A DNA stretch of 64,000 nt from Streptomyces turgidiscabies Car8. Its GTDB lineage: Bacteria > Actinomycetota > Actinomycetes > Streptomycetales > Streptomycetaceae. The notes below the pieces were generated by a model. The model ran no database searches and was not told where the DNA came from. It saw only the letters and a list, made by a program, of their open reading frames with translations. Of the stretch, positions 1-64,000 are shown one piece after another. The stretch spans positions 113,408 to 177,407 of the forward strand of contig NZ_AEJB01000208.1 of the NCBI RefSeq assembly GCF_000331005.1, in the 5' to 3' direction. The translations under genes were made by a program, and so were the position numbers. The stretch's first letter is position 1, and each line of letters opens with the position of its first letter.

Positions 1-928
1 GCCCCTTGGGGATCTTGAAGGTGGAGTTGAAGAGCACCTGGCCGAACCAGGAGGGGCCGGGGAGCATGAGGACCTTGTTCGCCTTGTCCTTGATGAAGCC
101 GGCGCTGAAGACGGTGTCCTTGGAGACCGAGCCCTTGGCGATCAGGTTGTCGAGCAGTTCGGCCATCCTGGTGCACTGGGAAGCCCGCAGATCGACCTTG
201 ACCTGCTTGGCGCCGGTCGCCGTGCTGGCAGGGCACTGGCTCGCCCAGAAGTACACCTCGGGACTCCAGGCGTCCCCGGCGGTTCCGACCAGGTAGCCGG
301 GGTGCTCCTCGGCGACCTTCTTGCCGAGTGCCTCGTACTCCTCCCAGGTGGCCGGGACGGAGTACCCGAACTTGTCCAGAAGCTTCTTGTTGTACCAGAG
401 CACGTTCTGCGCCAGGTCGTTGCGCAGGCAGTAGGTGTCGCCGTTGAAGGTGCACGGGTTGAGCGCGCCGTCGGCGAAGCCGTCGAGGGTGGTCTTCCGG
501 ATGATGTCCCGGTTGACGGGGGCGGCGTAGGGCGTCTTGCCCTGCGAGGCCCAGCTGCCGTCGTTGACGTTCGCGCTGAAGGCCACGTCGGGCCAGCCGC
601 TGCCGGTCCGGTCGAACAGCTGCACCTTGGTCTGCAGGTCGTTGGCCCCGTTCGCGTCGCCGCTGTACGTGACGATCTTCATCTTCACGTCCGGGTGCGC
701 CTTCTGGTACGCCTGCACGCCGGGTACACGGCCGGCGTCCGCCCAGACCGTGATCTCACTGCCTGCCTGCTGCTCCACGGGCTTGAATGCCGCGGGGGAG
801 GAAGTCGCCGCGGGTGTGGGGTCCGCGCTGCCGCAGGCAGCGAGCGCGAGCAGGGAGACGGCGCCCAGGACGGCGACGGCCGTGTGTCTGAGCTGGCGGC
901 GGGAGGAAACCGGAACGTCGTCGTTCAT
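1..928 (-). CDS. ABC transporter sugar-binding lipoprotein (partial)
   Basis: Extracellular solute-binding protein of a carbohydrate ABC importer, cut by the left edge after about 309 residues. The N-terminus carries a twin-arginine pair (RR at 10-11), a hydrophobic stretch and a lipobox ending LALAAC-GS, so Cys32 is the predicted lipid-anchored residue. The following sequence has the family's hallmarks: ITVWAD near residue 65, a DLQTKVQLF-type segment and YNKKLLDKFGY. The ATG at 928-926 is the start that gives an intact signal peptide. It follows the dehydratase gene on the same strand by about 100 bp, so permease genes would be expected further left. The substrate is unknown; the neighbours suggest a plant- or glycan-derived sugar or sugar acid. 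Confidence 0.85.
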   Translation of the reverse strand, partial: MNDDVPVSSRRQLRHTAVAVLGAVSLLALAACGSADPTPAATSSPAAFKPVEQQAGSEITVWADAGRVPGVQAYQKAHPDVKMKIVTYSGDANGANDLQTKVQLFDRTGSGWPDVAFSANVNDGSWASQGKTPYAAPVNRDIIRKTTLDGFADGALNPCTFNGDTYCLRNDLAQNVLWYNKKLLDKFGYSVPATWEEYEALGKKVAEEHPGYLVGTAGDAWSPEVYFWASQCPASTATGAKQVKVDLRASQCTRMAELLDNLIAKGSVSKDTVFSAGFIKDKANKVLMLPGPSWFGQVLFNSTFKIPKG

Positions 929-1032
929 GACTGACCTCAGATCTTGGGAAACGGCGCACAGCGGTTGGAAGGCACCGCGTTCGGGGTGTTCGGGGTGTTC
1001 TGGACGGGCGGTCGGGCCTGGGGCTCCGGACA

Positions 1033-2157
1033 TCAGGCCCGGGGTGGGGTGACGGTCTCCTTGTCGACGAATTCCTGCAGGACGGCGGGGTAGTCCAGGC
1101 CCGCCGGAAGGGCGACGCCTGGACCGGTGGGGGCATGGACGAGCCCCTGGGCGTCGATGCCACTTTCGCGGCTGATGGGGTTGCCCATGACCAGCGACTC
1201 GTAGTACGTGGTGTTCGAAATGGCCATGCACAGGTGCCGGTTGGGGATCTCCGGTCCGTGCACCTCGGCGCGCAGCCGGTAGGCGTCGGCGAGGTGGGCG
1301 GTGCGCATCGCGCCGGTGAAGCCGCCGCGCAGTTGCGTGGAGGCGCGGACTCCGAAGGTGGCGGCGCCGGCCTGGATGAAGTCGGCGGAGTTCATGTGCG
1401 CCCCGTCGGAGGTCTCGGCCACGAGGAGGGGAACGGCCACCGCGTCGGCGAGACGCTTGTACGCGGTGACACTGAACTCCCTCATCGGCTCCTCGTACCA
1501 GAGGTAGCCGGCGTCCGAGAGGGCGTGCCCGAGACGGACCGCGTCGGGGAGGTCGAAGCCCGCCGACCCGTCGAACATCAGCGGGATGTCGTCTCCTACG
1601 TGTTCCCGCAGAGCCACCGACAGGCGGGCGTCGCGGCGGGCGTCGCCCCAGGCGTGCAGCTTGATGGCGGGGTAGCCGAGCTCCAGGGCCTGGTCCGCGA
1701 TGTCCAGGTACTCCTCGACCGACGAGTAGGTGACAGTGGAGGCGTAGGCGGGTATCGAGGTGCGGTAACCGCCGAGCATCTGCCAGGTGGGCCGGTCGGC
1801 GAGTCGTCCGGCCAGGTCCCACAGCGCGGTGTCGACCAGACCCAGCAGATAGAGCGGTACCTCCTCCGTCCGGTCCAGCTCCCACATCCGGTGCCAGAGC
1901 CATTCCCGCTGCAGGGGATCCTGCCCCGCCAACTCCTTGCGCAGCACGCGGTCGAGCAGGTCGGTCAGGATGACCCCGCTGCCCCGTCGGGGGGACATCG
2001 CCACTCCCTCGACCCCTTCGTCCGTGCAGATGCGCAGCACCGCGGCCTCGCCCTCGGCCGGGCTGCCCAGGAGTCCGTCCCGCCAGACGAAGGGTGGACT
2101 GGCTCCCGGCACCCGGACCGGATGGCACTCGACTTCGGTAATGCGCACGGCTTGCAC
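1033..2157 (-). CDS. Enolase-superfamily sugar-acid dehydratase-like protein
   Basis: 374-residue mandelate racemase/muconate lactonizing enzyme family protein; such proteins abstract the alpha-proton of a carboxylate with Mg2+ bound, usually to dehydrate or racemise sugar acids. Visible catalytic features are the K166-L-H168 motif, metal ligands Asp196 (FDGSAG), Glu222 (YEEP) and Glu248 (AETSDG), and His300. The position where mandelate racemase has the Asp of the His-Asp dyad appears to be Ser273, so exact chemistry is uncertain. Translation could start at GTG 2157 or GTG 2148: the AAGGGG just upstream is adjacent to the first but correctly spaced from the second. It is divergent from the GntR regulator and upstream of the sugar-binding protein, which fits a sugar-acid catabolic unit. 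Confidence 0.8.
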   Translation of the reverse strand: MQAVRITEVECHPVRVPGASPPFVWRDGLLGSPAEGEAAVLRICTDEGVEGVAMSPRRGSGVILTDLLDRVLRKELAGQDPLQREWLWHRMWELDRTEEVPLYLLGLVDTALWDLAGRLADRPTWQMLGGYRTSIPAYASTVTYSSVEEYLDIADQALELGYPAIKLHAWGDARRDARLSVALREHVGDDIPLMFDGSAGFDLPDAVRLGHALSDAGYLWYEEPMREFSVTAYKRLADAVAVPLLVAETSDGAHMNSADFIQAGAATFGVRASTQLRGGFTGAMRTAHLADAYRLRAEVHGPEIPNRHLCMAISNTTYYESLVMGNPISRESGIDAQGLVHAPTGPGVALPAGLDYPAVLQEFVDKETVTPPRA

Positions 2158-2189
2158 CCCTTGGAGCGGGAAGTACTACTGCGAAATTT

Positions 2190-2222
2190 GCGTGTAACGT
2201 AAGTCGTCATACGAATGCTGTC
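2190..2222. promoter_or_regulatory. Candidate operator, copy 1 (GntR site)
   Basis: Read on the minus strand this 33-bp block matches 24 of 33 bases of the block at 3194-3226. Its core is a 16-bp imperfect palindrome, CGTATGAC/GACTTACG (6 of 8 positions symmetric). It sits in the divergent intergenic region between the dehydratase gene and the GntR gene, where an autoregulating repressor would bind. Binding by the adjacent regulator is inferred. Confidence 0.55.
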
Positions 2223-2276
2223 AAGAAGCCCTGACCAGTAGACTCGCCGTCATCCGCATCAGTTAGGGGGCCACGC

Positions 2277-3044
2277 ATGGCCAAGGAGATCGCCGACAGA
2301 GCCGGAGAGGCGCCCGTTCTCAAGCCCTGGCCCAAGCGTCCGGCCCGGCTGGCGCAGGCGGTCATGGAGAGTCTGACCGACACGATCGTGTCGGGTGTCA
2401 TTCCTCCGGGATCGACCCTGCCGGTGGAACCCGAGCTCTGCGAGACGTTCGGCGTCAGCCGGATCACCATCCGCGAGGCGGTCAAGTCCCTGGAGGCCAA
2501 GGGGCTGGTCCTCGCCCGGCAGGGCTACGGCACCACCGTCACCCCGCCCGAGGAGTGGAACCTCCTCGATCCGGTCGTCCTCGCCGCCACCGTCCAGCAC
2601 GACGACCAGCTCGTCGTGCTGGACCAACTGGTCGGCATCCGGTCGACGCTGGAGGCCCAGATGACGGCCCAGGCCGCGGAGCTGGCCACCGACGACGACC
2701 TGCGAGCCATCGAGCGGCTGCTCGCCCAGCTCGACGAGGAGACCGCCGTCCCGGCACGCTTCATCGAGACCGACGTGGCCTTCCACGACCGGATCCTGCA
2801 GGCGTCCCACAACAGGCTCGGGCGTTCCATCATCCGGATCCTTCATGCCCAGGCGCGCACGACGTTCCTGTACAACGGCACTCCGGACGCGACCGCGTGC
2901 GAGCGGGCCAACGCGGAGCATCGCGAAGTCGCCGAGCGACTGCTGGCCCGGGACGCCGACGGGGCCGCGCGGGCCATGGCGGCACACATCGACACCGCGT
3001 GGAGTCGCCGCCGTCTGCCGAACGTGAGCTCGCCCGCCTCCTGA
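2277..3044 (+). CDS. GntR-family regulator (FCD/FadR subfamily)
   Basis: 255-residue DNA-binding repressor or activator. Residues about 25-90 form a winged helix-turn-helix (motif LCETFGVSRITIREAVKSL, then the wing QGYGTT). The helical remainder is an FCD ligand-binding domain, with metal-binding-type Asp and His residues in FIETDVAFHDRI and EHREV. FCD proteins usually sense an organic or sugar acid. The ATG follows GGGGG at good spacing. It is divergent from the dehydratase gene with a shared operator-like palindrome between them, and a second copy of that site precedes the beta-helix gene downstream. It is therefore the likely local regulator of the locus. Confidence 0.88.
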   Translation: MAKEIADRAGEAPVLKPWPKRPARLAQAVMESLTDTIVSGVIPPGSTLPVEPELCETFGVSRITIREAVKSLEAKGLVLARQGYGTTVTPPEEWNLLDPVVLAATVQHDDQLVVLDQLVGIRSTLEAQMTAQAAELATDDDLRAIERLLAQLDEETAVPARFIETDVAFHDRILQASHNRLGRSIIRILHAQARTTFLYNGTPDATACERANAEHREVAERLLARDADGAARAMAAHIDTAWSRRRLPNVSSPAS

Positions 3045-3193
3045 GCTCTCCGCCACCCCCTGAGCCCCCGGCACCCCCGGCCTCCTGAGAACACCCGCAG
3101 CGACCTCGCCCCCGAGCCCGACAGGCCGGGGGCGTCCGCATGCCCGGGCCGACTTCGGGCCAACTCCGACCGGATCCGCGTGCGCGATCTATT

Positions 3194-3226
3194 GACGAAA
3201 TTCATATGACGTCTAATGTTACAGCC
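3194..3226. promoter_or_regulatory. Candidate operator, copy 2 (GntR site)
   Basis: Second copy of the 33-bp block; core CATATGAC/GTCTAATG, again symmetric at 6 of 8 positions. It lies about 90 bp upstream of the secreted beta-helix gene start at 3314. Its resemblance to the 2190-2222 block suggests one regulator controls both transcription units. Confidence 0.55.
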
Positions 3227-3313
3227 CTATTTCCCTTCCCCTCCTGTGCCTCTGGGCTGTCCCCTGCCCGCGACGGGCGCCGCAGGCTTCCTGAACCACC
3301 CGGAAGGTGTCAC

Positions 3314-6300
3314 GTGCGAACAACCCGCATTCGTCCCTCGGTTCCCCACCGGCTCAGATCATGGCTGGCCACAGCAGCCGTCCTCACCGCCTCGACGGCC
3401 GGGGTCCTCGTCCAGGCCGGCCCCGCCCTCGCGGCGGGCGCGACGCTCTACGCGTCGCCGAGCGGCTCCGGCACCACCTGCTCCGCGAGCCTGCCGTGCT
3501 CCGTCACCCAGGCCAAGACCAATGTGCGGGCGATCAACAGCTCCATGACGGCCGACATCACCGTCCAGCTCGCCGACGGCACCTACCGGCTCTCGGCGCC
3601 GCTCGCCTTCACCTCGGCGGACTCCGGCACAGGCGGCCACACGGTGAACTGGAAGGCCGCGCCGGGCGCCCGTCCCGTGATCACCGGCGCACAGAAGGCC
3701 ACCGGCTGGACCGTGCAGGACTCGGCCAGGAACATCTGGAAGAGCAACGTCGGCACCGGCTTCGACACGCGCCATCTGACCGTCGACGGCGTCCTGGCCA
3801 CCAGGGCCCGCTCCTCGATCAACCGCTCCGACCTGACCGCTACCACCAGCGGCTACACCTTCACGAACAGTTCGCTGAGCTACCTCAACAGCCTCGCGCA
3901 GCCCAGCCGGACCGAGATCCACGGCATCGGCTCCTTCACCGACCGCTACGCCCCGGTGACCGGCATCAGCGGCGGCACCATCACCATGGCCCAGCCCTCG
4001 TGGAACAACAACACGTTCGGCTACGACACCCTGACGAGCCCCTTCCGGGCCGGCCCCCTCTACATCGAGAACGCCTACGAACTGCTCGACACCGCAGGCG
4101 AGTGGTACCTCGCGACCACTACCGGCACCCTTTACTACAAGCCGCTCTCCGGGCAGGACATGAGCACGGCCGACGTCGAGGTGCCGAAGCTGGAGTCCCT
4201 CATCGACGTCGGAGGGACGTACTCCTCCCCCGCCACCCACATCGCCTTCTCGGGGCTGCAGTTCTCGGGCACCAGCTGGCTGGACCCCACCGCCCACGGC
4301 TACGCCAGCCAGCAGACCGGCGCGTACATCTCCGGCGCGTGGGGCCGCCCGTCGGACGCGCTGACCTCGTGCCAGAGCGGCTGCCCCCTCTTCGAGGCGA
4401 CACGCCCCCACTGGGACCAGATGCCCTCCGCCGTACAGGTCTCGGCCGCCGACCACATCACGTTCACCGGCAACCGCTTCACGCAGCTCGGACAGAGCGG
4501 ACTCGGCATCGGGAACGACGCCAACGCCCACACCACCGGCGTGGGGCTCGGCGCCGACACCGTCACCGCGACCGGCAACGTCTTCACCCAGGACGCGGGC
4601 GGCGGCATCGTCGTCGGCGGTCTTCAGGCGAACGCACACCACCCCAGTGACAGCCGGATGACCAACCGGAACATCACACTGAGCAACAACCTCATCCACG
4701 ACGTGGCGTTGGAGTACCGCGACATGTCGGCCATCCTCGTCACCTACGTCAACGGCGCGACCGTCTCGCACAACGAGGTGTACAACCTGCCCTACTCCGG
4801 CATCACCATCGGCTACGGCTGGGGCGCCAACGACATCGGTGGCAGCCAGGACTACGTCAACCGGGGCCTGTACAGCTACCAGCCCACCTACACGACCGCG
4901 ACCACCGCCGCGAACAACCACGTCACCGACAACTACATCCACGACCTCATGCAGCAGATGACCGACGGCGGCTGCATGTACACCCTGTCGGCGTCACCCG
5001 GCAGCACCTTCGAACGCAACTACTGCCACAGCAACGGCGGTTGGTTCGGCTTCTACCACGACGAGGGCTCCCGGAACTTCACGGACACCAACAACGTCTT
5101 CCGCAACACCGGCGAATGGGGCCATGAGAACAGCAGCGCGACCAACAACACCGGCGCCCTGACCCTGACCGACAACTGGACGAACAACAGCTCCGCGAAC
5201 ATCACCAACACCAACGGCCGCGGTGACGTGGTCAGCGGCACCGTCGTCGTCAGCGACGGCAACTGGCCGTCAGCCGCCAAGACGGTCATGAACAACGCCG
5301 GTATCCAGCCCCTCTACCGTCCGCTGACCACCGACCCCGTCAACTCGCCCTACAGCGCCTACTCCTCCACCCCCGCCGGCACCGGCCAGAGCGGCGGCCA
5401 CTTCACCGTCACCGACGCGGGGGCGGACATCTGGGGTGCCGGCGGACAGCACGACGACGCCTACGGCACCGTCTACCAGGCCGATGCGGCTGTCAACGGC
5501 ACCTCGGTGACAGCCCGGGTCGACAGTCTGGACAACACCAGCAGCTGGGCCAAGGCCGGCGTCGTCCTGCGCAACGACCTCACCGGCAACGGCTCCTCCG
5601 CCGGATACGCGGCGGTGGTGGTGACCCCGGGCAACGGCGTCAGCTTCCAGCGGGACTCCAACGCCGACGGTTACCTCGACCAGCTCACGTCCACCACTGC
5701 CACCGTCAAGGCACCGGTCTGGCTGCGACTCACCCGCACGGCCGCCCAGGTGTCCGCCTACTACTCCACCGACGGATCCACCTTCACCCAGGTCGGCTCC
5801 ACGGTGACCCTGCCGTCCATGGCGGCCACCCAGGACGCCGGCGTCATCCACACCGCCCACAGCACCACCGCCGGCAGCGCGACATTCAGCAACCTGCGAA
5901 TCGTCACCTCTCCCTACAAAGCATCCAGTTCGATCCCGGCCGCCGTCACCCAGAGCGGCGGAGCGACCTCCCTGACCAGCGCGGGCATCGACGTATGGCG
6001 CTCCGGCACGGCGTACGACGACGAGTACTCCGCGGCCTACCGGACGGGGGCCGCTGGAACGTCCTCCACCGTCACCGTCCGCGTCACCGGTCAGGACAGG
6101 ACCAACAGCTGGGCCAAAGCCGGCCTGATGCTGCGAAACGACATCGCCTCCGCCGGCTCGTCCACCGGGTACCTCGTCCTCGCCACCACCCCCGGCAGCG
6201 GAATCGCCCTGTCGTCGGACTCCAACGGTGACGGCTACCTCGACGCCAACGCCGTCAAGACCGGAAGTGGCACCGTCGCCCCGGTCTGGCTCCGCCTGGT

Positions 6301-6472
6301 CAGGAGCGGTACGTCGGTCACCGGCTCCTACTCCGCCGACGGCACCACCTGGACCACGGTCGGCACCGCGACCCTGACCGGGGCGAACAGCACCCTGGAC
6401 GCGGGCATGTTCTCCACGGCCCACGCCGGAAGCATCGGCACCGCGACCTTCAGCCAGTTCTCCGTCAGCTGA
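3314..6472 (+). CDS. Secreted parallel beta-helix protein, GH141-like, with two C-terminal sandwich domains
   Basis: 1052-residue exported protein. The GTG at 3314 follows GGAAGGTG and gives a clean signal peptide (basic start, hydrophobic core, cleavage near ALA-AGA); an upstream in-frame extension lacks both. Residues about 45-690 begin YASPSGSGTTC and carry motifs such as GEWYLATTTGTLYYKP and many short N-rich turns typical of a right-handed parallel beta-helix. The pattern resembles GH141 glycosidases (fucosidase/xylanase type). Residues about 693-866 and 880-1052 are two copies of one beta-sandwich domain, each with a (T/S)SWAKAG.(V/M)LRND motif. Likely acts outside the cell on a plant or glycan polymer. 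The family assignment is by pattern only. Confidence 0.7.
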   Translation: MRTTRIRPSVPHRLRSWLATAAVLTASTAGVLVQAGPALAAGATLYASPSGSGTTCSASLPCSVTQAKTNVRAINSSMTADITVQLADGTYRLSAPLAFTSADSGTGGHTVNWKAAPGARPVITGAQKATGWTVQDSARNIWKSNVGTGFDTRHLTVDGVLATRARSSINRSDLTATTSGYTFTNSSLSYLNSLAQPSRTEIHGIGSFTDRYAPVTGISGGTITMAQPSWNNNTFGYDTLTSPFRAGPLYIENAYELLDTAGEWYLATTTGTLYYKPLSGQDMSTADVEVPKLESLIDVGGTYSSPATHIAFSGLQFSGTSWLDPTAHGYASQQTGAYISGAWGRPSDALTSCQSGCPLFEATRPHWDQMPSAVQVSAADHITFTGNRFTQLGQSGLGIGNDANAHTTGVGLGADTVTATGNVFTQDAGGGIVVGGLQANAHHPSDSRMTNRNITLSNNLIHDVALEYRDMSAILVTYVNGATVSHNEVYNLPYSGITIGYGWGANDIGGSQDYVNRGLYSYQPTYTTATTAANNHVTDNYIHDLMQQMTDGGCMYTLSASPGSTFERNYCHSNGGWFGFYHDEGSRNFTDTNNVFRNTGEWGHENSSATNNTGALTLTDNWTNNSSANITNTNGRGDVVSGTVVVSDGNWPSAAKTVMNNAGIQPLYRPLTTDPVNSPYSAYSSTPAGTGQSGGHFTVTDAGADIWGAGGQHDDAYGTVYQADAAVNGTSVTARVDSLDNTSSWAKAGVVLRNDLTGNGSSAGYAAVVVTPGNGVSFQRDSNADGYLDQLTSTTATVKAPVWLRLTRTAAQVSAYYSTDGSTFTQVGSTVTLPSMAATQDAGVIHTAHSTTAGSATFSNLRIVTSPYKASSSIPAAVTQSGGATSLTSAGIDVWRSGTAYDDEYSAAYRTGAAGTSSTVTVRVTGQDRTNSWAKAGLMLRNDIASAGSSTGYLVLATTPGSGIALSSDSNGDGYLDANAVKTGSGTVAPVWLRLVRSGTSVTGSYSADGTTWTTVGTATLTGANSTLDAGMFSTAHAGSIGTATFSQFSVS

Positions 6473-6601
6473 CGAAGCGGTTCGGGCCACGATCTCCGAA
6501 ACGAGCTCCGCGTGCCGGTGCGACCTTCGCACCGGCACACGGAGCACCAGGCTGGCGCAAGGCGGAGTTCTCGGTAAATATGTCACCTGCCCCGCTCTGC
6601 A

Positions 6602-6616
6602 CTTACCGCCAGTAAC
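6602..6616. promoter_or_regulatory. Candidate HxlR-type operator, site 1
   Basis: The 15-mer CTTACCGCCAGTAAC, with TTAC/GTAA half-sites, lies about 30 bp upstream of the HxlR gene. The same sequence with three changes lies upstream of the SnoaL-like gene at 7563-7577, and a related sequence is in the hairpin at 7011-7040. Autoregulation is inferred. Confidence 0.45.
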
Positions 6617-6645
6617 AGCCGACTCGACGCAACCGATGAGGGCCT

Positions 6646-7020
6646 GTGACGCCTCCGCAATTTCCGGCCTTCGACGTCATGACGGCGACCTGCCCGTCCC
6701 GCACCTCGCTCGCCCGCATCGCCAACAAGTGGACGGCCATGGTGGTCATCGCGCTCAGCACGGGCCCCATGCGCTTCCGCGACCTGCGCACCAGCGTCGA
6801 CGGCATCAGCGGCAAGGTCCTCACCGAGACACTCCGGGATCTGGAGCGCGACGGCATCGTCACCCGCCAGGTGTACGGCGAGGTCCCGCCCCGGGTCGAG
6901 TACGAGCTGACCGCGCTGGGGCGCACTCTGTACGCCCCGCTCCAGGCACTGGGCCTCTGGGCCGAGGAACACTTCACGGAGGTACTCGCGGCACGCGAGC
7001 GCTACGACGCCCGCCAGTGA
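6646..7020 (+). CDS. HxlR-family winged-helix regulator
   Basis: 124-residue MarR-like transcription factor of the HxlR family, which often senses aldehydes, quinones or redox stress through cysteine. The family signature is clear: a Cys near the start (ATCPS, Cys16), then NKWTAMVVIALSTGPMRFRDLR, then SGKVLTETLRDLERDGIV and the wing PRVEYELTALGRTL. GTG 6646 follows GAGGG at rather short spacing; ATG 6679 is an alternative start. It is convergent with the SnoaL-like gene, and both genes have a similar 15-bp site in front of them, so it probably controls itself and that gene. Confidence 0.85.
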   Translation: MTPPQFPAFDVMTATCPSRTSLARIANKWTAMVVIALSTGPMRFRDLRTSVDGISGKVLTETLRDLERDGIVTRQVYGEVPPRVEYELTALGRTLYAPLQALGLWAEEHFTEVLAARERYDARQ

Positions 7021-7040
7021 CCGTGACCGGTCACTGGCGG
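7011..7040. terminator. Hairpin over the HxlR stop codon
   Basis: A perfect 12-bp inverted repeat (CCGCCAGTGACC / GGTCACTGGCGG) spans the HxlR stop codon, between convergent genes. There is no T-tract. The arms also resemble the 15-bp sites at 6602 and 7563, so it may be a terminator, a regulator-binding site, or both. Confidence 0.5.
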
Positions 7041-7112
7041 TAGACATTCGGCGCAACGGCCCGCGTGCCCGGAGTTCGACCGAAGGCTTTCCCTGGGGCA
7101 AATACGGGCGGC

Positions 7113-7508
7113 CTACTTCCCCCAGAAGGCGTCCTCGGCCACCTGGTCCTCGGAGAACAGCCACATCTCGACGATCCTGCCGTCCTCGAGGCGCAGGACA
7201 TCCACGCCGTCCATGCTCATGGACGCGCCCTCGCGCCGTCCGGCGAAGTGGATCGAGGCGGCCACGGTGTCGCCGTTGCCCATGAGAGCGTGGACCGTTT
7301 CGATGGCGAAGGAGCCCTGGCTGGCCTCTATCATCCCGCCGAGCATCGCGAAGACGGCGTCGCGCCCCTCGCGCTCACCGGAGAACCGGTTGGCGCCCGG
7401 CTGATGCCAGACGATCCCCTCGTCCAGAAGCTCGCCCACCTTGGCCAGGTCGCCCTTCTGGATCGCCTGGAAGTACTCACGTGCAATGTCGACGTTCTTG
7501 CTGGTCAT
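7113..7508 (-). CDS. SnoaL-like / NTF2-fold protein
   Basis: 131-residue alpha+beta cone-fold protein of the SnoaL-like family, which holds small isomerases, cyclases and ligand-binding proteins. Visible features are the start MTSKNVDIAREYFQAIQKGD, the strand DEGIVWHQPG and the closing IVEMWLFSEDQ. The ATG at 7508 has GAGGAG seven bases upstream and is preferred over a longer frame beginning further out. No catalytic residues can be assigned with confidence. Its promoter region carries the HxlR-type site at 7563-7577, which suggests control by the neighbouring regulator. Confidence 0.75.
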   Translation of the reverse strand: MTSKNVDIAREYFQAIQKGDLAKVGELLDEGIVWHQPGANRFSGEREGRDAVFAMLGGMIEASQGSFAIETVHALMGNGDTVAASIHFAGRREGASMSMDGVDVLRLEDGRIVEMWLFSEDQVAEDAFWGK

Positions 7509-7562
7509 GGCAACACTCCTCAAGCCTCGGACATGAAGGCGGTAGGGCTTCTCACCCACATG

Positions 7563-7577
7563 CTCACCATCAGTAAC
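7563..7577. promoter_or_regulatory. Candidate HxlR-type operator, site 3
   Basis: CTCACCATCAGTAAC matches 12 of 15 bases of the site at 6602-6616 and lies about 55 bp upstream of the SnoaL-like start. It supports a two-gene regulon. Confidence 0.45.
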
Positions 7578-8238
7578 CAGTCACCTCAACGTAACCAATG
7601 GAATTTCGTGACGCACGTCACATGCAGCCGGAGGTACTGCGAGGGGGTTACCCGCGAAAGCCACTGAGCCGCCACCGCCAGGCGAGGGCATCGACCATCC
7701 GATTCACCCGATCTTTTTCCCCTCTCAGGCCAGTGGGTCATTGCGGCTCCTCCCGAGAATTCGCTCAATCCCGCAGCTCTGAGAAGGAGTTTCTGTCGAT
7801 CCTCTAGACAGGCTCCGCACTGAAGCTCCTTAATAGGTCCGATGTTGCTCCCGGCGAACCACACACCGTGGGTTGGCTGCCCGGCATGTGGCCCGGAAGA
7901 GTTTGGAGAGCCCGTTGTCAGAGCCGATCAACCGCAGTAGGGCCACTCGCCGACTGGGCGGTCCGCCGAGGGCGAGCTCCCCCCTTCGTCCGTGCCGGCC
8001 GCCTCTCTGAACACGGTCCCCCTGCTCGTCGACGGACCGCATGCCCAGACCACTCCGTCACCGTGCCCGACGCACCCCGGGGTGACCGACGCATCCCGGT
8101 TCCGCCGACCCCGCTGACGGCGACCGCACCGGCCGTGCGGCTCCCGGCCCGCCTTCGTCATACTCCGGCGCCCCAGGCCGTCGACCGCTACCTGGGCGCC
8201 GTCCCCCCAGTTGTGCCATCGATCCACAGGAGTGGGCC
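7578..8238. other. Non-coding stretch upstream of the fucosidase gene
   Basis: About 660 bp with no convincing gene. Open frames here have no ribosome-binding site or recognisable protein. The only clear signal is the fucosidase ribosome-binding site CAGGAGTGGGCC just before 8239. No copy of the 33-bp GntR-type block was found here. Confidence 0.6.
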
Positions 8239-10191
8239 ATGTCCTCATCACGAATGACTCGCCGTATGTTTCTCGGGGCGGCCGGGGTGGCGAGCGCCGC
8301 GACCGCCCTGCCGATCGTCCCCGGCTTCGCCGGTCTTCTGTCGCAGGCGTCCGCCGCTGACACACAGACCAACCTGAGCAGGATGGTCGACATGCGGTTC
8401 GGCATGTTCAACCACTTCAGCCTGGGCACGTTCACGAACCAGGAGTGGGCCGAGCCCAACCAGAGCCCCACCCTTTTCGCTCCTCCGAGCGTCAACTGCG
8501 CGCAGTGGGCCGACGCGGCGGTCGCCGCGAAGATGAGTTACGGCATCCTGACCACCAAGCACCATGACGGCTTCGCCCTCTGGCCCAGTGCTCATGGCAC
8601 CCAGAACGTCGCGAACAGCTCCTACAAGCACGACGTCGTACAGGCGTACTGCGACGCGTTCCGGGCGAAGGGGCTGAAGGTCGGCTTCTACTACTCGATC
8701 TGGGACCGCACCTTCGGCGTCGAGGCGTGGGAGAGCCGGCACAAGGTGACCGGGCTCGACATCACCGACGCCATCCAGCCCGGCGACATGACGTTCATCC
8801 TCGGCCAGATCACCGAGCTGCTCACCAACTACGGCACCATCGACATGTTCATGACCGATGGTTACGCATGGCAGATGGGACAGCAGGCGGTCTCCCACCA
8901 ACGGATCCGTTCCCTGGTGAAGCAGCTGCAGCCGGACTGCGTCATGATCGACATCGGCGGACTGTCGGAGCCCTTCCTCAGCGACGCGATCTTCTTCGAG
9001 GAGCCGCTCGGTGTCACGGCGCCGACGGGCAACACCTACGCCGGAATGCAGGGTCAGACCATAAGCAACGGCTGGTTCTGGCACCCCTCCACCCCGACCG
9101 AGAGCCTCATGAGCAAGGCCGCGGTCCTGTCGCACCTGGCCGACCTGGAGCCGAAGTACACCTCGTTCATCCTCAACTGCCCGCCCAACCGCAACGGGTT
9201 GCTGGACACCAACATCGTCAACCGGCTCGCCGAGGTGGGTGCGGCGTGGAGCCCCAACGCCTCCAGGCCGCCACTGCCCACCCAGCCGCTGCGCGCCGAG
9301 TACCCGGTCACACCGGTCAACGCGTATGCGACCGCCTTCCGCACCGGCGAGGGACCACTCAACGCCATCGACGGACTGAGCGACGTGCGCTACGAGACCT
9401 GCTGGTCGACCTGGGGGCTCTCCTCGCCCCTGCCCAACTCGCTCACGATCGACCTGGGCGGCGTGTGGAGCAACGTCTCCACCCTGGAGTACCTGCCCAA
9501 GCAGTGGAACCGCGACGACTCCACCGACGGCGACATCACCTCGTACGCCATCTCCACCAGCACCGACGGCGCGAACTTCACCCAGGTCGCCACCGGCACC
9601 TGGGCCGGCAACAAGAAGACCAAGCTGGTCGAGTGGTCCGCCCGGAACGCGGGCTTCGTACGGATACAGGTGAACGCGGCCACCGGCGGCTACGCCAACA
9701 TCAGCGGCGTCAGGATCGGAGGCCGGACGGCCGCACCATCCCTTGTCTCGAGGGTTCTGCCGGGCGACGGCACCGTGTATCGGCTGGTCAACCGCAACAG
9801 CGGCAAGGCCGCCGACGTGAGCGGGAACGGAACGGCCAACGGCACCAACATCCTGCAGTGGCCCTGGCTGAACCGGAACAACCAGAAGTGGACCTTCGCC
9901 TCCACCGGCGACGGTTACTACGAGATCAAGGGCGTCAGCAGTGGCAGGCTCATGGAAGTGGCCGGGCTGTCCCGCGACGACGGCGGCAACGTGGCCATCT
10001 ACGCGGACTCCGATGTCCCGCAGCAGCACTGGGCCGTCACCCCCACCGGTGACGGGTACTTCGTCCTCGTCAACCGCTTCAGCGGGCTCTGCCTCGGCGT
10101 CGACGAGGGAAGCACCGCCGACGGAGCCAACATCGAGCAGCAGCCGTACGCGTCACTGACGCGACAGCAGTGGCAGATCATCACCTCCTGA
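8239..10191 (+). CDS. Secreted GH29 alpha-L-fucosidase with F5/8-type and ricin-B lectin domains
   Basis: 650-residue exported glycosidase predicted to release alpha-L-fucose from glycans. The leader has a Tat motif (TRRMFLG) and an Ala-rich end near residue 38. The GH29 barrel spans about 45-345, starting MRFGMFNHFS and including TTKHHDGFALW; Asp207 in MFMTDG is the likely nucleophile. Residues about 355-500 resemble an F5/8 type C (CBM32-like) domain with DLGG and WSARNAGFVRIQV. Residues about 510-650 are a ricin-type beta-trefoil with QKW/QHW/QQW repeats. The start has CAGGAG at good spacing. Together with the GH141-like protein it suggests extracellular breakdown of a fucose-containing polymer. 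Confidence 0.88.
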   Translation: MSSSRMTRRMFLGAAGVASAATALPIVPGFAGLLSQASAADTQTNLSRMVDMRFGMFNHFSLGTFTNQEWAEPNQSPTLFAPPSVNCAQWADAAVAAKMSYGILTTKHHDGFALWPSAHGTQNVANSSYKHDVVQAYCDAFRAKGLKVGFYYSIWDRTFGVEAWESRHKVTGLDITDAIQPGDMTFILGQITELLTNYGTIDMFMTDGYAWQMGQQAVSHQRIRSLVKQLQPDCVMIDIGGLSEPFLSDAIFFEEPLGVTAPTGNTYAGMQGQTISNGWFWHPSTPTESLMSKAAVLSHLADLEPKYTSFILNCPPNRNGLLDTNIVNRLAEVGAAWSPNASRPPLPTQPLRAEYPVTPVNAYATAFRTGEGPLNAIDGLSDVRYETCWSTWGLSSPLPNSLTIDLGGVWSNVSTLEYLPKQWNRDDSTDGDITSYAISTSTDGANFTQVATGTWAGNKKTKLVEWSARNAGFVRIQVNAATGGYANISGVRIGGRTAAPSLVSRVLPGDGTVYRLVNRNSGKAADVSGNGTANGTNILQWPWLNRNNQKWTFASTGDGYYEIKGVSSGRLMEVAGLSRDDGGNVAIYADSDVPQQHWAVTPTGDGYFVLVNRFSGLCLGVDEGSTADGANIEQQPYASLTRQQWQIITS

Positions 10192-10352
10192 CCTGCCCTC
10201 CACTCCCTCCTCACTCCCTCCTCCACAGCGCGGAGGTGTCGAGCAGGTGTGTGATCACTCGAAGGCCGTGCGCCGGGCACGCTTCTGCGCGTCGTACGCC
10301 GCCGAGGCCTGCAGCCGTTCGATCCGTGCCACGTGGCCCCGCACGGCCGCGA

Positions 10353-10533
10353 CAGAGACGAGCGTCCCGCGAAGAGACCGGCGAGGGGTGCCATGTCCTC
10401 GCCGGTCTCGAAGCGGTAGTCCTTGTCGATCAGAACCCGGGGCAACTCCTACCACCGGCGCGCGAGTTCGTCGCCTCGCCGCGTCAGCCCCCTCCCGGCC
10501 TCGACCGAGCAGCCGGGCCGCACCCCATTCCTC
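10353..10533 (-). pseudogene. DUF899 (thioredoxin-like) N-terminal remnant
   Basis: The minus strand encodes pieces matching the start of DUF899 proteins: EEWGAARLL, then after a frame change LTRRGDELARRW, a TAG stop, and ELPRVLIDKDYRF...LAGLFAGRSSL. Beyond this the family sequence is lost. The frameshift, stop codon and truncation mark it as decayed. It lies immediately downstream of the ArsR gene on the same strand and may once have been the third gene of that operon. Confidence 0.6.
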
Positions 10534-10915
10534 ACACGGCCCGGCCCTGTGATCGGTCGCCGTCTCCCTCGTCGCGCTCCGCCTCCTCAGCGACGCGCTT
10601 GATGTGCGCCAGCCGCCGATCCCAGTCCGCCGCGAGCGTGGCCATCCACCGCGCCGTCGTGTCCAGCGCCGCGGGCCGCACCACGTACCGCACCTCGCGT
10701 CCGACCCGGCTGCCGGAGACCAGCCCGGCGGCGTCGAGAACGGCGAGGTGTTTGACCACCGCCTGGCGCGAGACGGGAAGCCGTTCGGCGAGTGTCGTCG
10801 CGGTGGCATCGCCCTGTGCGGCGAGCAGTTCGAGCAGCTGCCGTCGCGTCGGGTCGGCCAGGGCGCCGAGGACGCTGTCGACCGGCTCGACGGCACTGCG
10901 GTCTTCGTTCGTCAC
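10532..10915 (-). CDS. ArsR-family regulator
   Basis: 127-residue winged-helix repressor. Residues about 12-85 hold the motif ALADPTRRQLLELLAAQG, then VSRQAVVKHLAVLDAAGLV and the wing GREVRYVV. It lacks an obvious metal-binding CxC. This subfamily is typically encoded with an SRPBCC gene, as here. Its start overlaps the stop of the SRPBCC gene by 4 bp (ATGA), implying coupled translation. Two TGCAACC/GGTTGCA palindromes in front of the operon are its likely operators. Confidence 0.85.
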   Translation of the reverse strand: MTNEDRSAVEPVDSVLGALADPTRRQLLELLAAQGDATATTLAERLPVSRQAVVKHLAVLDAAGLVSGSRVGREVRYVVRPAALDTTARWMATLAADWDRRLAHIKRVAEEAERDEGDGDRSQGRAV

Positions 10916-11358
10916 ACGGACGACTGTTCGGCGCGCTTCCTGAGCGCGTCAAGTTCCAGGGGCCAGCCGGCGGTGTGGTCCTTGTGGTTCTGACCGCGCA
11001 GCTCCTCGGACCCGGCCAGCGCGGCGAACCCGCTCTCGACGACGCGCAGCCGCGTCCGGTCGCCCTCCTGGGTCAGGGTGAACTCCACGAGGGTGCTGTT
11101 GTCCTCGCGCAACTCCTGCCCGGGGAAGGCGCTGGTCCAGCGGTACGCCAGATACGTCGGCGGCTCGACCTTCTCCACCCGCACCGGGAAGTCACCGTGC
11201 TCCGCGTTCTTCGCCACCATCGACTCGCCCTCCTTGGCCACGGTGCCGGGCAGGCTCGCCTTGTCGGCCACCCAGAACCCGGGCTGGGCCACCAGCGACC
11301 AGACCCGTTCCAGGGGTGCCTCGATCAGGGTTTCGCGTTCGATCCGGTCCTCGCTCAT
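10912..11358 (-). CDS. SRPBCC / AHSA1-like domain protein
   Basis: 148-residue START-like helix-grip protein (Activator of Hsp90 ATPase-1-like group), a hydrophobic-ligand cavity fold. Typical features are the N-terminal strand IERETLIEAPLERVWSLV, the central PPTYLAYRW and the C-terminal helix GWPLELDALRKRAE. GAAGGAG lies upstream of the ATG at 11358. It is the first gene of a two-gene operon with the ArsR regulator. The physiological ligand of this family is generally unknown. Confidence 0.8.
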   Translation of the reverse strand: MSEDRIERETLIEAPLERVWSLVAQPGFWVADKASLPGTVAKEGESMVAKNAEHGDFPVRVEKVEPPTYLAYRWTSAFPGQELREDNSTLVEFTLTQEGDRTRLRVVESGFAALAGSEELRGQNHKDHTAGWPLELDALRKRAEQSSV

Positions 11359-11387
11359 GAGGTGACTCCTTCGCCGCCGCTATTGGA

Positions 11388-11405
11388 TGCAACCCCAGGG
11401 TTGCA
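11388..11405. promoter_or_regulatory. ArsR operator-like palindrome 1
   Basis: A perfect 8+2+8 inverted repeat, TGCAACCC-CA-GGGTTGCA, 30 bp upstream of the SRPBCC start. A second site, centred 33 bp away, would lie on the same face of the helix. Paired palindromes before an ArsR operon are typical operators. Confidence 0.6.
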
Positions 11406-11420
11406 CGTCCACCATCCAAG

Positions 11421-11438
11421 TGCAACCCAACGGTTGCG
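11421..11438. promoter_or_regulatory. ArsR operator-like palindrome 2
   Basis: TGCAACC-CAAC-GGTTGCG, a near-perfect inverted repeat matching the 11388-11405 site. It lies between the SRPBCC-ArsR operon and the divergent LuxR regulator, so it could affect either. Confidence 0.55.
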
Positions 11439-11564
11439 CCTGGGCTGGGCGTCGTAGCCGTCCACCCTGTGAGATCCGTCCGTCCCGGTTCACCGACGCG
11501 GCGGTTACGGCGATCAGCAGGAGAGAATGATGTGTGAGGGGAATGTAAAGACAAGGGGGCAACT

Positions 11565-14540
11565 GTGGGCGGGGACTGGGTAGTTGGGGACGGCGAGAAC
11601 GGGGTTCCGTTGCTGGGACGCTCCGTCGAGCTGGCCCGGTTCGACGCACTGCTCGACCGTGCGGCAGACGGCGCGCGCGGCACGGCACGGGGCGGGGAAC
11701 TCCGTGACAGCGGCCGTTCCCGGCTCGTCGACATCACCGGCGAGGCCGGCATCGGCAAGAGCCGGCTGCTCGGCGAGGTCTGCGCGCGGGCGCGCCGACG
11801 CGGAATGACCGTACTGCGCGGCAGGGCCACGGAGTACGAACGGCAGGTGCCGTTCCAGGTGTTCACCGACGCGCTCGCCCACCTCGACCCGCACGCCCTG
11901 GACGGCTTCCAGGAGGCCGACGCGGTGGCGCCCCTGCTCCAGCGGAGCGGAGCGGTCGACCGTTTCGGACTGCACCGGTCCACGGCCGCCCTGCTCACCC
12001 GGCTCGCCGCCCCCTCCGGACTGCTGCTGGCCCTCGACGACCTGCACTGGGCGGACCCGGCGTCACTGGAGTTGCTCGACCATCTCGTACGCCATCCCGT
12101 GCGCGCCCCCGTCGTCCTGGCCGTGACACGCCGTGACCGGCAGAGTCCCGAGTCCCTCGCCGCCCGGCTCACCCGAGAACTCGACACCGGCACGGTCGTC
12201 AGACTCGGGCTGAGACCGCTGAGCGCACGCGACTGCACCGAACTGGCCGGCCCCGGCCTGCCGCACGCCGAGTCCGCCGCACTGTACGCCGCGAGCGAGG
12301 GCAACCCGTTCTACTTCCTGACCCTCCTTCAGGCCCACCGCGGGGGTACGACGCCCGAGTCCTCGGCGCCTCCCGGGCTCGGCACCCTGCTGCTGGACGA
12401 ACTGACCGTGCTCGCCCCCTCCCGGCGCGGCATCGTCGACGCCGTGGCGGTGCTGGGCGAGCACGCCACCCCGGCGATGGTGAGCCGGGTGACCGGCCGC
12501 TCCGGCACCGAGTTCACCGCCGACGTGCACGCTCTCACCCGACGCGATCTGCTGCGCTCCGCCCCGCAGGGCCTGCTGACCCTGCGGCATCCGGTCGTGC
12601 GAACCCTCGTCCACGAAAGCACACCCGTCCTGAGGCGCGTCGAGATGCACCGGCTCGCCGCTCAGGAACTGGCCCGCGCCGGTGCCTCCGCCGCCGAGCG
12701 GGCCCACCATGTGGAACAGTCGCTGACCTCCTGGGACCCGGCAGCGGTGGCCGTGCTCGAGGAGGCCGCCGCACGGACCGCGCGAACGGCCCCGGCGAGT
12801 TGCGCCCACTGGCTCGACGTGGCGCTCCGCCACCTTCCGCACACTCCCGAACACGCTTCCAGGCGGCGCGAGTTGGTCCTGCGGCGGGCCCGCGCGCTGG
12901 CCGCGTGCGGTGGCCTGCGCGAGAGCCGCGACCTGCTCCAGGAGCTGATCGCCACCCCGCGCCGGTCACCCGGTGGCCCGACCGCCGACGAGAACCAGGG
13001 CCGCCAAGGCCGCCTCAGAGTGCGCGCGGTCGTCCTGTGCGCGCTGGTGGAGCGTCATCTGGGGCGCTGCACCGAGGCGGTCGCCCTGTTGCGCCGCGAG
13101 CTGGCCCGCGGCCACACCCCGGCCGACATCGTCCGGCTCGGCCTGGAGCTGGGCTCGGCCGCGCCCCAGGACAGCGACACCTCGTACGCCCAGGTGCGCA
13201 CCGAGGTCGACATGGCGCTCGCGGCGGCCCGGTCCACGGGGGACGAGATCGGGGAGGCGGGCGTCCTCGCCGTCGCCGCCCTGGGAGAGGCGTACGAGGG
13301 CAACATGACCACCGCGCACGGCTTCGCCCGGCAGGCCGCCGCCCTGGTCGACTCCCTGCCCGACAACGACCTCACCGCGCTGTGCGAACCCCTGGCCCGG
13401 CTCGGCTGGGCGGAGGCTTTCCTGGAGCACTACCCGGACGCGGAACGGCACGCGGAGCGCGGCCTCGACATCGCCCGCCGCAGCGGCCAGCTCTATGTCG
13501 TGCCCCATCTGCTGCTCTGCCTGTCCCATGTCCGGGTCCAGACCTGCCGGATCTCCTCGGCACTGGAACTCGCCGACCAGGCCGAGGACATCGCCCGCGG
13601 GATCGGCAGCGACCAGTTGCTCGCGTTCGTACTGGCGAGCAAGGCCGCGGCGCTCGTCGCCGCCTGCCCGCCGGGCGATCCGCGCCCGCTCGCCGTCGCC
13701 GAGGAGGCGGTGGCCGCCGCCGGTACGGGGGTCGACTGGTGGGCCTCCACGGCCTGGTGCATCTTCGGCTGGGCCGCGCTCATGGCCGGCGATCCGGTCC
13801 GCGCCCGGGACGCGATGCTCCAGGCGGGCGGCGGCCCCGAACTGCGGCGGATCCAGCCCTCGATGCGGCCGCTCTACCTGGAGATCCTGGTCACGTCCGC
13901 ACTGGTGACGGGCAGGCCCGAGGAGGCTCGCGGCTGGGCCGAGCGGGCGCGCAAGGAGGCGGAACAACTGGGGCTGCCGATGCAGCGGGCGTCCGCGCTG
14001 CGCAGCACCGCTCATCTGCCGCTGGAGCAGGGGGACACGGCAGCGGCGGCGGACCTGTTCGCGGAGGCGGCGGCGGAGAGCGCCCGCTGCGGCGCGGTCT
14101 TCTGGGAGGCCCACTCCCTGCTGCTCGGCGCCCCGCTGGAAGCGGCGGCGGGCCATGGCCGGGGCGGCACGCGCGCCTGGCTCAAGGGGCGCCGGCTCGC
14201 CGAGGCGGGCGGCAGCGGCATGCTGGTCGGCCTCGCCGACGCCACCCGTCCGCCCGGTGCCGACTCCGAGGCTCCGTACGGTTCCCAGGACCGCACCGAA
14301 CTGGCCCAGCGGCTGGCCACGCTGACCGCCCGGGAGCTGGAGATAGCCGAACTGGTGGCGCAGGGGCTCACCAGCCAGGCCATCGCGGACCGGCTCTACG
14401 TCAGCCGGCGTACCGTCGAGACCCATGTCTCCCGCGCCTTCCGCAAGACCGGGGTCTCCTCACGTACCGCCCTGGCCACACTGATGGCCCGCCGCCGCAC
14501 CGCAAGCCGTTTCGGGGACACCCGAGCGGAGCAGGACTGA
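11565..14540 (+). CDS. Large ATP-binding LuxR-family regulator (LAL type)
   Basis: 991-residue STAND-type transcriptional regulator. GTG 11565 follows AAGGGGG. The N-terminal ATPase has Walker A GEAGIGKS at residues 59-66 and a Walker B-like LLLALDDLHWAD near 155. The long helical middle resembles TPR-like repeats. The last about 65 residues are a LuxR/GerE helix-turn-helix (LTARELEIAELVAQG...IADRLYVSRRTVETHVS). Such proteins are usually ligand-responsive activators of secondary metabolism or sugar use in Streptomyces. Nothing nearby identifies its target. It is divergent from the SRPBCC-ArsR operon. Confidence 0.88.
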   Translation: MGGDWVVGDGENGVPLLGRSVELARFDALLDRAADGARGTARGGELRDSGRSRLVDITGEAGIGKSRLLGEVCARARRRGMTVLRGRATEYERQVPFQVFTDALAHLDPHALDGFQEADAVAPLLQRSGAVDRFGLHRSTAALLTRLAAPSGLLLALDDLHWADPASLELLDHLVRHPVRAPVVLAVTRRDRQSPESLAARLTRELDTGTVVRLGLRPLSARDCTELAGPGLPHAESAALYAASEGNPFYFLTLLQAHRGGTTPESSAPPGLGTLLLDELTVLAPSRRGIVDAVAVLGEHATPAMVSRVTGRSGTEFTADVHALTRRDLLRSAPQGLLTLRHPVVRTLVHESTPVLRRVEMHRLAAQELARAGASAAERAHHVEQSLTSWDPAAVAVLEEAAARTARTAPASCAHWLDVALRHLPHTPEHASRRRELVLRRARALAACGGLRESRDLLQELIATPRRSPGGPTADENQGRQGRLRVRAVVLCALVERHLGRCTEAVALLRRELARGHTPADIVRLGLELGSAAPQDSDTSYAQVRTEVDMALAAARSTGDEIGEAGVLAVAALGEAYEGNMTTAHGFARQAAALVDSLPDNDLTALCEPLARLGWAEAFLEHYPDAERHAERGLDIARRSGQLYVVPHLLLCLSHVRVQTCRISSALELADQAEDIARGIGSDQLLAFVLASKAAALVAACPPGDPRPLAVAEEAVAAAGTGVDWWASTAWCIFGWAALMAGDPVRARDAMLQAGGGPELRRIQPSMRPLYLEILVTSALVTGRPEEARGWAERARKEAEQLGLPMQRASALRSTAHLPLEQGDTAAAADLFAEAAAESARCGAVFWEAHSLLLGAPLEAAAGHGRGGTRAWLKGRRLAEAGGSGMLVGLADATRPPGADSEAPYGSQDRTELAQRLATLTARELEIAELVAQGLTSQAIADRLYVSRRTVETHVSRAFRKTGVSSRTALATLMARRRTASRFGDTRAEQD

Positions 14541-14634
14541 GCCGACTCCAGGTCCAGGTCCAGATGCCCTCGGCCTCGGCGGTGATCGGTGAGCTTCTGC
14601 TGACCGGCCACCGCCGTCTCGGCCGGGAATCCGC

Positions 14635-15492
14635 CTACTTGACGTCGATGAAGTCGGCGGCCGACGTCGCGGAGCCGGTGGTGAAGGTGCCGGCGAAGAC
14701 GTAGCGGTAGTAGCCGTCGACGCCGGCCTTGGTGGTGGTGCTCAAGGTGCCGGTCCTGCTGGTCTTGACCGTCTTGAGGGTGGTGTAGGTGGTGCTGCCC
14801 TTCTTGCGGAACTGCAACTTCACCGGCTGGGTCGCGTACCCCGAGTTCTTCCCCGTGGTCCAGTCGGCTCGATTCAGCTTGCCGGTGACCGTGATGTTCT
14901 TGCCCTTCTTCACCGGCTCCGGGGAGGCGTTGACGGTCAGTGCGGCGGCCCGCTTGATGCTGGTCCTGGCGACGTCGTCGTCAATGCTGATGTTCAGGTA
15001 GAGGTCGAAGGCACCCAGGAAGATTTTCCAGGCCCCCGCGGTGCCGTTGCCGTCCTTGAAGTCGACCGCGGGGTCGATGGTGAAGACCGCCTTGCATTTG
15101 TAGCTGTAGCCACCCTGGACCGTCGTCTCCGTGCAGACGGGGTCGGCGTCCGTCCCCAGGGCGCCGGTGATGGTGTCCGTACTCGAACTGTCGGTGCCCT
15201 GCCACAGGAACGCCTGAGTGAGGGCCAGGCCCTCCTCGTCGAAGGCGGTGAATGTGATGGGAACGGCCTTCTTGCCCGTCACGCCGAGAACGATGTCCTT
15301 GCCGTTGTTGACGACTGCGTCCTTGAACGTGGTGTCGCCTATCGCGTCTCTCGGCTGGACGCTCCGCGAGGCGAGGGCTCTGAGATCGGTCTCCGCCCCA
15401 GGATGCTCCGCTGCCTGGGCGGCACCCGGGAGAACGAGCGTCGAGAGGAGGACGGCGCCGGAGATGCCGGTGGCCGCAGTGTTTGTACGCAT
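14635..15492 (-). CDS. Secreted protein of unknown function
   Basis: 285-residue exported protein. The ATG at 15492 follows GGGGGAATCAC and begins a signal peptide ending near AQAAEH. The mature part has no family I recognise. Residues about 185-285 look like a beta-sandwich with SxGTLSTTTKAGVDGYYRYVFAGT, a pattern common in Streptomyces calcium-binding or adhesin-like secreted proteins. Two cysteines (VCTE, YKCK) may form a disulfide. It stands alone, downstream of the lipoprotein gene and on the same strand. Confidence 0.7.
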   Translation of the reverse strand: MRTNTAATGISGAVLLSTLVLPGAAQAAEHPGAETDLRALASRSVQPRDAIGDTTFKDAVVNNGKDIVLGVTGKKAVPITFTAFDEEGLALTQAFLWQGTDSSSTDTITGALGTDADPVCTETTVQGGYSYKCKAVFTIDPAVDFKDGNGTAGAWKIFLGAFDLYLNISIDDDVARTSIKRAAALTVNASPEPVKKGKNITVTGKLNRADWTTGKNSGYATQPVKLQFRKKGSTTYTTLKTVKTSRTGTLSTTTKAGVDGYYRYVFAGTFTTGSATSAADFIDVK

Positions 15493-15605
15493 GTGATTCC
15501 CCCAGGGTGAGGTCGGACGGTCCTGCCGAACTGACGTGATGGCAGGGCCCGTTGATGTGGTGAAGAGGCCGGTGCACGCCCGGATCCCGCGGAAGCGGAA
15601 CGGGA

Positions 15606-16481
15606 TCAGGGCGTGGGAGAGGCGAAGATGTCGTCGAGGTCGAAGGAGTGGGTGGGGCTCGGCCAGAGGTCCGGCGGGTGGAGGTCCGTCGGCTGGGAGC
15701 CCGGTGCGGGTACGTCGGCCGGGTCGGCGGTGGGCTTGCCGTCCGGGCTGCACACCTGCGGTGCCGAGGGCTGGGACAGTTCGTAGTCGGCGACCCGCTT
15801 CGACCGGAAGTCCACGACGGCGCGACCCGAGAAGTCCTGTTCGCCGCCGACGCGGACCTCCTTGGGCAGTTCCCTGCTCGTCAGCGGCTTGCCCACGGTG
15901 ACCGAGAGGAGGGCGCCCACGCAGGGACTGCGGTCCGTCGCGTAGAGGGACGCGGGCAGGGCGATCTCCTGCTCGACGCGTGCGTCCACATGGAGTTCGA
16001 CGCGTTTCACCCGGCGGATGTCGAAGTAGTAGGCGGGTTGTGTCCCGTCCTCGAGCCGATCGCGGTCGGCGTCGTCCGCGACTCCGTACACCAGCTTCCA
16101 GAACTCGACCTGCACGGTGATCTTCCGGCAGAGCGGGCCGTTGTACCCCGGCAGACTGACGACGCTCAGGCTGTCGCCCCCGTAGTTCTCCTTGGGCGTG
16201 TCGATGAAGCGCCCAGCCCAGTCCACGGATTCCTCGGTCGTCCACCCCTTGTTGTCGTGGCAGCCGGAGGCCTCGGTCGGATACGGAGGCGTGATCGACG
16301 GCGTGGGCGAAGGGCTCGGCGACTCGGACACGCCGGTGGCGCTCTCGGACGGATCTCCGGCGAGAGGGGTGCCCTGGGCGCTCGAACACCCCCCGGTGAA
16401 CAGAACGGCCACGGCGATGGCCGCGACGACCGGCACGACGGAGTGTTTGGGCCCGGGTACGCGCCTCGATACGTACCTCAC
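15606..16481 (-). CDS. Putative lipoprotein
   Basis: 291 residues. The start is GTG 16481, whose GTGA overlaps the stop of the upstream membrane-protein gene, so translation is probably coupled; a longer frame runs through that gene and is not used. The N-terminus has a hydrophobic segment and lipobox LFTGGC-SS, then a Ser/Pro linker (SPSPSPTPS). The globular part has paired cysteines and a Pro-rich C-terminal tail. No domain is recognised. It probably works at the membrane with its co-translated partner. Confidence 0.75.
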   Translation of the reverse strand: MRYVSRRVPGPKHSVVPVVAAIAVAVLFTGGCSSAQGTPLAGDPSESATGVSESPSPSPTPSITPPYPTEASGCHDNKGWTTEESVDWAGRFIDTPKENYGGDSLSVVSLPGYNGPLCRKITVQVEFWKLVYGVADDADRDRLEDGTQPAYYFDIRRVKRVELHVDARVEQEIALPASLYATDRSPCVGALLSVTVGKPLTSRELPKEVRVGGEQDFSGRAVVDFRSKRVADYELSQPSAPQVCSPDGKPTADPADVPAPGSQPTDLHPPDLWPSPTHSFDLDDIFASPTP

Positions 16482-16882
16482 CGGTCGAACCAGTTCCTGG
16501 CCTCCGCGGAGCTGAAGACCCGCAGCACGGCGACGGCGAAGACGATGCCCGGGAGAACCGAGACGCCGCCTCCCTGGAACAGGCTCACCACACCGATCAG
16601 CACGCCCAGCGCCTCGACGACGATGACCGTGACGCGTATCCCGTTCACCCGCTTGCCCGCGAATACGCCGCACAGCAGGAGCGCCCCCGCGATCAGCAGC
16701 GACAGCACCGCCACGAACCGGAGCAGCCCGGCCCCTTCATCCCGGCCGTGGTCCACCGCGTCGTTCACCACGGCCACCAACAGGAAGCCGGCCGCCAGGT
16801 TCAGCACGGCCTGGAGCCACACCCCCACCAACGCCAGCCTGACACTCTTCGGCATCTGTGCTTTCACACTCGGTGTCGTCAT
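16478..16882 (-). CDS. Small integral membrane protein (four predicted helices)
   Basis: 134 residues with four hydrophobic segments at about 15-40, 55-78, 80-102 and 103-122, a typical small four-helix membrane protein. Function unknown. It ends in NWFDR and overlaps the downstream lipoprotein gene by 4 bp, indicating a two-gene operon. Confidence 0.7.
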   Translation of the reverse strand: MTTPSVKAQMPKSVRLALVGVWLQAVLNLAAGFLLVAVVNDAVDHGRDEGAGLLRFVAVLSLLIAGALLLCGVFAGKRVNGIRVTVIVVEALGVLIGVVSLFQGGGVSVLPGIVFAVAVLRVFSSAEARNWFDR

Positions 16883-16991
16883 GAATGCAAGAAAACGGCA
16901 CGCGTGTCAGGGACACCTCGGTAGGAGTACGTATTCCATGTACGTATGTGCCATCGCACCGCCCGGCCAGTACCCCGTGACCACCCGGTGA

Positions 16992-17201
16992 GGGTGGGGG
17001 AAGCAAGGACGCGAGAGCTGGGCGCACCTGCTGAGGCTCGACCAACATGCCTGTCTGCCCGAGCACCTGGCACTCTCCGTGCGACCAGACGGCGTCAGCA
17101 TGTCGCAGCCCTGGGTCGAGGGAGGGGCCTGGGCGTGGATCCAGCCGAGCGAGTCGGTGGAGTTCCTGGCCGGGTGGCGCGAGAAGCCTCGGATGCCATG
17201 A
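16992..17201 (+). pseudogene. Orphan C-terminal gene fragment next to the att site
   Basis: An open frame without a usable start codon encodes about 69 residues with protein-like composition, including LPEHLALSVRPDGV and SVEFLAGW, ending at TGA 17199. It resembles, from memory only, small proteins encoded by Streptomyces integrative elements. It is probably a truncated remnant left by an earlier integration event at the adjacent attachment site. The rest of 16883-17325 holds nothing I can identify. Confidence 0.35.
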
Positions 17202-17325
17202 TCGCCCTGCACTCCGGTTGAGCGCCCACTGGGCGAACGATCTCCAGAGACCAAAAAAGGGCCCGCTCCTGTGGAGAGGCCCACCGGCTCCCGCAGGTCA
17301 GATCGATTCTTCCCGCGTAGCACGT

Positions 17326-17382
17326 GGTGGGGCGGGTGGGACTCGAACCCACGGCCGACGGATTATGAGTCCTTTGAGGATC
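17326..17382. repeat. att direct repeat, copy 1 (tRNA 3' half, CAU anticodon)
   Basis: 57 bp identical to 30021-30077. On the minus strand it reads as the 3' half of a tRNA: anticodon loop CTCATAA, T-arm GTTCGAG, and acceptor strand CCCGCCCC-A. The 5' half is missing; on that side lies unrelated sequence. This is the standard footprint of tRNA-targeted site-specific integration, at the end distal to the intact tRNA. The tRNA would be Met or Ile2 (CAU). Confidence 0.85.
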
Positions 17383-17440
17383 TTGGCGGTCCTTGCCGAT
17401 CTACGCTCATCCTTGATGTTTTCGCAGGTCAGACGCAGTT
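17383..17440. repeat. Left-arm homology next to att copy 1
   Basis: These 58 bp align without gaps to 30078-30135 at 45 of 58 identities, immediately after the identical att core. Further short matches (CCTTGTCAGTCT, and GCGCAGCGGATT near 17580) follow in both places. The two elements therefore have related left ends, as expected if related integrases used the same tRNA site. Confidence 0.7.
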
Positions 17441-17689
17441 ATTCATGTTGGGGCTAGTCAGCCCTTGTCAGTCTGTTCCTGTCCTTGCGGCCTCAACTCG
17501 GCCTCAATGAGGCCCGATAGGATCGGGCTGAGGACGTATAGGACGATCGTGCCAGCTGAAGGACGGGAGTCGAACCGGCGCGCAGCGGATTCCCCTTCCA
17601 ACGCGCAGAGGCCCTCCCCCAGAGTGCCGCGGTGGAGCCTCTGGGAATGTTTGCACCGGCCACGCGCATTCACAGGCTGCGAACAGGAC

Positions 17690-18240
17690 CGATATCAGAC
17701 CGAGTCCAGTTTGGCCGCTTCGACAGGATGCCGCTGCAGCCAGGCGTGCGCGTCGTCTTGGCCACCCGGCCGTGCAGGGCTTTCTGGTCGTGGCCGGTAA
17801 GGAACTAGCCGAGCGTAAACCGGCGCCCCGCAGCCGCAGGGCCGGGCCGCGTGGGAGGAGTCGAAGTAGGTCACCGGATTGCGGGCTGCGGCGACCGGCT
17901 GAGGCTTGCCCACATAGGCGTCATGGACGGGGTGGCCCGCCTCCAGGAAGCGGCCTTCGATCGCGCGGCGGCCACCGGCGACCGAGACCAGGTCGTCGAT
18001 CTGTATGGCCTGGCGCACGATGCGCCGACAACAGCGCGTACTGCTCCCGGTCGGCCCGCTCGCCGAGCACCCAACACGGCTGGAACAGGCCTTCACCCTT
18101 TCTCCGGGCGACCCGCTGCCCTCGTCCGGCCCAGCCTCCCGACTGTCGGAAGGTTTACCACAGCGGACCGGGCTGCAGGGGCTCATCGGTGGCGAAGGCC
18201 GACACTTCAGCGAGGCTGGCTGGACTGGTGCCGGCGCGGC
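17690..18240 (-). pseudogene. Frameshifted gene remnant
   Basis: Minus-strand protein-like segments in different frames suggest one decayed gene: GLFQPCWVLGERADREQYALL, then IQIDDLVSVAGGRR...AYVGKPQPVAAARNPVTYFDSSHAARPCGCG, then after another frame change FLTGHDQKALHGRVAK. Together they look like one cysteine-containing cytoplasmic protein typical of mobile elements. No intact reading is possible. The stretch 17441-17689 before it contains only att-arm-like sequence, and 18241-18403 shows nothing. Confidence 0.4.
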
Positions 18241-18403
18241 GGAATCCACCGGATACCGGCCCTGAACGCCGCGATCAGCGATAGGTACCAGCCCGAGATG
18301 CCAACCCATCTACGTGCCTTCAACTTCCCCAAAGATAAAAACCTGCTGCAACCGGTGACACCATCATCGCGGTTCCCCTTCACACACGGAGCACACCGAA
18401 CTT

Positions 18404-18880
18404 CTATCTCGTGGGAACTTTCTCTCTGCCTGCGAGTGCATCAGACAACCATCCGGCAAGATTCTGCCCAGTCGGAAAAAGAGCACCCTCGAGACCATCG
18501 TTGGGGTCCCAACCAAACATTAGCCCTGCTGAATCGCGACAATCGACGAGAGACCAGATGGCATCTCCCCAGTCGAACAGCCAAACCAATCCTTCCGGAA
18601 CTTCGCTATCAGGAGCGGCGGAGAATGCCTGATAGACGTCCACGATATCTGCCCAGTCTCCACGCCACTTCCCCCCAGACACTCCCAATACACCCGATCG
18701 TGGGCCGAACCCGCCATTGGCTACCTCCAAGTACAGACGCCGCAGCAGAGAGGGCAGGGGGTGCCCGATTACGCGTTCCGCGTCGTCCACTGCATCTTGC
18801 GACGCAGGCGCAGTCGGCTCCTTTGAGGCAAGTTGCGCACGCACGGCAGCAATGATCTCGTCGTCAGTAACAGCATTCAC
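18404..18880 (-). CDS. SUKH (SMI1/KNR4)-family immunity protein
   Basis: 158 residues. The SUKH fold is indicated by the N-terminal helix DDEIIAAVRAQ, the central ERVIGHPLPSLLRRLYLEVANGGFGP, and C-terminal VWLFDWGDAIWSLVD. GTG 18880 has GAGGAGG eight bases upstream and is preferred over ATG 18907. It lies 42 bp downstream of the toxin-tipped RHS gene on the same strand. SUKH proteins are the commonest immunity family for polymorphic toxins, so this is the likely antidote to the adjacent deaminase-like domain. Confidence 0.82.
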   Translation of the reverse strand: MNAVTDDEIIAAVRAQLASKEPTAPASQDAVDDAERVIGHPLPSLLRRLYLEVANGGFGPRSGVLGVSGGKWRGDWADIVDVYQAFSAAPDSEVPEGLVWLFDWGDAIWSLVDCRDSAGLMFGWDPNDGLEGALFPTGQNLAGWLSDALAGREKVPTR

Positions 18881-18922
18881 GATCCAACCCTCCTCTTTCG
18901 ATGCCAAGTCCGCACATTTCCT

Positions 18923-21900
18923 TCACTTCTCTTCGTCTTCCATCCCAACCCCCTCGGAAATGAATCCTGCTTCCATCGCCTTTGTCATAACATCTATGGC
19001 CCGACCTGCGCCATAGACGTCCCTGAACTCCTCGAGTGTTCCCTCGTTAACGACCCTTCCCTCAAGATACCCATGGCTTCCCTCAGTGACCTCAACACCG
19101 GGCTTTCCGATGAACTCGGTAAGACTTCTCCCACAGTGTTCCGAGCAGACCCGGTTAGTCACATAAGCATTGTCGACCTCCGTTATCTCGCCACCGAGGT
19201 CCTCCACCTGCCTGACGGTGTCATTCTTGAAGTCACGCGCCGAGTCTTCAGCGTGCCCCTTCCCCGAGTCGGATTCGGCCCTATAGACCGTAACCTCCAT
19301 CTCCGTCAGAATATCCAGAAGTTTCTGGTCAATGCCTCCCTTGCTGACGAATCCGATGATACGCGGCACTATCCCATCCACGGTATCCACGTAGACGCGT
19401 GAGAGAACAAGTGTAAATCTGCTGTACGCCCACGAGTTTTTCCCAAGATAGGCCGCGACTGCCTTCATCGCCTCTCGGTAGAGCGAGGCCCCAGCTGCGG
19501 CTGCTCCGACCGTAGAGAGGGATGCAGTTGGCAGCTTCGGACTGTTCAGCTTCTTGACGGTACCGGTGCTGGTCGTGCTGGCCGTACCGCCTCCGGAGGG
19601 GACCGCGCCGGTGGTGTCAGCTGTGCCGTCCGCTTTCGCGGCATAGCAGTAGATGGCGGCGTCGCTGCACTTGTCCCCTTCGTGGCCGCACTTGAGGCCG
19701 CCGCACGGATCGGTACCGGCCGGATCGGCGAGGGTGGCGGGGTTGTTGTTGCTGTAGGTGTAGCCGTTGAGGGACTGCTGCTCGGCCAGGTTGAGGAGTG
19801 GATCGACGCTGATGAACCGCCCGGTGGACGGATCATATTCGCGGGCGCCGAGGTGGGTGAGGCCGGTACCGGAGTCTGCGGAGGCACCGAGGAATGCCTT
19901 GTCGTCGGGCCAGGTGCCGGTGCCACCGGCACGCGGGCCACCGAACGCAGTGGTGTACCGCTTGGTGACGGCCTGCGTCGCGGCATCGATGGCGAGACTG
20001 CTGGTTCCGTGCTGGTCAGTCGCGAGCCAGGTGAGTGTCGAAGTGCCTGACTTGTTGCTGCGCAGAGCTATGGGTGAACCGCCGACGGTGTAATACCGCT
20101 GAGCCCAGTACTTGGGGGTCGATGTCGAGGTGTCGAGGTGGATCTCGGTGCCGCCGTCCAGGTAGAGGACGGTCTCTCCGCCGACGTTGCGGCGGATCAG
20201 GAGGCCACCATCCGCGTCATAGACATGGCTGGTGGTGCCCTTGGCGATGCCGGAGCCTGTCTTCTCCGTGAGGGTGTCTAGCTGGCCCTCGGGATTCCAG
20301 GTGAGGGTCTGCGTATCAGTGCCGTTGGGTCGGCCGGTCGTGTTGCCGGTCGTGTCGTAGGAGTAGGCGGCGGTGACTCCCGTGCACGAGGAGGCCGTGG
20401 TGGTGACGGTCAGTGCGTGAGGCCGGGTCGCGCTGTAGCAGTAGGTCCTGGCGGTGTCACCTGCTGACGTGTGGGTGGTGTCGGTGGTGCGCAGGCCACT
20501 GTCGGTGTACGTGTACGAGGTCCAGTAGGGGGCGGCGCCGCCGAGGTTCGCGGTACTGCGGCCCGACGCCGAGCAGTCGGCGGTGGACGGGGTCCAGGCC
20601 TGGGTCAGGCGTTGGTGGCCGTCATAGGTGAAGCACTGGTCGTCGGCCTTGCCTGCGCCGCCGAGGGTAGTGGGATCGGTGATGGAAGTGACGTTGCCCG
20701 CGTCGTCGTAGCTGTAGTTCAGCTCCTGCAGTTCGTAGTTGTGGGTCTGGTCCGTGACGGCCGACTGCTTGAGCCGGTCGGTGCCTTCCTCCCAGGTGTT
20801 GGTGATGTAGGCCTTTTTGGTGCCGTCGGCCGAGGAGGTGCCAAGGGTGAGCTGGTCGGTCTGCCCGATGGCCGAGTAGCCGGCCCCCAGGAGGTAGTCG
20901 CTGGCGCCGCTGACGGTGGTGGGCAAGCCGACGGCGTCGTAGCCGGTGTCGACGGTTTCCGCGGCCATGCCCCCGGCTGCGGGTTCGGAGACGTACTGCT
21001 GGGTGCCGTCGAGGTTGTAGTACGTCGAGGACGTCAGCGTGGCCGCGACGGCACCCGACGTGACTAGGGCATCGGTGGACGGCAGGACGAGCTGGGTGGT
21101 GGTCGGCCGGTAGAGGCTGTCGTAGGCGGTGACCTTCCTGGTGTATGCCGTGCCGGCCACTCCGCCGACGTAGCCGGTGGCGGAGTCCAACTGCCCCTTG
21201 ACCAGATTGTCGTAGGCCCAGTGGGCGAGTTTGTCGGCGTCGGTCTTGGAGGTCTGCCACTCGTCCGTCGTGCGGCCGAGTACGTCGTACCCGTAGAGCA
21301 GGGTGGTGTTGCGGGAGTCGGTCGTGGCGGCGATCTGGTCCAGGTCGGTGTACGAGGTGGTGGTCTTCCCCTCGTCCGGGTCTGTCGCCGTGGTCTGGCG
21401 GGCGAACAGGTCGTAGGTGTAGGACCACTGGGCCCCGTCGGTCCCAGTGATGGTGTCCGGCTTGCTGTCGCGGGTGTAGGTGTACTTCGTCGAGGTGTAG
21501 GCGCTGCCGACGCCCGCGCCGTAGGCGGTGTCGGCGGGGTCTGTGCCGGAGTACTCGCGGCGTTCGGTGGTGCGACCGAACACGTCGGTGATGGTGCGGA
21601 CCGCGGATCCGCCGGTCACGGCGCTGGTGGCGGTGGAGTCACCGGTGTAGCCGGTGGCGGTGGACCATTTTTTGACGCCGTAGACGTACAGGGTGCTGGT
21701 GGTCGGACGTTCGGCGCCGTCGAAGACGGTGTCGGTCTGTTTCGGTGCGCCGCCGTATTCGGCCCGGGCGTAGGTGCCGGAGGGAGTGGCGGTGGAGTCG
21801 AAGACGTCGGCGTACGTTTCGTAGGCCAGGCCGCGGCTGTCGTAGCGGGTGTCGGTCAGCAGCCGTCCGCCGTTCGCGGTCGGGGACTGGGTCTGCAGCG

Positions 21901-24900
21901 GCCGCAGCAGCGAGTCGTAGATCGTGTAGGTGGTGTTGTAGACCCCTTCACCACGGATCGTCGAGGTGGACGACCAGGACGGGGTCTTGTTGCTGACCGA
22001 GTAGGCATAGGTGTAGTTGGCGCCGTATCCGCCGGAGCGGGAGCGGTTGGGCAGCCAGACGGCCGTCGCCCTCCCCAGCGCGTCGTACGTGGATTCGGTC
22101 AGCTTGGTGTTGACGTCATAGGACTTGACGGTCGTGCCGCGGGCGTAGTCGAGGTAGGTGTAGCTCTTCTGGCTCTTGGGGTCGGTGATCGTGACCTTGG
22201 TCAGGGGCCCGGTGGTGGTCGGGGTGTAGAGGGAACTAGTCACGTTTCCGGCCGCGTCGGTCACGGTCAGGGGCCGGCCCAGAGTGTCGTAGGTGGTCTT
22301 CGCGACGGTCAGCCAGGAAGTGGGGTACCGCTCGCCGCTGGTGGCCGTGGCCGGGTAGGCGGAGGCGCGGCCGGTCCAGCTGGCGTCGCCCAGGGTGGGG
22401 GTCTGCGTGGCGGTCCAGGCGGTGGCGGTGGTGTCGTCGTAGACGGTGGCCGTGTCGGACAGCACGTCTTGGCGGGTGCCGGCCGAGGTCGGCAGGCTCA
22501 GGTCGGTCTCGGCGGTCGAGCAGGCCCGGCCCACGGCACGGGTACGCGATACCAGGGAGTTGATGCCCAGGGTGGCATTGCGGGCGTACCAGGTGCGAGC
22601 GCAGGTCTCGTCACCGGTGACAGCCGTGTCACCGGCGTCGTACACGCTGGTCGGCATGCCGTAGCTGTCGAAGCTGTTGGTGATGCTGCGGGTGCGCCAG
22701 GCAGCGGCGGTCGACAGGTAAGTCGAGGTCTGCGTCTTGTAGGTGCGGATGAAGTAGGCCTCGATATTGGCGTACGACTTCTGCTGACTCGCGGTGCGGC
22801 TGGACCACGGGTCGTTGACCGTGACCGTGACCGGAGTGGAACCGTTGTAGGTGATCTGCTCACGGGTGAAGCCGGAGAAGCGGTCGCTGTCGGTCTGATC
22901 GGGCACGCTCAGGCCGGCGAAGCCGACGCCTGGGACGGAGACCGAGCGGGTCGTGCCGTCCTTCTGCTTGTCGCCGTCCATGCCTTGCAGGTACACGGAT
23001 ACGGTCTTGGACTGGGTTTCGGTGGATGCGCCCTTGAGGGCCGTGACGGTGCGGTAGCCGCGCCAGTCGGACCAGGTGCGTTCGTTGGCCGGGGTCAGCG
23101 GGTCGTTGTCGTGGTGCCAGGCCGGGCCGGAGTAGCTGTAGTGGTTCTCCGTCGTCTCGCCGAGACCTGTGGGGTCGGAGGTGATGACGTCCAGGACCCG
23201 GTACTTGTTGAACCAGTCGAGGGACGCTTCCGTGGCGCCGTTGATGTGCCAGTAGACCGGGTAACAGCTCTTCGTGTCGTTATCCTCGGACGACGGCATG
23301 TTCGAGCTTCGTACGCACTCCGGGTCCGACAGCGTCACGCTGGTGATCGCGCCGGTCTCGGAGGTGACGCTCGCGATGCGGGGCCGGTTCAGCGGCAGGA
23401 TGTTGTCGGTGGAGGAGTCGACCCGGTTTTCTCGCATCTGGTAGGTGAACGTCACCGGATCCAGGGAGATGGCGGTGCCGTTCTTGCCGGCGTGCTGGAC
23501 GCTCTTGAGAACGAGGCTCTGGTCTGTGCTGTTGCCTATGTCGCCGGGGTCCAGGAACTGCTGGGTCAGCGCCCAGGAGTCGACGGCCGTATAGGTGCTG
23601 GAGGTGGCCGACCAGGCGTAGGTGTCGACGCTGGTCAGGCGCTTACGGGTGAAGAAATCCGGGCCACTGGCGTTGCAGTCCGCACCGGAGGCGCAGATGG
23701 AGTCGAACGGAACGTCCGGCCAGTTGGAGGAGGTGGAGGAGGTCAGCGAGGAGCAGTCGGACGCGGTGCACCGCTCGTCGTAGCCGAAGGTGACCTCGTC
23801 CGAGGCGGTGCCGGTGAACAGGGTGTCCTTGTTCTGACCGTAAAGGATCTTGGTGAGGTAGCCGCCCCTCGTGTACTGGGCGGTGCCGGTGGAGGCGCCG
23901 TTCTTGGCGTAGTAGTTGGTCTCGGCGGTGTACCAGTACGACATCGCGTTGCCGTGCAGGTCCACCACGTAGTCCAGGTTCCAGCGCCACGCCTGGGTCA
24001 GGGAACGGCCGGCGAAGGTGGATCCCTGGTCGTAGCCGGGTTCGCCGGAGTCGTCGCCGAACACCGGTTCCGTCCATACGGAGTTGGTGCGTTGGGTGTC
24101 GGCACCGGGCAGTTTGTCGAGACCGAAGACGTACTTGGTGCCGTCGCCGGTGATGACCGTCCAGTATTCGCCGTCGTTGTCACCGTTGTCGGCACCGGTG
24201 GAGTGGGTGACGGTGGACGCGTCGTCGTCCTTCAGGTGCCAGACACCGGTGGTGTCGTCCTTGACCAACTCGGTGGACTTGCCGTTCAGCACCAGGGAGG
24301 CGTTGTCGTACTTCCAGCACTGGTCGTACTTGCCGTCCTGGCCGTCGTCGTCACAGGAGGCGTAGGACCGCTCGACGTAGGAGGACGCCACGTCGTCAAA
24401 GCCCTCGCCGACAACGCTTCCCTGGTTGTTCGTCGACGCGGTCCTGCCGTCCACACTTCCGGAGTCGTACGACAGCGACAGGTCGGGCGACGGGCCGGCG
24501 GCAGCCGGCGGGGTGGCCAAGGGGTAGGACCAGGTGAACGCGCCCGAGGAACGTCCGGCCTCCCAACTGGAGGAGGCCGAGAGCTTGCTGGCCGCGTAGT
24601 CGCCGGCGCCGGACGCCGACTTTCCGGCTGCGGCAGTGGCGGCCAGCACCGTGGCCGAGGCGGCCGTGTCGGCGGCCATCAGGGAGGTGCGCGGCGCCGA
24701 GCGTGAGGCGCGCTCCGTATCGGCATCGCGGTCGGCTTCCCCCAGGCCGACCTTGGCCGTGAGCGTCTGTTCGCCGAAGTTGTTGTGCGAGACGAGCAGC
24801 GTCTCTGTCCGGCATGAGGTCTTCTGCGGAGTGGTCAGGACGCAAGCCGGCAGCTGGACCAGGCGCAGGCGGCCCGACCAGTCGCCGCCGTAGGCGGAGG

Positions 24901-25480
24901 CGAACGCCGAGTAATCAACGCTCACTTGGGCGGAGCCGGGCTCCGTGGCGGATGCCGTCAGCAGCACACCCCTGATGCCCGCTGCCCGGGCCTGCTGCTG
25001 TCCGAGAACCCGCACCTGCACCTGGCCTGCGATGGGGTTGGTCCCCGGGGCGGGTGTGACCGTGACCGGCAATCCTCCCGCCGTCAGCTTCGCCGCGCCT
25101 TGCCCGGGTATCTGCCCGGTCGCCGTGGCGGCGGTGGGCCAGGCGCTGTGTTGCTGGGCACGTGCTCGTTCGGCCTGGGCCGCGTTGGCGGCCTTGGTTC
25201 TCGCGACCTGCGCTCGGGCCTTCTTCGCGCCAGGGCCCGTGTTCGTCTGTACCTTGTCGACTCGCTGCTTGGGTACGGCCGGCTTGCCCAGGCCGCCACC
25301 AGCGGCATGAGCAGCCGGCACTGCCAGCCCCGCGGAGGCGGCCAGGGCCATGCACACCACCGCGACGACCGGTGCCCGCCGACGACGTACGTCCCGCTCC
25401 ACAACCGGTGCCCGCCTGGGCAGGAGCACACCACGGGTCAGGGCACTGCGGATCCAGTGGGCTTTCATACCGGAACTCAT
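18923..25480 (-). CDS. RHS-repeat polymorphic toxin with deaminase-like C-terminal domain
   Basis: 2185 residues. The start ATG 25480 has GGAGG seven bases upstream; residues 1-60 form an export signal ending AAHAAGG. Residues about 300-1900 are an RHS/YD-repeat shell (many GYDVLGR- and YTYDxxG-type repeats) ending in the conserved core LGAREYDPSTGRFISVDPL. From about residue 1919 the sequence switches to a unique tip. Residues 2076-2078 are HAE, and Cys2112/Cys2116 lie in a strand-helix (AYVTNRVCSEHC). This order matches the zinc-dependent cytidine-deaminase superfamily, with CxxxC rather than the usual CxxC. Tip DNA is visibly lower in GC than the shell. The likely target is nucleic acid or nucleotide of a competitor. 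Confidence 0.85.
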   Translation of the reverse strand: MSSGMKAHWIRSALTRGVLLPRRAPVVERDVRRRRAPVVAVVCMALAASAGLAVPAAHAAGGGLGKPAVPKQRVDKVQTNTGPGAKKARAQVARTKAANAAQAERARAQQHSAWPTAATATGQIPGQGAAKLTAGGLPVTVTPAPGTNPIAGQVQVRVLGQQQARAAGIRGVLLTASATEPGSAQVSVDYSAFASAYGGDWSGRLRLVQLPACVLTTPQKTSCRTETLLVSHNNFGEQTLTAKVGLGEADRDADTERASRSAPRTSLMAADTAASATVLAATAAAGKSASGAGDYAASKLSASSSWEAGRSSGAFTWSYPLATPPAAAGPSPDLSLSYDSGSVDGRTASTNNQGSVVGEGFDDVASSYVERSYASCDDDGQDGKYDQCWKYDNASLVLNGKSTELVKDDTTGVWHLKDDDASTVTHSTGADNGDNDGEYWTVITGDGTKYVFGLDKLPGADTQRTNSVWTEPVFGDDSGEPGYDQGSTFAGRSLTQAWRWNLDYVVDLHGNAMSYWYTAETNYYAKNGASTGTAQYTRGGYLTKILYGQNKDTLFTGTASDEVTFGYDERCTASDCSSLTSSTSSNWPDVPFDSICASGADCNASGPDFFTRKRLTSVDTYAWSATSSTYTAVDSWALTQQFLDPGDIGNSTDQSLVLKSVQHAGKNGTAISLDPVTFTYQMRENRVDSSTDNILPLNRPRIASVTSETGAITSVTLSDPECVRSSNMPSSEDNDTKSCYPVYWHINGATEASLDWFNKYRVLDVITSDPTGLGETTENHYSYSGPAWHHDNDPLTPANERTWSDWRGYRTVTALKGASTETQSKTVSVYLQGMDGDKQKDGTTRSVSVPGVGFAGLSVPDQTDSDRFSGFTREQITYNGSTPVTVTVNDPWSSRTASQQKSYANIEAYFIRTYKTQTSTYLSTAAAWRTRSITNSFDSYGMPTSVYDAGDTAVTGDETCARTWYARNATLGINSLVSRTRAVGRACSTAETDLSLPTSAGTRQDVLSDTATVYDDTTATAWTATQTPTLGDASWTGRASAYPATATSGERYPTSWLTVAKTTYDTLGRPLTVTDAAGNVTSSLYTPTTTGPLTKVTITDPKSQKSYTYLDYARGTTVKSYDVNTKLTESTYDALGRATAVWLPNRSRSGGYGANYTYAYSVSNKTPSWSSTSTIRGEGVYNTTYTIYDSLLRPLQTQSPTANGGRLLTDTRYDSRGLAYETYADVFDSTATPSGTYARAEYGGAPKQTDTVFDGAERPTTSTLYVYGVKKWSTATGYTGDSTATSAVTGGSAVRTITDVFGRTTERREYSGTDPADTAYGAGVGSAYTSTKYTYTRDSKPDTITGTDGAQWSYTYDLFARQTTATDPDEGKTTTSYTDLDQIAATTDSRNTTLLYGYDVLGRTTDEWQTSKTDADKLAHWAYDNLVKGQLDSATGYVGGVAGTAYTRKVTAYDSLYRPTTTQLVLPSTDALVTSGAVAATLTSSTYYNLDGTQQYVSEPAAGGMAAETVDTGYDAVGLPTTVSGASDYLLGAGYSAIGQTDQLTLGTSSADGTKKAYITNTWEEGTDRLKQSAVTDQTHNYELQELNYSYDDAGNVTSITDPTTLGGAGKADDQCFTYDGHQRLTQAWTPSTADCSASGRSTANLGGAAPYWTSYTYTDSGLRTTDTTHTSAGDTARTYCYSATRPHALTVTTTASSCTGVTAAYSYDTTGNTTGRPNGTDTQTLTWNPEGQLDTLTEKTGSGIAKGTTSHVYDADGGLLIRRNVGGETVLYLDGGTEIHLDTSTSTPKYWAQRYYTVGGSPIALRSNKSGTSTLTWLATDQHGTSSLAIDAATQAVTKRYTTAFGGPRAGGTGTWPDDKAFLGASADSGTGLTHLGAREYDPSTGRFISVDPLLNLAEQQSLNGYTYSNNNPATLADPAGTDPCGGLKCGHEGDKCSDAAIYCYAAKADGTADTTGAVPSGGGTASTTSTGTVKKLNSPKLPTASLSTVGAAAAGASLYREAMKAVAAYLGKNSWAYSRFTLVLSRVYVDTVDGIVPRIIGFVSKGGIDQKLLDILTEMEVTVYRAESDSGKGHAEDSARDFKNDTVRQVEDLGGEITEVDNAYVTNRVCSEHCGRSLTEFIGKPGVEVTEGSHGYLEGRVVNEGTLEEFRDVYGAGRAIDVMTKAMEAGFISEGVGMEDEEK

Positions 25481-25633
25481 GACTGGACCTCCATGCGATC
25501 ACGCTGTGGGACTCTGCCGCGTACACGTCCCGGGACCGCCCGGAGACGCCAAAAGGTGAAGAAGCAAAGGGGATTGGGCGCGAAATCCGGTAGCGCGGAC
25601 TGCCTGTCGCCCTATCAGACGTCCGCCCGGGGC

Positions 25634-28600
25634 TCAGTCGCTGACGGTGTCGATGATCTGCTGTTGGTCGGCCATGGCACCGGCCCACAGCCTGATGTCG
25701 GTGATCTTTCCGGGCAGGTAGTGGCCCCACGCCCCGCCGACGTATCCCTCACCGGCCGCGAAGTCGCCGGACCCAGTCACAGCCGTGTAGGGATGGGTGA
25801 CGTCGGCGTCGTTCTCGTCGGGGCCGAGGTAGAAGTGGACCGTGCCGGAAGGGGCGTCGTACGTGCCGGTCATCCGTACCGGGCTGCCCAGTTCCGCGGC
25901 TTCGTCGGAGACCACGCCGGTGAAACCGCCGTCGGTGTTCAGCCGACCGAAGTACCACTTGCCGACCGGGACGGTCGTGTCGGTGTCCGGGTCGAGGTCG
26001 GTCCCGGTCAGCTGGTACCAGAAGCCCCAGGCGGAGCCGTCCGCGCTGCGCTGGCCGACGACTTGGGCCGTGTAGCCGACGGGCTTGCTCAGCAGGGCAT
26101 CGCTGTCCACGTCGACCAGGGTGGTGGCGGTGAACGAGGCCGTGTCGTCCAGTACGGGACCGGGGGCACTGGCTCTGCCGTCATTGCCGTCCAGGACGAT
26201 GCCCTCGCCGTCGAGCGAGGCCCCGCCGGACAGCGTGAGTGTGCGGCCGTATCCGGATGTGGAGTCCGCGAGCGTGGTGCCGCTCGCACCGTCCGGGTTC
26301 CAGGCGCCCATCAGTTCTACGCTCGCCGCGCCGCTGGAGTCGAGCAGACCGTCCTCGGTGGCGATCTCGTCGTCCGTCAGGGCCCGCTGCCAGACGGCCA
26401 TTTCGTCGACCCGGCCCCGCCAGTAGTCGACGTAACTGCCCGGCGTGAAACTGGCCCGGCCGAATTGCAGGGTGCCGTCGCTCGTCGTGGCGTCCGAGGT
26501 GAGGGGCAGTGCCACCGGTGATCCCTGCAGACGTCCGTTGACGTAGAGGGAGATGGTGTGATGTACGGAGTCGTACACACCGGTCAGATGCGTCCAGACC
26601 TTCAGCGGCACACCGGCCACGTCGGCGTTCGCGCCCAGGTACTTGCGTACGCCGTTCTCGTACCAGCTCCACAGGAACACCCAGCGTTGGATGCCCGGCG
26701 AGTAGTACAGCGCGAACCCGGAGCCGTCGCTGCCCGTCTCCGACAGCACCGCGCGGTAGTCGGAGCTGTCCGTGAGATACGCCCAGGCCGACACCGTGAA
26801 CGACGACTGGGTGTTGATCACGGGAGCGGCCGTGGCCGCGTACCCGGACTGACGAGTCGTGTCGGAGGTGTCGTTGAGCCACAGCGACCGGTCACCGTCA
26901 CCCCTGCGTGCGAGGGACGACCAGCCGGCGCCGGTCGTGTAGAGCGTGGCCGAGTGGCGGGCGCCCTCCGTCGCCGTGTCCGCGGCCGTGGTGGCACCGG
27001 AGCCCGGTGCCGCGTCGTCGAAGTGCCAGCGGCCGATGGCCGTCTTCCCCTCGGCGACGTTGAACTTCACGATCGTTTTCGCGCCCCAGCGCCCGGCGCT
27101 GTCCTCCGCCCGCACCTGAAGCTGCTGGGTGCCCGCCAGCTGAGGTGTGAGTCCTTTGGTGACGGTGTTTCCGGAGATCGGCTGGGACCAGGCGGTCGCG
27201 GTCGCCAGTTTGTACTCGTAGGCGGTGTTGGTGTCCCCGGAGGCCGGGGAGAAGGCGAACTGGCCTGCCACGCCCGGCCCTCCGGCTGCGGCACAGGCGT
27301 TGGCCGTGCATTCGGAGTACGGGCTCCCGACCGTCACCGTGGGTGCCTTCGGGGCGGTGGTGTCCACCTTGAAGTAGCACCAACCCTTGGTGGTCACCGT
27401 GCTGTGCGACTCCAGAAAGCTGTCGCCGCTGTCGTAGTACGAGCGGCTGAACACCGCAAGCCGGTACAGGGGCACTTGGGACAACGTGATCGGCGAGGGG
27501 TAAGTGAGGACGACGCCGTTGCCGACGTAACCGCTGGTGGGCCGTACCGGCTCGGTTGTCACCACCGACCAGGTGCCGTCGCTGCTCCTCTGCTGGACGT
27601 AGAAGTGCGCCCGCAGACTCGCCCCGCTGCCGCCGCCTGTCGCCGTCCACACCGTCGCACTCAGGCTCGGCGTGGGATCCGCGATGACGTCCGGGTCGGT
27701 GGAATCCGTCTCACAGCTGATCCCGCTGCCCTCGACGATGCCCGCCTTGGTCGGTGCCGCAGGCAGCCCGACATAGGTCACCGACAACACCGCGTCGTTC
27801 CGGAACCGCTTCCAGGCACTGGTGTCCGTCTCATCCCTGGCCTTCAGCAACAGCGTCAGCCGGGAGAACTTCCCCGCCGCGAGATCCCCGACCGCGGACG
27901 TCAGGCTGAAACCGCTGAACTCCATCGGAGCCGGTGGCTGTGAGGGATCGCAGGCGGAGCTGCGGCCGGCCGAGACGTCGCGGCTTGCCATCGTCCCCAG
28001 GTTCGAGGGACGCGAGGACCAGGTGGTGGACGACGAGATGTTGCTGGTGCGCTCCAGGTCGACCCAGCGCGCATCGCAGGTGAACGACCAACTCTCGGTG
28101 GCTCTGAACGTCGCGGACAGCACCTTCTTGCCCGCCAGACCGCTCGGCGAGAACTGGAAGTACAGCCGCTCCGTGTACCCGGGACCGCAGTAGTAGCCGT
28201 CGTACGAGGAGCAGTGGCCCACGCCCTTGCCCTCGTTGTTACTGCCGTTGCCCCAGTTGAAATCGGAGACGCTGTCGGAGCGCAGATACGTGTGGGCGGT
28301 CTGGTCCAGGCCGACGCTGGGGTCGATGTAGAGGGGGTAGGCGCTGCTGTCGCTGTTCGCCAGCATCCCCGCATCCGGTACCACCGCCAGCGAATCCGTG
28401 CCGACCTGGACAGGCAGCACCGCGGACGCGTCGCCGTCACCCGGACCCGTTGTACCGTCCGCCGACGCCCCGGCGGAGGGGTCAGTGGTCGCTGAGGGGG
28501 ACGGGTCGGCCGCCTGCGCGACATCAGCCGTCCGCTCCAACTGGGCAGTTGTACCCGCGGTGGTTCCGTCGCCCTGGGAGTCCCACATCAGCGCGGGTGG

Positions 28601-29323
28601 AGCCGTGAAGACCGGGTGCGCATTGTCGTCCACGGCGGTCATCCCACCGCCGCTCGTCGGCGCGACCGTCAACCCGTCCGACTGAAGCGAGAATGCGATC
28701 TTTTTCAGCGCCGGGTCGCCGGCCGCCTCCGGGGTGTTCACAACCAGCAGTTCGCGGAAGCCCTCGGTTGTCGCCGTCATCCGCAGGTCCACGCCGGGAA
28801 GTACATCCCCGTAGACCGCGCTCGCTCCGTCCAGCGTCGGCTTCGGCAACTGCCCCGGCCACCCCAACCGCAACGACTTGCCGCCCCTGGTGATGTCCAC
28901 GAGCCCCGAGCCGTCGCCTCCGTCCGAGAAAGCCAGAGACACCACGGCTGCCTTCGGACCGACCGTCCCGTCCGTACGGACTTCGAGTGTCGGATCAGGC
29001 GACACCCACGATCCTTCTCCCTGCCGCACCCGTACCGGCACAGTCGACTGGTCCAGCGTGAACGAGGTGCCGTCCGGATCGGCATACGTCGTCGCGTACT
29101 CCGTACGGTCGTCGACGACCTCGACCGGGGAACCCTCCGCCGCCGCCTTCTGCGAGGCGGCCTGCTCCGGGGAAAGCGGCGTTGTAACGGTGGACCCGTC
29201 GTCCTGAACGTCAGCGGCTGCCGGATACATGGCGGTCGCCGCGATGGACTGAATCAGCAGAACGATTGCAGCCATCCATGCCGTACGCGACGAACGCACA
29301 CGTCTGCCCCCGGACTCCCCCAC
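25634..29323 (-). CDS. Large secreted LamG/DNRLRE-type protein, RHS partner
   Basis: 1229 residues. GTG 29323 follows AGGGGTGGG; residues 10-38 are an export signal. Residues about 340-560 resemble a DNRLRE-type beta domain (LYFQFSPSGLAGKKVLSATF). Residues about 770-1010 and 1030-1225 are LamG/concanavalin-like jelly rolls with FTVSAWAYL, SLYVNGRLQG and GRVDEMAVWQRAL motifs. No catalytic site is seen. It lies 150 bp upstream of the RHS toxin gene on the same strand. Such large LamG proteins are often encoded with RHS toxins in Streptomyces, which suggests a role in surface display or delivery. That role is inference. Confidence 0.75.
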   Translation of the reverse strand: MGESGGRRVRSSRTAWMAAIVLLIQSIAATAMYPAAADVQDDGSTVTTPLSPEQAASQKAAAEGSPVEVVDDRTEYATTYADPDGTSFTLDQSTVPVRVRQGEGSWVSPDPTLEVRTDGTVGPKAAVVSLAFSDGGDGSGLVDITRGGKSLRLGWPGQLPKPTLDGASAVYGDVLPGVDLRMTATTEGFRELLVVNTPEAAGDPALKKIAFSLQSDGLTVAPTSGGGMTAVDDNAHPVFTAPPALMWDSQGDGTTAGTTAQLERTADVAQAADPSPSATTDPSAGASADGTTGPGDGDASAVLPVQVGTDSLAVVPDAGMLANSDSSAYPLYIDPSVGLDQTAHTYLRSDSVSDFNWGNGSNNEGKGVGHCSSYDGYYCGPGYTERLYFQFSPSGLAGKKVLSATFRATESWSFTCDARWVDLERTSNISSSTTWSSRPSNLGTMASRDVSAGRSSACDPSQPPAPMEFSGFSLTSAVGDLAAGKFSRLTLLLKARDETDTSAWKRFRNDAVLSVTYVGLPAAPTKAGIVEGSGISCETDSTDPDVIADPTPSLSATVWTATGGGSGASLRAHFYVQQRSSDGTWSVVTTEPVRPTSGYVGNGVVLTYPSPITLSQVPLYRLAVFSRSYYDSGDSFLESHSTVTTKGWCYFKVDTTAPKAPTVTVGSPYSECTANACAAAGGPGVAGQFAFSPASGDTNTAYEYKLATATAWSQPISGNTVTKGLTPQLAGTQQLQVRAEDSAGRWGAKTIVKFNVAEGKTAIGRWHFDDAAPGSGATTAADTATEGARHSATLYTTGAGWSSLARRGDGDRSLWLNDTSDTTRQSGYAATAAPVINTQSSFTVSAWAYLTDSSDYRAVLSETGSDGSGFALYYSPGIQRWVFLWSWYENGVRKYLGANADVAGVPLKVWTHLTGVYDSVHHTISLYVNGRLQGSPVALPLTSDATTSDGTLQFGRASFTPGSYVDYWRGRVDEMAVWQRALTDDEIATEDGLLDSSGAASVELMGAWNPDGASGTTLADSTSGYGRTLTLSGGASLDGEGIVLDGNDGRASAPGPVLDDTASFTATTLVDVDSDALLSKPVGYTAQVVGQRSADGSAWGFWYQLTGTDLDPDTDTTVPVGKWYFGRLNTDGGFTGVVSDEAAELGSPVRMTGTYDAPSGTVHFYLGPDENDADVTHPYTAVTGSGDFAAGEGYVGGAWGHYLPGKITDIRLWAGAMADQQQIIDTVSD

Positions 29324-30020
29324 GACCCACCCCTGAGTTTTTGACCAGCCCGATCACGACCACTTGATGATCGAGAAGCGTGGCAGGGAAGCTTCCAGCG
29401 AAGTCCCAGGGAATCACCAAGACCACACGATCATTCAGCCACATCCGGGCAAAATCGATCATCGTTCACTTCAACGACAGGGGTTGGACATCAGCTCGAT
29501 CCCCCAGACCACCACTCACCGGGGCGGGGCCCTCGTTCTCCGCAGCGATGCTCAACGGTGACGGGGGCACTTGGGCGCCGACCCTGCACCAGGGCCGTTG
29601 GTGGGGCGTCGCGCGACGGAGCGGGAGACAACTCCAGGGGCCGTTTCCTCTTGGGGCAGTTCCTTCGCACCTACCCGCCATCGCCACACGCGCTCCTTCC
29701 GAGACCACAGGTCCAGATGATCGCCGCTTCGAACCCGGAGACCCACACGGACGGCTGGTCACAGGTCACACCCTCCCGGACGTTTTCGCGATACCGGCGG
29801 CCTCAAGATGGCCTCAACCCATCGCACTGTCGCAGCGAAGCCGGTCAGAACCGGGTTCGCCCGGGGTGCGTTGGCGTGCATCCATGCAGGTCAGGGGAGC
29901 AACAGCAGAAGGAGGCCACACCGACTCGCGAAGTCGCGAGCAGCGGATTTAGTCCGTTGAGCGATAGTTGACGATCCGACACCCAAAAACGAACGTTTCC
30001 GCAGGTCAGAAGCCTGCGCA
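29324..30020. other. Right end of element A, no gene identified
   Basis: About 700 bp without a convincing gene or any integrase fragment. It contains GGCGGCCTCAAGATGGCCTCAA near 29798, which resembles GCGGCCTCAACTCGGCCTCAA near 17490. It also contains the 19-mer TTTCCGCAGGTCAGAAGCC at 29996-30014, repeated at 40107-40125. Confidence 0.5.
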
Positions 30021-30077
30021 GGTGGGGCGGGTGGGACTCGAACCCACGGCCGACGGATTATGAGTCCTTTGAGGATC
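30021..30077. repeat. att direct repeat, copy 2 (tRNA 3' half)
   Basis: Identical over 57 bp to 17326-17382. Again only the 3' half of the CAU tRNA is present and prophage-like sequence follows on the right. It is therefore the junction between element A and element B, and the left end of B. The intact tRNA is predicted beyond position 64000. Confidence 0.85.
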
Positions 30078-30382
30078 ATGGCGACCCTTGTCGGTCCATG
30101 CTCATCTTGGCCGTTTTCCCAGGTCAGACGCGGTTTGGCACCTCAGTCCTTCCCGGCCCTTGTCAGTCTTTTCCGATCCTTGTGTCCAACCAGCGTCCAG
30201 AACGCGTCCTGGAAGGACAAGCCCAACCAGCTTCCGAGACGATCGCCCCAGCTCGGGAGTGCGCCTCGAACTCGCCCGCAGCGGATTTCCCTTCCAGCGC
30301 GCAGAGGCTCCGCCCCTGAACTCGGGGCGGAGCCTCAATGACCGTTCTCGCAGGCCAGACGTTTCCTCTTCAGTTTATCCAG
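30078..30382. repeat. Left arm of element B (homologous to 17383 onward)
   Basis: The first 58 bp match 17383-17440 at 45 of 58 positions. The GGTCAGACGC motif occurs at the same distance (41 bp) from both att copies. There is no gene. The stretch has the character of an attP arm with repeated integrase- or excisionase-type sites, but no protein binding can be shown from sequence. Confidence 0.5.
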
Positions 30383-30547
30383 CTAGCGGCCACGCCAGCG
30401 GCGCAGGGCACTGAGCAGATGGGCGAGTACCTTCAATGCCGCGCTCCGCCGGGTCTGCTTGCGTGACCACACGGCGGGCAAGATGACGCCCGCGTAGATC
30501 GCGGCGAAGACGAGGGCAGCCAGCACAACGGGTGACTGAATGGTCAA
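30383..30547 (-). CDS. Small single-pass membrane protein beside the NACHT gene
   Basis: 54 residues. TTG 30547 follows GGAGGTATTGCC, an excellent ribosome-binding site; the longer frame from 30607 is less likely. Residues about 5-28 (VVLAALVFAAIYAGVILPAVW) form one membrane helix, followed by an Arg/Lys-rich cytoplasmic tail. It is divergent from the NACHT gene and lies between it and the attachment site. Function unknown; a membrane partner or accessory of the NACHT protein is possible but speculative. Confidence 0.55.
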   Translation of the reverse strand: MTIQSPVVLAALVFAAIYAGVILPAVWSRKQTRRSAALKVLAHLLSALRRWRGR

Positions 30548-30710
30548 GGCAATACCTCCGGAACGACGGTCGGCTGCTTCCGGAGATGACTTTCGGGTCC
30601 CGGACACGGCCTGCGAGCCATTCCCGATCTCAGCCGAACTCCCGGCGGAAGACGCAGGTCAACCCCTACGCTTGGAGGGCGTTCGCCGAATTTTCCCGAA
30701 GGGGAGCGAG

Positions 30711-33700
30711 TTGTCCGTACCACCAAGAGGTCCCGTGGCGGACTTCTGTGACCAGCTCAGGCTTCTGGTGCGCGAGTGTGGGGTGCAGCAGACGGAGATC
30801 GCTGCTGTGCTCCGCAAGGCCGAGAGCTCCGTATCAGTGCTGCTCAGCGGCGATCGGAAGACAGCCCCGGACTGGGACGACGTAAAGGTGATCGTTGAGC
30901 TGTGCTCGAAGCGTCATGGACGTCCCAACCAGCCACCAGCGGACGTGCGCCTGGACGTGCAGTGGTGGCGCGGACGGCATGCAGAGTTGGTGCGGACGGT
31001 GGAGACGCGGCGCCCGGCCGCGCGCCGAGAAGCGACCGTCTCGAACGGCGAGAGTGAAGCCGTCGTCAGGTCATCCGCTCTGACCTCCTTTGCCCCCGCA
31101 GTTGGCAGTACGGCGGCGAGGGATGTGTCGCATGCGATCGACATGAACCTCGACGAGGCGGTTCAACTGCTTGCGGCCGGGCGGGCAGGCATGCCGCGTA
31201 CCGCGCACGGCCTCCTAGGCGAGGTTTCTGGTCAGCAGAGTCTGCCCAACGTACTGCACGCTCTGTTGGAAGGCTTCGCGGAGCGGGTGCGGGTCGAACA
31301 CGGCGTTCCGCGCGGCGCGCTGATGCAAGCCGCACGGCTGGTGCTGGCGGCGGCGGCCTTAGTCGAATCACACGCGTACCTCGGAAACCGGGCGGCACCG
31401 CGTCAGCTGGTCGAAAGTCTGATGAAGGGCACGGCACGGGCCCACGTGTGGTCAGGCGAGGGTCAGCAGCCGGCGGATCCGGCCCTGCTCGCAGCCACCG
31501 AAGCGGCGCTCTCCCCACGCCACCAGGATTTCCTGACGCGCTACTTCGAGTTGTCCGCAGCACTTGCTGCAGTCTGTCCCGAGTTCGCGCTGGTGGCCGG
31601 ACTGTCTGCGCCCGAGGGATCCGCCGGGAGCGGTACAGGGCTCTCAGGCCTGGAAAAGCTACTGGCCGAATTCTCTGGCCGGCACGAACCGTCGCCCGCC
31701 AGCCGGAGACTGTTGAACAGCCCGGTCGCCCAGCTCGATGTACGCGGACCACGAGTGCCAAGCCTGGCGGACGGATACGTGAACCCGCGCTTCAGGCTCC
31801 CAGGCTCAGATCCGGCTCAGGACGCCAGCCATGATGTCGCCTCCGAGAAGTGGTGGAACGAGCAGCCGTTACACGAAGGCATCGACCGTTTCCTCGCCGC
31901 TTACCTACTCAGCCTTCGGGCTCTCGTGACACCGCTCCTCGTACTAGGTGACCCCGGCGCCGGAAAGTCGTTGTTCACTAAGTTGCTGGAGGCTCGACTG
32001 TTGGCGGGCGACTTCCGCCCGCTCAGGGTCGAGCTGAGGCGTACACCGGCGGAGGCCGACGTCCAGGCCCAACTGGAGCATGCGTTGCGGCAGATGACGG
32101 GACGGTCGGTCAACTGGCCGGACTGGTCAGAGTCCGAACCCGACACGATTCCGGTCGTCCTGTTGGACGGTTTCGATGAACTGCTCCAAGCGGGAGCGCA
32201 ACAACTTTCCACCACCCAGCAGTGGGGCTATCTGCGGGCAGTGGCGGAATTCCAGCTCCGTGAAGCCCAGTTGAACCGCCCGTTGATCGTGGTGGTGACG
32301 AGCCGCACGGTGGTCGCCGACCGCGCGGAGCTACCGCCAGAGAGCCAAGTGCTGCGCCTGGAGCCGTTCCACGAGCCCGAGATCCGACAGTGGCTCGCCA
32401 TCTGGAACACGACGAATCGCATCCACCTCGAACGGCATGCTCTGCGCCCGCTCACCTTCGAGAGGCTGGGCAGGCAGCTGCAACTCGCGGCACAACCGCT
32501 GTTGCTGCTCATGCTCGCGCTGTTCGACGTGGAGGGCAACGCCCTGCAGCGACTCGGGGTTCATCACCACGAGGACACCCAGCTGTACGAGCAGCTGCTT
32601 CGCGAGTTCGTCCGGCGCCAGGTCGAAAAGGACGGCTCGCTGCCCGCCGCCGATCAGAGTGCCGCCGTGGACCGTGAACTGCACCGATTGTCGGTGGTCG
32701 CCCTGGGGATTTTCCAACGAGGCGCCCAGAGCGTCACCGGTGAGGAAGCAGACCATGACCTGGCGGGACTGAACGGCACGGAGACGCCAGGGTCGTGCAC
32801 AGACCGCGGGCTGCTCTTCGGTCGATTCTTCTTCGTGCACGAAGCGCGAGCCGTGGTCGCAGAACAGCGCCTGCGCAGCTATGAGTTCATGCACGCGACG
32901 TTCGGCGAGCATCTGGCAGCGCGCCTGGTCGACCGGGCGCTACGACGACTGACACTGACACGCCGGAGCAGCGGCGAGCTGCCCGACGACAGCGAGCTTT
33001 ACGCGGCGCTGTCGTTCGCCCCGCTCACCGACCGGACCCAAATCGTGGTGAACCTGCGTGGCATGCTGTCGCACTGGACGTCCCCAACAGCAACGGCTGC
33101 CTTACCCCAGCAACTCGCCGCACTGTTCCAGGCGGCGCCCTGGGATAGTTCTCACCGCACCTCGCTCAACCACGCTCCGGTTCAGCTGACCCGGGCATAT
33201 CGCGACGCGGTTTACACCGCCAACCTTCTGCTGATCGCGGTGCTGGCCGCAGAAAAAGTACACGCGTCGGAGTTCCTGCCCGGCGACCGAATTACCGACC
33301 TCTGGCGCAGGCAAGCGATGATGTGGCAGTCGCAACTCTCCGCGAACTCGTGGGACCTGTACTCGTCCACGCTCTCCATCGAGCGTTTCTGGCACTCTGC
33401 CAGGCTCGGCTCGGGAGATCCCCGAGAAGAATTGCGAATCGGCACTGACAGAGTGCCCTTCATCCATCATGAACTCAGCTGGGCCCTTGGGTTTCAGGAC
33501 AGCAGGATGTCCGGCGGAGGGTACAACTGGCTTCAGGAGGGATCCTCCGACGAGCTCTCGAATACTGTGCGCCGCGTCATGTTTGTCGGCGATCAGGATG
33601 CAGAGTTGCTGTTGCACGTCGCCTATCCATTGTTGCGCCAGATGCCCAGTTCCCTGCGGGCGTACCACATCGACGACGAAGGGCAGATACGGTCTGCGGC

Positions 33701-34112
33701 GCAATCGCTCATAGCTCTGCTGACTCAGGACGTTTACCATTTCGAAGTACTGCCCGATCTCTATGATAGATGTCTGAACATCACCGAGGCTCTTGATTCG
33801 CGTCACGTGGATATTTATCTCAATCATGTGTTCCGACAGCTGATCCATGACATGCCCTCATTGACGGATAAAATGCTGGCCTCACTCTTGTGCAAGATCG
33901 CGGAACTCCCGGTGAGATATCCAAGTGAGTCGTCCAGCATTCTAGTTACTTGCCTGCACCAGGCACTGGAACGGGAAACCGACGACCACGAATTTAAATC
34001 TGCAATCACTGCGGTTCAGGAACGGATCCGCGGGGAAAACGCCCCCAGCTCTGGCAAAAATTCACATACAGCGCCGCAGCTCCCGAACCGAATTGGGAAA
34101 CCGTCAACATAA
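30711..34112 (+). CDS. NACHT-domain STAND ATPase with N-terminal HTH (bacterial NLR-like)
   Basis: About 1133 residues. TTG 30711 follows AAGGGGAG; GTG 30735 is an alternative start. The first about 60 residues resemble an XRE-type helix-turn-helix (LLVRECGVQQTEIAAVLRKAESSVSVLLSG). A helical region resembling NACHT N-terminal helical domains precedes Walker A GDPGAGKS at 413-420. The NACHT-style Walker B is LLDGFDE, with Asp486. The C-terminal 500 residues are helical and probably sense or scaffold. TTA codons at 31359, 31869 and 33102 make translation dependent on the bldA tRNA in Streptomyces. NACHT STAND proteins are established anti-phage effectors in bacteria. Position at the att-proximal end of a prophage fits a defence cargo gene. 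Confidence 0.8.
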   Translation: MSVPPRGPVADFCDQLRLLVRECGVQQTEIAAVLRKAESSVSVLLSGDRKTAPDWDDVKVIVELCSKRHGRPNQPPADVRLDVQWWRGRHAELVRTVETRRPAARREATVSNGESEAVVRSSALTSFAPAVGSTAARDVSHAIDMNLDEAVQLLAAGRAGMPRTAHGLLGEVSGQQSLPNVLHALLEGFAERVRVEHGVPRGALMQAARLVLAAAALVESHAYLGNRAAPRQLVESLMKGTARAHVWSGEGQQPADPALLAATEAALSPRHQDFLTRYFELSAALAAVCPEFALVAGLSAPEGSAGSGTGLSGLEKLLAEFSGRHEPSPASRRLLNSPVAQLDVRGPRVPSLADGYVNPRFRLPGSDPAQDASHDVASEKWWNEQPLHEGIDRFLAAYLLSLRALVTPLLVLGDPGAGKSLFTKLLEARLLAGDFRPLRVELRRTPAEADVQAQLEHALRQMTGRSVNWPDWSESEPDTIPVVLLDGFDELLQAGAQQLSTTQQWGYLRAVAEFQLREAQLNRPLIVVVTSRTVVADRAELPPESQVLRLEPFHEPEIRQWLAIWNTTNRIHLERHALRPLTFERLGRQLQLAAQPLLLLMLALFDVEGNALQRLGVHHHEDTQLYEQLLREFVRRQVEKDGSLPAADQSAAVDRELHRLSVVALGIFQRGAQSVTGEEADHDLAGLNGTETPGSCTDRGLLFGRFFFVHEARAVVAEQRLRSYEFMHATFGEHLAARLVDRALRRLTLTRRSSGELPDDSELYAALSFAPLTDRTQIVVNLRGMLSHWTSPTATAALPQQLAALFQAAPWDSSHRTSLNHAPVQLTRAYRDAVYTANLLLIAVLAAEKVHASEFLPGDRITDLWRRQAMMWQSQLSANSWDLYSSTLSIERFWHSARLGSGDPREELRIGTDRVPFIHHELSWALGFQDSRMSGGGYNWLQEGSSDELSNTVRRVMFVGDQDAELLLHVAYPLLRQMPSSLRAYHIDDEGQIRSAAQSLIALLTQDVYHFEVLPDLYDRCLNITEALDSRHVDIYLNHVFRQLIHDMPSLTDKMLASLLCKIAELPVRYPSESSSILVTCLHQALERETDDHEFKSAITAVQERIRGENAPSSGKNSHTAPQLPNRIGKPST

Positions 34113-34202
34113 TTACTCATCGACGTACAGGCGGAGCGGCCCGCCGACGTCAGTGACGCTGGCGAACGATGACTCAGGTGTCTTTGCTCATGGCGCTCCA
34201 AA

Positions 34203-34228
34203 GGGAGCGCGGCGCGGGCCGCGCTCCC
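34203..34228. terminator. Bidirectional terminator hairpin
   Basis: Perfect 11-bp stem GGGAGCGCGGC/GCCGCGCTCCC with a 4-nt loop, between the convergent NACHT gene and the leftmost leftward early gene of the prophage. No long T-run follows. Confidence 0.6.
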
Positions 34229-34246
34229 TCGTCGAGTCATACGCGG

Positions 34247-35113
34247 TCAGGTTGAGCTGGTCTTCGGGCGGCGCTTGGGAGCGCGGTTGCGAGGGCGCCG
34301 TTTTGCGCTGGGGCTGGCCTCGGCTGCCGGTTGGGCATCCGCTTCGCCGCTGATCTCGCCGGAGGGCCCCGGCTCCGAGGCGGGATCCGTCTCGGGCCCG
34401 GAACTCGGGGGCTGTGTGACTTCGGGGGCGGGATCTTCGGCGGGTGACGGGTCTTCCTCCTGGACCTCGTCAGCTGCGGGGTTGTCGGTCTGCTGGTCAC
34501 CGTCGGGCGCTGGGGTTGGATCGGGCCCGATCGCCGGATCGCTGTCGGCGCCAGGGTCAGATTCGGTGTCGGCCGTGGGCTCGGCGTCTTCGCCGACGCC
34601 GGGCGGCGTCATGTGGGCTTCGGGGCCGCAGTCGCGCAGCGAGGTGCCCGTGGCCGGCGGGGCTTCATTCATCACTTGCGAGAGTGCGCTGTCGAACAGG
34701 TCTATCCAGGGCCGGTGGCCGACGTAGCGGGGTCTGTAGTCGAAGGCGGGAAGAAGGTCGTCTTCGAGGGTGCGCAGGATGATGAGTTCCGGATCTTCGT
34801 CAGCTTCGGTTACGAGGGTGGTCGCCTTGTTGTAGCGGTGCCCTTCGGCCAGGCGTGCAGTGAGTTGCGCTTCGCGGAGGGCATGGTCGGCCAGGGTGAC
34901 GCCGTCGGGGAGCGGCGGTGCGGCGCTGCCGGTGATCCAGAGCTGGACGGTGGTTCCGCCGAAGATGGGGCGGAAGCTGACGCCTCGTCCGTCGCTGTAG
35001 ACGAGGTGGGCTGCGCCGTCGGCGGGCGCTGCGGTGTCGATCGCCCAGTCGCCGCCGAGGCGTTGAGCGAGGTTGGCCGCGGCTTCTCGGACTGCGGCGT
35101 CGGTGATGAGCAT
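34247..35113 (-). CDS. Phage protein with acidic disordered tail
   Basis: 288 residues. Residues 1-140 are folded (LITDAAVREAAANLAQRLGGDWAID...); residues about 150-260 are rich in Pro, Glu, Asp and Ala and look disordered; the last 20 are strongly basic (KRRPRNRAPKRRPK). No family is recognised. The ATG follows the shared 15-base leader GACCTCTTGGAGAAC at 35119-35133, with a GC hairpin (35149-35174) just before it. It is the last gene of the operon read from the promoter near 35600. Confidence 0.6.
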   Translation of the reverse strand: MLITDAAVREAAANLAQRLGGDWAIDTAAPADGAAHLVYSDGRGVSFRPIFGGTTVQLWITGSAAPPLPDGVTLADHALREAQLTARLAEGHRYNKATTLVTEADEDPELIILRTLEDDLLPAFDYRPRYVGHRPWIDLFDSALSQVMNEAPPATGTSLRDCGPEAHMTPPGVGEDAEPTADTESDPGADSDPAIGPDPTPAPDGDQQTDNPAADEVQEEDPSPAEDPAPEVTQPPSSGPETDPASEPGPSGEISGEADAQPAAEASPSAKRRPRNRAPKRRPKTSST

Positions 35114-35118
35114 CTGTG

Positions 35119-35133
35119 GTTCTCCAAGAGGTC
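35119..35133 (-). promoter_or_regulatory. Start-associated sequence, copy 1
   Basis: GACCTCTTGGAGAAC on the minus strand, directly upstream of the start at 35113. It is far longer than a normal Shine-Dalgarno site and is shared exactly with other early genes. A perfect 11-bp GC-rich hairpin occupies 35149-35174. Confidence 0.7.
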
Positions 35134-35181
35134 TGTGGGGGGGAAGCGGGGCCCGCCCCGACCGGGGCGGGCCCGGTGGCG

Positions 35182-35370
35182 CTATGCGGGGCGTACTTCG
35201 TCACCGTCGTCGAGGAGCATCGAGAGGGTAGAGCCGCTGTCCCAATCCACGGAGAGGATGGAGAGGCTGGCGTCGAACCGGTGGACGGTGCCTTCGTCGC
35301 CGGGCTTGAGCCCGGTGTGCGAGTCGGTGGTGTGTACGAGGGCGATACGGTCGCCCTTCTTGTAGGTCAT
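35182..35370 (-). CDS. DUF4314 protein
   Basis: 62 residues beginning MTYKKGDRIALVHTTDSHTG and including PGDEGTV and WDSGSTLSMLLDDGDEV. This is the DUF4314 pattern, a small SH3-like beta barrel frequent in actinophages and conjugative elements. GGAG lies six bases before the ATG. Function unknown. It is the second gene of the operon driven from about 35600. Confidence 0.75.
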   Translation of the reverse strand: MTYKKGDRIALVHTTDSHTGLKPGDEGTVHRFDASLSILSVDWDSGSTLSMLLDDGDEVRPA

Positions 35371-35417
35371 CTGCGCTCCAGTCGTGATGTGTTGTGGACG
35401 TGGTGGTCGGCCGACCG

Positions 35418-35558
35418 CTAGGCGTCGTGATCGCACGCCTCGGTGGGGCAGGCCCCGCAGTCGAAGCAGTGGTCGCATGCGCAGGCGTCGCAGCCCGGCT
35501 CCTGGCACCGGACGTCGTGGTTGCGGCAGTACGGGAATGTGAACGGCGGCTCGTCCAT
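35418..35558 (-). CDS. Cysteine-rich 46-residue phage protein
   Basis: 46 residues with nine cysteines and several histidines: CRNHDVRC, CDACACDHCFDCGAC and EACDHDA. The CxxC/CxC density indicates a zinc-binding micro-domain. AAGGAGAGGGGAG precedes the ATG at 35558, and the strong prophage promoter lies only about 25 bp upstream, making this the first gene of its operon. Function unknown; candidates are a zinc-finger-like adaptor or an anti-host inhibitor. Confidence 0.6.
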   Translation of the reverse strand: MDEPPFTFPYCRNHDVRCQEPGCDACACDHCFDCGACPTEACDHDA

Positions 35559-35581
35559 GACTCCCCTCTCCTTTTAGTTCT

Positions 35582-35610
35582 ATTCTATATGCATCGAGAG
35601 GGGAGTTCAA
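35582..35610 (-). promoter_or_regulatory. Prophage early promoter P1
   Basis: Read on the minus strand: -35 TTGAAC (35610-35605), 17-bp spacer, -10 TAGAAT (35587-35582) inside the shared motif TGCATATAGAAT. It drives the Cys-rich, DUF4314 and 34247-35113 genes. Confidence 0.7.
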
Positions 35611-35635
35611 GATCGAATAAAATAATTTCCGCAGG

Positions 35636-36694
35636 TCAGGCTGCTACATCGCGTACCAGAGCTTCGACCTTCTTGATGGCCGCGAGGAAGACCGCCTGCG
35701 AGTGCAGTCGATCGCGCCGTTCCAGGGACTCCAGCGCCTCCCGGGCGGCCCTGGCGGGCACGTTGCCTTCGTGCAGGGTGTCGCCGCACCCGATGAGTAC
35801 GTGCGGGCCGAGGTCCCAGAGGATCGCGTTGACGGCCGCGCCCGCCGCCGCAAGGGGGTCGATATCCGTCAGCGACCACCCGAACTGGTGCGGGTCGATG
35901 CCGCGTTCGCGCATGACCTGTACGGCAGCGCGGTACATGCCACCGGTCCCGCCCGCAGGCTCGTCGAACTTCATGCCCGGCTCAAGTGGCATGTCGTCGA
36001 GCAGCATCCTGGCCATCAGGTAGGCGACCTCCGGCGGCGTGTGGATCTCCGCGAGTGCATCGTGAGCACCTTCGGAGCGCATGACGGCAAGCAGGGTTCC
36101 GATCACGTCGGTGGTGGAGCGGAGATCCGGGTCATCGCTTGCGGTCAGGTGCAGGAGCCCGTTGGTGAGCGCGGCCTCGACGACGGCTCGTATGGCAGCG
36201 GCTCGCCGAGCGGCAGGCTTTTCGTCGTCGACCCACTTGTGTAGGGGCGTAGCCCGGTCGATGAGGTCGGGTCGCATGATCCACATGCGGGCCCAGCACT
36301 CGCGGAACGCGGCCAGCAGCTCGGTGTCGCCGAGACTGAGCCACCAGTCGGCGGCAAGGTATGCGTCCAAGCCGCGTAGGGGCCACAGGGCGAGCGCGGC
36401 GACCGTACCGATGGGGATTTCGATGCTGCTCCCCCCGTGCGCCTGGTGCCAGGCGTAGCTGACGGCTTCCGCCAAGTCGAAGGCGTGGGCGTGCGGGTTC
36501 CTCTGTGAGGGGCGGTAGTGGCCCAGCGTGCGCTTGACCGCGGCGAGCGCGGGGCGGGACTGGGTGGCGATCGTGACGGGTTGGGGCGCTGGTGGCAGAT
36601 CGGTGAGGAATCTGCGGGGCGGTGCCGCGGGGGCGGCTGGGGCGCGCTGTTCTTCGGACTCGCCAGCGTCGGCGAACAGGTCGAGTTGGCTCAT
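35636..36694 (-). CDS. N-6 DNA methylase-like phage protein, catalytic motif not seen
   Basis: 352 residues. The C-terminal half has class I methyltransferase features: HTPPEVAYLMARML, SAM-binding FDEPAGGTGGMYRAAVQV and acidic LTDIDPLAAAGAAVNA. The (D/N)PP(Y/F) catalytic motif that should follow is absent; the protein ends about 60 residues later. It may therefore bind SAM or DNA without methylating. A motif written CTGACCTGCGG overlaps its 3' end. AGGAGA lies upstream of the ATG, and a perfect 11-bp hairpin sits at 36719-36742, just after the upstream gene's start region. Confidence 0.7.
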   Translation of the reverse strand: MSQLDLFADAGESEEQRAPAAPAAPPRRFLTDLPPAPQPVTIATQSRPALAAVKRTLGHYRPSQRNPHAHAFDLAEAVSYAWHQAHGGSSIEIPIGTVAALALWPLRGLDAYLAADWWLSLGDTELLAAFRECWARMWIMRPDLIDRATPLHKWVDDEKPAARRAAAIRAVVEAALTNGLLHLTASDDPDLRSTTDVIGTLLAVMRSEGAHDALAEIHTPPEVAYLMARMLLDDMPLEPGMKFDEPAGGTGGMYRAAVQVMRERGIDPHQFGWSLTDIDPLAAAGAAVNAILWDLGPHVLIGCGDTLHEGNVPARAAREALESLERRDRLHSQAVFLAAIKKVEALVRDVAA

Positions 36695-36718
36695 GCTGTC
36701 TCCTGGATTCGATTCGAT

Positions 36719-36742
36719 CGTGGCGGCCCGTGGGCCGCCACG
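36719..36742. other. GC-rich intergenic hairpin
   Basis: Perfect stem CGTGGCGGCCC/GGGCCGCCACG with a 2-nt loop between 36752 and 36694. It is one of at least seven similar hairpins between prophage genes and may attenuate transcription or stabilise processed mRNA. Confidence 0.45.
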
Positions 36743-36751
36743 GGGTGGAGG

Positions 36752-37351
36752 TCAGCGCGCTGCGCGCGGCATGCGCCGGAGCGTGGCGGCGGCTTCTTCC
36801 GTGCGCCCCGTCGCCGAGTGCGCGGCGTGCCGCAACAACTCGGTCAGTCCCTCGGTGGTGACCTGGGCGAGAAGGTCCGTGAGGCTGAGGTGCTGTTGAT
36901 CAGCGAGGCGGTAGGGGTATCCGAGAGCCAGGGTGAGCACGACGCCTGAAACGACCTGGTCCGTGCATTCATCGCAGAGGCCGAGCTGACGACCGATGCG
37001 GTAGATAGCGTCGATGTCGGCGAGGAGAGCCGTGTTCGCTATGGTCTCGTGGGCAAGCCTGGCTGCTTCCTGCTCCCGTTGCACGAACGCCTCCCAGTTC
37101 AGGCGGGCGTCGGCTTCTCGGCCTTCGGCATTGAGGGCGGCACTCGCGAGGGTGGCCTCGAATCGGGGAGTCGAGAGGGACCGCAGGACGTACTGATCGG
37201 GCGTGAGTCCGATGTGGGCGACGGCGGGGTTGCGGGATTCACCGCTGAAGTGGTGAAGGGTGACCAGTAGCGCGGCCTCGACCGTGGTGGGGCGGAGGCT
37301 CAAGCGGCTCACGACGTTCGCGCACAGGTCTTTCAGCATGTCGGGGTTCAT
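36752..37351 (-). CDS. Phage protein of unknown function
   Basis: 199 residues, mostly helical, starting MNPDMLKDLCANVVSRLSLRP and ending LRRMPRAAR. The ATG at 37351 follows TTGGAGAACGAC, which matches the right part of the shared start-associated sequence but lacks GACCTC. A CDEC pair sits mid-protein. No family is recognised. Confidence 0.6.
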   Translation of the reverse strand: MNPDMLKDLCANVVSRLSLRPTTVEAALLVTLHHFSGESRNPAVAHIGLTPDQYVLRSLSTPRFEATLASAALNAEGREADARLNWEAFVQREQEAARLAHETIANTALLADIDAIYRIGRQLGLCDECTDQVVSGVVLTLALGYPYRLADQQHLSLTDLLAQVTTEGLTELLRHAAHSATGRTEEAAATLRRMPRAAR

Positions 37352-37368
37352 GTCGTTCTCCAATGGGG

Positions 37369-37653
37369 TTAGTTGGGCCGCCGGTTGGCGGCGAGGTACG
37401 CCTCTGCGGTGGCATGGCGTGCCGGGTTGGCGACGAGTTCTTCGGCCCAGATCCGGCCGGCGATCTCTGCGGCCGCGTCTTGGTCAATCGCGGCAACGAC
37501 ATAGGCGCACTGGCCAGATGCCTCCAGTTCGGCGCACCGTTTGTCGTGGGCAGCGTCGTCGCCGGGAGGGGGCTCGACAGCGGTGATCGCCATCTCGGCG
37601 GGGGTCGGTTCGTGGTAGATGACCCACCACTGCGGGTCGGGTGGACTGGTCAC
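37369..37653 (-). CDS. Small phage protein
   Basis: 94 residues beginning (GTG) TSPPDPQWWVIYHEPTPAEM and ending AYLAANRRPN. GAAGGAGAACC lies just before the GTG. The much longer frame running to 39276 is antisense to or out of frame with better-supported genes and was rejected. No family is recognised; composition and position suggest a small cytoplasmic early protein. Confidence 0.55.
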   Translation of the reverse strand: MTSPPDPQWWVIYHEPTPAEMAITAVEPPPGDDAAHDKRCAELEASGQCAYVVAAIDQDAAAEIAGRIWAEELVANPARHATAEAYLAANRRPN

Positions 37654-37691
37654 GGTTCTCCTTCGGGGTATTGCGGGGGCCAACAGGCTTG

Positions 37692-38039
37692 TCATGGCTG
37701 GGGGTTCGGGGAGGGGTAGCGCGCGTGGACTTCCGCCATCACTCCGGCGATGTAGTCCATGAGGGTCCGGATCTGCTTCCTGTCGCCGCCCAGGAACAGG
37801 GCCAGGTCGAAGACCTCGGAGGCGGCGATGTAGTCGAGGAGCTGCCGGTACTGCTCGACGGTGAGGGTGATCAGTTCCTCCGGGCGCAGGGCCCAGGCCG
37901 CGACGGCGGCGTTTTCGGCGAGTCGCAGGGCAGCGCGCAGCGTCTCGTCGTCCGGCGAGCGGGTCATGAGGATCAGGAACATGGCGCCGAAGTGGTGTTC
38001 TGGCGTGTTGAGCGTCGGTATTGAGGGGCGGGCGGACAT
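37692..38039 (-). CDS. Small helical phage protein
   Basis: 115 residues, predicted helical (DETLRAALRLAENAAVAAWALRPEELITLTVEQYRQLLDYI). GGAGG precedes the ATG at 38039, and the promoter-like site at 38082-38110 lies directly upstream, so it is probably the first gene of its operon. No family is recognised. Confidence 0.6.
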   Translation of the reverse strand: MSARPSIPTLNTPEHHFGAMFLILMTRSPDDETLRAALRLAENAAVAAWALRPEELITLTVEQYRQLLDYIAASEVFDLALFLGGDRKQIRTLMDYIAGVMAEVHARYPSPNPQP

Positions 38040-38081
38040 GGGTGCCTCCGGTTGGTATGCGAGCCGCCCCCGAATGCTTCT

Positions 38082-38110
38082 TTTCTATATGCATTCTGGT
38101 TGGGGGCGGC
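38082..38110 (-). promoter_or_regulatory. Prophage promoter-like site P2 (weaker)
   Basis: Minus-strand TGCATATAGAAA; this copy keeps the extended -10 but has -10 TAGAAA and no good -35 (GGCCGC at 17 bp). It precedes the gene starting at 38039. Confidence 0.45.
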
Positions 38111-38138
38111 CACTTCTCGGACAGACAAAGGGGGAGGG

Positions 38139-39209
38139 TCAGGCTTGAGCGATGTCCACGACGAGTGCGGTGGCGTTGTCGGCGAACTCGTCCGCACTGG
38201 CGGCTATCGCGTCGTCGACGACCAGGGCGGCCGCGTCCTTCGCGTCGTCGACTAGGTCGAGGATGCCGCCGACGTCTTGACCTCGTTCTTCGAGCGGCGC
38301 GTACGCGCCATCGGTGCACAGCAGTAGTCGGCGTGTGTGATCTCTCTCGATGGTGGTCGTGCCGATGTCGCCGTTCATCAGGCAGGAGGTAACGAAGTTC
38401 CGGTCGTACGGCCTGGGGGTGCGCCCTCGGCTGCGCAGGGCCTGGGCGTAGTTGTGATCGTGGGTGACGAGCTGGGATATGCCGATCGGGGCCAGTCGGT
38501 AGGCCCGCGCGTCGCCGCACCAGGCGACGTGGATGAGGGGTGACCGGTGATCGGCCACGGCAATGACGGCGACGGCGCTCGGGTCTGTGCGGGGGTCGAA
38601 GTCCCACCTCAGTTCGTTGCGAGCCTGCACTCGCGCCGCCGCGAGGGCGCGAGTCGGGCTGCCGTGCCGGGCTGCCTCCCGGGCGATGAGAGAGGCGAAC
38701 CGTCGGGCGAATCGGTGGACTTGGGGCCTGTCGCCGATTCCGTCGAGGACGGCGAAGGCCCATCGGCCGGTGTTCTTGTTCCGCTTGACCGTGTAGGCGT
38801 CGCACTGATACTTCCGGCCGCCGCGGTGCTGGACCGCGCTCACCTTGAAGTCGATGGCCGTTGCCCCGGAGAGCAGACCCGCCGCGCGCTGGATCGCCTC
38901 GGCGCTGAGTTCGGGCAGGGGCGTGAGGTCGCCGGCGTGGTTGGTCGCACCGGTGATCACGACGGGGCCGCGCAGGAGGGGCGGTCGGCTTCCTCCGGTG
39001 ATGCTCATCCACGCCTGCTGGGCAACGTCGTTCACCGACCCGACGCCATGTCCGGCATGGACGACTGCCCGGCGGCCAAGCCGGTGCGCATGCGGGGCTT
39101 GGACGTAGAAGCCGATCCCGTGGAGCTGATCGGCGTGCCGCGAGTCGAGCAGCAGTTCTTCGACTTCGCCGTTCGGGGAGACCAGCAGGGCGGGTGTTGT
39201 GGCGATCAC
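38139..39209 (-). CDS. DUF3846-PP2C fusion: phage-encoded Ser/Thr phosphatase
   Basis: 356 residues. Residues 1-95 resemble DUF3846 (LHGIGFYVQAPHAH, GPVVITG), a common phage domain. Residues about 118-356 carry PP2C landmarks in order: CDAYTV (first metal Asp137), VLDGIGD (156-160), WCGDARAYRL (230-239), TDGAY (299-303) and DNATALVV (344-351). All the metal-binding aspartates expected of PP2C are present, so it should be an active protein phosphatase. GTG 39209 overlaps the stop of the upstream gene by 4 bp. Phosphatase targets could be host Ser/Thr kinases. Confidence 0.78.
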   Translation of the reverse strand: MIATTPALLVSPNGEVEELLLDSRHADQLHGIGFYVQAPHAHRLGRRAVVHAGHGVGSVNDVAQQAWMSITGGSRPPLLRGPVVITGATNHAGDLTPLPELSAEAIQRAAGLLSGATAIDFKVSAVQHRGGRKYQCDAYTVKRNKNTGRWAFAVLDGIGDRPQVHRFARRFASLIAREAARHGSPTRALAAARVQARNELRWDFDPRTDPSAVAVIAVADHRSPLIHVAWCGDARAYRLAPIGISQLVTHDHNYAQALRSRGRTPRPYDRNFVTSCLMNGDIGTTTIERDHTRRLLLCTDGAYAPLEERGQDVGGILDLVDDAKDAAALVVDDAIAASADEFADNATALVVDIAQA

Positions 39210-39607
39210 CTGAGGGGTCCAATCGTGCGAGGGGGGAGGCCCCGGGGGTTGGCAGGAAGGGGAACGGCGATGTCACGCGGGTCGGACAGCGGGTGGACGT
39301 AGTAGTAGCCGGGCGGATGCGTCTTTAGATCGGCGAGCTGGGCAAGGAGGGACAAGTCGGCGGTGAGCTTGCCCCAGGCGGGGTCCGGATGCTGGAGCAG
39401 GTCATACCGAAGAAGGAGGCGCCCGCCGGTGCCGTGCAGGAGCCGCAGGTCGTAGCCGAGGTCTCGGCGGGTGGCAACGAGTGTCCCGATGCGGGGTTCG
39501 ATCTTGATCGCCTCCACACGGATACGCCGGAGCAGGGCGAGCGCCAAACGGCGTTTAGCCGCGCACACTTGCTGATCTGCGGGTGGACAGGGGTCTGAAA
39601 TTCTCAC
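39206..39607 (-). CDS. Phage protein of unknown function
   Basis: 133 residues. GTG 39607 follows AAGGAGCCACG. The sequence has a basic helical N-terminal half (AKRRLALALLRRIRVEAIKIEP) and a C-terminal PPGYYYVHPLSDPRDIAV segment. It is translationally coupled (GTGA overlap) to the phosphatase gene, suggesting joint function. No family is recognised. Confidence 0.6.
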   Translation of the reverse strand: MRISDPCPPADQQVCAAKRRLALALLRRIRVEAIKIEPRIGTLVATRRDLGYDLRLLHGTGGRLLLRYDLLQHPDPAWGKLTADLSLLAQLADLKTHPPGYYYVHPLSDPRDIAVPLPANPRGLPPRTIGPLR

Positions 39608-39627
39608 CGTGGCTCCTTGGTGTAGGT

Positions 39628-39670
39628 CCGCCCGGCGGCCGGGATGTAGTGGTCACCGGGCGCCGGGCGG
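39628..39670. other. Intergenic inverted repeat
   Basis: CCGCCCGGCG and CGCCGGGCGG (10 bp, perfect) separated by 23 nt, between 39607 and 39686. It is another of the GC-rich stem-loops that separate prophage genes. Confidence 0.4.
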
Positions 39671-39685
39671 GGGTCGCAATCGGCG

Positions 39686-39988
39686 TCAGCCGACAGGGAT
39701 GGCGGAGTTCTGCAGATCCAGGAAGATGCAGGCGGCTGCGGCCGTGGGCATGTGGGCGGCCACGATCTGACCGTCCTCATCCCAAGTGAGGAGTTGGATC
39801 ACGACGTCGAGCAGCGGTTCGGGGAGCATCTGCCGCCAGTCGTCGTAGTCGGTGCCGGGGAACCACTCCTTGCAGGTCCGCCGCAGCGCGCCCGCGATCG
39901 TCTCGGCCAGCCGGTCCGCCTGGGCGGGGCCGATCTGCTCGGCACTCAGGCGCTGGCGGATGCCCTCGGGGCTGAAGGGGTCTGTCAC
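39686..39988 (-). CDS. Small phage protein
   Basis: 100 residues. GTG 39988 follows AGGAGAGACC. Helical N-terminal half (DPFSPEGIRQRLSAEQI, then CKEWFPGTDYDDWRQMLPE). First gene downstream of promoter P3. Function unknown. Confidence 0.6.
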   Translation of the reverse strand: MTDPFSPEGIRQRLSAEQIGPAQADRLAETIAGALRRTCKEWFPGTDYDDWRQMLPEPLLDVVIQLLTWDEDGQIVAAHMPTAAAACIFLDLQNSAIPVG

Positions 39989-40040
39989 GGTCTCTCCTGA
40001 CGGTTCAAGAAGGGGGCCACTCCCCCTTCTTTCTAGTTCT

Positions 40041-40068
40041 ATTCTATATGCATTCGGGAGGGGGGCAA
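40041..40068 (-). promoter_or_regulatory. Prophage early promoter P3
   Basis: Minus strand: -35 TTGCCC (40068-40063), 16-bp spacer, -10 TAGAAT (40046-40041) in TGCATATAGAAT. Upstream lies an A/T-rich segment with ATTCGCCGAAAAT, also found ahead of P4. It drives the operon starting at 39988. Confidence 0.7.
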
Positions 40069-40103
40069 GATTTTCGGCGAATTTTCTTGATCACCGAGGG
40101 GCT

Positions 40104-40787
40104 TTATTTCCGCAGGTCAGAAGCCATGTCCACAGGGCTGAGGTCGCGTATGTGGAGGACGAGCCGCGCTCCCTCGACTACGTGCCCCATGCGCATGTCC
40201 GGGCCGACGACGCGCGTGTGGTCGTCGTCGTCCAGGACGCCTTGATCCACAAGCCCGTCGATGCACGCCTTGAAGCTGGGGTACCAGTTGGCGGGGTCTC
40301 TCCTCTGTCTGTCCTCGGGGTGTAGGACGCCGATGATGTGGACCCGTTCCAGGTGTGGCACTGCGCGCGAGGCGGCCCAGGCCGCGCGCCGCAGCACCCT
40401 GGTGATCTCCGCACGCTTGTGGTGGTGGAGCCGCTGGTTGGCGTTCAGGAGCGTCAGCCGGGGCGGCAGCGCGACCCTGAACTGGCGACCTGTCATCCCT
40501 TCGAACCAGTCCGGTTCCTGCTCGGCCAGAACGCCGACCGGGGGAACTGCTGTTGGCGTTGCCGACTCTGTTGTGGCGGGGGCGTATCCGCTCCGACGCG
40601 GCACGCCGGCGTTGGTGAAGGCCGACGTGTGCAAGGCGGAGATCAGCATGAGGCGGCGCCTGCGGCCAGTCGCGGCGTCTGTGACCAGGGCGCGCATGTC
40701 CCCCGGGTTGTACTGCTCGATCCGTATGCGGATGCTGTCCCGCAGGTCGCAGGCCACGAAGATCCGTCCGGGCTTGATATGGGTCAC
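40104..40787 (-). CDS. RusA-type Holliday junction resolvase with extra N-terminal region
   Basis: 227 residues. Residues about 103-227 match RusA endodeoxyribonuclease: N-rich LTLLNANQRLHHHK, the key RRDPANW (Asp164), CIDGLVDQGVL (Asp177) and the acidic cluster DDDD at 186-189. RusA resolves four-way DNA junctions during phage recombination and packaging. Residues 1-90 are an added domain (PGRIFVACDLRDSIRIRIEQY...) of unknown role. GTG 40787 overlaps the upstream membrane-protein stop by 4 bp. Confidence 0.8.
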   Translation of the reverse strand: MTHIKPGRIFVACDLRDSIRIRIEQYNPGDMRALVTDAATGRRRRLMLISALHTSAFTNAGVPRRSGYAPATTESATPTAVPPVGVLAEQEPDWFEGMTGRQFRVALPPRLTLLNANQRLHHHKRAEITRVLRRAAWAASRAVPHLERVHIIGVLHPEDRQRRDPANWYPSFKACIDGLVDQGVLDDDDHTRVVGPDMRMGHVVEGARLVLHIRDLSPVDMASDLRK

Positions 40788-40999
40788 GTGCGGCCCCGGT
40801 CGACGAGATCCGACAGGGCCTTCGCCGCCACCGCCGCCGGCCACGCGACGATGACCAACGCGAGGTACAAGGCGACGGCGCCCGGCCGGAGTTGGCAGAC
40901 CAGTCGCAGGGTCGGGTCGTGGGCGAGCAGTCTCCGGAAGGCGTCCGCCAGGATCACGGCTCCCGCTGCCCACGCGAGGAGGACAAGCAGGGCGAGCAT
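40784..40999 (-). CDS. Small two-helix membrane protein
   Basis: 71 residues with hydrophobic segments at about 2-22 and 40-60 and a short Asp/Arg C-terminus. ATG 40999 is used here; GTG 41008 (three residues longer) is equally possible. It is coupled to the RusA gene by a GTGA overlap. Function unknown. Confidence 0.55.
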   Translation of the reverse strand: MLALLVLLAWAAGAVILADAFRRLLAHDPTLRLVCQLRPGAVALYLALVIVAWPAAVAAKALSDLVDRGRT

Positions 41000-41004
41000 G
41001 CTGG

Positions 41005-41352
41005 TCACGACTCCACCTTTCTGGTGTCGACGTGAACCCAGACGGTGTGAAGGACGCGGGCTCGGGCCAGGCGCAGGGCCAGGGAAGCGGTACGACCGTT
41101 CGAGTGCGCGGCGAAGCCCGCGCAGATGGCGGGGGCATCGGTGCCGAGCGTGGCGTGGCAGACGATGTGTCCCTCCTGGGCGATGGCGTTGGCGACCATC
41201 TCTGCCACGCGCCCCTCTTCCAAGCGCATCAGGTTGCCCGGCCGGAAGATGCACGTGCCGCATCGCCCCGCGCAGATCCGGACGCTCCATGTCGCCGGGT
41301 CGGCAACGTCGTGGCGCAGTCCGTCGGGCGAGTAGCTGGCAGAGCTGGTCAT
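41005..41352 (-). CDS. Cysteine-motif phage protein
   Basis: 115 residues with Cys27, Cys31, Cys34, Cys65-His66 and Cys77 arranged as CxxxCxxC...CH...C around the motif CIFRPGNLM. This is a family frequent in actinophage early regions; the spacing suggests a zinc or Fe-S site. It overlaps the upstream gene by 4 bp (ATGA). No biochemical function is known to me. Confidence 0.65.
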   Translation of the reverse strand: MTSSASYSPDGLRHDVADPATWSVRICAGRCGTCIFRPGNLMRLEEGRVAEMVANAIAQEGHIVCHATLGTDAPAICAGFAAHSNGRTASLALRLARARVLHTVWVHVDTRKVES

Positions 41353-42053
41353 CGATCGGCCCCCGGAGTGGCGGCGCGCACTGCCTCACCGGTCGCTGCG
41401 AGCAGCATCTCCAGGCAGTGGGAGAACAGTTCGGGGTCTGGCGCGGTGAAGGCGGCCCCATAGAGGGCGAGCGTGGTCGCGGTGTCCCCGTTGGCGAACG
41501 CGGTGATGAAGCGTGCTGCGAAGAGGTGTGGCTGCGGGACGATGTCCTCGGGACGGCTGCCGTCGGAAGTGAGAATGATCCAGAACGCCGTGTCGGCATC
41601 GAGTCCCTGCAGCTTCGCCAAGGCTGCCTTCGCCATGACTGCGAGTCCAGTCGCGACGCCGTACATCAGCGAGGGCGTACCGTTCCGCGCGAGGTCCGCC
41701 AGGATTTCCTGGGCCTGGTCATGGCGCCCCTCCGTCCAGTGGGAGACCGCCTCGGCGAGTCGTTCAGCGACCGTCGGGGGCGTCTCCGGGGCGCCCTCGT
41801 TCGTCGGCATGACCGGCACAGACCAGGTTGCGGGCTGGCCCGGTACCCCTCTCCAGCCGTTCACCGTGTCCGGGGTTCGGGCGTCGGGTCGGATCATGTA
41901 GCCGTGCTCAATCAGCCGGTGACCGGCGCTGGCCGGGCGGAAGCTGTCCCAGTCGAAGAAGAGGTGCGCCAAGTAGACGCCGTGGTCCTCGTCCAGAACT
42001 CGAATCCGGTAGCCGTCCGGCGTGCCGGTGCATATTGCGGTCAGGTGCTTCAC
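41349..42053 (-). CDS. Phage protein of unknown function
   Basis: 234 residues. GTG 42053 follows GAGAGGAAA. The first 60 residues are strand-rich (YRIRVLDEDHGVYLAHLFFDWDSF); residues about 90-234 are helical and may fold as an alpha-solenoid. It is coupled downstream to the Cys-motif protein. No family is recognised. Confidence 0.6.
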   Translation of the reverse strand: MKHLTAICTGTPDGYRIRVLDEDHGVYLAHLFFDWDSFRPASAGHRLIEHGYMIRPDARTPDTVNGWRGVPGQPATWSVPVMPTNEGAPETPPTVAERLAEAVSHWTEGRHDQAQEILADLARNGTPSLMYGVATGLAVMAKAALAKLQGLDADTAFWIILTSDGSRPEDIVPQPHLFAARFITAFANGDTATTLALYGAAFTAPDPELFSHCLEMLLAATGEAVRAATPGADR

Positions 42054-42072
42054 TGCGTTTCCTCTCGGTTGG

Positions 42073-42525
42073 TCAGGGTGCGTCGGGGAGTTCGAGCTGC
42101 TGCGCGGCCTGCACCTCCGCGTCCAGTGGGTTCGGTCCGGGGCGGTAGTAGGGCAGGCACCGGGGGCACTGCTGCTCTACAGCCCGGCGGTGAGCACGCG
42201 ATCCGGCGGCCGTGCCGCACGATTTGCGGATGACCGGGACTGGCAGCTCGTTGGGGTCGGCGTCCGGCAGCTCGTGGATGATCACGCCGTTGAGCCAGAT
42301 CCGGCCGCCGCAGATGCCGGTGAACAGGCTTTTGGCTGGGACGACTTGCCGGATGCAGGCGGCCCGGAAGGGGCAGCCTCCGCAGACGTAGAGGACGGGT
42401 TCGCAGATGGCGACCAGTTCGATGCCGTTCTTCCATCTGTCGTCGGCAACGGCGAAGTCCTCGTCGCCGAAGCACGGGGCGTGGGAGGTGACATGGGTGC
42501 CGATCAGGGTTCGTGATCCGGTCAC
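42073..42525 (-). CDS. WhiB-like Fe-S transcription factor (phage-encoded)
   Basis: 150 residues. Cys18, Cys48, Cys51 and Cys57 show the WhiB spacing C-x29-C-x2-C-x5-C; the G(I/V)-containing turn GICGGRIW follows at 70-77. WhiB proteins bind a 4Fe-4S cluster and regulate with the principal sigma factor in actinobacteria; phage versions can override host division or antibiotic genes. Extra cysteines (SCGTAAG, QCPRC) and a C-terminal extension are unusual. GTG 42525 overlaps the methylase stop by 4 bp, so the two are co-translated. Confidence 0.8.
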   Translation of the reverse strand: MTGSRTLIGTHVTSHAPCFGDEDFAVADDRWKNGIELVAICEPVLYVCGGCPFRAACIRQVVPAKSLFTGICGGRIWLNGVIIHELPDADPNELPVPVIRKSCGTAAGSRAHRRAVEQQCPRCLPYYRPGPNPLDAEVQAAQQLELPDAP

Positions 42526-44027
42526 AGGACGGGCTCCAATCGCTGGCCTATCCACCGAGCGACATTCACCGAGACCGCGTTGCCTGCCTGCGCGGTCTGC
42601 TCTGCCTGGTTGCCGTAGACGACGTACTTCTTAGGAAACCGCTGCCCTTCGAGCTGTTCGCGGGGCTTGAGCATCCGGAAGTAGCAGTCGTTGATGTCCG
42701 GGGCGTTTTGCACCAGAGCGGCTGAGTCGCGGGTGGAGAGGGTGTGGACGGGTTCGGCGGCCGTCTTCACCGCGGCCTTGCGGTACGGCACGACGAGGGT
42801 GTTCCGCGCACGGTCGGGCACAGTGCCGGCGTGCGTGACAAGGCCGTGGTGGTTGCCCTGGGCGGTGACGACGCTGAGCGGGTCGCTCGCGGGGCTGGCG
42901 GTGGCGTGGTTGCGGTACTCGATGATGAACGGGTCCATCGTCAGCAGGGCTTCGCTCTCGCGGGTGGTGCGAGTCCGCATCGGCACGTCCAGAGGGACGG
43001 CATCGGTGTTCCACGAGCCGCCGGTCGGCACCAGAAGGGCATCGCCCTGCTTCACCGTCCGGACAGGCATCGGCCGGTCCTCGACGGCGTACGCCCTGTC
43101 CCCGCCATCCTTGCCGTGGGTGAGCGAGATCGAGTACGGGCGCCAGGGGAACTTGAGGCGGCCTGCGCGGATGCGGTCCATGGTGGTATCGGCGAGCGGC
43201 TTCTTGCGGTCGCCGATCCGCTTCCCGAGGTCGCTGAAGTCGATGATGTCGCTGGCCGGGCGTACGTACGGCTCGACCATGGCGTGGCGGCAACGGGTGT
43301 TGGGGCAGCGGTAGATGTAGTCGCGCCGGTACTTCCCGATACGCAGGCCATCGGTCTTGGTCCACGACTGGACGGCGTGCACGTCCTCACCGCAGTCGAC
43401 GCAGGGAGCGAGCGGCCTGGGCTCCAGGTCGGGCTTGCGCATGGTCTTGAGGGTGAAGACCACGTACATCCGGTCACGCCACTGCGGGGCGCGCAGGTTG
43501 ACGTCGTCGCCGACGTGGGCGCTGCTGACGCACACGATCTGGTACTGGTATCCGAGCAGCTCCATGGCTTGGAGCCAGGTCGCGAACAGGATCCAGTCCA
43601 GGCCGAATTCGACGACGTTCTCGACGACGATGGCCTTGAACCGCTTCGCTTCAGCTGCTCGTACCACGCACCAGGCGGTTACCCGGGTCGCCTCGAAGGC
43701 GTCCTTGGTCAGGGACTCCCACTCGTCGCGTTCCTCTTCGAGCAGGTCGAGGAGATCAAGTTGGTTAGTCTCCCGAGTCCTGCCACCCGCGGGGCTGATC
43801 TCGGTGCAGATGACGGATGCCCACAGTGCGTCGGCCTTGGGCAGCATGCGCATGGGGAAGCCGTCGCTGAGCGTCATGACGGCGTGTTCACAGTTGGGGT
43901 GGTTGGCGGCGTGCGTCTCGATCGCCAGCCGCCAGTGGTTGATGCCGAGCAACAGCTCGTGCCCGGCTTCGACAAGTCCAGTGCTGCTGCCGCCCGCGCC
44001 ACACAAAAGGTCAATCCAGGTGGCCAT
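42522..44027 (-). CDS. DNA (cytosine-5) methyltransferase, divergent phage type
   Basis: 501 residues. Motif I is DLLCGAGGSSTG (6-17), the catalytic-loop cysteine is probably Cys74 in VICTEISPAGG (a divergent PC motif), and ENV is at 136-138. Motif X is GNAVSVNVA near the C-terminus. A zinc-ribbon-like insertion (CVDCGED...RCPNTRCRH) sits mid-protein. Such enzymes modify phage DNA to avoid restriction. The ATG at 44027 is preceded by the start-associated sequence at 44039-44053 and a hairpin at 44059-44084. Confidence 0.85.
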   Translation of the reverse strand: MATWIDLLCGAGGSSTGLVEAGHELLLGINHWRLAIETHAANHPNCEHAVMTLSDGFPMRMLPKADALWASVICTEISPAGGRTRETNQLDLLDLLEEERDEWESLTKDAFEATRVTAWCVVRAAEAKRFKAIVVENVVEFGLDWILFATWLQAMELLGYQYQIVCVSSAHVGDDVNLRAPQWRDRMYVVFTLKTMRKPDLEPRPLAPCVDCGEDVHAVQSWTKTDGLRIGKYRRDYIYRCPNTRCRHAMVEPYVRPASDIIDFSDLGKRIGDRKKPLADTTMDRIRAGRLKFPWRPYSISLTHGKDGGDRAYAVEDRPMPVRTVKQGDALLVPTGGSWNTDAVPLDVPMRTRTTRESEALLTMDPFIIEYRNHATASPASDPLSVVTAQGNHHGLVTHAGTVPDRARNTLVVPYRKAAVKTAAEPVHTLSTRDSAALVQNAPDINDCYFRMLKPREQLEGQRFPKKYVVYGNQAEQTAQAGNAVSVNVARWIGQRLEPVL

Positions 44028-44038
44028 GTGGGTAGTTG

Positions 44039-44053
44039 TTCTCCAAGAGGTCC
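44039..44053 (-). promoter_or_regulatory. Start-associated sequence, copy 2
   Basis: GACCTCTTGGAGAAC type leader before the methylase start, with a perfect 10-bp hairpin GCCCGGCCCC/GGGGCCGGGC at 44059-44084 only 6 bp upstream. Confidence 0.7.
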
Positions 44054-44095
44054 TGCGCGCCCGGCCCCTATGGCGGGGCCGGGCAACGGCCGAGA

Positions 44096-44578
44096 TCAGT
44101 GAGTGCGGAGACCGCCGTGCGCCTGCGCGTGGCGCAGGAAGGCGATCCAGATCCCCCATGTCGGGTCACCCACGGGCATCTCTGCGATGGCCACGCCCGG
44201 GTGGGCGTCATAGGTGGCGAGGGCGGCGGTGATCTCGGCGACCGTCACGAGGAAGCCGTCGTTCGAGTCGATCTTGTACCTGGGTATGCCGGTCGGCACT
44301 GTCTCGGAGGCGTCCTTGACGGCCTTGTAGGCGGTCCGAAATTCGGCGACGCGGTTCGTCGTGCTCTCGTCGTACTTGGTGCCGGGCTGGAGGTCCACGC
44401 CCGCCAGCCCGTAGGCGGACAGCGCCGGGTATGACGGGACGGGCAGCTCGACGAGCATCCCGAAGTTCTTCATCGCGTCGAGGGTGCGCGGCAGTGCGGT
44501 GAAGGCGAACCGGAAGTAGTTCTCGTCCCCTTCGGCTCTCGTGCCGTCAGGGGTCTGGATGTAGACGTCGTTTCCCAC
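44096..44578 (-). CDS. Phage protein of unknown function
   Basis: 160 residues. GTG 44578 sits six bases after the start-associated sequence (44586-44599). The protein begins GNDVYIQTPDGTR and ends with WIAFLRHAQAHGGLRTH. Mixed alpha/beta, no recognised family. It precedes the methylase gene. Confidence 0.6.
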   Translation of the reverse strand: MGNDVYIQTPDGTRAEGDENYFRFAFTALPRTLDAMKNFGMLVELPVPSYPALSAYGLAGVDLQPGTKYDESTTNRVAEFRTAYKAVKDASETVPTGIPRYKIDSNDGFLVTVAEITAALATYDAHPGVAIAEMPVGDPTWGIWIAFLRHAQAHGGLRTH

Positions 44579-44585
44579 GGGGTTG

Positions 44586-44599
44586 TTCTCCAAGAGGTC
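44586..44599 (-). promoter_or_regulatory. Start-associated sequence, copy 3
   Basis: Exact GACCTCTTGGAGAA(C) copy. A perfect 13-bp hairpin (GCTGCCCGGCCCG/CGGGCCGGGCAGC, 44604-44633) lies 4 bp upstream. Confidence 0.7.
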
Positions 44600-44637
44600 T
44601 GCGGCTGCCCGGCCCGGAGTCGGGCCGGGCAGCGCGT

Positions 44638-44802
44638 TCAGCGGTGGGCGGCGTGGCGGCGGTGGACTTCGCCGTAGGTCGTGCGGCGCGGGTCCCGGCT
44701 GCGGGCCTCCCAGCGGAGCTCTGCGATGACGATCACGGTGAGGCCGGCACCGACACCGAGGGCGAGCACGAGCAGTGCGTACAGCGCGTGCAGTTCGGTC
44801 AC
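44638..44802 (-). CDS. Small single-pass membrane protein
   Basis: 54 residues. GTG 44802 overlaps the upstream stop by 4 bp (GTGA). One hydrophobic helix at about 5-28 (ALYALLVLALGVGAGLTVIVIA) then a basic tail. Function unknown. Confidence 0.55.
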   Translation of the reverse strand: MTELHALYALLVLALGVGAGLTVIVIAELRWEARSRDPRRTTYGEVHRRHAAHR

Positions 44803-45017
44803 CGCGCCACCACCTCGTAGCGAGCCGGGCAGGGTTGAAGGAGCTGCATGCACGCGACGAAGACCCCGTGGGCGTGGTTGGTCGCGAGTCCGTTGTCCAA
44901 CGCGGCCTGGGCTCGGGCTCGTTCGGCCTCGTCCTGCGGGTGGGCGATGACGCAGGCGCAGCGGCGCTTGCTGGTCTCCTCCGCCGGATTCGGCGGGACC
45001 GCTTCGGTGTCCGCCAT
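44799..45017 (-). CDS. Small phage protein with cysteines
   Basis: 72 residues, ATG 45017 overlapping the upstream stop by one base (TGATG). Contains CAC, FVACMQLLQPCP and an Ala/Arg-rich helix. Function unknown. Confidence 0.55.
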   Translation of the reverse strand: MADTEAVPPNPAEETSKRRCACVIAHPQDEAERARAQAALDNGLATNHAHGVFVACMQLLQPCPARYEVVAR

Positions 45018-45667
45018 CAGACGATCACCTGCCCGGTGGACGCGAGGTAGAGGATGCCGACCTCGTCGTTCAGCTCCCACACCGTGAGCGGCCAGTCCGT
45101 ACCGCCTTGCGCGTGGACGCACGTCCAGCCCTTCGCCGCCATGGCGCGCACGACGTTGGCGTACTCAATGAGGGCCGTGCCACTGTCGGTGAGAGGGCCG
45201 TGGAGGAGCTTTGACACCGGCAGGCGCTGCGCCGTCACGCCTCGGAGCCGGACTGAGATCAGGTCGCTGACGCGTGGCGCGAGGCGCCGCTCGGTGACGA
45301 AGGCCGTGATGGCCTGGATGAGCGGGACGGTGTTGTTGCCGTGTTGCGCCTGCTCTCCGCTCTCCGTGGAGTCGTAGAGCACCTCGTCGATGTTCGGGTT
45401 GTCATCGTGGCGGCGCTTGACGTGGAAGCCCTCCAGCGCGGCCGGGTCCATGGGCAGGTCCTCGACCGAGGAGATCCACAGATGCGAGCCGTCGGTGAGC
45501 TCGGCGGTGATGGCGAACGCGTTCCCGGACTCGACGTTGGTCACGAGCGGGATGCGGCGCAGCGCGGTGATGACCGGCTCGTACGCGCTCCACAGGTCCA
45601 GCCAGAGCGGGTCTTCGGTGTTGTTGTGCACGGGCATCGGGGCCAGCGGCGCCAGGTCGTTGCTCAC
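45017..45667 (-). CDS. Phage protein of unknown function
   Basis: 216 residues. GTG 45667 lies after GGAGAAGGAACT, part of start-associated copy 4. Alpha/beta sequence with FHVKRRHDDNPNIDEVLYDSTE and a C-terminal VWELNDEVGILYLAS. No family is recognised. First of three tightly coupled genes. Confidence 0.6.
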   Translation of the reverse strand: MSNDLAPLAPMPVHNNTEDPLWLDLWSAYEPVITALRRIPLVTNVESGNAFAITAELTDGSHLWISSVEDLPMDPAALEGFHVKRRHDDNPNIDEVLYDSTESGEQAQHGNNTVPLIQAITAFVTERRLAPRVSDLISVRLRGVTAQRLPVSKLLHGPLTDSGTALIEYANVVRAMAAKGWTCVHAQGGTDWPLTVWELNDEVGILYLASTGQVIV

Positions 45668-45673
45668 AGTTCC

Positions 45674-45687
45674 TTCTCCAAGAGGTC
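45674..45687 (-). promoter_or_regulatory. Start-associated sequence, copy 4
   Basis: GACCTCTTGGAGAA followed by GGAACT and GTG 45667. There is no obvious hairpin upstream of this copy. Confidence 0.65.
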
Positions 45688-45748
45688 GTGTGCCAGCCAA
45701 CAGTACAGAGTTGGGATCTATCTCAAGGCAAATTGACGCCGGCCGCAC

Positions 45749-46198
45749 TCACCACGGGCGGGTGACGAACACCAGCAGGGGCGCCGCGCGCCGCCCTTCT
45801 CGCACCTGTCGCGCTCGCGCAGTCAGGGCCTCCAGCTCGTCGACGCGATGACCGGCGACGTCGGCGATGCCCTGCGCCTGGTGGGCGAGTTCGCGGGCCT
45901 GCATGAGCGCCCTGTGGTTGTCGCGGTGGTCGAGGTGGATCTCGGCGCCGCCAATGTCGTCGAGGAGTTCACCGACGACCTCGTCCCGCACTGGCTTGGC
46001 GCACCCCAGCCCGCCGAGGTGCCGCTCGCAGTCGACCAGGTCCTTCAGGTCGGCGATCCGGATGAGCAGGTCGCCGACACCCTCGGGGTCCTGGCGGTAG
46101 AGGTCGGCGAGGCTGTGGATCTGCTCGCGGGCGGCGGCGCCGCCGTCGAGCACGATCGCACCCTTGTGGCAGTGGCGAAGTGTGGGCAGGTAGTCCAT
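45749..46198 (-). CDS. Phage coiled-coil protein
   Basis: 149 residues, largely helical with heptad character (EQIHSLADLYRQDPEGVGDLLIRIADL; MQARELAHQAQGIADVAGHRVDELEAL). AAGGA lies before ATG 46198. First gene downstream of promoter P4. Function unknown. Confidence 0.6.
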   Translation of the reverse strand: MDYLPTLRHCHKGAIVLDGGAAAREQIHSLADLYRQDPEGVGDLLIRIADLKDLVDCERHLGGLGCAKPVRDEVVGELLDDIGGAEIHLDHRDNHRALMQARELAHQAQGIADVAGHRVDELEALTARARQVREGRRAAPLLVFVTRPW

Positions 46199-46243
46199 GT
46201 CGTCCTTCCGATCAAGAGGGGGCTTCCCCCTCCTTCTGGTTCT

Positions 46244-46271
46244 ATTCTATATGCATTGTCGAGGATGTCCA
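46244..46271 (-). promoter_or_regulatory. Prophage early promoter P4
   Basis: Minus strand: -35 TGGACA (46271-46266), 16-bp spacer, -10 TAGAAT (46249-46244) in TGCATATAGAAT. The upstream A/T-rich block (ATTCGCCGGAAAT) resembles that of P3. Confidence 0.7.
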
Positions 46272-46300
46272 TATTTCCGGCGAATTTTTCTTTCAGGGGT

Positions 46301-47281
46301 CTAAGTTTTCCGCTGGCTGCGTTCCTTCTGTGCTCGTACGGCCGCACGCGCGGCCTTGCGCGCCTCATCGGCCGCTTCCGGGTGCTCCTCGACCCGCTGT
46401 CGGCGTCTGGCCGCTTCCTCGTACCAGTCGTCCCAGAAGCGCCCGTGTACCCGCTGTTCCTCCTCCTTGGCCTCCTCCTGCTCCCTCCGGCGTCCTGCGC
46501 GCGGGTTCGTGCCGCAGCCACGGCAGGAGGCAGCAGGGCGCCCTCGGTGCTTCGTGCAGCCCCTCGGCGGCTCCCCGCGCTCGGCGGCGGAGCCGTCTGG
46601 TGGAGCGGATGCGAACTCCCCTGCGGCGTCAGCCGTGGGGGTAGGGGGGGAAGGAAGGACAGAGGAAGAACCAGGAAAGGAAGGGGTTCCACCACTGGAA
46701 CCCAGTGGGTTCCCCCCGTGAAACTCATCGGGTTCCACCGGTGGAACCCTGCCGTCCTCCCCATCTGGGTTCCCTCCGTGGAACCCTGCTTCCTCGTCTG
46801 GGTTCCCCGCGTGGAACCCAGCCTCGACCTGCGACGATTCGGCCTTCTCTCGGCGAGCGGCCTCGCGGTCATCGACGTCCTGATAGGTCATCGCAGGCTT
46901 TGCGGGGACCGACCGCGTGACTCCGGGGCGGGCTTTGTTGGGGTTCTTCGGAGCAGCCTTGCGCGCCTCCAGTCGCTCCTTGAGCTCCGGCGTGGTCGGC
47001 GTGGGCGGTACCCCGAGGGGGAAGATCCGGTAGACCGCCGACCGTCCCGCCTTGCCGACCTCCACGCGCTCGACAAGCCCTTTGGCTATCAGCTCCGTGA
47101 CGATGGTGATGGCGCGTTTGTCGGTCACGCCGACCCAGGCCGCGAGGCGGGTAAGGCCGGGGCGCGCAAGTCGCGTCTCGTCGTCGGCGCTGTCCGCGAT
47201 CTTCATGAGGGCGAGTTTCTGGCTCTGGCTAAGCACGTCGGGCGGCAAGTAGGCCGCAGCGATCATCAGTTGGATGGACAC
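46301..47281 (-). CDS. Winged-helix phage replication initiator-like protein
   Basis: 326 residues. GTG 47281 follows AAGGGGAACC. Residues about 15-90 form a winged helix (LSQSQKLALMKIADSADDE... LTRLAAWVGVTDKRAITIVTELIAKGLVERVEVG), as in phage replication-initiation proteins. The middle is disordered and carries repeats of FH(A/G)GNP encoded by the DNA iterons at 46684-46819. The C-terminus has CTKHRGRPAASCRGCG (zinc-like) and a long basic helix. The layout, an initiator with internal iterons, parallels lambda O. Origin recognition is inferred. Confidence 0.6.
   Translation of the reverse strand: MSIQLMIAAAYLPPDVLSQSQKLALMKIADSADDETRLARPGLTRLAAWVGVTDKRAITIVTELIAKGLVERVEVGKAGRSAVYRIFPLGVPPTPTTPELKERLEARKAAPKNPNKARPGVTRSVPAKPAMTYQDVDDREAARREKAESSQVEAGFHAGNPDEEAGFHGGNPDGEDGRVPPVEPDEFHGGNPLGSSGGTPSFPGSSSVLPSPPTPTADAAGEFASAPPDGSAAERGEPPRGCTKHRGRPAASCRGCGTNPRAGRRREQEEAKEEEQRVHGRFWDDWYEEAARRRQRVEEHPEAADEARKAARAAVRAQKERSQRKT
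46684..46819. repeat. Five palindromic iterons inside the initiator gene (candidate phage origin)
   Basis: Five 20-bp units begin at 46684, 46707, 46730, 46767 and 46800 with form GGGTTCC-N6-GGAACCC. Four have perfect 7-bp arms; the second is degenerate on one side. Intervals of 23, 23, 37 and 33 bp separate the starts. Tandem iterons within an initiator gene are the classic arrangement of a phage replication origin. Confidence 0.65.
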
Positions 47282-47322
47282 GGTTCCCCTTGGGCGGTAC
47301 AGGCACGGCGGCAGGACGGGGT

Positions 47323-47350
47323 GCCCCGCCCGGTCGCTCCCGGGCGGGGC
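47323..47350. terminator. Intergenic GC-rich hairpin
   Basis: Perfect 11-bp stem GCCCCGCCCGG/CCGGGCGGGGC with a 6-nt loop, between the nuclease gene and the initiator gene. It may attenuate read-through into the initiator gene. Confidence 0.5.
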
Positions 47351-47370
47351 TGAGACTCATCGGAGTCGGG

Positions 47371-48498
47371 TCAGGCCGGCGCGATGTTGATGACCGCGGG
47401 CGTCTTCTTGCCGGTCTTCCGCCGGGGGATCGCCAGTCCTGCGTCCTTGAGGTTCTTGACCATGCGGTTGACGTCCGGCGTCATCGGGACCGGGATTCCG
47501 GCGACCTCATGCAGGTCGACCATCGCCTCCACGTCGTCCTTCTCCTCGTCGTTGCCTCCGCGCCAGGACAGCTTGTTGGGGCCGTAGATCCCCTCTGGGG
47601 ATTGGTCGAGCTTCTTGCGGGCGAACTTCTTGGTCCTGTCGCCCTCGCTGGCGAGTTCGTGACCCTTCACGTAGTCGATGAGCGCCTGTTCACGGTCGGC
47701 GTCGTTGCGGATGAGCGCGGCCTGCTCGGGCACGCCCGGAGCTGTCCCGGGCCAGCACAGGGAGCGGAACGGGCAGTAGTCGCAGATGGCGTCCAGACCG
47801 GGGCCGTTGAAGTCGCGGGGCATCTCTTCGGGATTGCCGGTCTCACGCACACGTTCCACCCACCACTGCGCCTCCGCCGCACGCTGCGGGTCGAAGTCGA
47901 TCTCCTGGACGTGCTCCGCGCCGGAGTCCCGGTTGATGAACCGGAACCGAATACGGCCGATGTTCAGTGGCCCCAGGCGGGACAGGTACCGCTGACCAGG
48001 AACGTCCTCGAACCCGACCTCGAACAGCGCACCTGCGTACAGCTGGACCTGCCGTAGCTCGGCGGCCGTAGCGCCGTAGCGAAGAACACGGTCCCACAGG
48101 TACGTGGATTTGGTCTTCACGTCCTCCACGGTGAGGACGTCGGCGGGTATCGCTGGCCTGTGACGAGCGGGCAGGCGAGCGGCAGTCGCCGCGTCGAGCT
48201 GTACAACGTCGACATGCCCCCGGATCAGGTTGTCCTGGACGCTGCGTTCCACCAGCCATCTGTACTCCGTGCGCGCGGACTCAAGCAGCCCGTGGTGAAT
48301 GAACGTTCCGAGGATCGCCGCACGCTTGTCGGGGTGATCGGTCGGTGTGGTGCCGTGCAGGATGTAGGCGGCGCGTCGGCCGCACACGGTGTCGGACGCG
48401 CCGAGCTGGGTCTGACGAGAGCGGGGGCGGCGGGCGTCCACGTCGTGTGCGGCATCCCAGATGGAAGGTGCGATGCCGTCAACGGTGGCTACGGACAT
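47371..48498 (-). CDS. Cas4/RecB-like Fe-S exonuclease
   Basis: 375 residues. A PD-(D/E)XK core is visible: His69, GHVDVV (Asp97), VEDVKTK (Asp126-x-Lys128) and QVQLYA (Gln150/152). An Fe-S cluster is indicated by Cys39 (VCGRRAAY) and C239-xx-C242-x5-C248 (CDYCPFRSLC). Such nucleases resect double-stranded ends for phage recombination. ATG 48498 follows the start-associated sequence at 48506-48519. The gene next to it encodes a Sak4-like ATPase, forming a recombination pair. Confidence 0.8.
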   Translation of the reverse strand: MSVATVDGIAPSIWDAAHDVDARRPRSRQTQLGASDTVCGRRAAYILHGTTPTDHPDKRAAILGTFIHHGLLESARTEYRWLVERSVQDNLIRGHVDVVQLDAATAARLPARHRPAIPADVLTVEDVKTKSTYLWDRVLRYGATAAELRQVQLYAGALFEVGFEDVPGQRYLSRLGPLNIGRIRFRFINRDSGAEHVQEIDFDPQRAAEAQWWVERVRETGNPEEMPRDFNGPGLDAICDYCPFRSLCWPGTAPGVPEQAALIRNDADREQALIDYVKGHELASEGDRTKKFARKKLDQSPEGIYGPNKLSWRGGNDEEKDDVEAMVDLHEVAGIPVPMTPDVNRMVKNLKDAGLAIPRRKTGKKTPAVINIAPA

Positions 48499-48505
48499 AG
48501 GGGAG

Positions 48506-48519
48506 TTCTCCAAGAGGTC
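48506..48519 (-). promoter_or_regulatory. Start-associated sequence, copy 5
   Basis: GACCTCTTGGAGAACTCC upstream of the exonuclease start. Eighteen bases here match the + strand antisense copy at 50885-50902. Confidence 0.7.
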
Positions 48520-48530
48520 AGCGTGGGCGG

Positions 48531-49622
48531 TCACTGCTCGGCGTCCGCGTCCTGCTCATCGGCCTTGCGCTGGGCGGCGGCACGGAGCTTGTCGGCGTCG
48601 GACAGTGGGCCCTCCCCCATCTCCCGCCGAGGGCTGTCGAGTTCGGCGGCACGCTGCTCGGCGGCGGCCCGGATGGTGAGGATCTCGTCGTGGCTCAGGC
48701 GGTTCACCGGGTCTGGGACGGCCCGCCACAGCGCCTCAAGGAGCTTCTTGTCCGTCAGGCCGGCGATACGGGCGAGCCAGGGCTGTACGAGATCGCCGAC
48801 CAGCACGGGCATGATGCGCGGCTGGGACTCGACGGAGCAGCCCAGCTTGTTGAAGACCAGGTCCTCGATGCTGAAGTCCCGCAGCGGCAGCGGTTTGTTC
48901 CGCTCGACGCGCATCCGCAGCGATCGGACCTTGATGACCTGCGGGTCGGTGTTGCGTTTCATGCGCACCCAGCACGACGAGTCGAAGCCGAGATCTTTCT
49001 GAGCCGAGACCTTCCACTCGCTTTTGTTCTGGATCGGCTGGCCGTTGTCGTCCGTGGCGCTGACCTGCTTGCCCCGGGCCAGCACGATGGCGATGCCGGG
49101 CAGTGTGCGCAGCAGGTAGATGATCCTGTTCCACCGCTCCGTGGCGTCGTTCCACAGATTCCGGCCGATGTCGAACGCGGCGTCTGGGTCCTCCTGGAGC
49201 AGGGCGCGGTTCTTGCGCGTCCGGCGACCGCGTTCGTAGGTCCAGTTGGTGAGCATCCGCCAGAGGGCGGATCCCGAGTCGATGGTCAGGACGACCGGGG
49301 GCTCTCCGGCTGCCGCCGCGCGCCTTGCCTCGGCATGCACGGCCTCAACCTGTTCGAGAATGTCTCGGTAGGTGCCGTCGTGCTCGATGATCAGATAGTT
49401 GGCGCCCTCGATGGCCGCGTACTCGTCGGCCGATCCCTCGTCGAGGTCGATCCAATACATCTGGCCGATGCGGTCGCTGCTGGAGAACTGCGCGGCTGAG
49501 TAGGTTTTGCCGGCGCCCTCCTCGCCCTCAATGAGGAGGAGGGGCCATGGGACGATCCCTGTCGGCTTGCGTGTTTTGAGTTGGACTGCGGGCGGCATTG
49601 CGGTGCCCGCTGGTGCATTCAC
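48531..49622 (-). CDS. Sak4-like RecA-fold ATPase (single-strand annealing recombinase)
   Basis: 363 residues. Walker A is GEEGAGKT (33-40) and Walker B is VVLTIDSGS (Asp115). The overall pattern (YWIDLDEGSADEYAA; IIYLLRTLPGIAIVLARGKQVS) fits phage Sak4-type AAA/RecA proteins, which anneal single strands during phage recombination. The C-terminal 60 residues are helical and charged. GTG 49622 follows GACCTCTTGGAGCCAGATC. It is adjacent to the Cas4-like exonuclease, its likely partner. Confidence 0.75.
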   Translation of the reverse strand: MNAPAGTAMPPAVQLKTRKPTGIVPWPLLLIEGEEGAGKTYSAAQFSSSDRIGQMYWIDLDEGSADEYAAIEGANYLIIEHDGTYRDILEQVEAVHAEARRAAAAGEPPVVLTIDSGSALWRMLTNWTYERGRRTRKNRALLQEDPDAAFDIGRNLWNDATERWNRIIYLLRTLPGIAIVLARGKQVSATDDNGQPIQNKSEWKVSAQKDLGFDSSCWVRMKRNTDPQVIKVRSLRMRVERNKPLPLRDFSIEDLVFNKLGCSVESQPRIMPVLVGDLVQPWLARIAGLTDKKLLEALWRAVPDPVNRLSHDEILTIRAAAEQRAAELDSPRREMGEGPLSDADKLRAAAQRKADEQDADAEQ

Positions 49623-49629
49623 GATCTGG

Positions 49630-49641
49630 CTCCAAGAGGTC
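49630..49641 (-). promoter_or_regulatory. Start-associated sequence, copy 6 (12-base core)
   Basis: GACCTCTTGGAG is retained, then CCAGATC before GTG 49622. The least conserved of the six gene-linked copies. Confidence 0.65.
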
Positions 49642-49645
49642 GTGG

Positions 49646-49990
49646 TCAGTCCGTGCGCAGGGCCCGGACTTCGAAGAGGGCTGCCCACTCCGGGTGTTCG
49701 GCCAGCAGGAGCCGTACGTACCGGGAGCGGTAGTCGTTGTTCAGCGCGAACTCGTCGCCTCGGGTCGCCGCGCCGTACTGGTAGCGCAGGAGCTCGAAGA
49801 GCATCCCGATGCCGATGCGGCCGAACCCCTTCTCCGCACAGTCGGCGGTCATCCGGATCAGCGCCCTGAGAACCCAGGGGTTGAGCGAGTGGAACGCCTC
49901 GAATCGCTGCTGGATGGTCAGGCTGCCGACATCGGCGGGGTGGCGAACGGGCTGGATGGTGCCGAACAACGGCGGCTGTTCGATCAGCAA
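49646..49990 (-). CDS. Conserved small phage protein
   Basis: 114 residues. TTG 49990 follows GAGAGGGGAGCC. Contains RFEAFHSLNPWVLRALIRM, IGIGMLFELLRYQYG and LNNDYRSRYVRLLL, a pattern I know from many phage early regions without an assigned function. Its upstream region holds a long palindrome and promoter P5. Confidence 0.65.
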   Translation of the reverse strand: MLIEQPPLFGTIQPVRHPADVGSLTIQQRFEAFHSLNPWVLRALIRMTADCAEKGFGRIGIGMLFELLRYQYGAATRGDEFALNNDYRSRYVRLLLAEHPEWAALFEVRALRTD

Positions 49991-50002
49991 GGCTCCCCTC
50001 TC

Positions 50003-50043
50003 AGAGATAGACCAAACACTTTGGAGTGTTGGAATCTATCTCT
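50003..50043. promoter_or_regulatory. Extended imperfect palindrome (operator or hairpin)
   Basis: Arms AGAGATAGA...CACT and AGTGTTGG...TCTATCTCT around a TTGG loop, 41 bp long. Close by are TTGTCGATCGACAA (50055-50068, a perfect palindrome) and GGCCACC/GGTGGCC (50077-50094). The cluster lies downstream of promoter P5 in the leader of the 49990 gene, suggesting regulator binding or attenuation. Confidence 0.5.
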
Positions 50044-50155
50044 GGACGGGAGGATTGTCGATCGACAACACCGCCGGCCACCCTCCGGTGGCCCCCTGGA
50101 TCGCTGCACAACCCCCCCTTCAACGAATGGAACGCACCCCTTTGAACACGCTTCC

Positions 50156-50184
50156 ATTCTATATGCATACAGGGGTTAGATCAA
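50156..50184 (-). promoter_or_regulatory. Prophage early promoter P5
   Basis: Minus strand: -35 TTGATC (50184-50179), 17-bp spacer, -10 TAGAAT (50161-50156) in TGCATATAGAAT. It should drive the 49990, Sak4-like and exonuclease genes. Confidence 0.7.
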
Positions 50185-50208
50185 GGCCCGAAAGCCTCTG
50201 ACCTGCGA

Positions 50209-50796
50209 CTATTCGGCGGTCTTGTTCGCCGCCTTGCCTCGCGGCACGATCCTGGATCCGGGCCCGTCATAGCTGCCGTCACGCAGAGCCGCCAAGACTT
50301 CCTCATCGGCCACCCAGTCCACTCCACGCGCACCCGCCTGTAGCGCGGGTGCGTCTGCAACGACCGGCTCCAGGAGCCAGATCGGTGATCCGGACAGGTT
50401 GTAGTCGGCGGGCCGGAACCGGCCCGTACTGATGGCCTTCCGCAGGAGCGCGCCGGACGGAAGCCGGAACAGAGTCACCAACTCGGCCTGCCCCACCAGC
50501 GGGGGGAGTTGCTCAACCTCCCTCACCCAGTAGCCCGGGTCCTGCTCCTTGGTCAGCCGCTCAAGCTCCGTCTGATTGAGGTGCTTCGGGCGCGGGGTCG
50601 TCTCTCCGAAGCCCTTCACGAACTGGAGGAGCCAGTACGGCGATCCGCTGATGATCTTGGCGTAGCGGTAGTCGAGGGTGTGGTCCCTGCTGATCCACTG
50701 GCTGACCTGGAGCCGCTTCACGTCGTACAGCGAGGCGAACTCAGCTCCGCCGGCCAGATACGGCTTCCTTCCCGCCGGCGCCTTGTCCTCTGCCAC
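50209..50796 (-). CDS. Two-HTH DNA-binding regulator (AlpA/excisionase-like)
   Basis: 195 residues with two related motifs. Residues about 18-60 read FASLYDVKRLQVSQWI...IISGSPYWLL, and about 105-145 read LVTLFRLPSGALLRKAI...LSGSPIWLL. Each looks like a winged HTH of the AlpA/MerR-excisionase type. CTGGAGG lies before ATG 50796. Its promoter region overlaps, divergently, that of the candidate small RNA. It is the only clear early transcription regulator besides WhiB and is a candidate Cro/repressor or excisionase. Confidence 0.6.
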   Translation of the reverse strand: MAEDKAPAGRKPYLAGGAEFASLYDVKRLQVSQWISRDHTLDYRYAKIISGSPYWLLQFVKGFGETTPRPKHLNQTELERLTKEQDPGYWVREVEQLPPLVGQAELVTLFRLPSGALLRKAISTGRFRPADYNLSGSPIWLLEPVVADAPALQAGARGVDWVADEEVLAALRDGSYDGPGSRIVPRGKAANKTAE

Positions 50797-50823
50797 TCCA
50801 TCGCCTCCAGCTCACGTCACGTC

Positions 50824-50835
50824 TGCATATAGATT
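50824..50835 (+). promoter_or_regulatory. Promoter-like site for the candidate small RNA
   Basis: TGCATATAGATT, one base from the shared prophage promoter core, but pointing rightward, opposite to every early gene. No good -35 is seen. On the minus strand the same bases include TACAAT, a possible -10 for the divergent regulator gene, so the two promoters may exclude each other. Confidence 0.4.
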
Positions 50836-50841
50836 GTAACC

Positions 50842-50935
50842 AACGGGGAAGCAGAGTCCGACCTCGCCGAAGAGGCGATAGGGTGGAGTTCTCCAAGAGG
50901 TCGAAGACCCCCGTCGAGAGACGGGGGTCTTCTTC
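50842..50935 (+). ncRNA. Candidate trans-acting small RNA antisense to phage ribosome-binding sites
   Basis: The predicted transcript starts about 7 nt after the promoter-like TAGATT at 50830-50835. It holds a small 5' stem-loop (CGCC...GGCG near 50866-50877), then an unpaired segment with GTTCTCCAAGAGGTC (50888-50902). A perfect 13-bp terminator stem (50903-50932) with a T-rich tail follows. The unpaired segment is the exact complement of the start-associated sequence before six early genes, covering the GGAG. The match is 15 nt for three genes, 18 nt for the exonuclease and 13-15 nt for the others. It is not followed by any open frame in sense. Existence and function are inferred; no expression evidence is available. 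Confidence 0.5.
50903..50932 (+). terminator. Intrinsic terminator
   Basis: Perfect 13-bp stem GAAGACCCCCGTC/GACGGGGGTCTTC with a GAGA loop and T-rich + strand tail (TTCTTCCATTT overlaps its end). It suits the + oriented small RNA and, as a symmetric stem, could also end the leftward late operon. Confidence 0.75.
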
Positions 50936-50987
50936 CATTTCCATGCTGGACTCTCGGCCGCTCGACGTCACCACATCTGATCGTGGG

Positions 50988-51242
50988 TCAGGTACGCGGC
51001 AAAGTGAGCGTCGTATTCTCGTACTTCGGCGGACGGGCGTAGCCGAGCAGCCAGCCGAACCGAGGCGACAGATGCTCCTCGGCGAGCCGGAAGACGCCGT
51101 AGTAGGAGAAGGTGGCGACCGGGGTCAGGACTCCCGTGACGGCCGTGGCGTCGAGATCGAGTCCGTGGCGGAAGGCCACCGCGACGAGCCAGCCGACCGC
51201 AGCCGGAACTCCCGTGCGCAGCAGCGAGGCGTAGAGGTTCAT
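50988..51242 (-). CDS. Putative holin
   Basis: 84 residues with a hydrophobic helix at about 8-25 and another at about 35-52, and a short charged tail. It lies directly downstream of the endolysin gene in the lysis module, where a holin is expected. AAGGAG lies 11 bases before the ATG. Identification rests on position, size and topology. Confidence 0.6.
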   Translation of the reverse strand: MNLYASLLRTGVPAAVGWLVAVAFRHGLDLDATAVTGVLTPVATFSYYGVFRLAEEHLSPRFGWLLGYARPPKYENTTLTLPRT

Positions 51243-51275
51243 TGGGACGTGTGCTCCTTGGGCTGGTCAGCGGGA

Positions 51276-52124
51276 TCAGGCGAAGAGTCGGCGCCAGGTC
51301 TCCGGCCCGGGGTAGCCGTCGGCGTCGGATCCGGTCCACTTCTGGGCGTGCTGGAAGTCGACGACGTTGAGGCGGTCCGCCTCACCCCAGCCGCGGGACG
51401 GGCCGACGCGGTAGTGCTTGCCGTGGCCCTTGCGCACGAGCTGCTGGCCCAGCAGGAGAATCGAAGTGTTCGACTTGCCGGGTCCGAAGGCGCTTCGGCC
51501 GGGGAACGCCGGCGGGCCCGGCTTGGGCGTCGTCGACATGGTGGTCGGCCACTTCGGCATCGGGCCCGGATCCGTGTGCGTGTTCTCGGGCGTCTGGCCG
51601 TGGCCGTAGTGCCCGCCCTCCGTCTCCCAGGTGTGCTCGCTGCGGTTCGCCTTCCAGGTCGGGGCACCCATCGGCCAGGCGTCCGGCACCCCCCAACTCC
51701 GCGCCCAGGCCAGGATCTTGTCGAGTCCCTTGGCCGGGGTGTCCCGCACGGTCGCGTACGACGTCCCGTTCACGCGGCAGTACGGGAAGAACACCGTCTC
51801 GACTTGGAGACACACCTTCCCAGTGCGGTTGGTCCGGGTGCCGCCGGCCGTGTCGACGACCGACTTGGACCGGCTGTTCGCCGGGTAGAACTGGGCGGTC
51901 CTGCCCGTGAAGGGATCCCAAAGCAGATGCGGCGCGACGCCCTTGCCGCCGCCGGTGAAGTACTGCACGAGCCTGTCGAATGCCACGAGATCGGCGGGCT
52001 TGGCCGCCGTGGCGTTCTTGTCCCACGTGATGTGCCAGATGACGCGTGGGTCGTACTGCGTGTCGGTGGGTGCGGTGTCGCTGAGCGGGTGCCGCTCAAC
52101 TCCAGGCAGCCAGAGATCAGGCAT
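51276..52124 (-). CDS. Endolysin (amidase-type) with C-terminal binding domain
   Basis: 282 residues. The N-terminal catalytic region (about 25-170) resembles phage peptidoglycan amidases: VIWHITWDKN with His31, APHLLWDPFTGRTAQFYP, and a later HYGHGQTPENTHTDPG zinc-ligand-like segment. The C-terminal about 70 residues (LLLGQQLVRKGHGKHYRVGPSRGWGEADRLNVVDFQ...GPETWRRL) match a peptidoglycan-binding module common in Streptomyces phages. ATG 52124 is immediately preceded by the hairpin-enclosed ribosome-binding site at 52125-52151. Confidence 0.78.
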   Translation of the reverse strand: MPDLWLPGVERHPLSDTAPTDTQYDPRVIWHITWDKNATAAKPADLVAFDRLVQYFTGGGKGVAPHLLWDPFTGRTAQFYPANSRSKSVVDTAGGTRTNRTGKVCLQVETVFFPYCRVNGTSYATVRDTPAKGLDKILAWARSWGVPDAWPMGAPTWKANRSEHTWETEGGHYGHGQTPENTHTDPGPMPKWPTTMSTTPKPGPPAFPGRSAFGPGKSNTSILLLGQQLVRKGHGKHYRVGPSRGWGEADRLNVVDFQHAQKWTGSDADGYPGPETWRRLFA

Positions 52125-52151
52125 GGCGCGTTCCTTGTTCTCCCCCGCGCC
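52125..52151 (-). promoter_or_regulatory. Hairpin-enclosed late ribosome-binding site, copy 1
   Basis: 27 bp, identical to 57847-57873: GGCGCG - 15 nt containing GGGGAGAACAAGGAA - CGCGCC. The arms can pair and hold the Shine-Dalgarno site in the loop, directly before the endolysin start. Confidence 0.65.
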
Positions 52152-52164
52152 TGCTGTTCCGAGC

Positions 52165-52488
52165 CTACAGTCCGAGCTTGCCGGTCACGATCGCGACGAT
52201 CACTCCCACCACGACCGGGGCCACGAGGGCGGTAAGAGCCAACCGCCGTACGCCGCGTGCCTCTTGGCGCTCCGTCTCACGCTCGCGCCGCAACTGAGCG
52301 ACGTCGTCCTCGACAGCTTTGATCCGTACCTCGTCAGTCCGCCGGTCGGCGTCGTACTGGATCTTCGTCACCATCTCGGCGAGCCGCGCGCTGAAGGCAG
52401 CGAAGTCGGCGCGCAGGTCGTCGCGCATCTGTTGCATGGCCCGCAGCAGTTCCCACGGCGTGGGGTCCTGTCCCGGCGGCGAGGTCAC
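52165..52488 (-). CDS. Coiled-coil membrane protein, second lysis protein candidate
   Basis: 107 residues. Residues 10-75 are a highly charged coiled coil (DADRRTDEVRIKAVEDDVAQLRRERETERQ) and 83-104 form one C-terminal membrane helix. This architecture resembles XhlA/hemolysin-type phage lysis accessory proteins. It lies just upstream of the endolysin gene. The role is inferred from context. Confidence 0.6.
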   Translation of the reverse strand: MTSPPGQDPTPWELLRAMQQMRDDLRADFAAFSARLAEMVTKIQYDADRRTDEVRIKAVEDDVAQLRRERETERQEARGVRRLALTALVAPVVVGVIVAIVTGKLGL

Positions 52489-52638
52489 CGCGCTCCCTTC
52501 GGCAGCCCCGCGCCGCTGAAGATCAGTCTATGAGACGCGGCATACCCCGGGATTGCAGTGAGGTCGCCGTGGATTGTGTCGGATCAGCTGGGAGACCGTC
52601 TGGAGCCGCTCTGGTCCGTGGTCGGGGACAATGCTTGG

Positions 52639-54378
52639 GTGGCAGATAGCGGATCTAAGCGTCGTCCCTCGATCGTGCATCTGAAGCCGACGGACGGGAC
52701 CGTGAAACAGCTGTACGGCACCGCGTTTCGCTGCGGCGAGCCGTCGTGCAGTCGGCCGTTGTACCGGCAGAACAACGAGACTGGCGAGCGCATCCTCAAC
52801 AGCCGTGTTGCGCACATCCATGCACGTAGTGAAGGTGGGCCGCGCTGGGCGCCGGAAATGCCTGAGGAGGAGAACCGCAGCGAGGACAACTTGCTGTTGC
52901 TGTGTGTCGAGCATGCTTCCGAAGTCGATGTCACCCCCGAGCACTTTCCAGCGGAGACGCTGCGGGAGTGGAAACAGGCTCAGCTTGACGAGTACGCAGA
53001 GATCCAACGGGCTTGGCCGCTGGACGACGCGGAAGCGGCGGAGGCATCTGCCGCGTCCTTTGACCCGCATCAGGTGGGCGTTGCTACCGCTGGTGCGACA
53101 ACAGTTGTGGCAGCGGCACGCTGTGTCGGGCTGATGGTGGCCACCGGAAGCCAGCAGCGGCGTGTCCCTCGCGAGGCGGCTCAGGCTTGGCAAGCTCTGC
53201 GCGAGCGCACGACCAGGTCAATGCCTGTCTATGACGCCGACGGCGAGCGCCTACAGGTAGAGCCCTCCATGATGGAGACCAAGCCATACCGAGAGGCGCT
53301 AGAGGCAGCCCTGAGCGAGAACGTGGCGGCCTTGGAACCCCTGGCCGCCAATTTGGTGGCGGAGCTTCATGCAGTCGCTGCTGCCGCTAAGCAGCTAGCA
53401 CCCTGGTGCAATTGGGTTGAGGCCCAAGCTGGGAAGCTAATCGCCGCTGCTGGACGTTGGCCAGGACACCCACCGATCCAGGATGACGAAGTTTGGCCCG
53501 AAGCGGTCGCCGAATTGCAACGGGCTTCGCAAGCATTGAGTGCCGCATGGCGCGGCGATGAAGCGCCCATGCCTCCCGAACGAGAGGTCATGACAGAGCC
53601 GGAGGAGACAGAACAACAGCGTGCTGCCCGGGAACACCGCGAACTCCTCGATCTGACGGGGCCATGGGTAAGGGTGACTCACCGCCCCTATAATTCCGAG
53701 CTGTACACCCGGCTGGTGGATGGAATGCATTTGGTATCGGGCTTGCCTGAAATCCAATCACTTTTGGGGGTTGGGCTCGAATCGACCGCGCGGCACGCTT
53801 CGCGAGTAGCCCGCAACGTCGATGATGAAACCTATCGCTTTCTGATTCAGCAGGCCGCTGAACTTCGGCCTCTCTGCTGCGCCGTTGCTCTTCTCCGGCA
53901 TCTCATGCTCACGGCCAAGAGTTCCGAAAGGGACAGCTTGCAGGAAGAAGCACGCATGGAGGCAATGCGATTGCTGCTAGCCGAGACTTGGAAAGTTCCT
54001 GATGTTTGGGTGGACAACAAGGCTCACACGCGGCGACTCCTTTCTATGACAGCCGAATTCAGTAGCATTGCAGCAGTGCGAAATACGTTGGTAACCGCGA
54101 TTGACCATGATGCGGGACTACTACCGGTTATGCTCGACGGCATAGCACAATGGAGCGAGCAACGGGATCGGGAAACATGGCAATACTCTGGTGCCTCCTG
54201 CCAAATTAACGAACTACCCGAGTGGTTCCCCACCGAGCAGGTCGCAGCAGTGATTCGCCGACAGCTACCTCACCTGGAACCGGCTGACGAATTCGCGAGT
54301 GAAAGACATAGCGATGATCTAAACCGCCTCGCCTCTCAGGTGCTATGGATCGCAGCAGGCAACGACAACGAGTGGTAG
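52639..54378 (+). CDS. HNH endonuclease fused to a large unknown domain (prophage cargo, possible defence gene)
   Basis: About 579 residues from GTG 52639; earlier in-frame GTGs exist (52558, 52576) but lack ribosome-binding sites. A GACAAT six bases before GTG 52639 would permit leaderless translation. Residues about 20-110 form an HNH nuclease: CGEPSC (Cys32, Cys37), VAHIHARSEGGPR (His59), EDNLLLLCVEH (Asn84, Cys89, His92) and LREWKQAQ. This variant is known from defence proteins such as the HNH-SAVED CBASS effector Cap5, but SAVED is not recognisable. The C-terminal 450 residues are helical and unknown. It is on the opposite strand to all late genes, between tail fibre and lysis genes, with visibly lower GC. 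Confidence 0.7.
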   Translation: MADSGSKRRPSIVHLKPTDGTVKQLYGTAFRCGEPSCSRPLYRQNNETGERILNSRVAHIHARSEGGPRWAPEMPEEENRSEDNLLLLCVEHASEVDVTPEHFPAETLREWKQAQLDEYAEIQRAWPLDDAEAAEASAASFDPHQVGVATAGATTVVAAARCVGLMVATGSQQRRVPREAAQAWQALRERTTRSMPVYDADGERLQVEPSMMETKPYREALEAALSENVAALEPLAANLVAELHAVAAAAKQLAPWCNWVEAQAGKLIAAAGRWPGHPPIQDDEVWPEAVAELQRASQALSAAWRGDEAPMPPEREVMTEPEETEQQRAAREHRELLDLTGPWVRVTHRPYNSELYTRLVDGMHLVSGLPEIQSLLGVGLESTARHASRVARNVDDETYRFLIQQAAELRPLCCAVALLRHLMLTAKSSERDSLQEEARMEAMRLLLAETWKVPDVWVDNKAHTRRLLSMTAEFSSIAAVRNTLVTAIDHDAGLLPVMLDGIAQWSEQRDRETWQYSGASCQINELPEWFPTEQVAAVIRRQLPHLEPADEFASERHSDDLNRLASQVLWIAAGNDNEW

Positions 54379-54515
54379 AAGCCTTGGCTGGCAATCCCTA
54401 AGCGGGGCTGACAAGTCGGGTTCGGCGCCGCGCCACCGAAGTGCAAGCACCACTGGTGCCTATTCTTCGCAGCCGAGCGCGGCGCTGCTCATGGGATGCA
54501 GGATGCTGGGACCAA

Positions 54516-56744
54516 TCACAAGATGGCCTGGCCGGTGTAGTCGTCGGTGGAGCCGCAGTCCTCCACCAGGAGGTAGGCGACGTTGCTGCTGCTGGCGGCG
54601 AGCGTCCACGTCTGTGCGACTCCGCCTTGAGTTCCGGTCCAGCACAGTGCGGCTGTGACGTCGCTGCCCGTGGTGTTGGTCAGGATGGTCTGGACGGAAA
54701 GGGCTGCGTTCGCTGTGGAGGCTTGCAGGTTGTTGACGCGGATCTGGTCCTTGTAGATCGTTCCGGAAACGGTGTTCTTGCGAATTCGGTACAGCGCATA
54801 ACTGTCGCTGGCCGCACCGTGCAGCCCCCAGAGGGTGACACGGTAAGCACGGCCATTCTTGAACGTGATACTGCCGGTGGTGATGAGGGACGTCTCCGTG
54901 CTGGAGAATGTAACGTTCACGGATAGTGTCTTCTGTGCAACAAATCCACGCCCCTGGGATTTGCCGTAGACGCTGAGGTCACCGTCTAGGGCGAATCCGC
55001 TGGAGGTGAGTTTGGCGGTTGACCGGGCCGAGCCGGGCGGGGCGTCCCGGACGTGCAGCTCGATGGAGGAACCCGCAGCAGCGGTGTCGGCCCCGTAGCC
55101 GTTGATGTACGCCACTCCGTTGCCGCTCAACTCGTTGGCGTACAGGTTGAAGACTGAACCCGCATAGCCGGGGACGTGCCCTTGGAGGAACAGGCCCGTC
55201 TCCTGCGCCGAGCCGTTCACCCTGGGGGCGCTGAGTGCGACGCTGGGGATTTCGTAGGTGACGGGGCCATCTGAGCCGTAGGCGATGGCGGTGCTGAGTT
55301 CGGCCGGGGCCGCCTCGTTGGCGCTGCCGGAGTAGAACTCGATCGATCCAGTCTCCGGGTTCGTGTTTCCGGGGCTGATGACGACACGCTGGCCGGTCGC
55401 GGCAGTTCGCAGTACTCCGCCGGTGATGACGGCGCCCTTGATCGTCTTGCCGTTGATGGCATCGGCGTCCAGCATGCTGGCGTTGATCACTCCGGCGGTG
55501 AGCAGGGCGAGCCGGGCGGAGTTCACCTCCAGGTGGTCGCCGGTGATGGAGGCGAACTTGATCTCCCGGCCGGTGAGGGTCTGGGCGACGACTTTTTCGG
55601 CGACTATGGAGTCAGCGGCGAGTTCGGGTGTGCCGATCGATCCGGCGAGGATGACGCCGGCGATGACGACGGTGCGGATCTCCGCGTTGTCGAAGTAGAC
55701 CTGGCCTGCGGAGGATTGATACGTCTCCAGCCACACGGTGGCGTTGACGGTGTTCGCGGGGGCCCGGACCTGGCCGCTGATGCGCGTCCATCCGGTGGCC
55801 GGGGTGGAGGGTGTCTGAATCACACCGAAGCCGAGGGTGGCCCCGGTGCCGTCGAGCCAGCGCAGGTAGAACTTGGCGGCCGAGCCGGTCCAGTCGGCGG
55901 ACGTCTTGTAGTCGACCGCGAGGAAGAACCGCTCGCCCGGCAGGGCGGGCAGGGTCATCACCAGCAGGCTGCGGGTCGTCTGCTGCGGTGCAGCGGCGTT
56001 CACCCGCAGGCAGCGGACCGAGGCGTTGCCGGGGCCGTCGGTGGACCAGTCGTCGTTCTCTTCGATCAGGCTGTCGGTGTACGGGCCTTCAAAGCTGGCG
56101 TCGGGAAGCAGGTTGCCGGTCCCGATGGCCATGCGGTCGGCGTCGACCGCGCCCACGGCGATCTTGTTGCGGGTCACAGCGGCCTCGGCGAGGGCGAGTT
56201 CGTCCACGATGCCGTCCAAGACCTCGTCGGCCACGACCGCCGCAGGTCCGACGGGCCCGGTCTGCCCGGACGGCGCGGAGGCGGTGCCAGAGGTCGAGCG
56301 GGCGACCAGCCCGACGTACAGCGGCTGATCGGCCGGGACGAGTACAGTGCCGCCCTGGGGGGATTCCAGGGTGGCACGTAGCGTCGCCGGGGTGGGTTCG
56401 AAGCCGTTCACGGCGGCACCATGGATCTCCAGGCGTGCCCAATCCAGCGGCACGGCCGCGGCGTCGGTGAACGCGCCGGCCCAGCTCACGGCGATCCCCC
56501 CGAGGACCGGGGCCACCGCCGGGGCCACCGGAGTCGGTGGCGGCGGGCCGTTGACGGCGATGACGCCGCTTGTCCCGTCGGGCTGCTGGCCGACGATCGC
56601 GCGCAGTGAGCCGTCCTCGTCGAAGACTTCGACCGCCCCGTTCTCGATCGACGAGTACGCCAGGCGTGCGGTGCGGGTCGTGCGCGCCAGCTGCCGTTCG
56701 AGGACGGCGACGCGGGCGGCCAAGCGGGCGATGTCACTGCTCAT
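54516..56744 (-). CDS. Minor tail / tail-fibre protein
   Basis: 742 residues. ATG 56744 overlaps the preceding gene's stop by 4 bp. Residues 1-30 are a coiled coil (MSSDIARLAARVAVLERQL). A fibronectin-like region and a carbohydrate-binding-like jelly roll (NLLPDASFEGPY...WLETYQSSAGQVYFDNAEI) follow. Repetitive fibre segments (SITGDHLEVNSARLALLTAGVINASML) and a C-terminal beta-rich head (about 640-742) complete the protein. The layout is that of an actinophage receptor-binding or minor tail protein. The late operon probably resumed leftward past the inverted HNH gene. Confidence 0.75.
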   Translation of the reverse strand: MSSDIARLAARVAVLERQLARTTRTARLAYSSIENGAVEVFDEDGSLRAIVGQQPDGTSGVIAVNGPPPPTPVAPAVAPVLGGIAVSWAGAFTDAAAVPLDWARLEIHGAAVNGFEPTPATLRATLESPQGGTVLVPADQPLYVGLVARSTSGTASAPSGQTGPVGPAAVVADEVLDGIVDELALAEAAVTRNKIAVGAVDADRMAIGTGNLLPDASFEGPYTDSLIEENDDWSTDGPGNASVRCLRVNAAAPQQTTRSLLVMTLPALPGERFFLAVDYKTSADWTGSAAKFYLRWLDGTGATLGFGVIQTPSTPATGWTRISGQVRAPANTVNATVWLETYQSSAGQVYFDNAEIRTVVIAGVILAGSIGTPELAADSIVAEKVVAQTLTGREIKFASITGDHLEVNSARLALLTAGVINASMLDADAINGKTIKGAVITGGVLRTAATGQRVVISPGNTNPETGSIEFYSGSANEAAPAELSTAIAYGSDGPVTYEIPSVALSAPRVNGSAQETGLFLQGHVPGYAGSVFNLYANELSGNGVAYINGYGADTAAAGSSIELHVRDAPPGSARSTAKLTSSGFALDGDLSVYGKSQGRGFVAQKTLSVNVTFSSTETSLITTGSITFKNGRAYRVTLWGLHGAASDSYALYRIRKNTVSGTIYKDQIRVNNLQASTANAALSVQTILTNTTGSDVTAALCWTGTQGGVAQTWTLAASSSNVAYLLVEDCGSTDDYTGQAIL

Positions 56745-57844
56745 GTGGTGCCTCCGCCGTAGGTGAAGCGGTCTGCGCGCTGGAGCTGGAGGACGGCCTG
56801 CTCGGGGTCCTCGCCGGAGGCGGGCCGGATCTGCCAGCCGACGATGCGGCACCAGGCGTCGACGTCGGTCCACTGGTCATGGACGCGGACCCGTACGTCG
56901 TCACCGGTCTGCCAGGCCCCGTAGCGCGCCGCGGGGTGGTCGCGGACGGTGATCTCGGTGACCTCGCCGATGACCTGGCGGGAGACGCGTTCCTGGCGGG
57001 CGCGGGCGGCCAGCCGGTCGTTCGCCTTCTCCCCCGGTACCTCGAGGAGGTGTTCCAGGCGCAGCCGTCCGTCGCGTACGGCGTCGACGGCGCGGCGCCG
57101 GTTGCGGCCTTCGCCGGCGCCGAGGGCGATGACGACCTGGGCGAGGTTGTCGGCGTCGTATTCGACGGGGACCGCCTTGACGATGTTGACGCCGGATTCG
57201 AAGTGGATGTCGGTGCGGCGGCGGCCGAGGCGGGGCCAGCCGATGCGGATGCGGCCCTGGGGGGTGCCGTTGTGCCAGGCGGCTTCCTCGGTCCACTCGG
57301 GGCCGCCTTCGACGGCGGCCATGTCCGCGACGACGTCACCGAGTGAAGGGGTGTCCCACCAGTCGATCCGGTAGGGGTCCGCCGGGGTGCCGACGGTGAC
57401 CTTCGAGGTGGTGTCGTCGACCTGGATGCCGAGCCGACCGTCCGGCGTCTCCTGGCAGTACGCCCACACGTCGCGGATGACGTCGCACGGGTCCGCATGG
57501 GTATAGGGGCCGCGTGCGTTGAGCTGGCCGTGGACGTCGTAGCGCCGGTAGGGGTAGGAACCCCAGCCGGATGCCTCGATGTTCAGCTGCTGGCCTTCGG
57601 GGTCGGCTCGCCAGATCAGGCCGCCCCACAGCAGCCTGCCGTCACGCTCGGCGTAGATCTTGGTGTTGCCGGGGTCGAGCTGGGAGCGGACGAGATGTGC
57701 CAGGCGGGGTTCGACAGCGCCGGTGAGGCTTCCGGTCGCCGACAGGGCGGGTCCGAACTCGACGCCGGTCAGCGGCAGGTCCCAGGCGAGGACCTTGTTG
57801 GTGAGTGCGTCGGTGGTGAGATAGCGGTACGACGGCGACGCCAT
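56741..57844 (-). CDS. Minor tail protein (tail tip)
   Basis: 367 residues beginning MASPSYRYLTTDALTNKVLAWDLPL and containing GRLLWGGLIWRADPEGQQLNIEASGW and many beta strands. This matches the siphovirus tail-tip protein that follows the distal tail protein in actinophages. The start is preceded by the second copy of the hairpin-enclosed ribosome-binding site (57847-57873). Confidence 0.75.
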   Translation of the reverse strand: MASPSYRYLTTDALTNKVLAWDLPLTGVEFGPALSATGSLTGAVEPRLAHLVRSQLDPGNTKIYAERDGRLLWGGLIWRADPEGQQLNIEASGWGSYPYRRYDVHGQLNARGPYTHADPCDVIRDVWAYCQETPDGRLGIQVDDTTSKVTVGTPADPYRIDWWDTPSLGDVVADMAAVEGGPEWTEEAAWHNGTPQGRIRIGWPRLGRRRTDIHFESGVNIVKAVPVEYDADNLAQVVIALGAGEGRNRRRAVDAVRDGRLRLEHLLEVPGEKANDRLAARARQERVSRQVIGEVTEITVRDHPAARYGAWQTGDDVRVRVHDQWTDVDAWCRIVGWQIRPASGEDPEQAVLQLQRADRFTYGGGTT

Positions 57845-57846
57845 CG

Positions 57847-57873
57847 GGCGCGTTCCTTGTTCTCCCCCGCGCC
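57847..57873 (-). promoter_or_regulatory. Hairpin-enclosed late ribosome-binding site, copy 2
   Basis: Identical over 27 bp to 52125-52151, 5.7 kb away, here two bases before the tail-tip start. Two exact copies before different late genes suggest a maintained regulatory element. Confidence 0.65.
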
Positions 57874-57898
57874 ATGGTCTGGTGCTGCCGGTGTCGTG

Positions 57899-58828
57899 TC
57901 AGAGGAGGCCTTCGGTGAACTCCACATCGGCGATGAGCGACGTCGCCGCGTCGACGCCGAGGTTGCCCCACTCGGCTTTCGAGGGCTGGGTGCGCACGTA
58001 CAGGTCCTGGGTGGTGCCGCGCAGGGCGGTGGAGAGCGTGATGGTGTCGGCGAGGACGACGGTGTTGCGGCGGATGTTGGCGCCCTGGTCGTCGTCGATG
58101 GCGGTGCTCTGCCCGTAGTCGGTGCCCAGGGCGGTCTGCATGTTGGCGAAGACGTCGGCCTCCGACAGGCGCAGGCCCGCGAGGGTCACCACCAGCTTGG
58201 CGCCGGTCGCCCAGCTCGGGATGGGGACCTTCCAGCGGGCTGCCGCCGGCCAGTTGTACCACTGGCCGTTCTGCGCGACGAGGCGGCTGAGTGAGCCAGG
58301 GTAGGCGGTGTGGAGGGTGCGTTCACGGCGCGGGTTCGCGATCTGCCGCAGGTCGGTGATCATGGCGCTGGTGACCGTGGCCGTGTTCGCCGGCAGATCG
58401 AGCCGGGCGAGCGGGATGGCCGTCATTCCGGCCGGGACTGTCTTGGCCGAGGCGGAGACGCCGGACACGACGTGGAAGTAGCCGATGTCGTCGGCGGCCG
58501 GGTTCCGGTTGCCTTCGTACTCGGGATCCTCCACGCGCAGGCATACGAAGTCGGACCGGGCCGAAGCACCGGTGGGGGCAATCGGCACGGAGGCGTCGCC
58601 CACGTTGTACTGGGTGTACGAGCCTTGGCCCCAGGCGGCCCCTCGTACGACGGCCGAGCCGTCGCCGACGCGGACGCCGGCACCAGGCGTCGCCCACGCG
58701 CTGACCTTCAGGTCGTTTCCTTCGGTCACGCCCTGGTTCCCGGACGCGAGGTCGCGGATCATCATCCGGAAGGCACGCGCGGGGTGGGTACCGCCGTGCG
58801 TCAGCATGGGCGGCTGTATCAAGGCCAT
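57899..58828 (-). CDS. Minor tail protein
   Basis: 309 residues starting MALIQPPMLTHGGTHPARAFRMMIRDLASGNQG, with GVRVGDGSAVVRGAAWGQGSYTQYNVGDA. This resembles actinophage minor tail / appendage proteins. AGGAGAG lies upstream of the start. It follows the distal tail gene by 16 bp in the leftward late operon. Confidence 0.65.
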   Translation of the reverse strand: MALIQPPMLTHGGTHPARAFRMMIRDLASGNQGVTEGNDLKVSAWATPGAGVRVGDGSAVVRGAAWGQGSYTQYNVGDASVPIAPTGASARSDFVCLRVEDPEYEGNRNPAADDIGYFHVVSGVSASAKTVPAGMTAIPLARLDLPANTATVTSAMITDLRQIANPRRERTLHTAYPGSLSRLVAQNGQWYNWPAAARWKVPIPSWATGAKLVVTLAGLRLSEADVFANMQTALGTDYGQSTAIDDDQGANIRRNTVVLADTITLSTALRGTTQDLYVRTQPSKAEWGNLGVDAATSLIADVEFTEGLL

Positions 58829-58844
58829 CTGGGAGTGCTCTCCT

Positions 58845-59744
58845 TCACAGGGCGGTGTGGGCGTCGCGCCACGACACCGTGAGGCGGGTGGAGTTGGTGT
58901 AGTCCGCGCCGGTCCACCGCAGTTCGCTCCTGCCTGGCGGGATCTGGAACAGGTCGAGGCGGGAGGTGGAGGACAGGGCGGTGGCGGCGTTGCCGCCGTT
59001 GCGCAGGACCCAGCGTGTTCCGGGGCGCGTGTCGATCTGGAGGATGTCGTTGTCGCCGAGCGTCAGCGACAGGTCCAGGGCCCGCCCGGTCTCGGTGATC
59101 CAGATACGCGGGTTCACCACCGGGCCCTTGATCCTCAAGGAGGGCCAGGCGGCCAGGTCACCGGCGTTGGCGATCCAGCCGGGACGCTCCACAGGATTGG
59201 AGACGCCGGTCGTGACCGGTGCGGTCACGGGAACGGTGAATCCTCCTTGGTCGTCGTCGAGCGCGAGCGGCAGGATGACCTGCTGCTCGGGTTCTCCGTG
59301 CCACACCGGGTCGGTCACTTCGAAGACCAGGTTCAACGGGATCCAGCCGAAGACAGCCTGTGCCATGGACACCGGCTCGACGTCGCGAATCCTTCCCAGC
59401 ACACGCTTGGGCCCGGCGTGGCCCGGCCAGAACACGCGCAGTGTCTGCAACGCCCCTGCGGTCTTGCGCGTCGTGGGGTCCGACGCGGCACGCTTCAGCT
59501 CAGCCAGGGCATCGGCAGCGGCCCCGGGATCGCCCGGCGTGCGGATGCCGGCCTCGATCGTCACCGTCTGGGTGCCGTAGTAGTCCACGCCCGGGAAGGC
59601 GCCGTCCTCGGTCGGCAACTCGACATCCTGGGAACGGACTTTGGGCGTGCCGAAGCCGGTGATGTCACCGACGGGGTAACGCGTTCCGGGGCCCATAAGG
59701 ACTCCCGCGAAGTCGACCTGCCACTCCTGCGTGATCGTCGCCAT
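58845..59744 (-). CDS. Distal tail protein (siphovirus Dit family)
   Basis: 299 residues. N-terminal VDFAGVLMGPGTRYPVGDITGFGTPKVRSQDVELPTEDGAFPGVDYYG is typical of siphovirus distal tail proteins, which join tail tube and tip; a galectin-like C-terminal half (WPSLRIKGPVVNPRIWI) follows. ATG 59744 overlaps the tape-measure stop by one base. Confidence 0.82.
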   Translation of the reverse strand: MATITQEWQVDFAGVLMGPGTRYPVGDITGFGTPKVRSQDVELPTEDGAFPGVDYYGTQTVTIEAGIRTPGDPGAAADALAELKRAASDPTTRKTAGALQTLRVFWPGHAGPKRVLGRIRDVEPVSMAQAVFGWIPLNLVFEVTDPVWHGEPEQQVILPLALDDDQGGFTVPVTAPVTTGVSNPVERPGWIANAGDLAAWPSLRIKGPVVNPRIWITETGRALDLSLTLGDNDILQIDTRPGTRWVLRNGGNAATALSSTSRLDLFQIPPGRSELRWTGADYTNSTRLTVSWRDAHTAL

Positions 59745-62700
59745 CAGATGCGGCCTCCTCGTTGGGCGTTGCGCAGCCGCCGCATGATCTCCGTGCCGAC
59801 GCGGTTTGCTGACGTGGTGTCGGCGCCGCCGTTGACGGTTACGGGCATGGATCCGACGAGTGCGGCGGGCCGCTCCTCGCGGACGATCACGACCTGCACG
59901 CTGGACTGCGGGCGGGCATCGACCAGTTGGAGGGGTCCGGTGACGCCTGCGGGGGTGAGCTGGTAGCCGAAGCGTCCGGCTACGTCGCTGAGGACCGCGG
60001 TGGCCGGGCGGCGCTGGGCCTGGCCGAGGGGGACGAACGCCTCCCCCTGGGTGGCGGGTTCGGCGAACCGCACGATGCCGTTGCTGGTGGCGTAGATGCC
60101 GGGGGTGAGGATGCCTCCGTTGAGATAGGCGAGGCCCTTGGTGGCTTTGTCCAGGTCGGACAGGAACCGTCTCGACTTGCCGCCGAGAGCGTTCTTGATC
60201 CGGGCCCGTCCCAGGGTGGCGATCTCGATGACGCGGTCCTCGTCCAGTTCGGTGGCCTCGGCGACGTCGTGGAGGCCGGTCTTCGACGTCTTGATCGCTC
60301 CGATGACCGCCACCAGGTCGGGGAGGTCCCCGTCGGGCAGAGTCTTGTTCGCGGACTTCGCCGCGTCATTGGCGGACTTCGCCTTCTTCCGGGACTTCAC
60401 GGCCTCGGCGGCAAGGGTTTCGGCGTCCGTGTCGCCCTGCTCGGCGAGCACGCCGGCCAGGTCCGTGTAGCCCAGCGCCGACAGCTTCGCGAGGTTCGCC
60501 TCGAAAGCCTGTTGATCCTTGGCCGCGTCCTTCAACTGGGCGGTGAAGTCGCCCAGGGTGGCCTTCGCGACCGCGCCCAGGCGTTCCAGGTCGCTCGTCA
60601 TCTCCTGGACGTAGCGGGAGCTGCCGGTGGCCATCTTGCGGGTCAGCTCCACGCCGTCCTCGCCCATGGTCTCCAGGGCCTCGGCGACATCCTGCCCCGC
60701 GCGCCGGGCCACGGTCGCGAGGTTCTTGCGCCAGGCCGCGGCCTTCTTCGACGCCTCGTCGAGGTTCTTCTCGAACAAGGCCAGGTCGAAGATCTCGACC
60801 TCCTTGCCCCCGCGTTTGACCGTGCGCGTCGAGTCCGAGCGGATCGACGAGAGGGAGGTCAGCTCCGGGCGGTCGGCGGGACTGTATGTCCAGCCCGACA
60901 GCCCGCCGTCGGCGTACCAGTCGACGTCCTTGCCGCCGAGGCGCCGTACGACCTCCGTGGTGATCGCCCGGGAGCGGGCGCGCTTATTGTGGGCGAGCGG
61001 GATGTATGCCTCCGGTCCTGCGGCTTCCTCGGCCCACACCCGCCATGAGCCGGCCCGGGCGATCTGCGCGACGTGGTTCTCGCGCTCGCGTACGCCGCCG
61101 TCGGCGTAGAAGTCGAGGACGGAGCCGTTGGCCTGCCGGGTGGGTGCTTGGATCGAGTCGGGGACACCGTTGGCGTCGCGGTCCCACGACGATGCCTGGC
61201 GCTGGATGATGAGCGGCACGACCACGGGCGGCGGCTGGTTCGCTCTCACGCTGACGGTGACGGTCTTGCTGCCGGGGATGTTCTGCACCGAGACCCCGAT
61301 GGCGTCGAGCTGGGTTCGGACCGCGGCCATGTCTCCGGACAGCAGAGCGGACGTCAGCGACGCGGCGGCCTGCGAACCCTTCTCCTTCGACACGACCGTG
61401 ACCAGGTCGAGCATCCCCGCCCAGGAGTCCCGGGCGTTCAGACCCGCTGTACGGAAGGCGCCGACCACACGAGCCAGGTCGGGGGCCTTCACCTGCGCGT
61501 CAGCGCCCCAGATCGACTGCAGGGTGCCCATGGCCTCCTCGACGCGGCCGTCGAGGAGGGCGTTCTTGAACGCGGCGGCCGAGTCCTTGCCCTTGCGTCG
61601 GGCGACCTCCGCGATCAGTTCCATCCCGCGTTCCAGTTCTTGGCGCGCATCAGCAGAGCCGGCCTTCGCGGCCTCGCCGAGCTGGCTGAACGCCATCTTC
61701 GAAGTGACCCGCGCGAACGCGGCCGGGTCGTTCGTCTCGGAGGCCTTCGCCCACTCGCGGGCGATCTTCTCCCCGTACTGGGCGGCGATCGCGGGCAGCA
61801 GGTCCAGCCCCTGCTTGTACGCCTCGGTGGACCGCTCTGCGTCCTCGGTGACGATCGCCTGCATCTCGTCGGCGATCTGCGTCTTCCCGGCCTTCAGGTT
61901 CCTGACGAGCTCGGCGAGCATCGGCGCCGAGTCGACCCCCAACTCGGCGAAGTGTCCGGTCAGGTCGCCGTAGCCCGCGATGGCCAACTCGGACAGGTTC
62001 GACTGGAAGTCGCGCTGCGCCTTGGCCTGGGCGCGCAGTTCCTTCATGTAGTCGCGCAGCGACACCTTCGCGTCGTCGGCATCCTTGCCCGCCTTGCGCA
62101 TCGCCTCACCGGCCTGGCTCTGCGCGTCCTTGAACGCCCTCGACGGATCGACCGCGTCCCCGACCGCGGTGGCCAGGGCCTTCATGTCGTCCGTGTACTG
62201 AGGGGCACCGTTCTTGTCGAGGGGGATCAGCTGGTCCAGGTTCCACGCCGTGCTGCTGGTGGCCTGCTGCTTGATCTTCGCGGCGATGATGCGTTCCTGC
62301 TCCAGGCGCTCCTGGTAGTCCTTGATGGACTGGTTCCAGATCCCGCGCCGGTCATCGAGCGCCTTCTTCGCCTCGGAGAACCGGGTGACGTTCTCGACGC
62401 CACCGGGCTCATCCCCGCTAAGGACCTTCCGGTTGTACTCCAGAGCGTCCTGATCGAGCCTCATCTTGAGCGCGGACAGTTTCACTCCGCCCGAGGTGAT
62501 CGCGTCGACGGCATCGTTGATGTCCACCCCGGCGTCCTTGAGGGTGTCGAGGTCGTCCCCGCCGGTGATCTGCTCGACGAGCTTGCGCAGGGCCAGACCA
62601 CTTCCCTGCTGCTCGCCCTCCGCCTGCAACGCTGCGACGAGTTCGTCCGTCGCGTCCTTCGCCTCCTGCTTGGACGCCGTGTACGCGGCGTATCCGAGGG

Positions 62701-64000
62701 TGCCGACCGCCAGCAGCGCGGTCAGCCCGGACACCGCCAGGCCCGCCCCGGACAGGACGGTCGGCAACAGCGCACCGCCGGCCCGGGTCATGGCCAAGTT
62801 GTTGCGGAATCCGGTGACTTGGAGGCTCAGCTTCGCGAACGCGGCCCGTGCGATCAGAGTGGTGGCCACGAGGACGGCCAGCCCTGCTGCCAGGGACTTG
62901 ACCGGCCCGGGGAGGTCATTGACCGTCCCGGCGAACACGTTCAGGGTTTCACCGACGGCCTGCAGCGCGGGCAGCAGGGCGCGGCCGAGGTCGATGCCCA
63001 CCGCGCGGGCCTGGTTAGCGAACAGCTGCCACTGCCCGGCGGTGGTGTCCATCTGGATGTCGTAGGCCCGCTGTGTGGCTCCGGCACGCTCGACTTCGTT
63101 GGCGATGCCCGCGTAGGTGTCGGCGTAGTTGTGGCCGTCCGCCGCCGCGAGCGCCAGTGCGGCACGCGTCGCCCGGATGTCGCGCCACAGGTTCGCCAGG
63201 TTCTCCGCCGAGCCGCCCGTGGACTGGTTCAGCTTGTTGACCACGACGTACAGGCCGTCCTGCTGGACTGCGGATGCTGCCGACTCGTAGCCCAGTTCCC
63301 GGATTTCCTCCTTGAGTTCCCGGGTCGGCTTCATCAGCCGTGTCATCAGCATGTTCAGCGCCGTCGCGGACTCGGCGGCGGGGATGCCGGACAGAGTGAT
63401 CGCAGCCAGCGCCGAGGAGAGGTCGTCGAACTCCACGCCGGCCGCCGCCGCCATCGGCACCACGTCACCGAGTTGCTGCGCCAGTTCCTCATAGCTGATC
63501 ACGCCGAGGTTGACGGTCTGGAACATGACGTCCATGACGTCGGCCGCGTCGGAAGCTTCGAGGCCGTACGCCTTGAGAACTCCCAGCAGTGCGCGGGCAC
63601 TTACCTCGGAGGTGGTCAGGCCGGCCGCCGCTCCTCTGGCCGCGACCTCGAGGATCGTCATCGCCTCGGCGCCGTCGAAGCCCGTGCTGACGACCTGGTA
63701 GAGGCCGTCGGCAAGCTGTTCGGCGGTCTGCGGCAGCTCGGTGGACAGTTCGACGATCTGGTCGGTGAACCGGCCGACAGTGTCGCCGGTGATCTGCCGG
63801 CTGATCGTCATGACGTTCGCCATCGCCTTTTCCAGGGCGATGGCCTTGGCGACACCGACGCCGAGGACGGCGCTGATGATCAGCCCACTCTGCGCGAGGG
63901 AGACGGCGCGCTGGTGACGGGCTGCAGCGAGCCCGGTTTCGGCCCGGGCGGTGCGCTGCGCCGAGACCGCCGCATTGCGGGCGGCGGCGAGCTGGGCTTC
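59744..64000 (-). CDS. Phage tail tape measure protein (TP901 type, partial)
   Basis: Open from the right edge to TGA at 59746; 1418 residues are visible and the N-terminus lies beyond the window. The TP901 core is clear (ALEKAMANVMTISRQ, then TELPQTAEQLADGLYQVVSTGFDGAEAMTILEVAARGAAAGLT). Hydrophobic segments follow near visible residues 395-430. Two related charged regions (QAKAQRDFQSNLSELAIAGYGDL and DAAKDQQAFEANLAKLSALGYTDL) may reflect internal duplication. It sets tail length and may carry DNA-delivery functions. Its size implies a long-tailed siphovirus. ATG 63823 is internal, since the frame continues upstream. Confidence 0.88.
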   Translation of the reverse strand, partial: EAQLAAARNAAVSAQRTARAETGLAAARHQRAVSLAQSGLIISAVLGVGVAKAIALEKAMANVMTISRQITGDTVGRFTDQIVELSTELPQTAEQLADGLYQVVSTGFDGAEAMTILEVAARGAAAGLTTSEVSARALLGVLKAYGLEASDAADVMDVMFQTVNLGVISYEELAQQLGDVVPMAAAAGVEFDDLSSALAAITLSGIPAAESATALNMLMTRLMKPTRELKEEIRELGYESAASAVQQDGLYVVVNKLNQSTGGSAENLANLWRDIRATRAALALAAADGHNYADTYAGIANEVERAGATQRAYDIQMDTTAGQWQLFANQARAVGIDLGRALLPALQAVGETLNVFAGTVNDLPGPVKSLAAGLAVLVATTLIARAAFAKLSLQVTGFRNNLAMTRAGGALLPTVLSGAGLAVSGLTALLAVGTLGYAAYTASKQEAKDATDELVAALQAEGEQQGSGLALRKLVEQITGGDDLDTLKDAGVDINDAVDAITSGGVKLSALKMRLDQDALEYNRKVLSGDEPGGVENVTRFSEAKKALDDRRGIWNQSIKDYQERLEQERIIAAKIKQQATSSTAWNLDQLIPLDKNGAPQYTDDMKALATAVGDAVDPSRAFKDAQSQAGEAMRKAGKDADDAKVSLRDYMKELRAQAKAQRDFQSNLSELAIAGYGDLTGHFAELGVDSAPMLAELVRNLKAGKTQIADEMQAIVTEDAERSTEAYKQGLDLLPAIAAQYGEKIAREWAKASETNDPAAFARVTSKMAFSQLGEAAKAGSADARQELERGMELIAEVARRKGKDSAAAFKNALLDGRVEEAMGTLQSIWGADAQVKAPDLARVVGAFRTAGLNARDSWAGMLDLVTVVSKEKGSQAAASLTSALLSGDMAAVRTQLDAIGVSVQNIPGSKTVTVSVRANQPPPVVVPLIIQRQASSWDRDANGVPDSIQAPTRQANGSVLDFYADGGVRERENHVAQIARAGSWRVWAEEAAGPEAYIPLAHNKRARSRAITTEVVRRLGGKDVDWYADGGLSGWTYSPADRPELTSLSSIRSDSTRTVKRGGKEVEIFDLALFEKNLDEASKKAAAWRKNLATVARRAGQDVAEALETMGEDGVELTRKMATGSSRYVQEMTSDLERLGAVAKATLGDFTAQLKDAAKDQQAFEANLAKLSALGYTDLAGVLAEQGDTDAETLAAEAVKSRKKAKSANDAAKSANKTLPDGDLPDLVAVIGAIKTSKTGLHDVAEATELDEDRVIEIATLGRARIKNALGGKSRRFLSDLDKATKGLAYLNGGILTPGIYATSNGIVRFAEPATQGEAFVPLGQAQRRPATAVLSDVAGRFGYQLTPAGVTGPLQLVDARPQSSVQVVIVREERPAALVGSMPVTVNGGADTTSANRVGTEIMRRLRNAQRGGRI

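Follow-up and report, generated by a model that had tools for sequence, protein, structure and literature searches.

A 15-nt sequence that stands just before six early genes of a Streptomyces prophage occurs once more beside a regulator gene, with no start codon to serve, and the question raised by this locus is what that solitary copy does. We consider it in the context of the window, meaning the whole 64,000-nt stretch of Streptomyces turgidiscabies Car8 DNA that was analysed. Part of the window is a prophage, with tape measure, minor tail proteins and endolysin on its right side, and with a replication initiator, a Sak4-like ATPase, a Cas4-like exonuclease, a RusA-like resolvase and a methylase to the left of the regulator. 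The solitary copy is followed directly by an inverted repeat, toward whose hairpin the endolysin and tail genes run on the minus strand (Table 1). A first-pass annotation of this DNA had taken the arrangement for a prophage small RNA of about 94 nt, transcribed from the motif TGCATATAGATT, that would cover the ribosome-binding sites of the six genes; the motif, the seven copies and the hairpin are all present where it had placed them. Comparison with related prophages strongly supports a plus-strand RNA gene with an antisense seed and a terminator, and as we will argue below, the locus is quite probably a stand-alone prophage gene for an RNA of only about 49 nt, with the antisense seed at its 5' terminus, that would block translation of the six early genes.

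Table 1. Coordinates of the predicted small-RNA gene, the neighboring regulator and the leaders within the window.
Feature	Position	Strand	Basis or remark
Divergent regulator gene, 195 aa, helix-turn-helix-like	50209..50796	-	AlphaFold2 model
Motif TGCATATAGATT	50824..50835	+	
TACAAT, probable -10 of divergent regulator	50833..50838	-	Overlaps TGCATATAGATT; TANNNT kept in 75/85
-10 hexamer TAGGGT (TANNNT) of predicted small-RNA gene	50879..50884	+	TANNNT kept in relatives
Antisense 15-mer GTTCTCCAAGAGGTC	50888..50902	+	Conserved seed TCCAAGAGG inside, 50892-50900
Predicted small RNA of about 49 nt, both ends approximate to within a few nt	50891..50939	+	-10 spacing and stem end
Terminator-like hairpin: perfect 13-bp stem (50903-50915 / 50920-50932), 4-nt loop, then TTCCATTTCC	50903..50932	+	Inverted repeat; compensatory changes
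Leader GACCTCTTGGAG before Sak4-like ATPase (48531-49622)	49630..49641	-	phrog_124 E 2e-7, AAA_24
Leader before Cas4-like exonuclease (47371-48498)	48508..48519	-	PDDEXK_1 E 3e-6
Leader before 216-aa gene (45017-45667)	45676..45687	-	No Pfam/PHROG family for gene
Leader before 160-aa gene (44096-44578)	44588..44599	-	phrog_22709
Leader before C5-cytosine methylase (42522-44027)	44041..44052	-	DNA_methylase E 1e-21
Leader before 288-aa gene (34247-35113)	35122..35133	-	

Allowing up to 3 mismatches, the 15-mer GACCTCTTGGAGAAC has seven copies in the window, all on the minus strand (five exact, one with 1 mismatch and one with 3). Shuffled controls contain a mean of 1.5 copies, and none of 100 shuffles reached seven, which excludes chance as the source of the repeats. 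The seven copies all fall within the 35-51 kb part of the window; its tail and lysis genes carry none, and the matching leaders are confined to the early region. The exact 12-mer GACCTCTTGGAG is common to the six copies that precede genes, which bears out the earlier description of the solitary 15-mer as the reverse complement of a leader before six early genes and as the only copy lacking a gene. From core to start codon the distance is 17-19 nt in five of the six leaders, with a looser fit of 23 nt for the methylase, and the putative targets lie 1.3-15.8 kb from the element. Across the whole 10.8-Mb assembly, nine sites match the 15-mer with at most 1 mismatch, six of them inside this prophage, and the exact core CCTCTTGGAG occurs at 24 sites, 17 of them outside this prophage contig. 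Since 8 of those 17 outside sites also pass our start-codon test, the test is lenient, and we place weight on counts, one-way orientation and the promoter contrast described below. Near 1188 of another contig of the host assembly (C415, locus L317), a 392-aa leader-bearing gene has a promoter-like stretch TAGAATAGAAC upstream; this site is probably part of a second related prophage in the same host.

To see how far this arrangement extends, we turned to relatives of the prophage. Among 392 genomes drawn from the genus, 43 contain a match to the regulator, the window's own included, and further loci came from a scan of species genomes (57 loci) and a scan of viral contigs (38 loci); once near-duplicates were dropped, 110 of 136 loci were left. 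A copy of the seed upstream of the regulator is accompanied by at least two leaders in 74 of these loci, by one leader in 6 and by none in 4. The remainder comprises 19 loci with neither, 5 with one leader and no copy there, and 2 with at least two leaders and no copy there. Thus 10 of the 84 loci with a copy show at most one exact leader, some of them being cut by contig ends. Members of this prophage family are found in Streptomyces, Kitasatospora and Streptantibioticus.

Exact matches to the core CCTCTTGGA downstream of the regulator number 344 on the same strand and 3 on the opposite strand, and 309 of the 344 same-strand cores have a start codon at 12-21 nt with an open reading frame of at least 40 aa. 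The 84 copy-bearing loci hold 292 such leaders; for 200 permuted 9-mers, the count averaged 0.6 and never exceeded 25. Spacing from leader to start is 14-21 nt in 308 of the 309, all of which had passed the 12-21 nt filter, and relatives with at least two exact leaders have 2 to 9 of them (six in the window). Leader-bearing genes fall into 25 clusters, 10 of which are single genes, and the leader stands before the Cas4-like gene at 64 loci, before the 216-aa gene at 59 and before the Sak4-like ATPase at 46; given such clustering, the core behaves as an address attached to particular early genes. Within the core GGAG is Shine-Dalgarno-like and CCTCTT is not, and conservation of the entire stretch would make sense if its partner recognizes both parts.

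As judged from the relatives, a -10 on the RNA strand is the one feature that separates the RNA gene from a leader. We collected 87 element copies (84 distinct sequences) in which the seed TCCAAGAGG stands beside a terminator-like stem; the seed departs from TCCAAGAGG in three of them (L138, L151 and L242). On the RNA strand, 85 of the 87 have a TANNNT at a distance of 4-18 nt before the seed, the exceptions being L147 and L180, and these 85 copies use 19 different hexamers. The same test succeeds for 3 of 309 leaders and for 1.35% of random positions. Similarly, an extended TGN accompanies 59 element copies, none of the 309 leaders and 0.09% of random positions; the window's own -10 is without the extended TG, and no clear -35 was seen for it. 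Since the leaders are a natural control and the copies were chosen without reference to the hexamer, the -10 contrast is the strongest single result of the analysis. The resulting layout on the RNA strand is TANNNT, 6-16 nt, TCCAAGAGG and a GC-rich stem within a few nucleotides. If the RNA is taken to begin 7 nt downstream of the -10 and to stop 7 nt past the stem, its predicted length is 49 nt in the window; over the 83 copies whose stem has 6 bp or more, the median is 52 and the range 43-71.

These results shift the promoter away from the place where the first-pass annotation had put it. That annotation had proposed looking among related prophages for conservation of promoter, antisense core and terminator along with the leaders; promoter hexamer, seed and terminator are indeed conserved with the leaders, and the hexamer in question differs from the one at 50824. 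As the better-conserved promoter is TAGGGT at 50879-50884, the RNA would be about 49 nt long, with the seed at its 5' end. The promoter at 50824 was rejected as the main promoter of the RNA, since it is the regulator-strand hexamer that is conserved there (a TANNNT in 75 of 85 relatives, vs 32 of 85 on the plus strand). The overlap that had been noticed between TGCATATAGATT and the promoter of the divergent regulator, in the form of the regulator-strand TACAAT, is real, and the TGCATATAGATT region is, on this comparison, most simply the regulator's promoter. A case can be made for an RNA of about 94 nt starting from TGCATATAGATT, in that TAGATT at 50830-50835 is a fair -10, is kept by close relatives, and could drive a longer RNA coexisting with the short one; in the long form, however, part of the seed folds into a helix, and with the strand contrast just given we consider the longer form highly improbable, though close relatives may make it as a second RNA. 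As for the view of TGCATATAGATT as one copy of a prophage promoter motif, four identical minus-strand copies, TGCATATAGAAT, do exist, yet at up to 3 mismatches the motif is not enriched over shuffles (6 found, shuffle mean 4.8). The TGCATATAGAAT copies, at 35582, 40041, 46244 and 50156, lie upstream of minus-strand early genes and are probably their promoters, a site at 38082 having a further mismatch; the two copies inside the scanned part 44000-53000 (46244 and 50156) have a -35-like hexamer.

One could also imagine that the copy at 50888 is a vestigial or inverted leader, that the hairpin does no more than terminate the late (lysis) operon, and that no plus-strand RNA is made. Indeed, the late genes run toward the hairpin, and a hairpin of at least 8 bp is found within 20 nt upstream of 144 of the 309 leaders (1.9% at random positions), so that a hairpin together with CCTCTTGGA is not special to this place. 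But such a relic would not account for the RNA-strand -10 that sets the copies apart from the leaders, for a core kept without a start codon to serve, or for two prophages that hold the element away from the regulator (see below), and we regard the relic as very unlikely. A leader and hairpin unit read off the other strand may be how the RNA gene arose.

The predicted transcript folds into a free 5' end and the 13-bp terminator stem (-31.3 kcal/mol for 50891-50938). In the consensus of 51 aligned sequences, 6 of 7 stem pairs show two-sided compensatory changes, and TCCAAGAG is identical across these relatives at a mean column identity of 52%; as the copies were picked by their core, this constancy of the seed is partly built in, and L138 and L151, which have other seeds, were left out of the alignment. 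The plus-strand tail is only moderately U-rich, with 2-5 T in 10 for 76 of 83 copies. Judged by sequence, the element carries the marks of a small-RNA gene, namely its own promoter (-10), an intrinsic terminator and a location apart from its predicted targets, to whose ribosome-binding sites it is complementary.

Variation on the two sides of the proposed duplex provides a further view of the pairing. With five of the six leaders, the window's seed forms a 12-nt duplex of -21.9 to -22.6 kcal/mol (the methylase leader, with its 23-nt spacing, was left out). Next to the core, 292 of 296 leaders have a G, and the element copies (n = 87) have G 49 times, A 34 times and T 4 times; with G or A in the copy against the leader's G, G-C or G·U pairing is kept in 83, and the copy can dispense with a ribosome site. 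At position -2 the leaders match the RNA of their own prophage at a rate of 0.55, vs 0.46 under permutation, and at position -1 at 0.67 vs 0.52; none of 500 permutations reached either value, a result that relatedness can inflate. Matches to the own RNA at positions -4, -3, +9 and +10 are no better than permuted, and those at +11 to +13 are worse. With no gain beyond the flanks of the core, the pairing would be short: what is conserved is CCTCTTGGA(G) and the two bases before it, and the conserved duplex would thus be about 9-12 bp, ending about where the start of the RNA is predicted. The antisense core of 13-18 bp that was originally suggested accordingly needs trimming, in that the complementarity between seed and leader is conserved and the AAC extension of the 15-mer is not. 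It speaks against such an RNA that Streptomyces is not known to have Hfq, though a duplex of 12 GC-rich pairs may need none.

The two loci with leaders and no copy in its usual place are informative in this regard. The first-pass annotation had named, as evidence against the RNA, related phages that keep the leaders and lack the promoter and terminator, and two candidates, L139/L183 and L240, at first looked like such counterexamples, with at least two leaders and no element. Both cases were resolved as relocations. On the contig that carries L139, L183 has a complete element 5.0 kb upstream of the regulator (-10 TGTTACCGT, seed and stem), and L240 has one 4.6 kb upstream (-10 TGCTAGTCT, seed and stem). 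An element that stays intact at 4.6-5.0 kb from the regulator behaves as a gene of its own and is not simply a piece of the regulator's leader. The separation of about 5 kb between RNA gene and regulator in L183 and L240 also suggests that the region is open to insertion or rearrangement.

A different possibility is that CCTCTTGGA is a protein site, recognized either by a stoperator-like DNA repressor or by a translational regulator, with the regulator-side copy being autoregulatory. Stoperators are DNA sites for transcription control that are bound by the phage repressor and are not tied to start codons. They are named in PMC3203893, for L5 and other cluster A phages. Like the core, they form many one-way copies of a short asymmetric site, and they are a precedent for repeated one-way sites in transcription control. 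The Streptomyces copies also lie almost all in one orientation relative to transcription (344 vs 3), and the regulator gene adjoins in most loci. Spacing of 14-21 nt before the start, seen in all but one of the leaders (308/309), nevertheless fits translation better than DNA binding, and a protein site would leave unexplained a copy with its own -10 and compensated stem, a base after the core that is G in leaders but either G or A in the copy, within the limits of wobble pairing, and an element that can be distant from the regulator. We consider a protein site quite improbable.

To place these counts on a phylogeny, we used a tree of 100 regulators, for which the program warns of joined long branches (L142 with 16 others). 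All 77 rows labelled with the element fall into one fully supported group of 84, and the 16 rows outside this group lack it; within the group of 84, the element is also present in L139 (relocated) and in L189 (with a changed seed). With two rows labelled by hand, 66 rows have the RNA and at least two leaders, 13 have the RNA and fewer than two, and of the 21 rows that lack the RNA, not one carries two or more exact leaders inside 10.3 kb. Relatedness inflates the conservation counts, and the tree provides only 5 independent pairs of presence and absence; these pairs change in the same direction 3.3 times on average and in the opposite direction 0 times, which is not significant. Element and leaders are conserved together in prophages whose regulators have diverged to about 35% identity.

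Loci at the margins of the family show intermediate states. L242 has a variant seed, TCCAAGAGA, and was first counted as lacking the element, as was L189 (Streptantibioticus parmotrematis), whose seed reads TCCAAGACC and scores 38 bits. The leader-like sites of L189 are CGTCTTGGA, CTTCTTGGA and CCCCTTGGA, of which CGTCTTGGA represents a partial joint change with the seed, and L189 is perhaps an address shift under way. L213 holds a decayed copy of the element (23.6 bits), and L145, L208, L212, L224 and L225 have no element in the 20 kb examined and 0 or 1 exact leaders. Loci with more distant regulators (L155-L161, L163-L167 and L220-L223) form a separate group without leaders or RNA, and this group is also present in Nonomuraea, Sphaerisporangium and Allonocardiopsis.

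We also searched all 392 genomes with a model of the element. The 24 full-length matches listed at 32.9 bits or more are all in regulator-bearing genomes, which, as the model was built from regulator loci, shows mainly that no match that strong is listed elsewhere. Some match was found in 268 of the 392 genomes, and most of the weaker matches listed cover the hairpin only (model positions of about 35-77). Among six weaker full-length matches outside known loci (the second sites in G259 and G299 being left out), four (G059, G178, G169 and G015) have no CTCTTGGA. The search scored 12 candidates per genome under strict filters, and absences therefore mean little. A near-DNA search of 44000-52300 against phages gave one endolysin match, to Chymera (two records).

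The regulator itself has an AlphaFold2 model with a pLDDT of 89, and its structure matches are weak, the best being Streptomyces BldC at E 0.26. It matched no Pfam or PHROG family at E 0.01 and none of 50,697 phage records at E 1e-5; the nearest regulator among named genomes is that of Streptomyces geranii, at 96-97%. Its -10 and that of the RNA stand back to back, 40 bp apart, so that the regulator could control the RNA or itself.

Taken together, we envision the following mechanism. The TAGGGT-type hexamer presumably fits the -10 of the host's main sigma factor, which would transcribe the short RNA from a start at about 50891. The 5' end of the RNA would then pair with CCUCUUGGAG in each early mRNA and hide its GGAG from the ribosome, the 12-nt pairing of CUCCAAGAGGUC with GACCUCUUGGAG, at about -22 kcal/mol, covering the GGAG. 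As an outcome, the Sak4-like, Cas4-like, methylase and associated genes would be poorly translated, both in the lysogen and against an incoming related phage, and the divergent regulator promoter could set which of the RNA and the regulator is made. The broader claim, that one RNA of about 49 nt silences the whole early replication-recombination module and refuses related incoming phages via a 9-10 nt address, is more tentative, and we would put it somewhat short of an even chance. A real RNA that pairs with the leaders might instead act in the lytic cycle, through timed early shut-off or copy-number tuning. Its targets are recombination and replication-linked genes, as such a role would have it, and the timing of RNA production is not fixed by sequence; the element lies beside the regulator, however, apart from the early operons, and we infer that a constitutive RNA would act from the start. 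On balance, a lytic role is possible but rather unlikely.

Among known systems, the c4 RNA of P1 seems to work most like the predicted RNA. The portions of PMC5320573 and PMC8546580 consulted here describe c4 of P1 and P7 as an antisense RNA of about 77 nt, processed by RNase P, with three stem-loops whose loops a' and b' bind the target; it represses synthesis of the Ant protein, partly covers the ribosome-binding site, and serves lysogeny and immunity. As portrayed there, c4 shares with the predicted RNA that it is phage-encoded and trans-acting over a ribosome-binding site, and has the lysogeny and immunity role that we propose for the predicted RNA. In contrast to c4, the predicted RNA would have a free 5' seed, its own promoter and terminator, and a target common to six separate genes. 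By model the element is not a C4 antisense RNA, since in three relatives no match to an Rfam family attained the gathering score; over 50700-51100 of the window, Rfam gave one unrelated sub-threshold match on the minus strand (23.4 vs 48 bits).

The leaders, in turn, recall the Start Associated Sequences (SAS) of cluster K mycobacteriophages and cluster EF Microbacterium phages. In the excerpts of PMC3203893, PMC12699233 and PMC7302621 used here, SAS are a conserved, mostly one-way 13-bp motif that marks the ribosome-binding site of some of the non-structural genes; they are conserved beyond the needs of a ribosome site, and the choice between an RNA and a protein partner was left open in 2011 (PMC3203893). 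The Streptomyces leaders are likewise a conserved one-way motif at the ribosome-binding sites of non-structural genes, but they read GACCTCTTGGAG, with the core CCTCTTGGAG, and do not match the SAS consensus GGGATAGGAGCCC or GGGAAAGGACCCC given in those excerpts, which also report no antisense RNA for SAS systems. A reverse SAS in cluster K, considered as a parallel RNA, was not supported in Anaya (L168; half of the genome, one phage), where a single reverse SAS at about 59870 lies about 30 nt from a strong hairpin in a different layout.

Other phage small RNAs are treated in PMC12197685, whose sections on replication and lysogeny and on superinfection exclusion present RNAs acting mostly on one phage gene or on host genes. 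The OOP RNA of lambda, the sar and sas RNAs of P22 and STnc6030 of BTP1 are also short phage antisense RNAs, several of them acting on translation, but each acts on one phage gene, unlike the several-gene RNA predicted here (PMC12197685, same sections). The nearest several-target case there is VpdS of phage VP882, a phage small RNA that affects several phage and host transcripts; according to these sections, however, VpdS depends on Hfq, represses host small RNAs and competes for Hfq, and it is not described there as having a single seed for identical leaders on early genes of its own phage (PMC12197685). In the open-licence literature (titles and abstract openings), the matches listed included no Streptomyces phage RNA of this kind and no single seed serving a whole early regulon.

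Phage antisense RNAs, in the sources as far as we drew on them, mostly have a single phage gene as their target; the short seed of this element appears to be directed at several early genes at once. The element thereby gives a concrete, testable reason for start-codon motifs of the sort whose partner was left open in 2011 (PMC3203893, in part). Its parts are small enough for a translational switch in Streptomyces. If immunity by one RNA is true of this prophage family, the SAS of other actinobacteriophages may be addresses for RNAs yet to be found.
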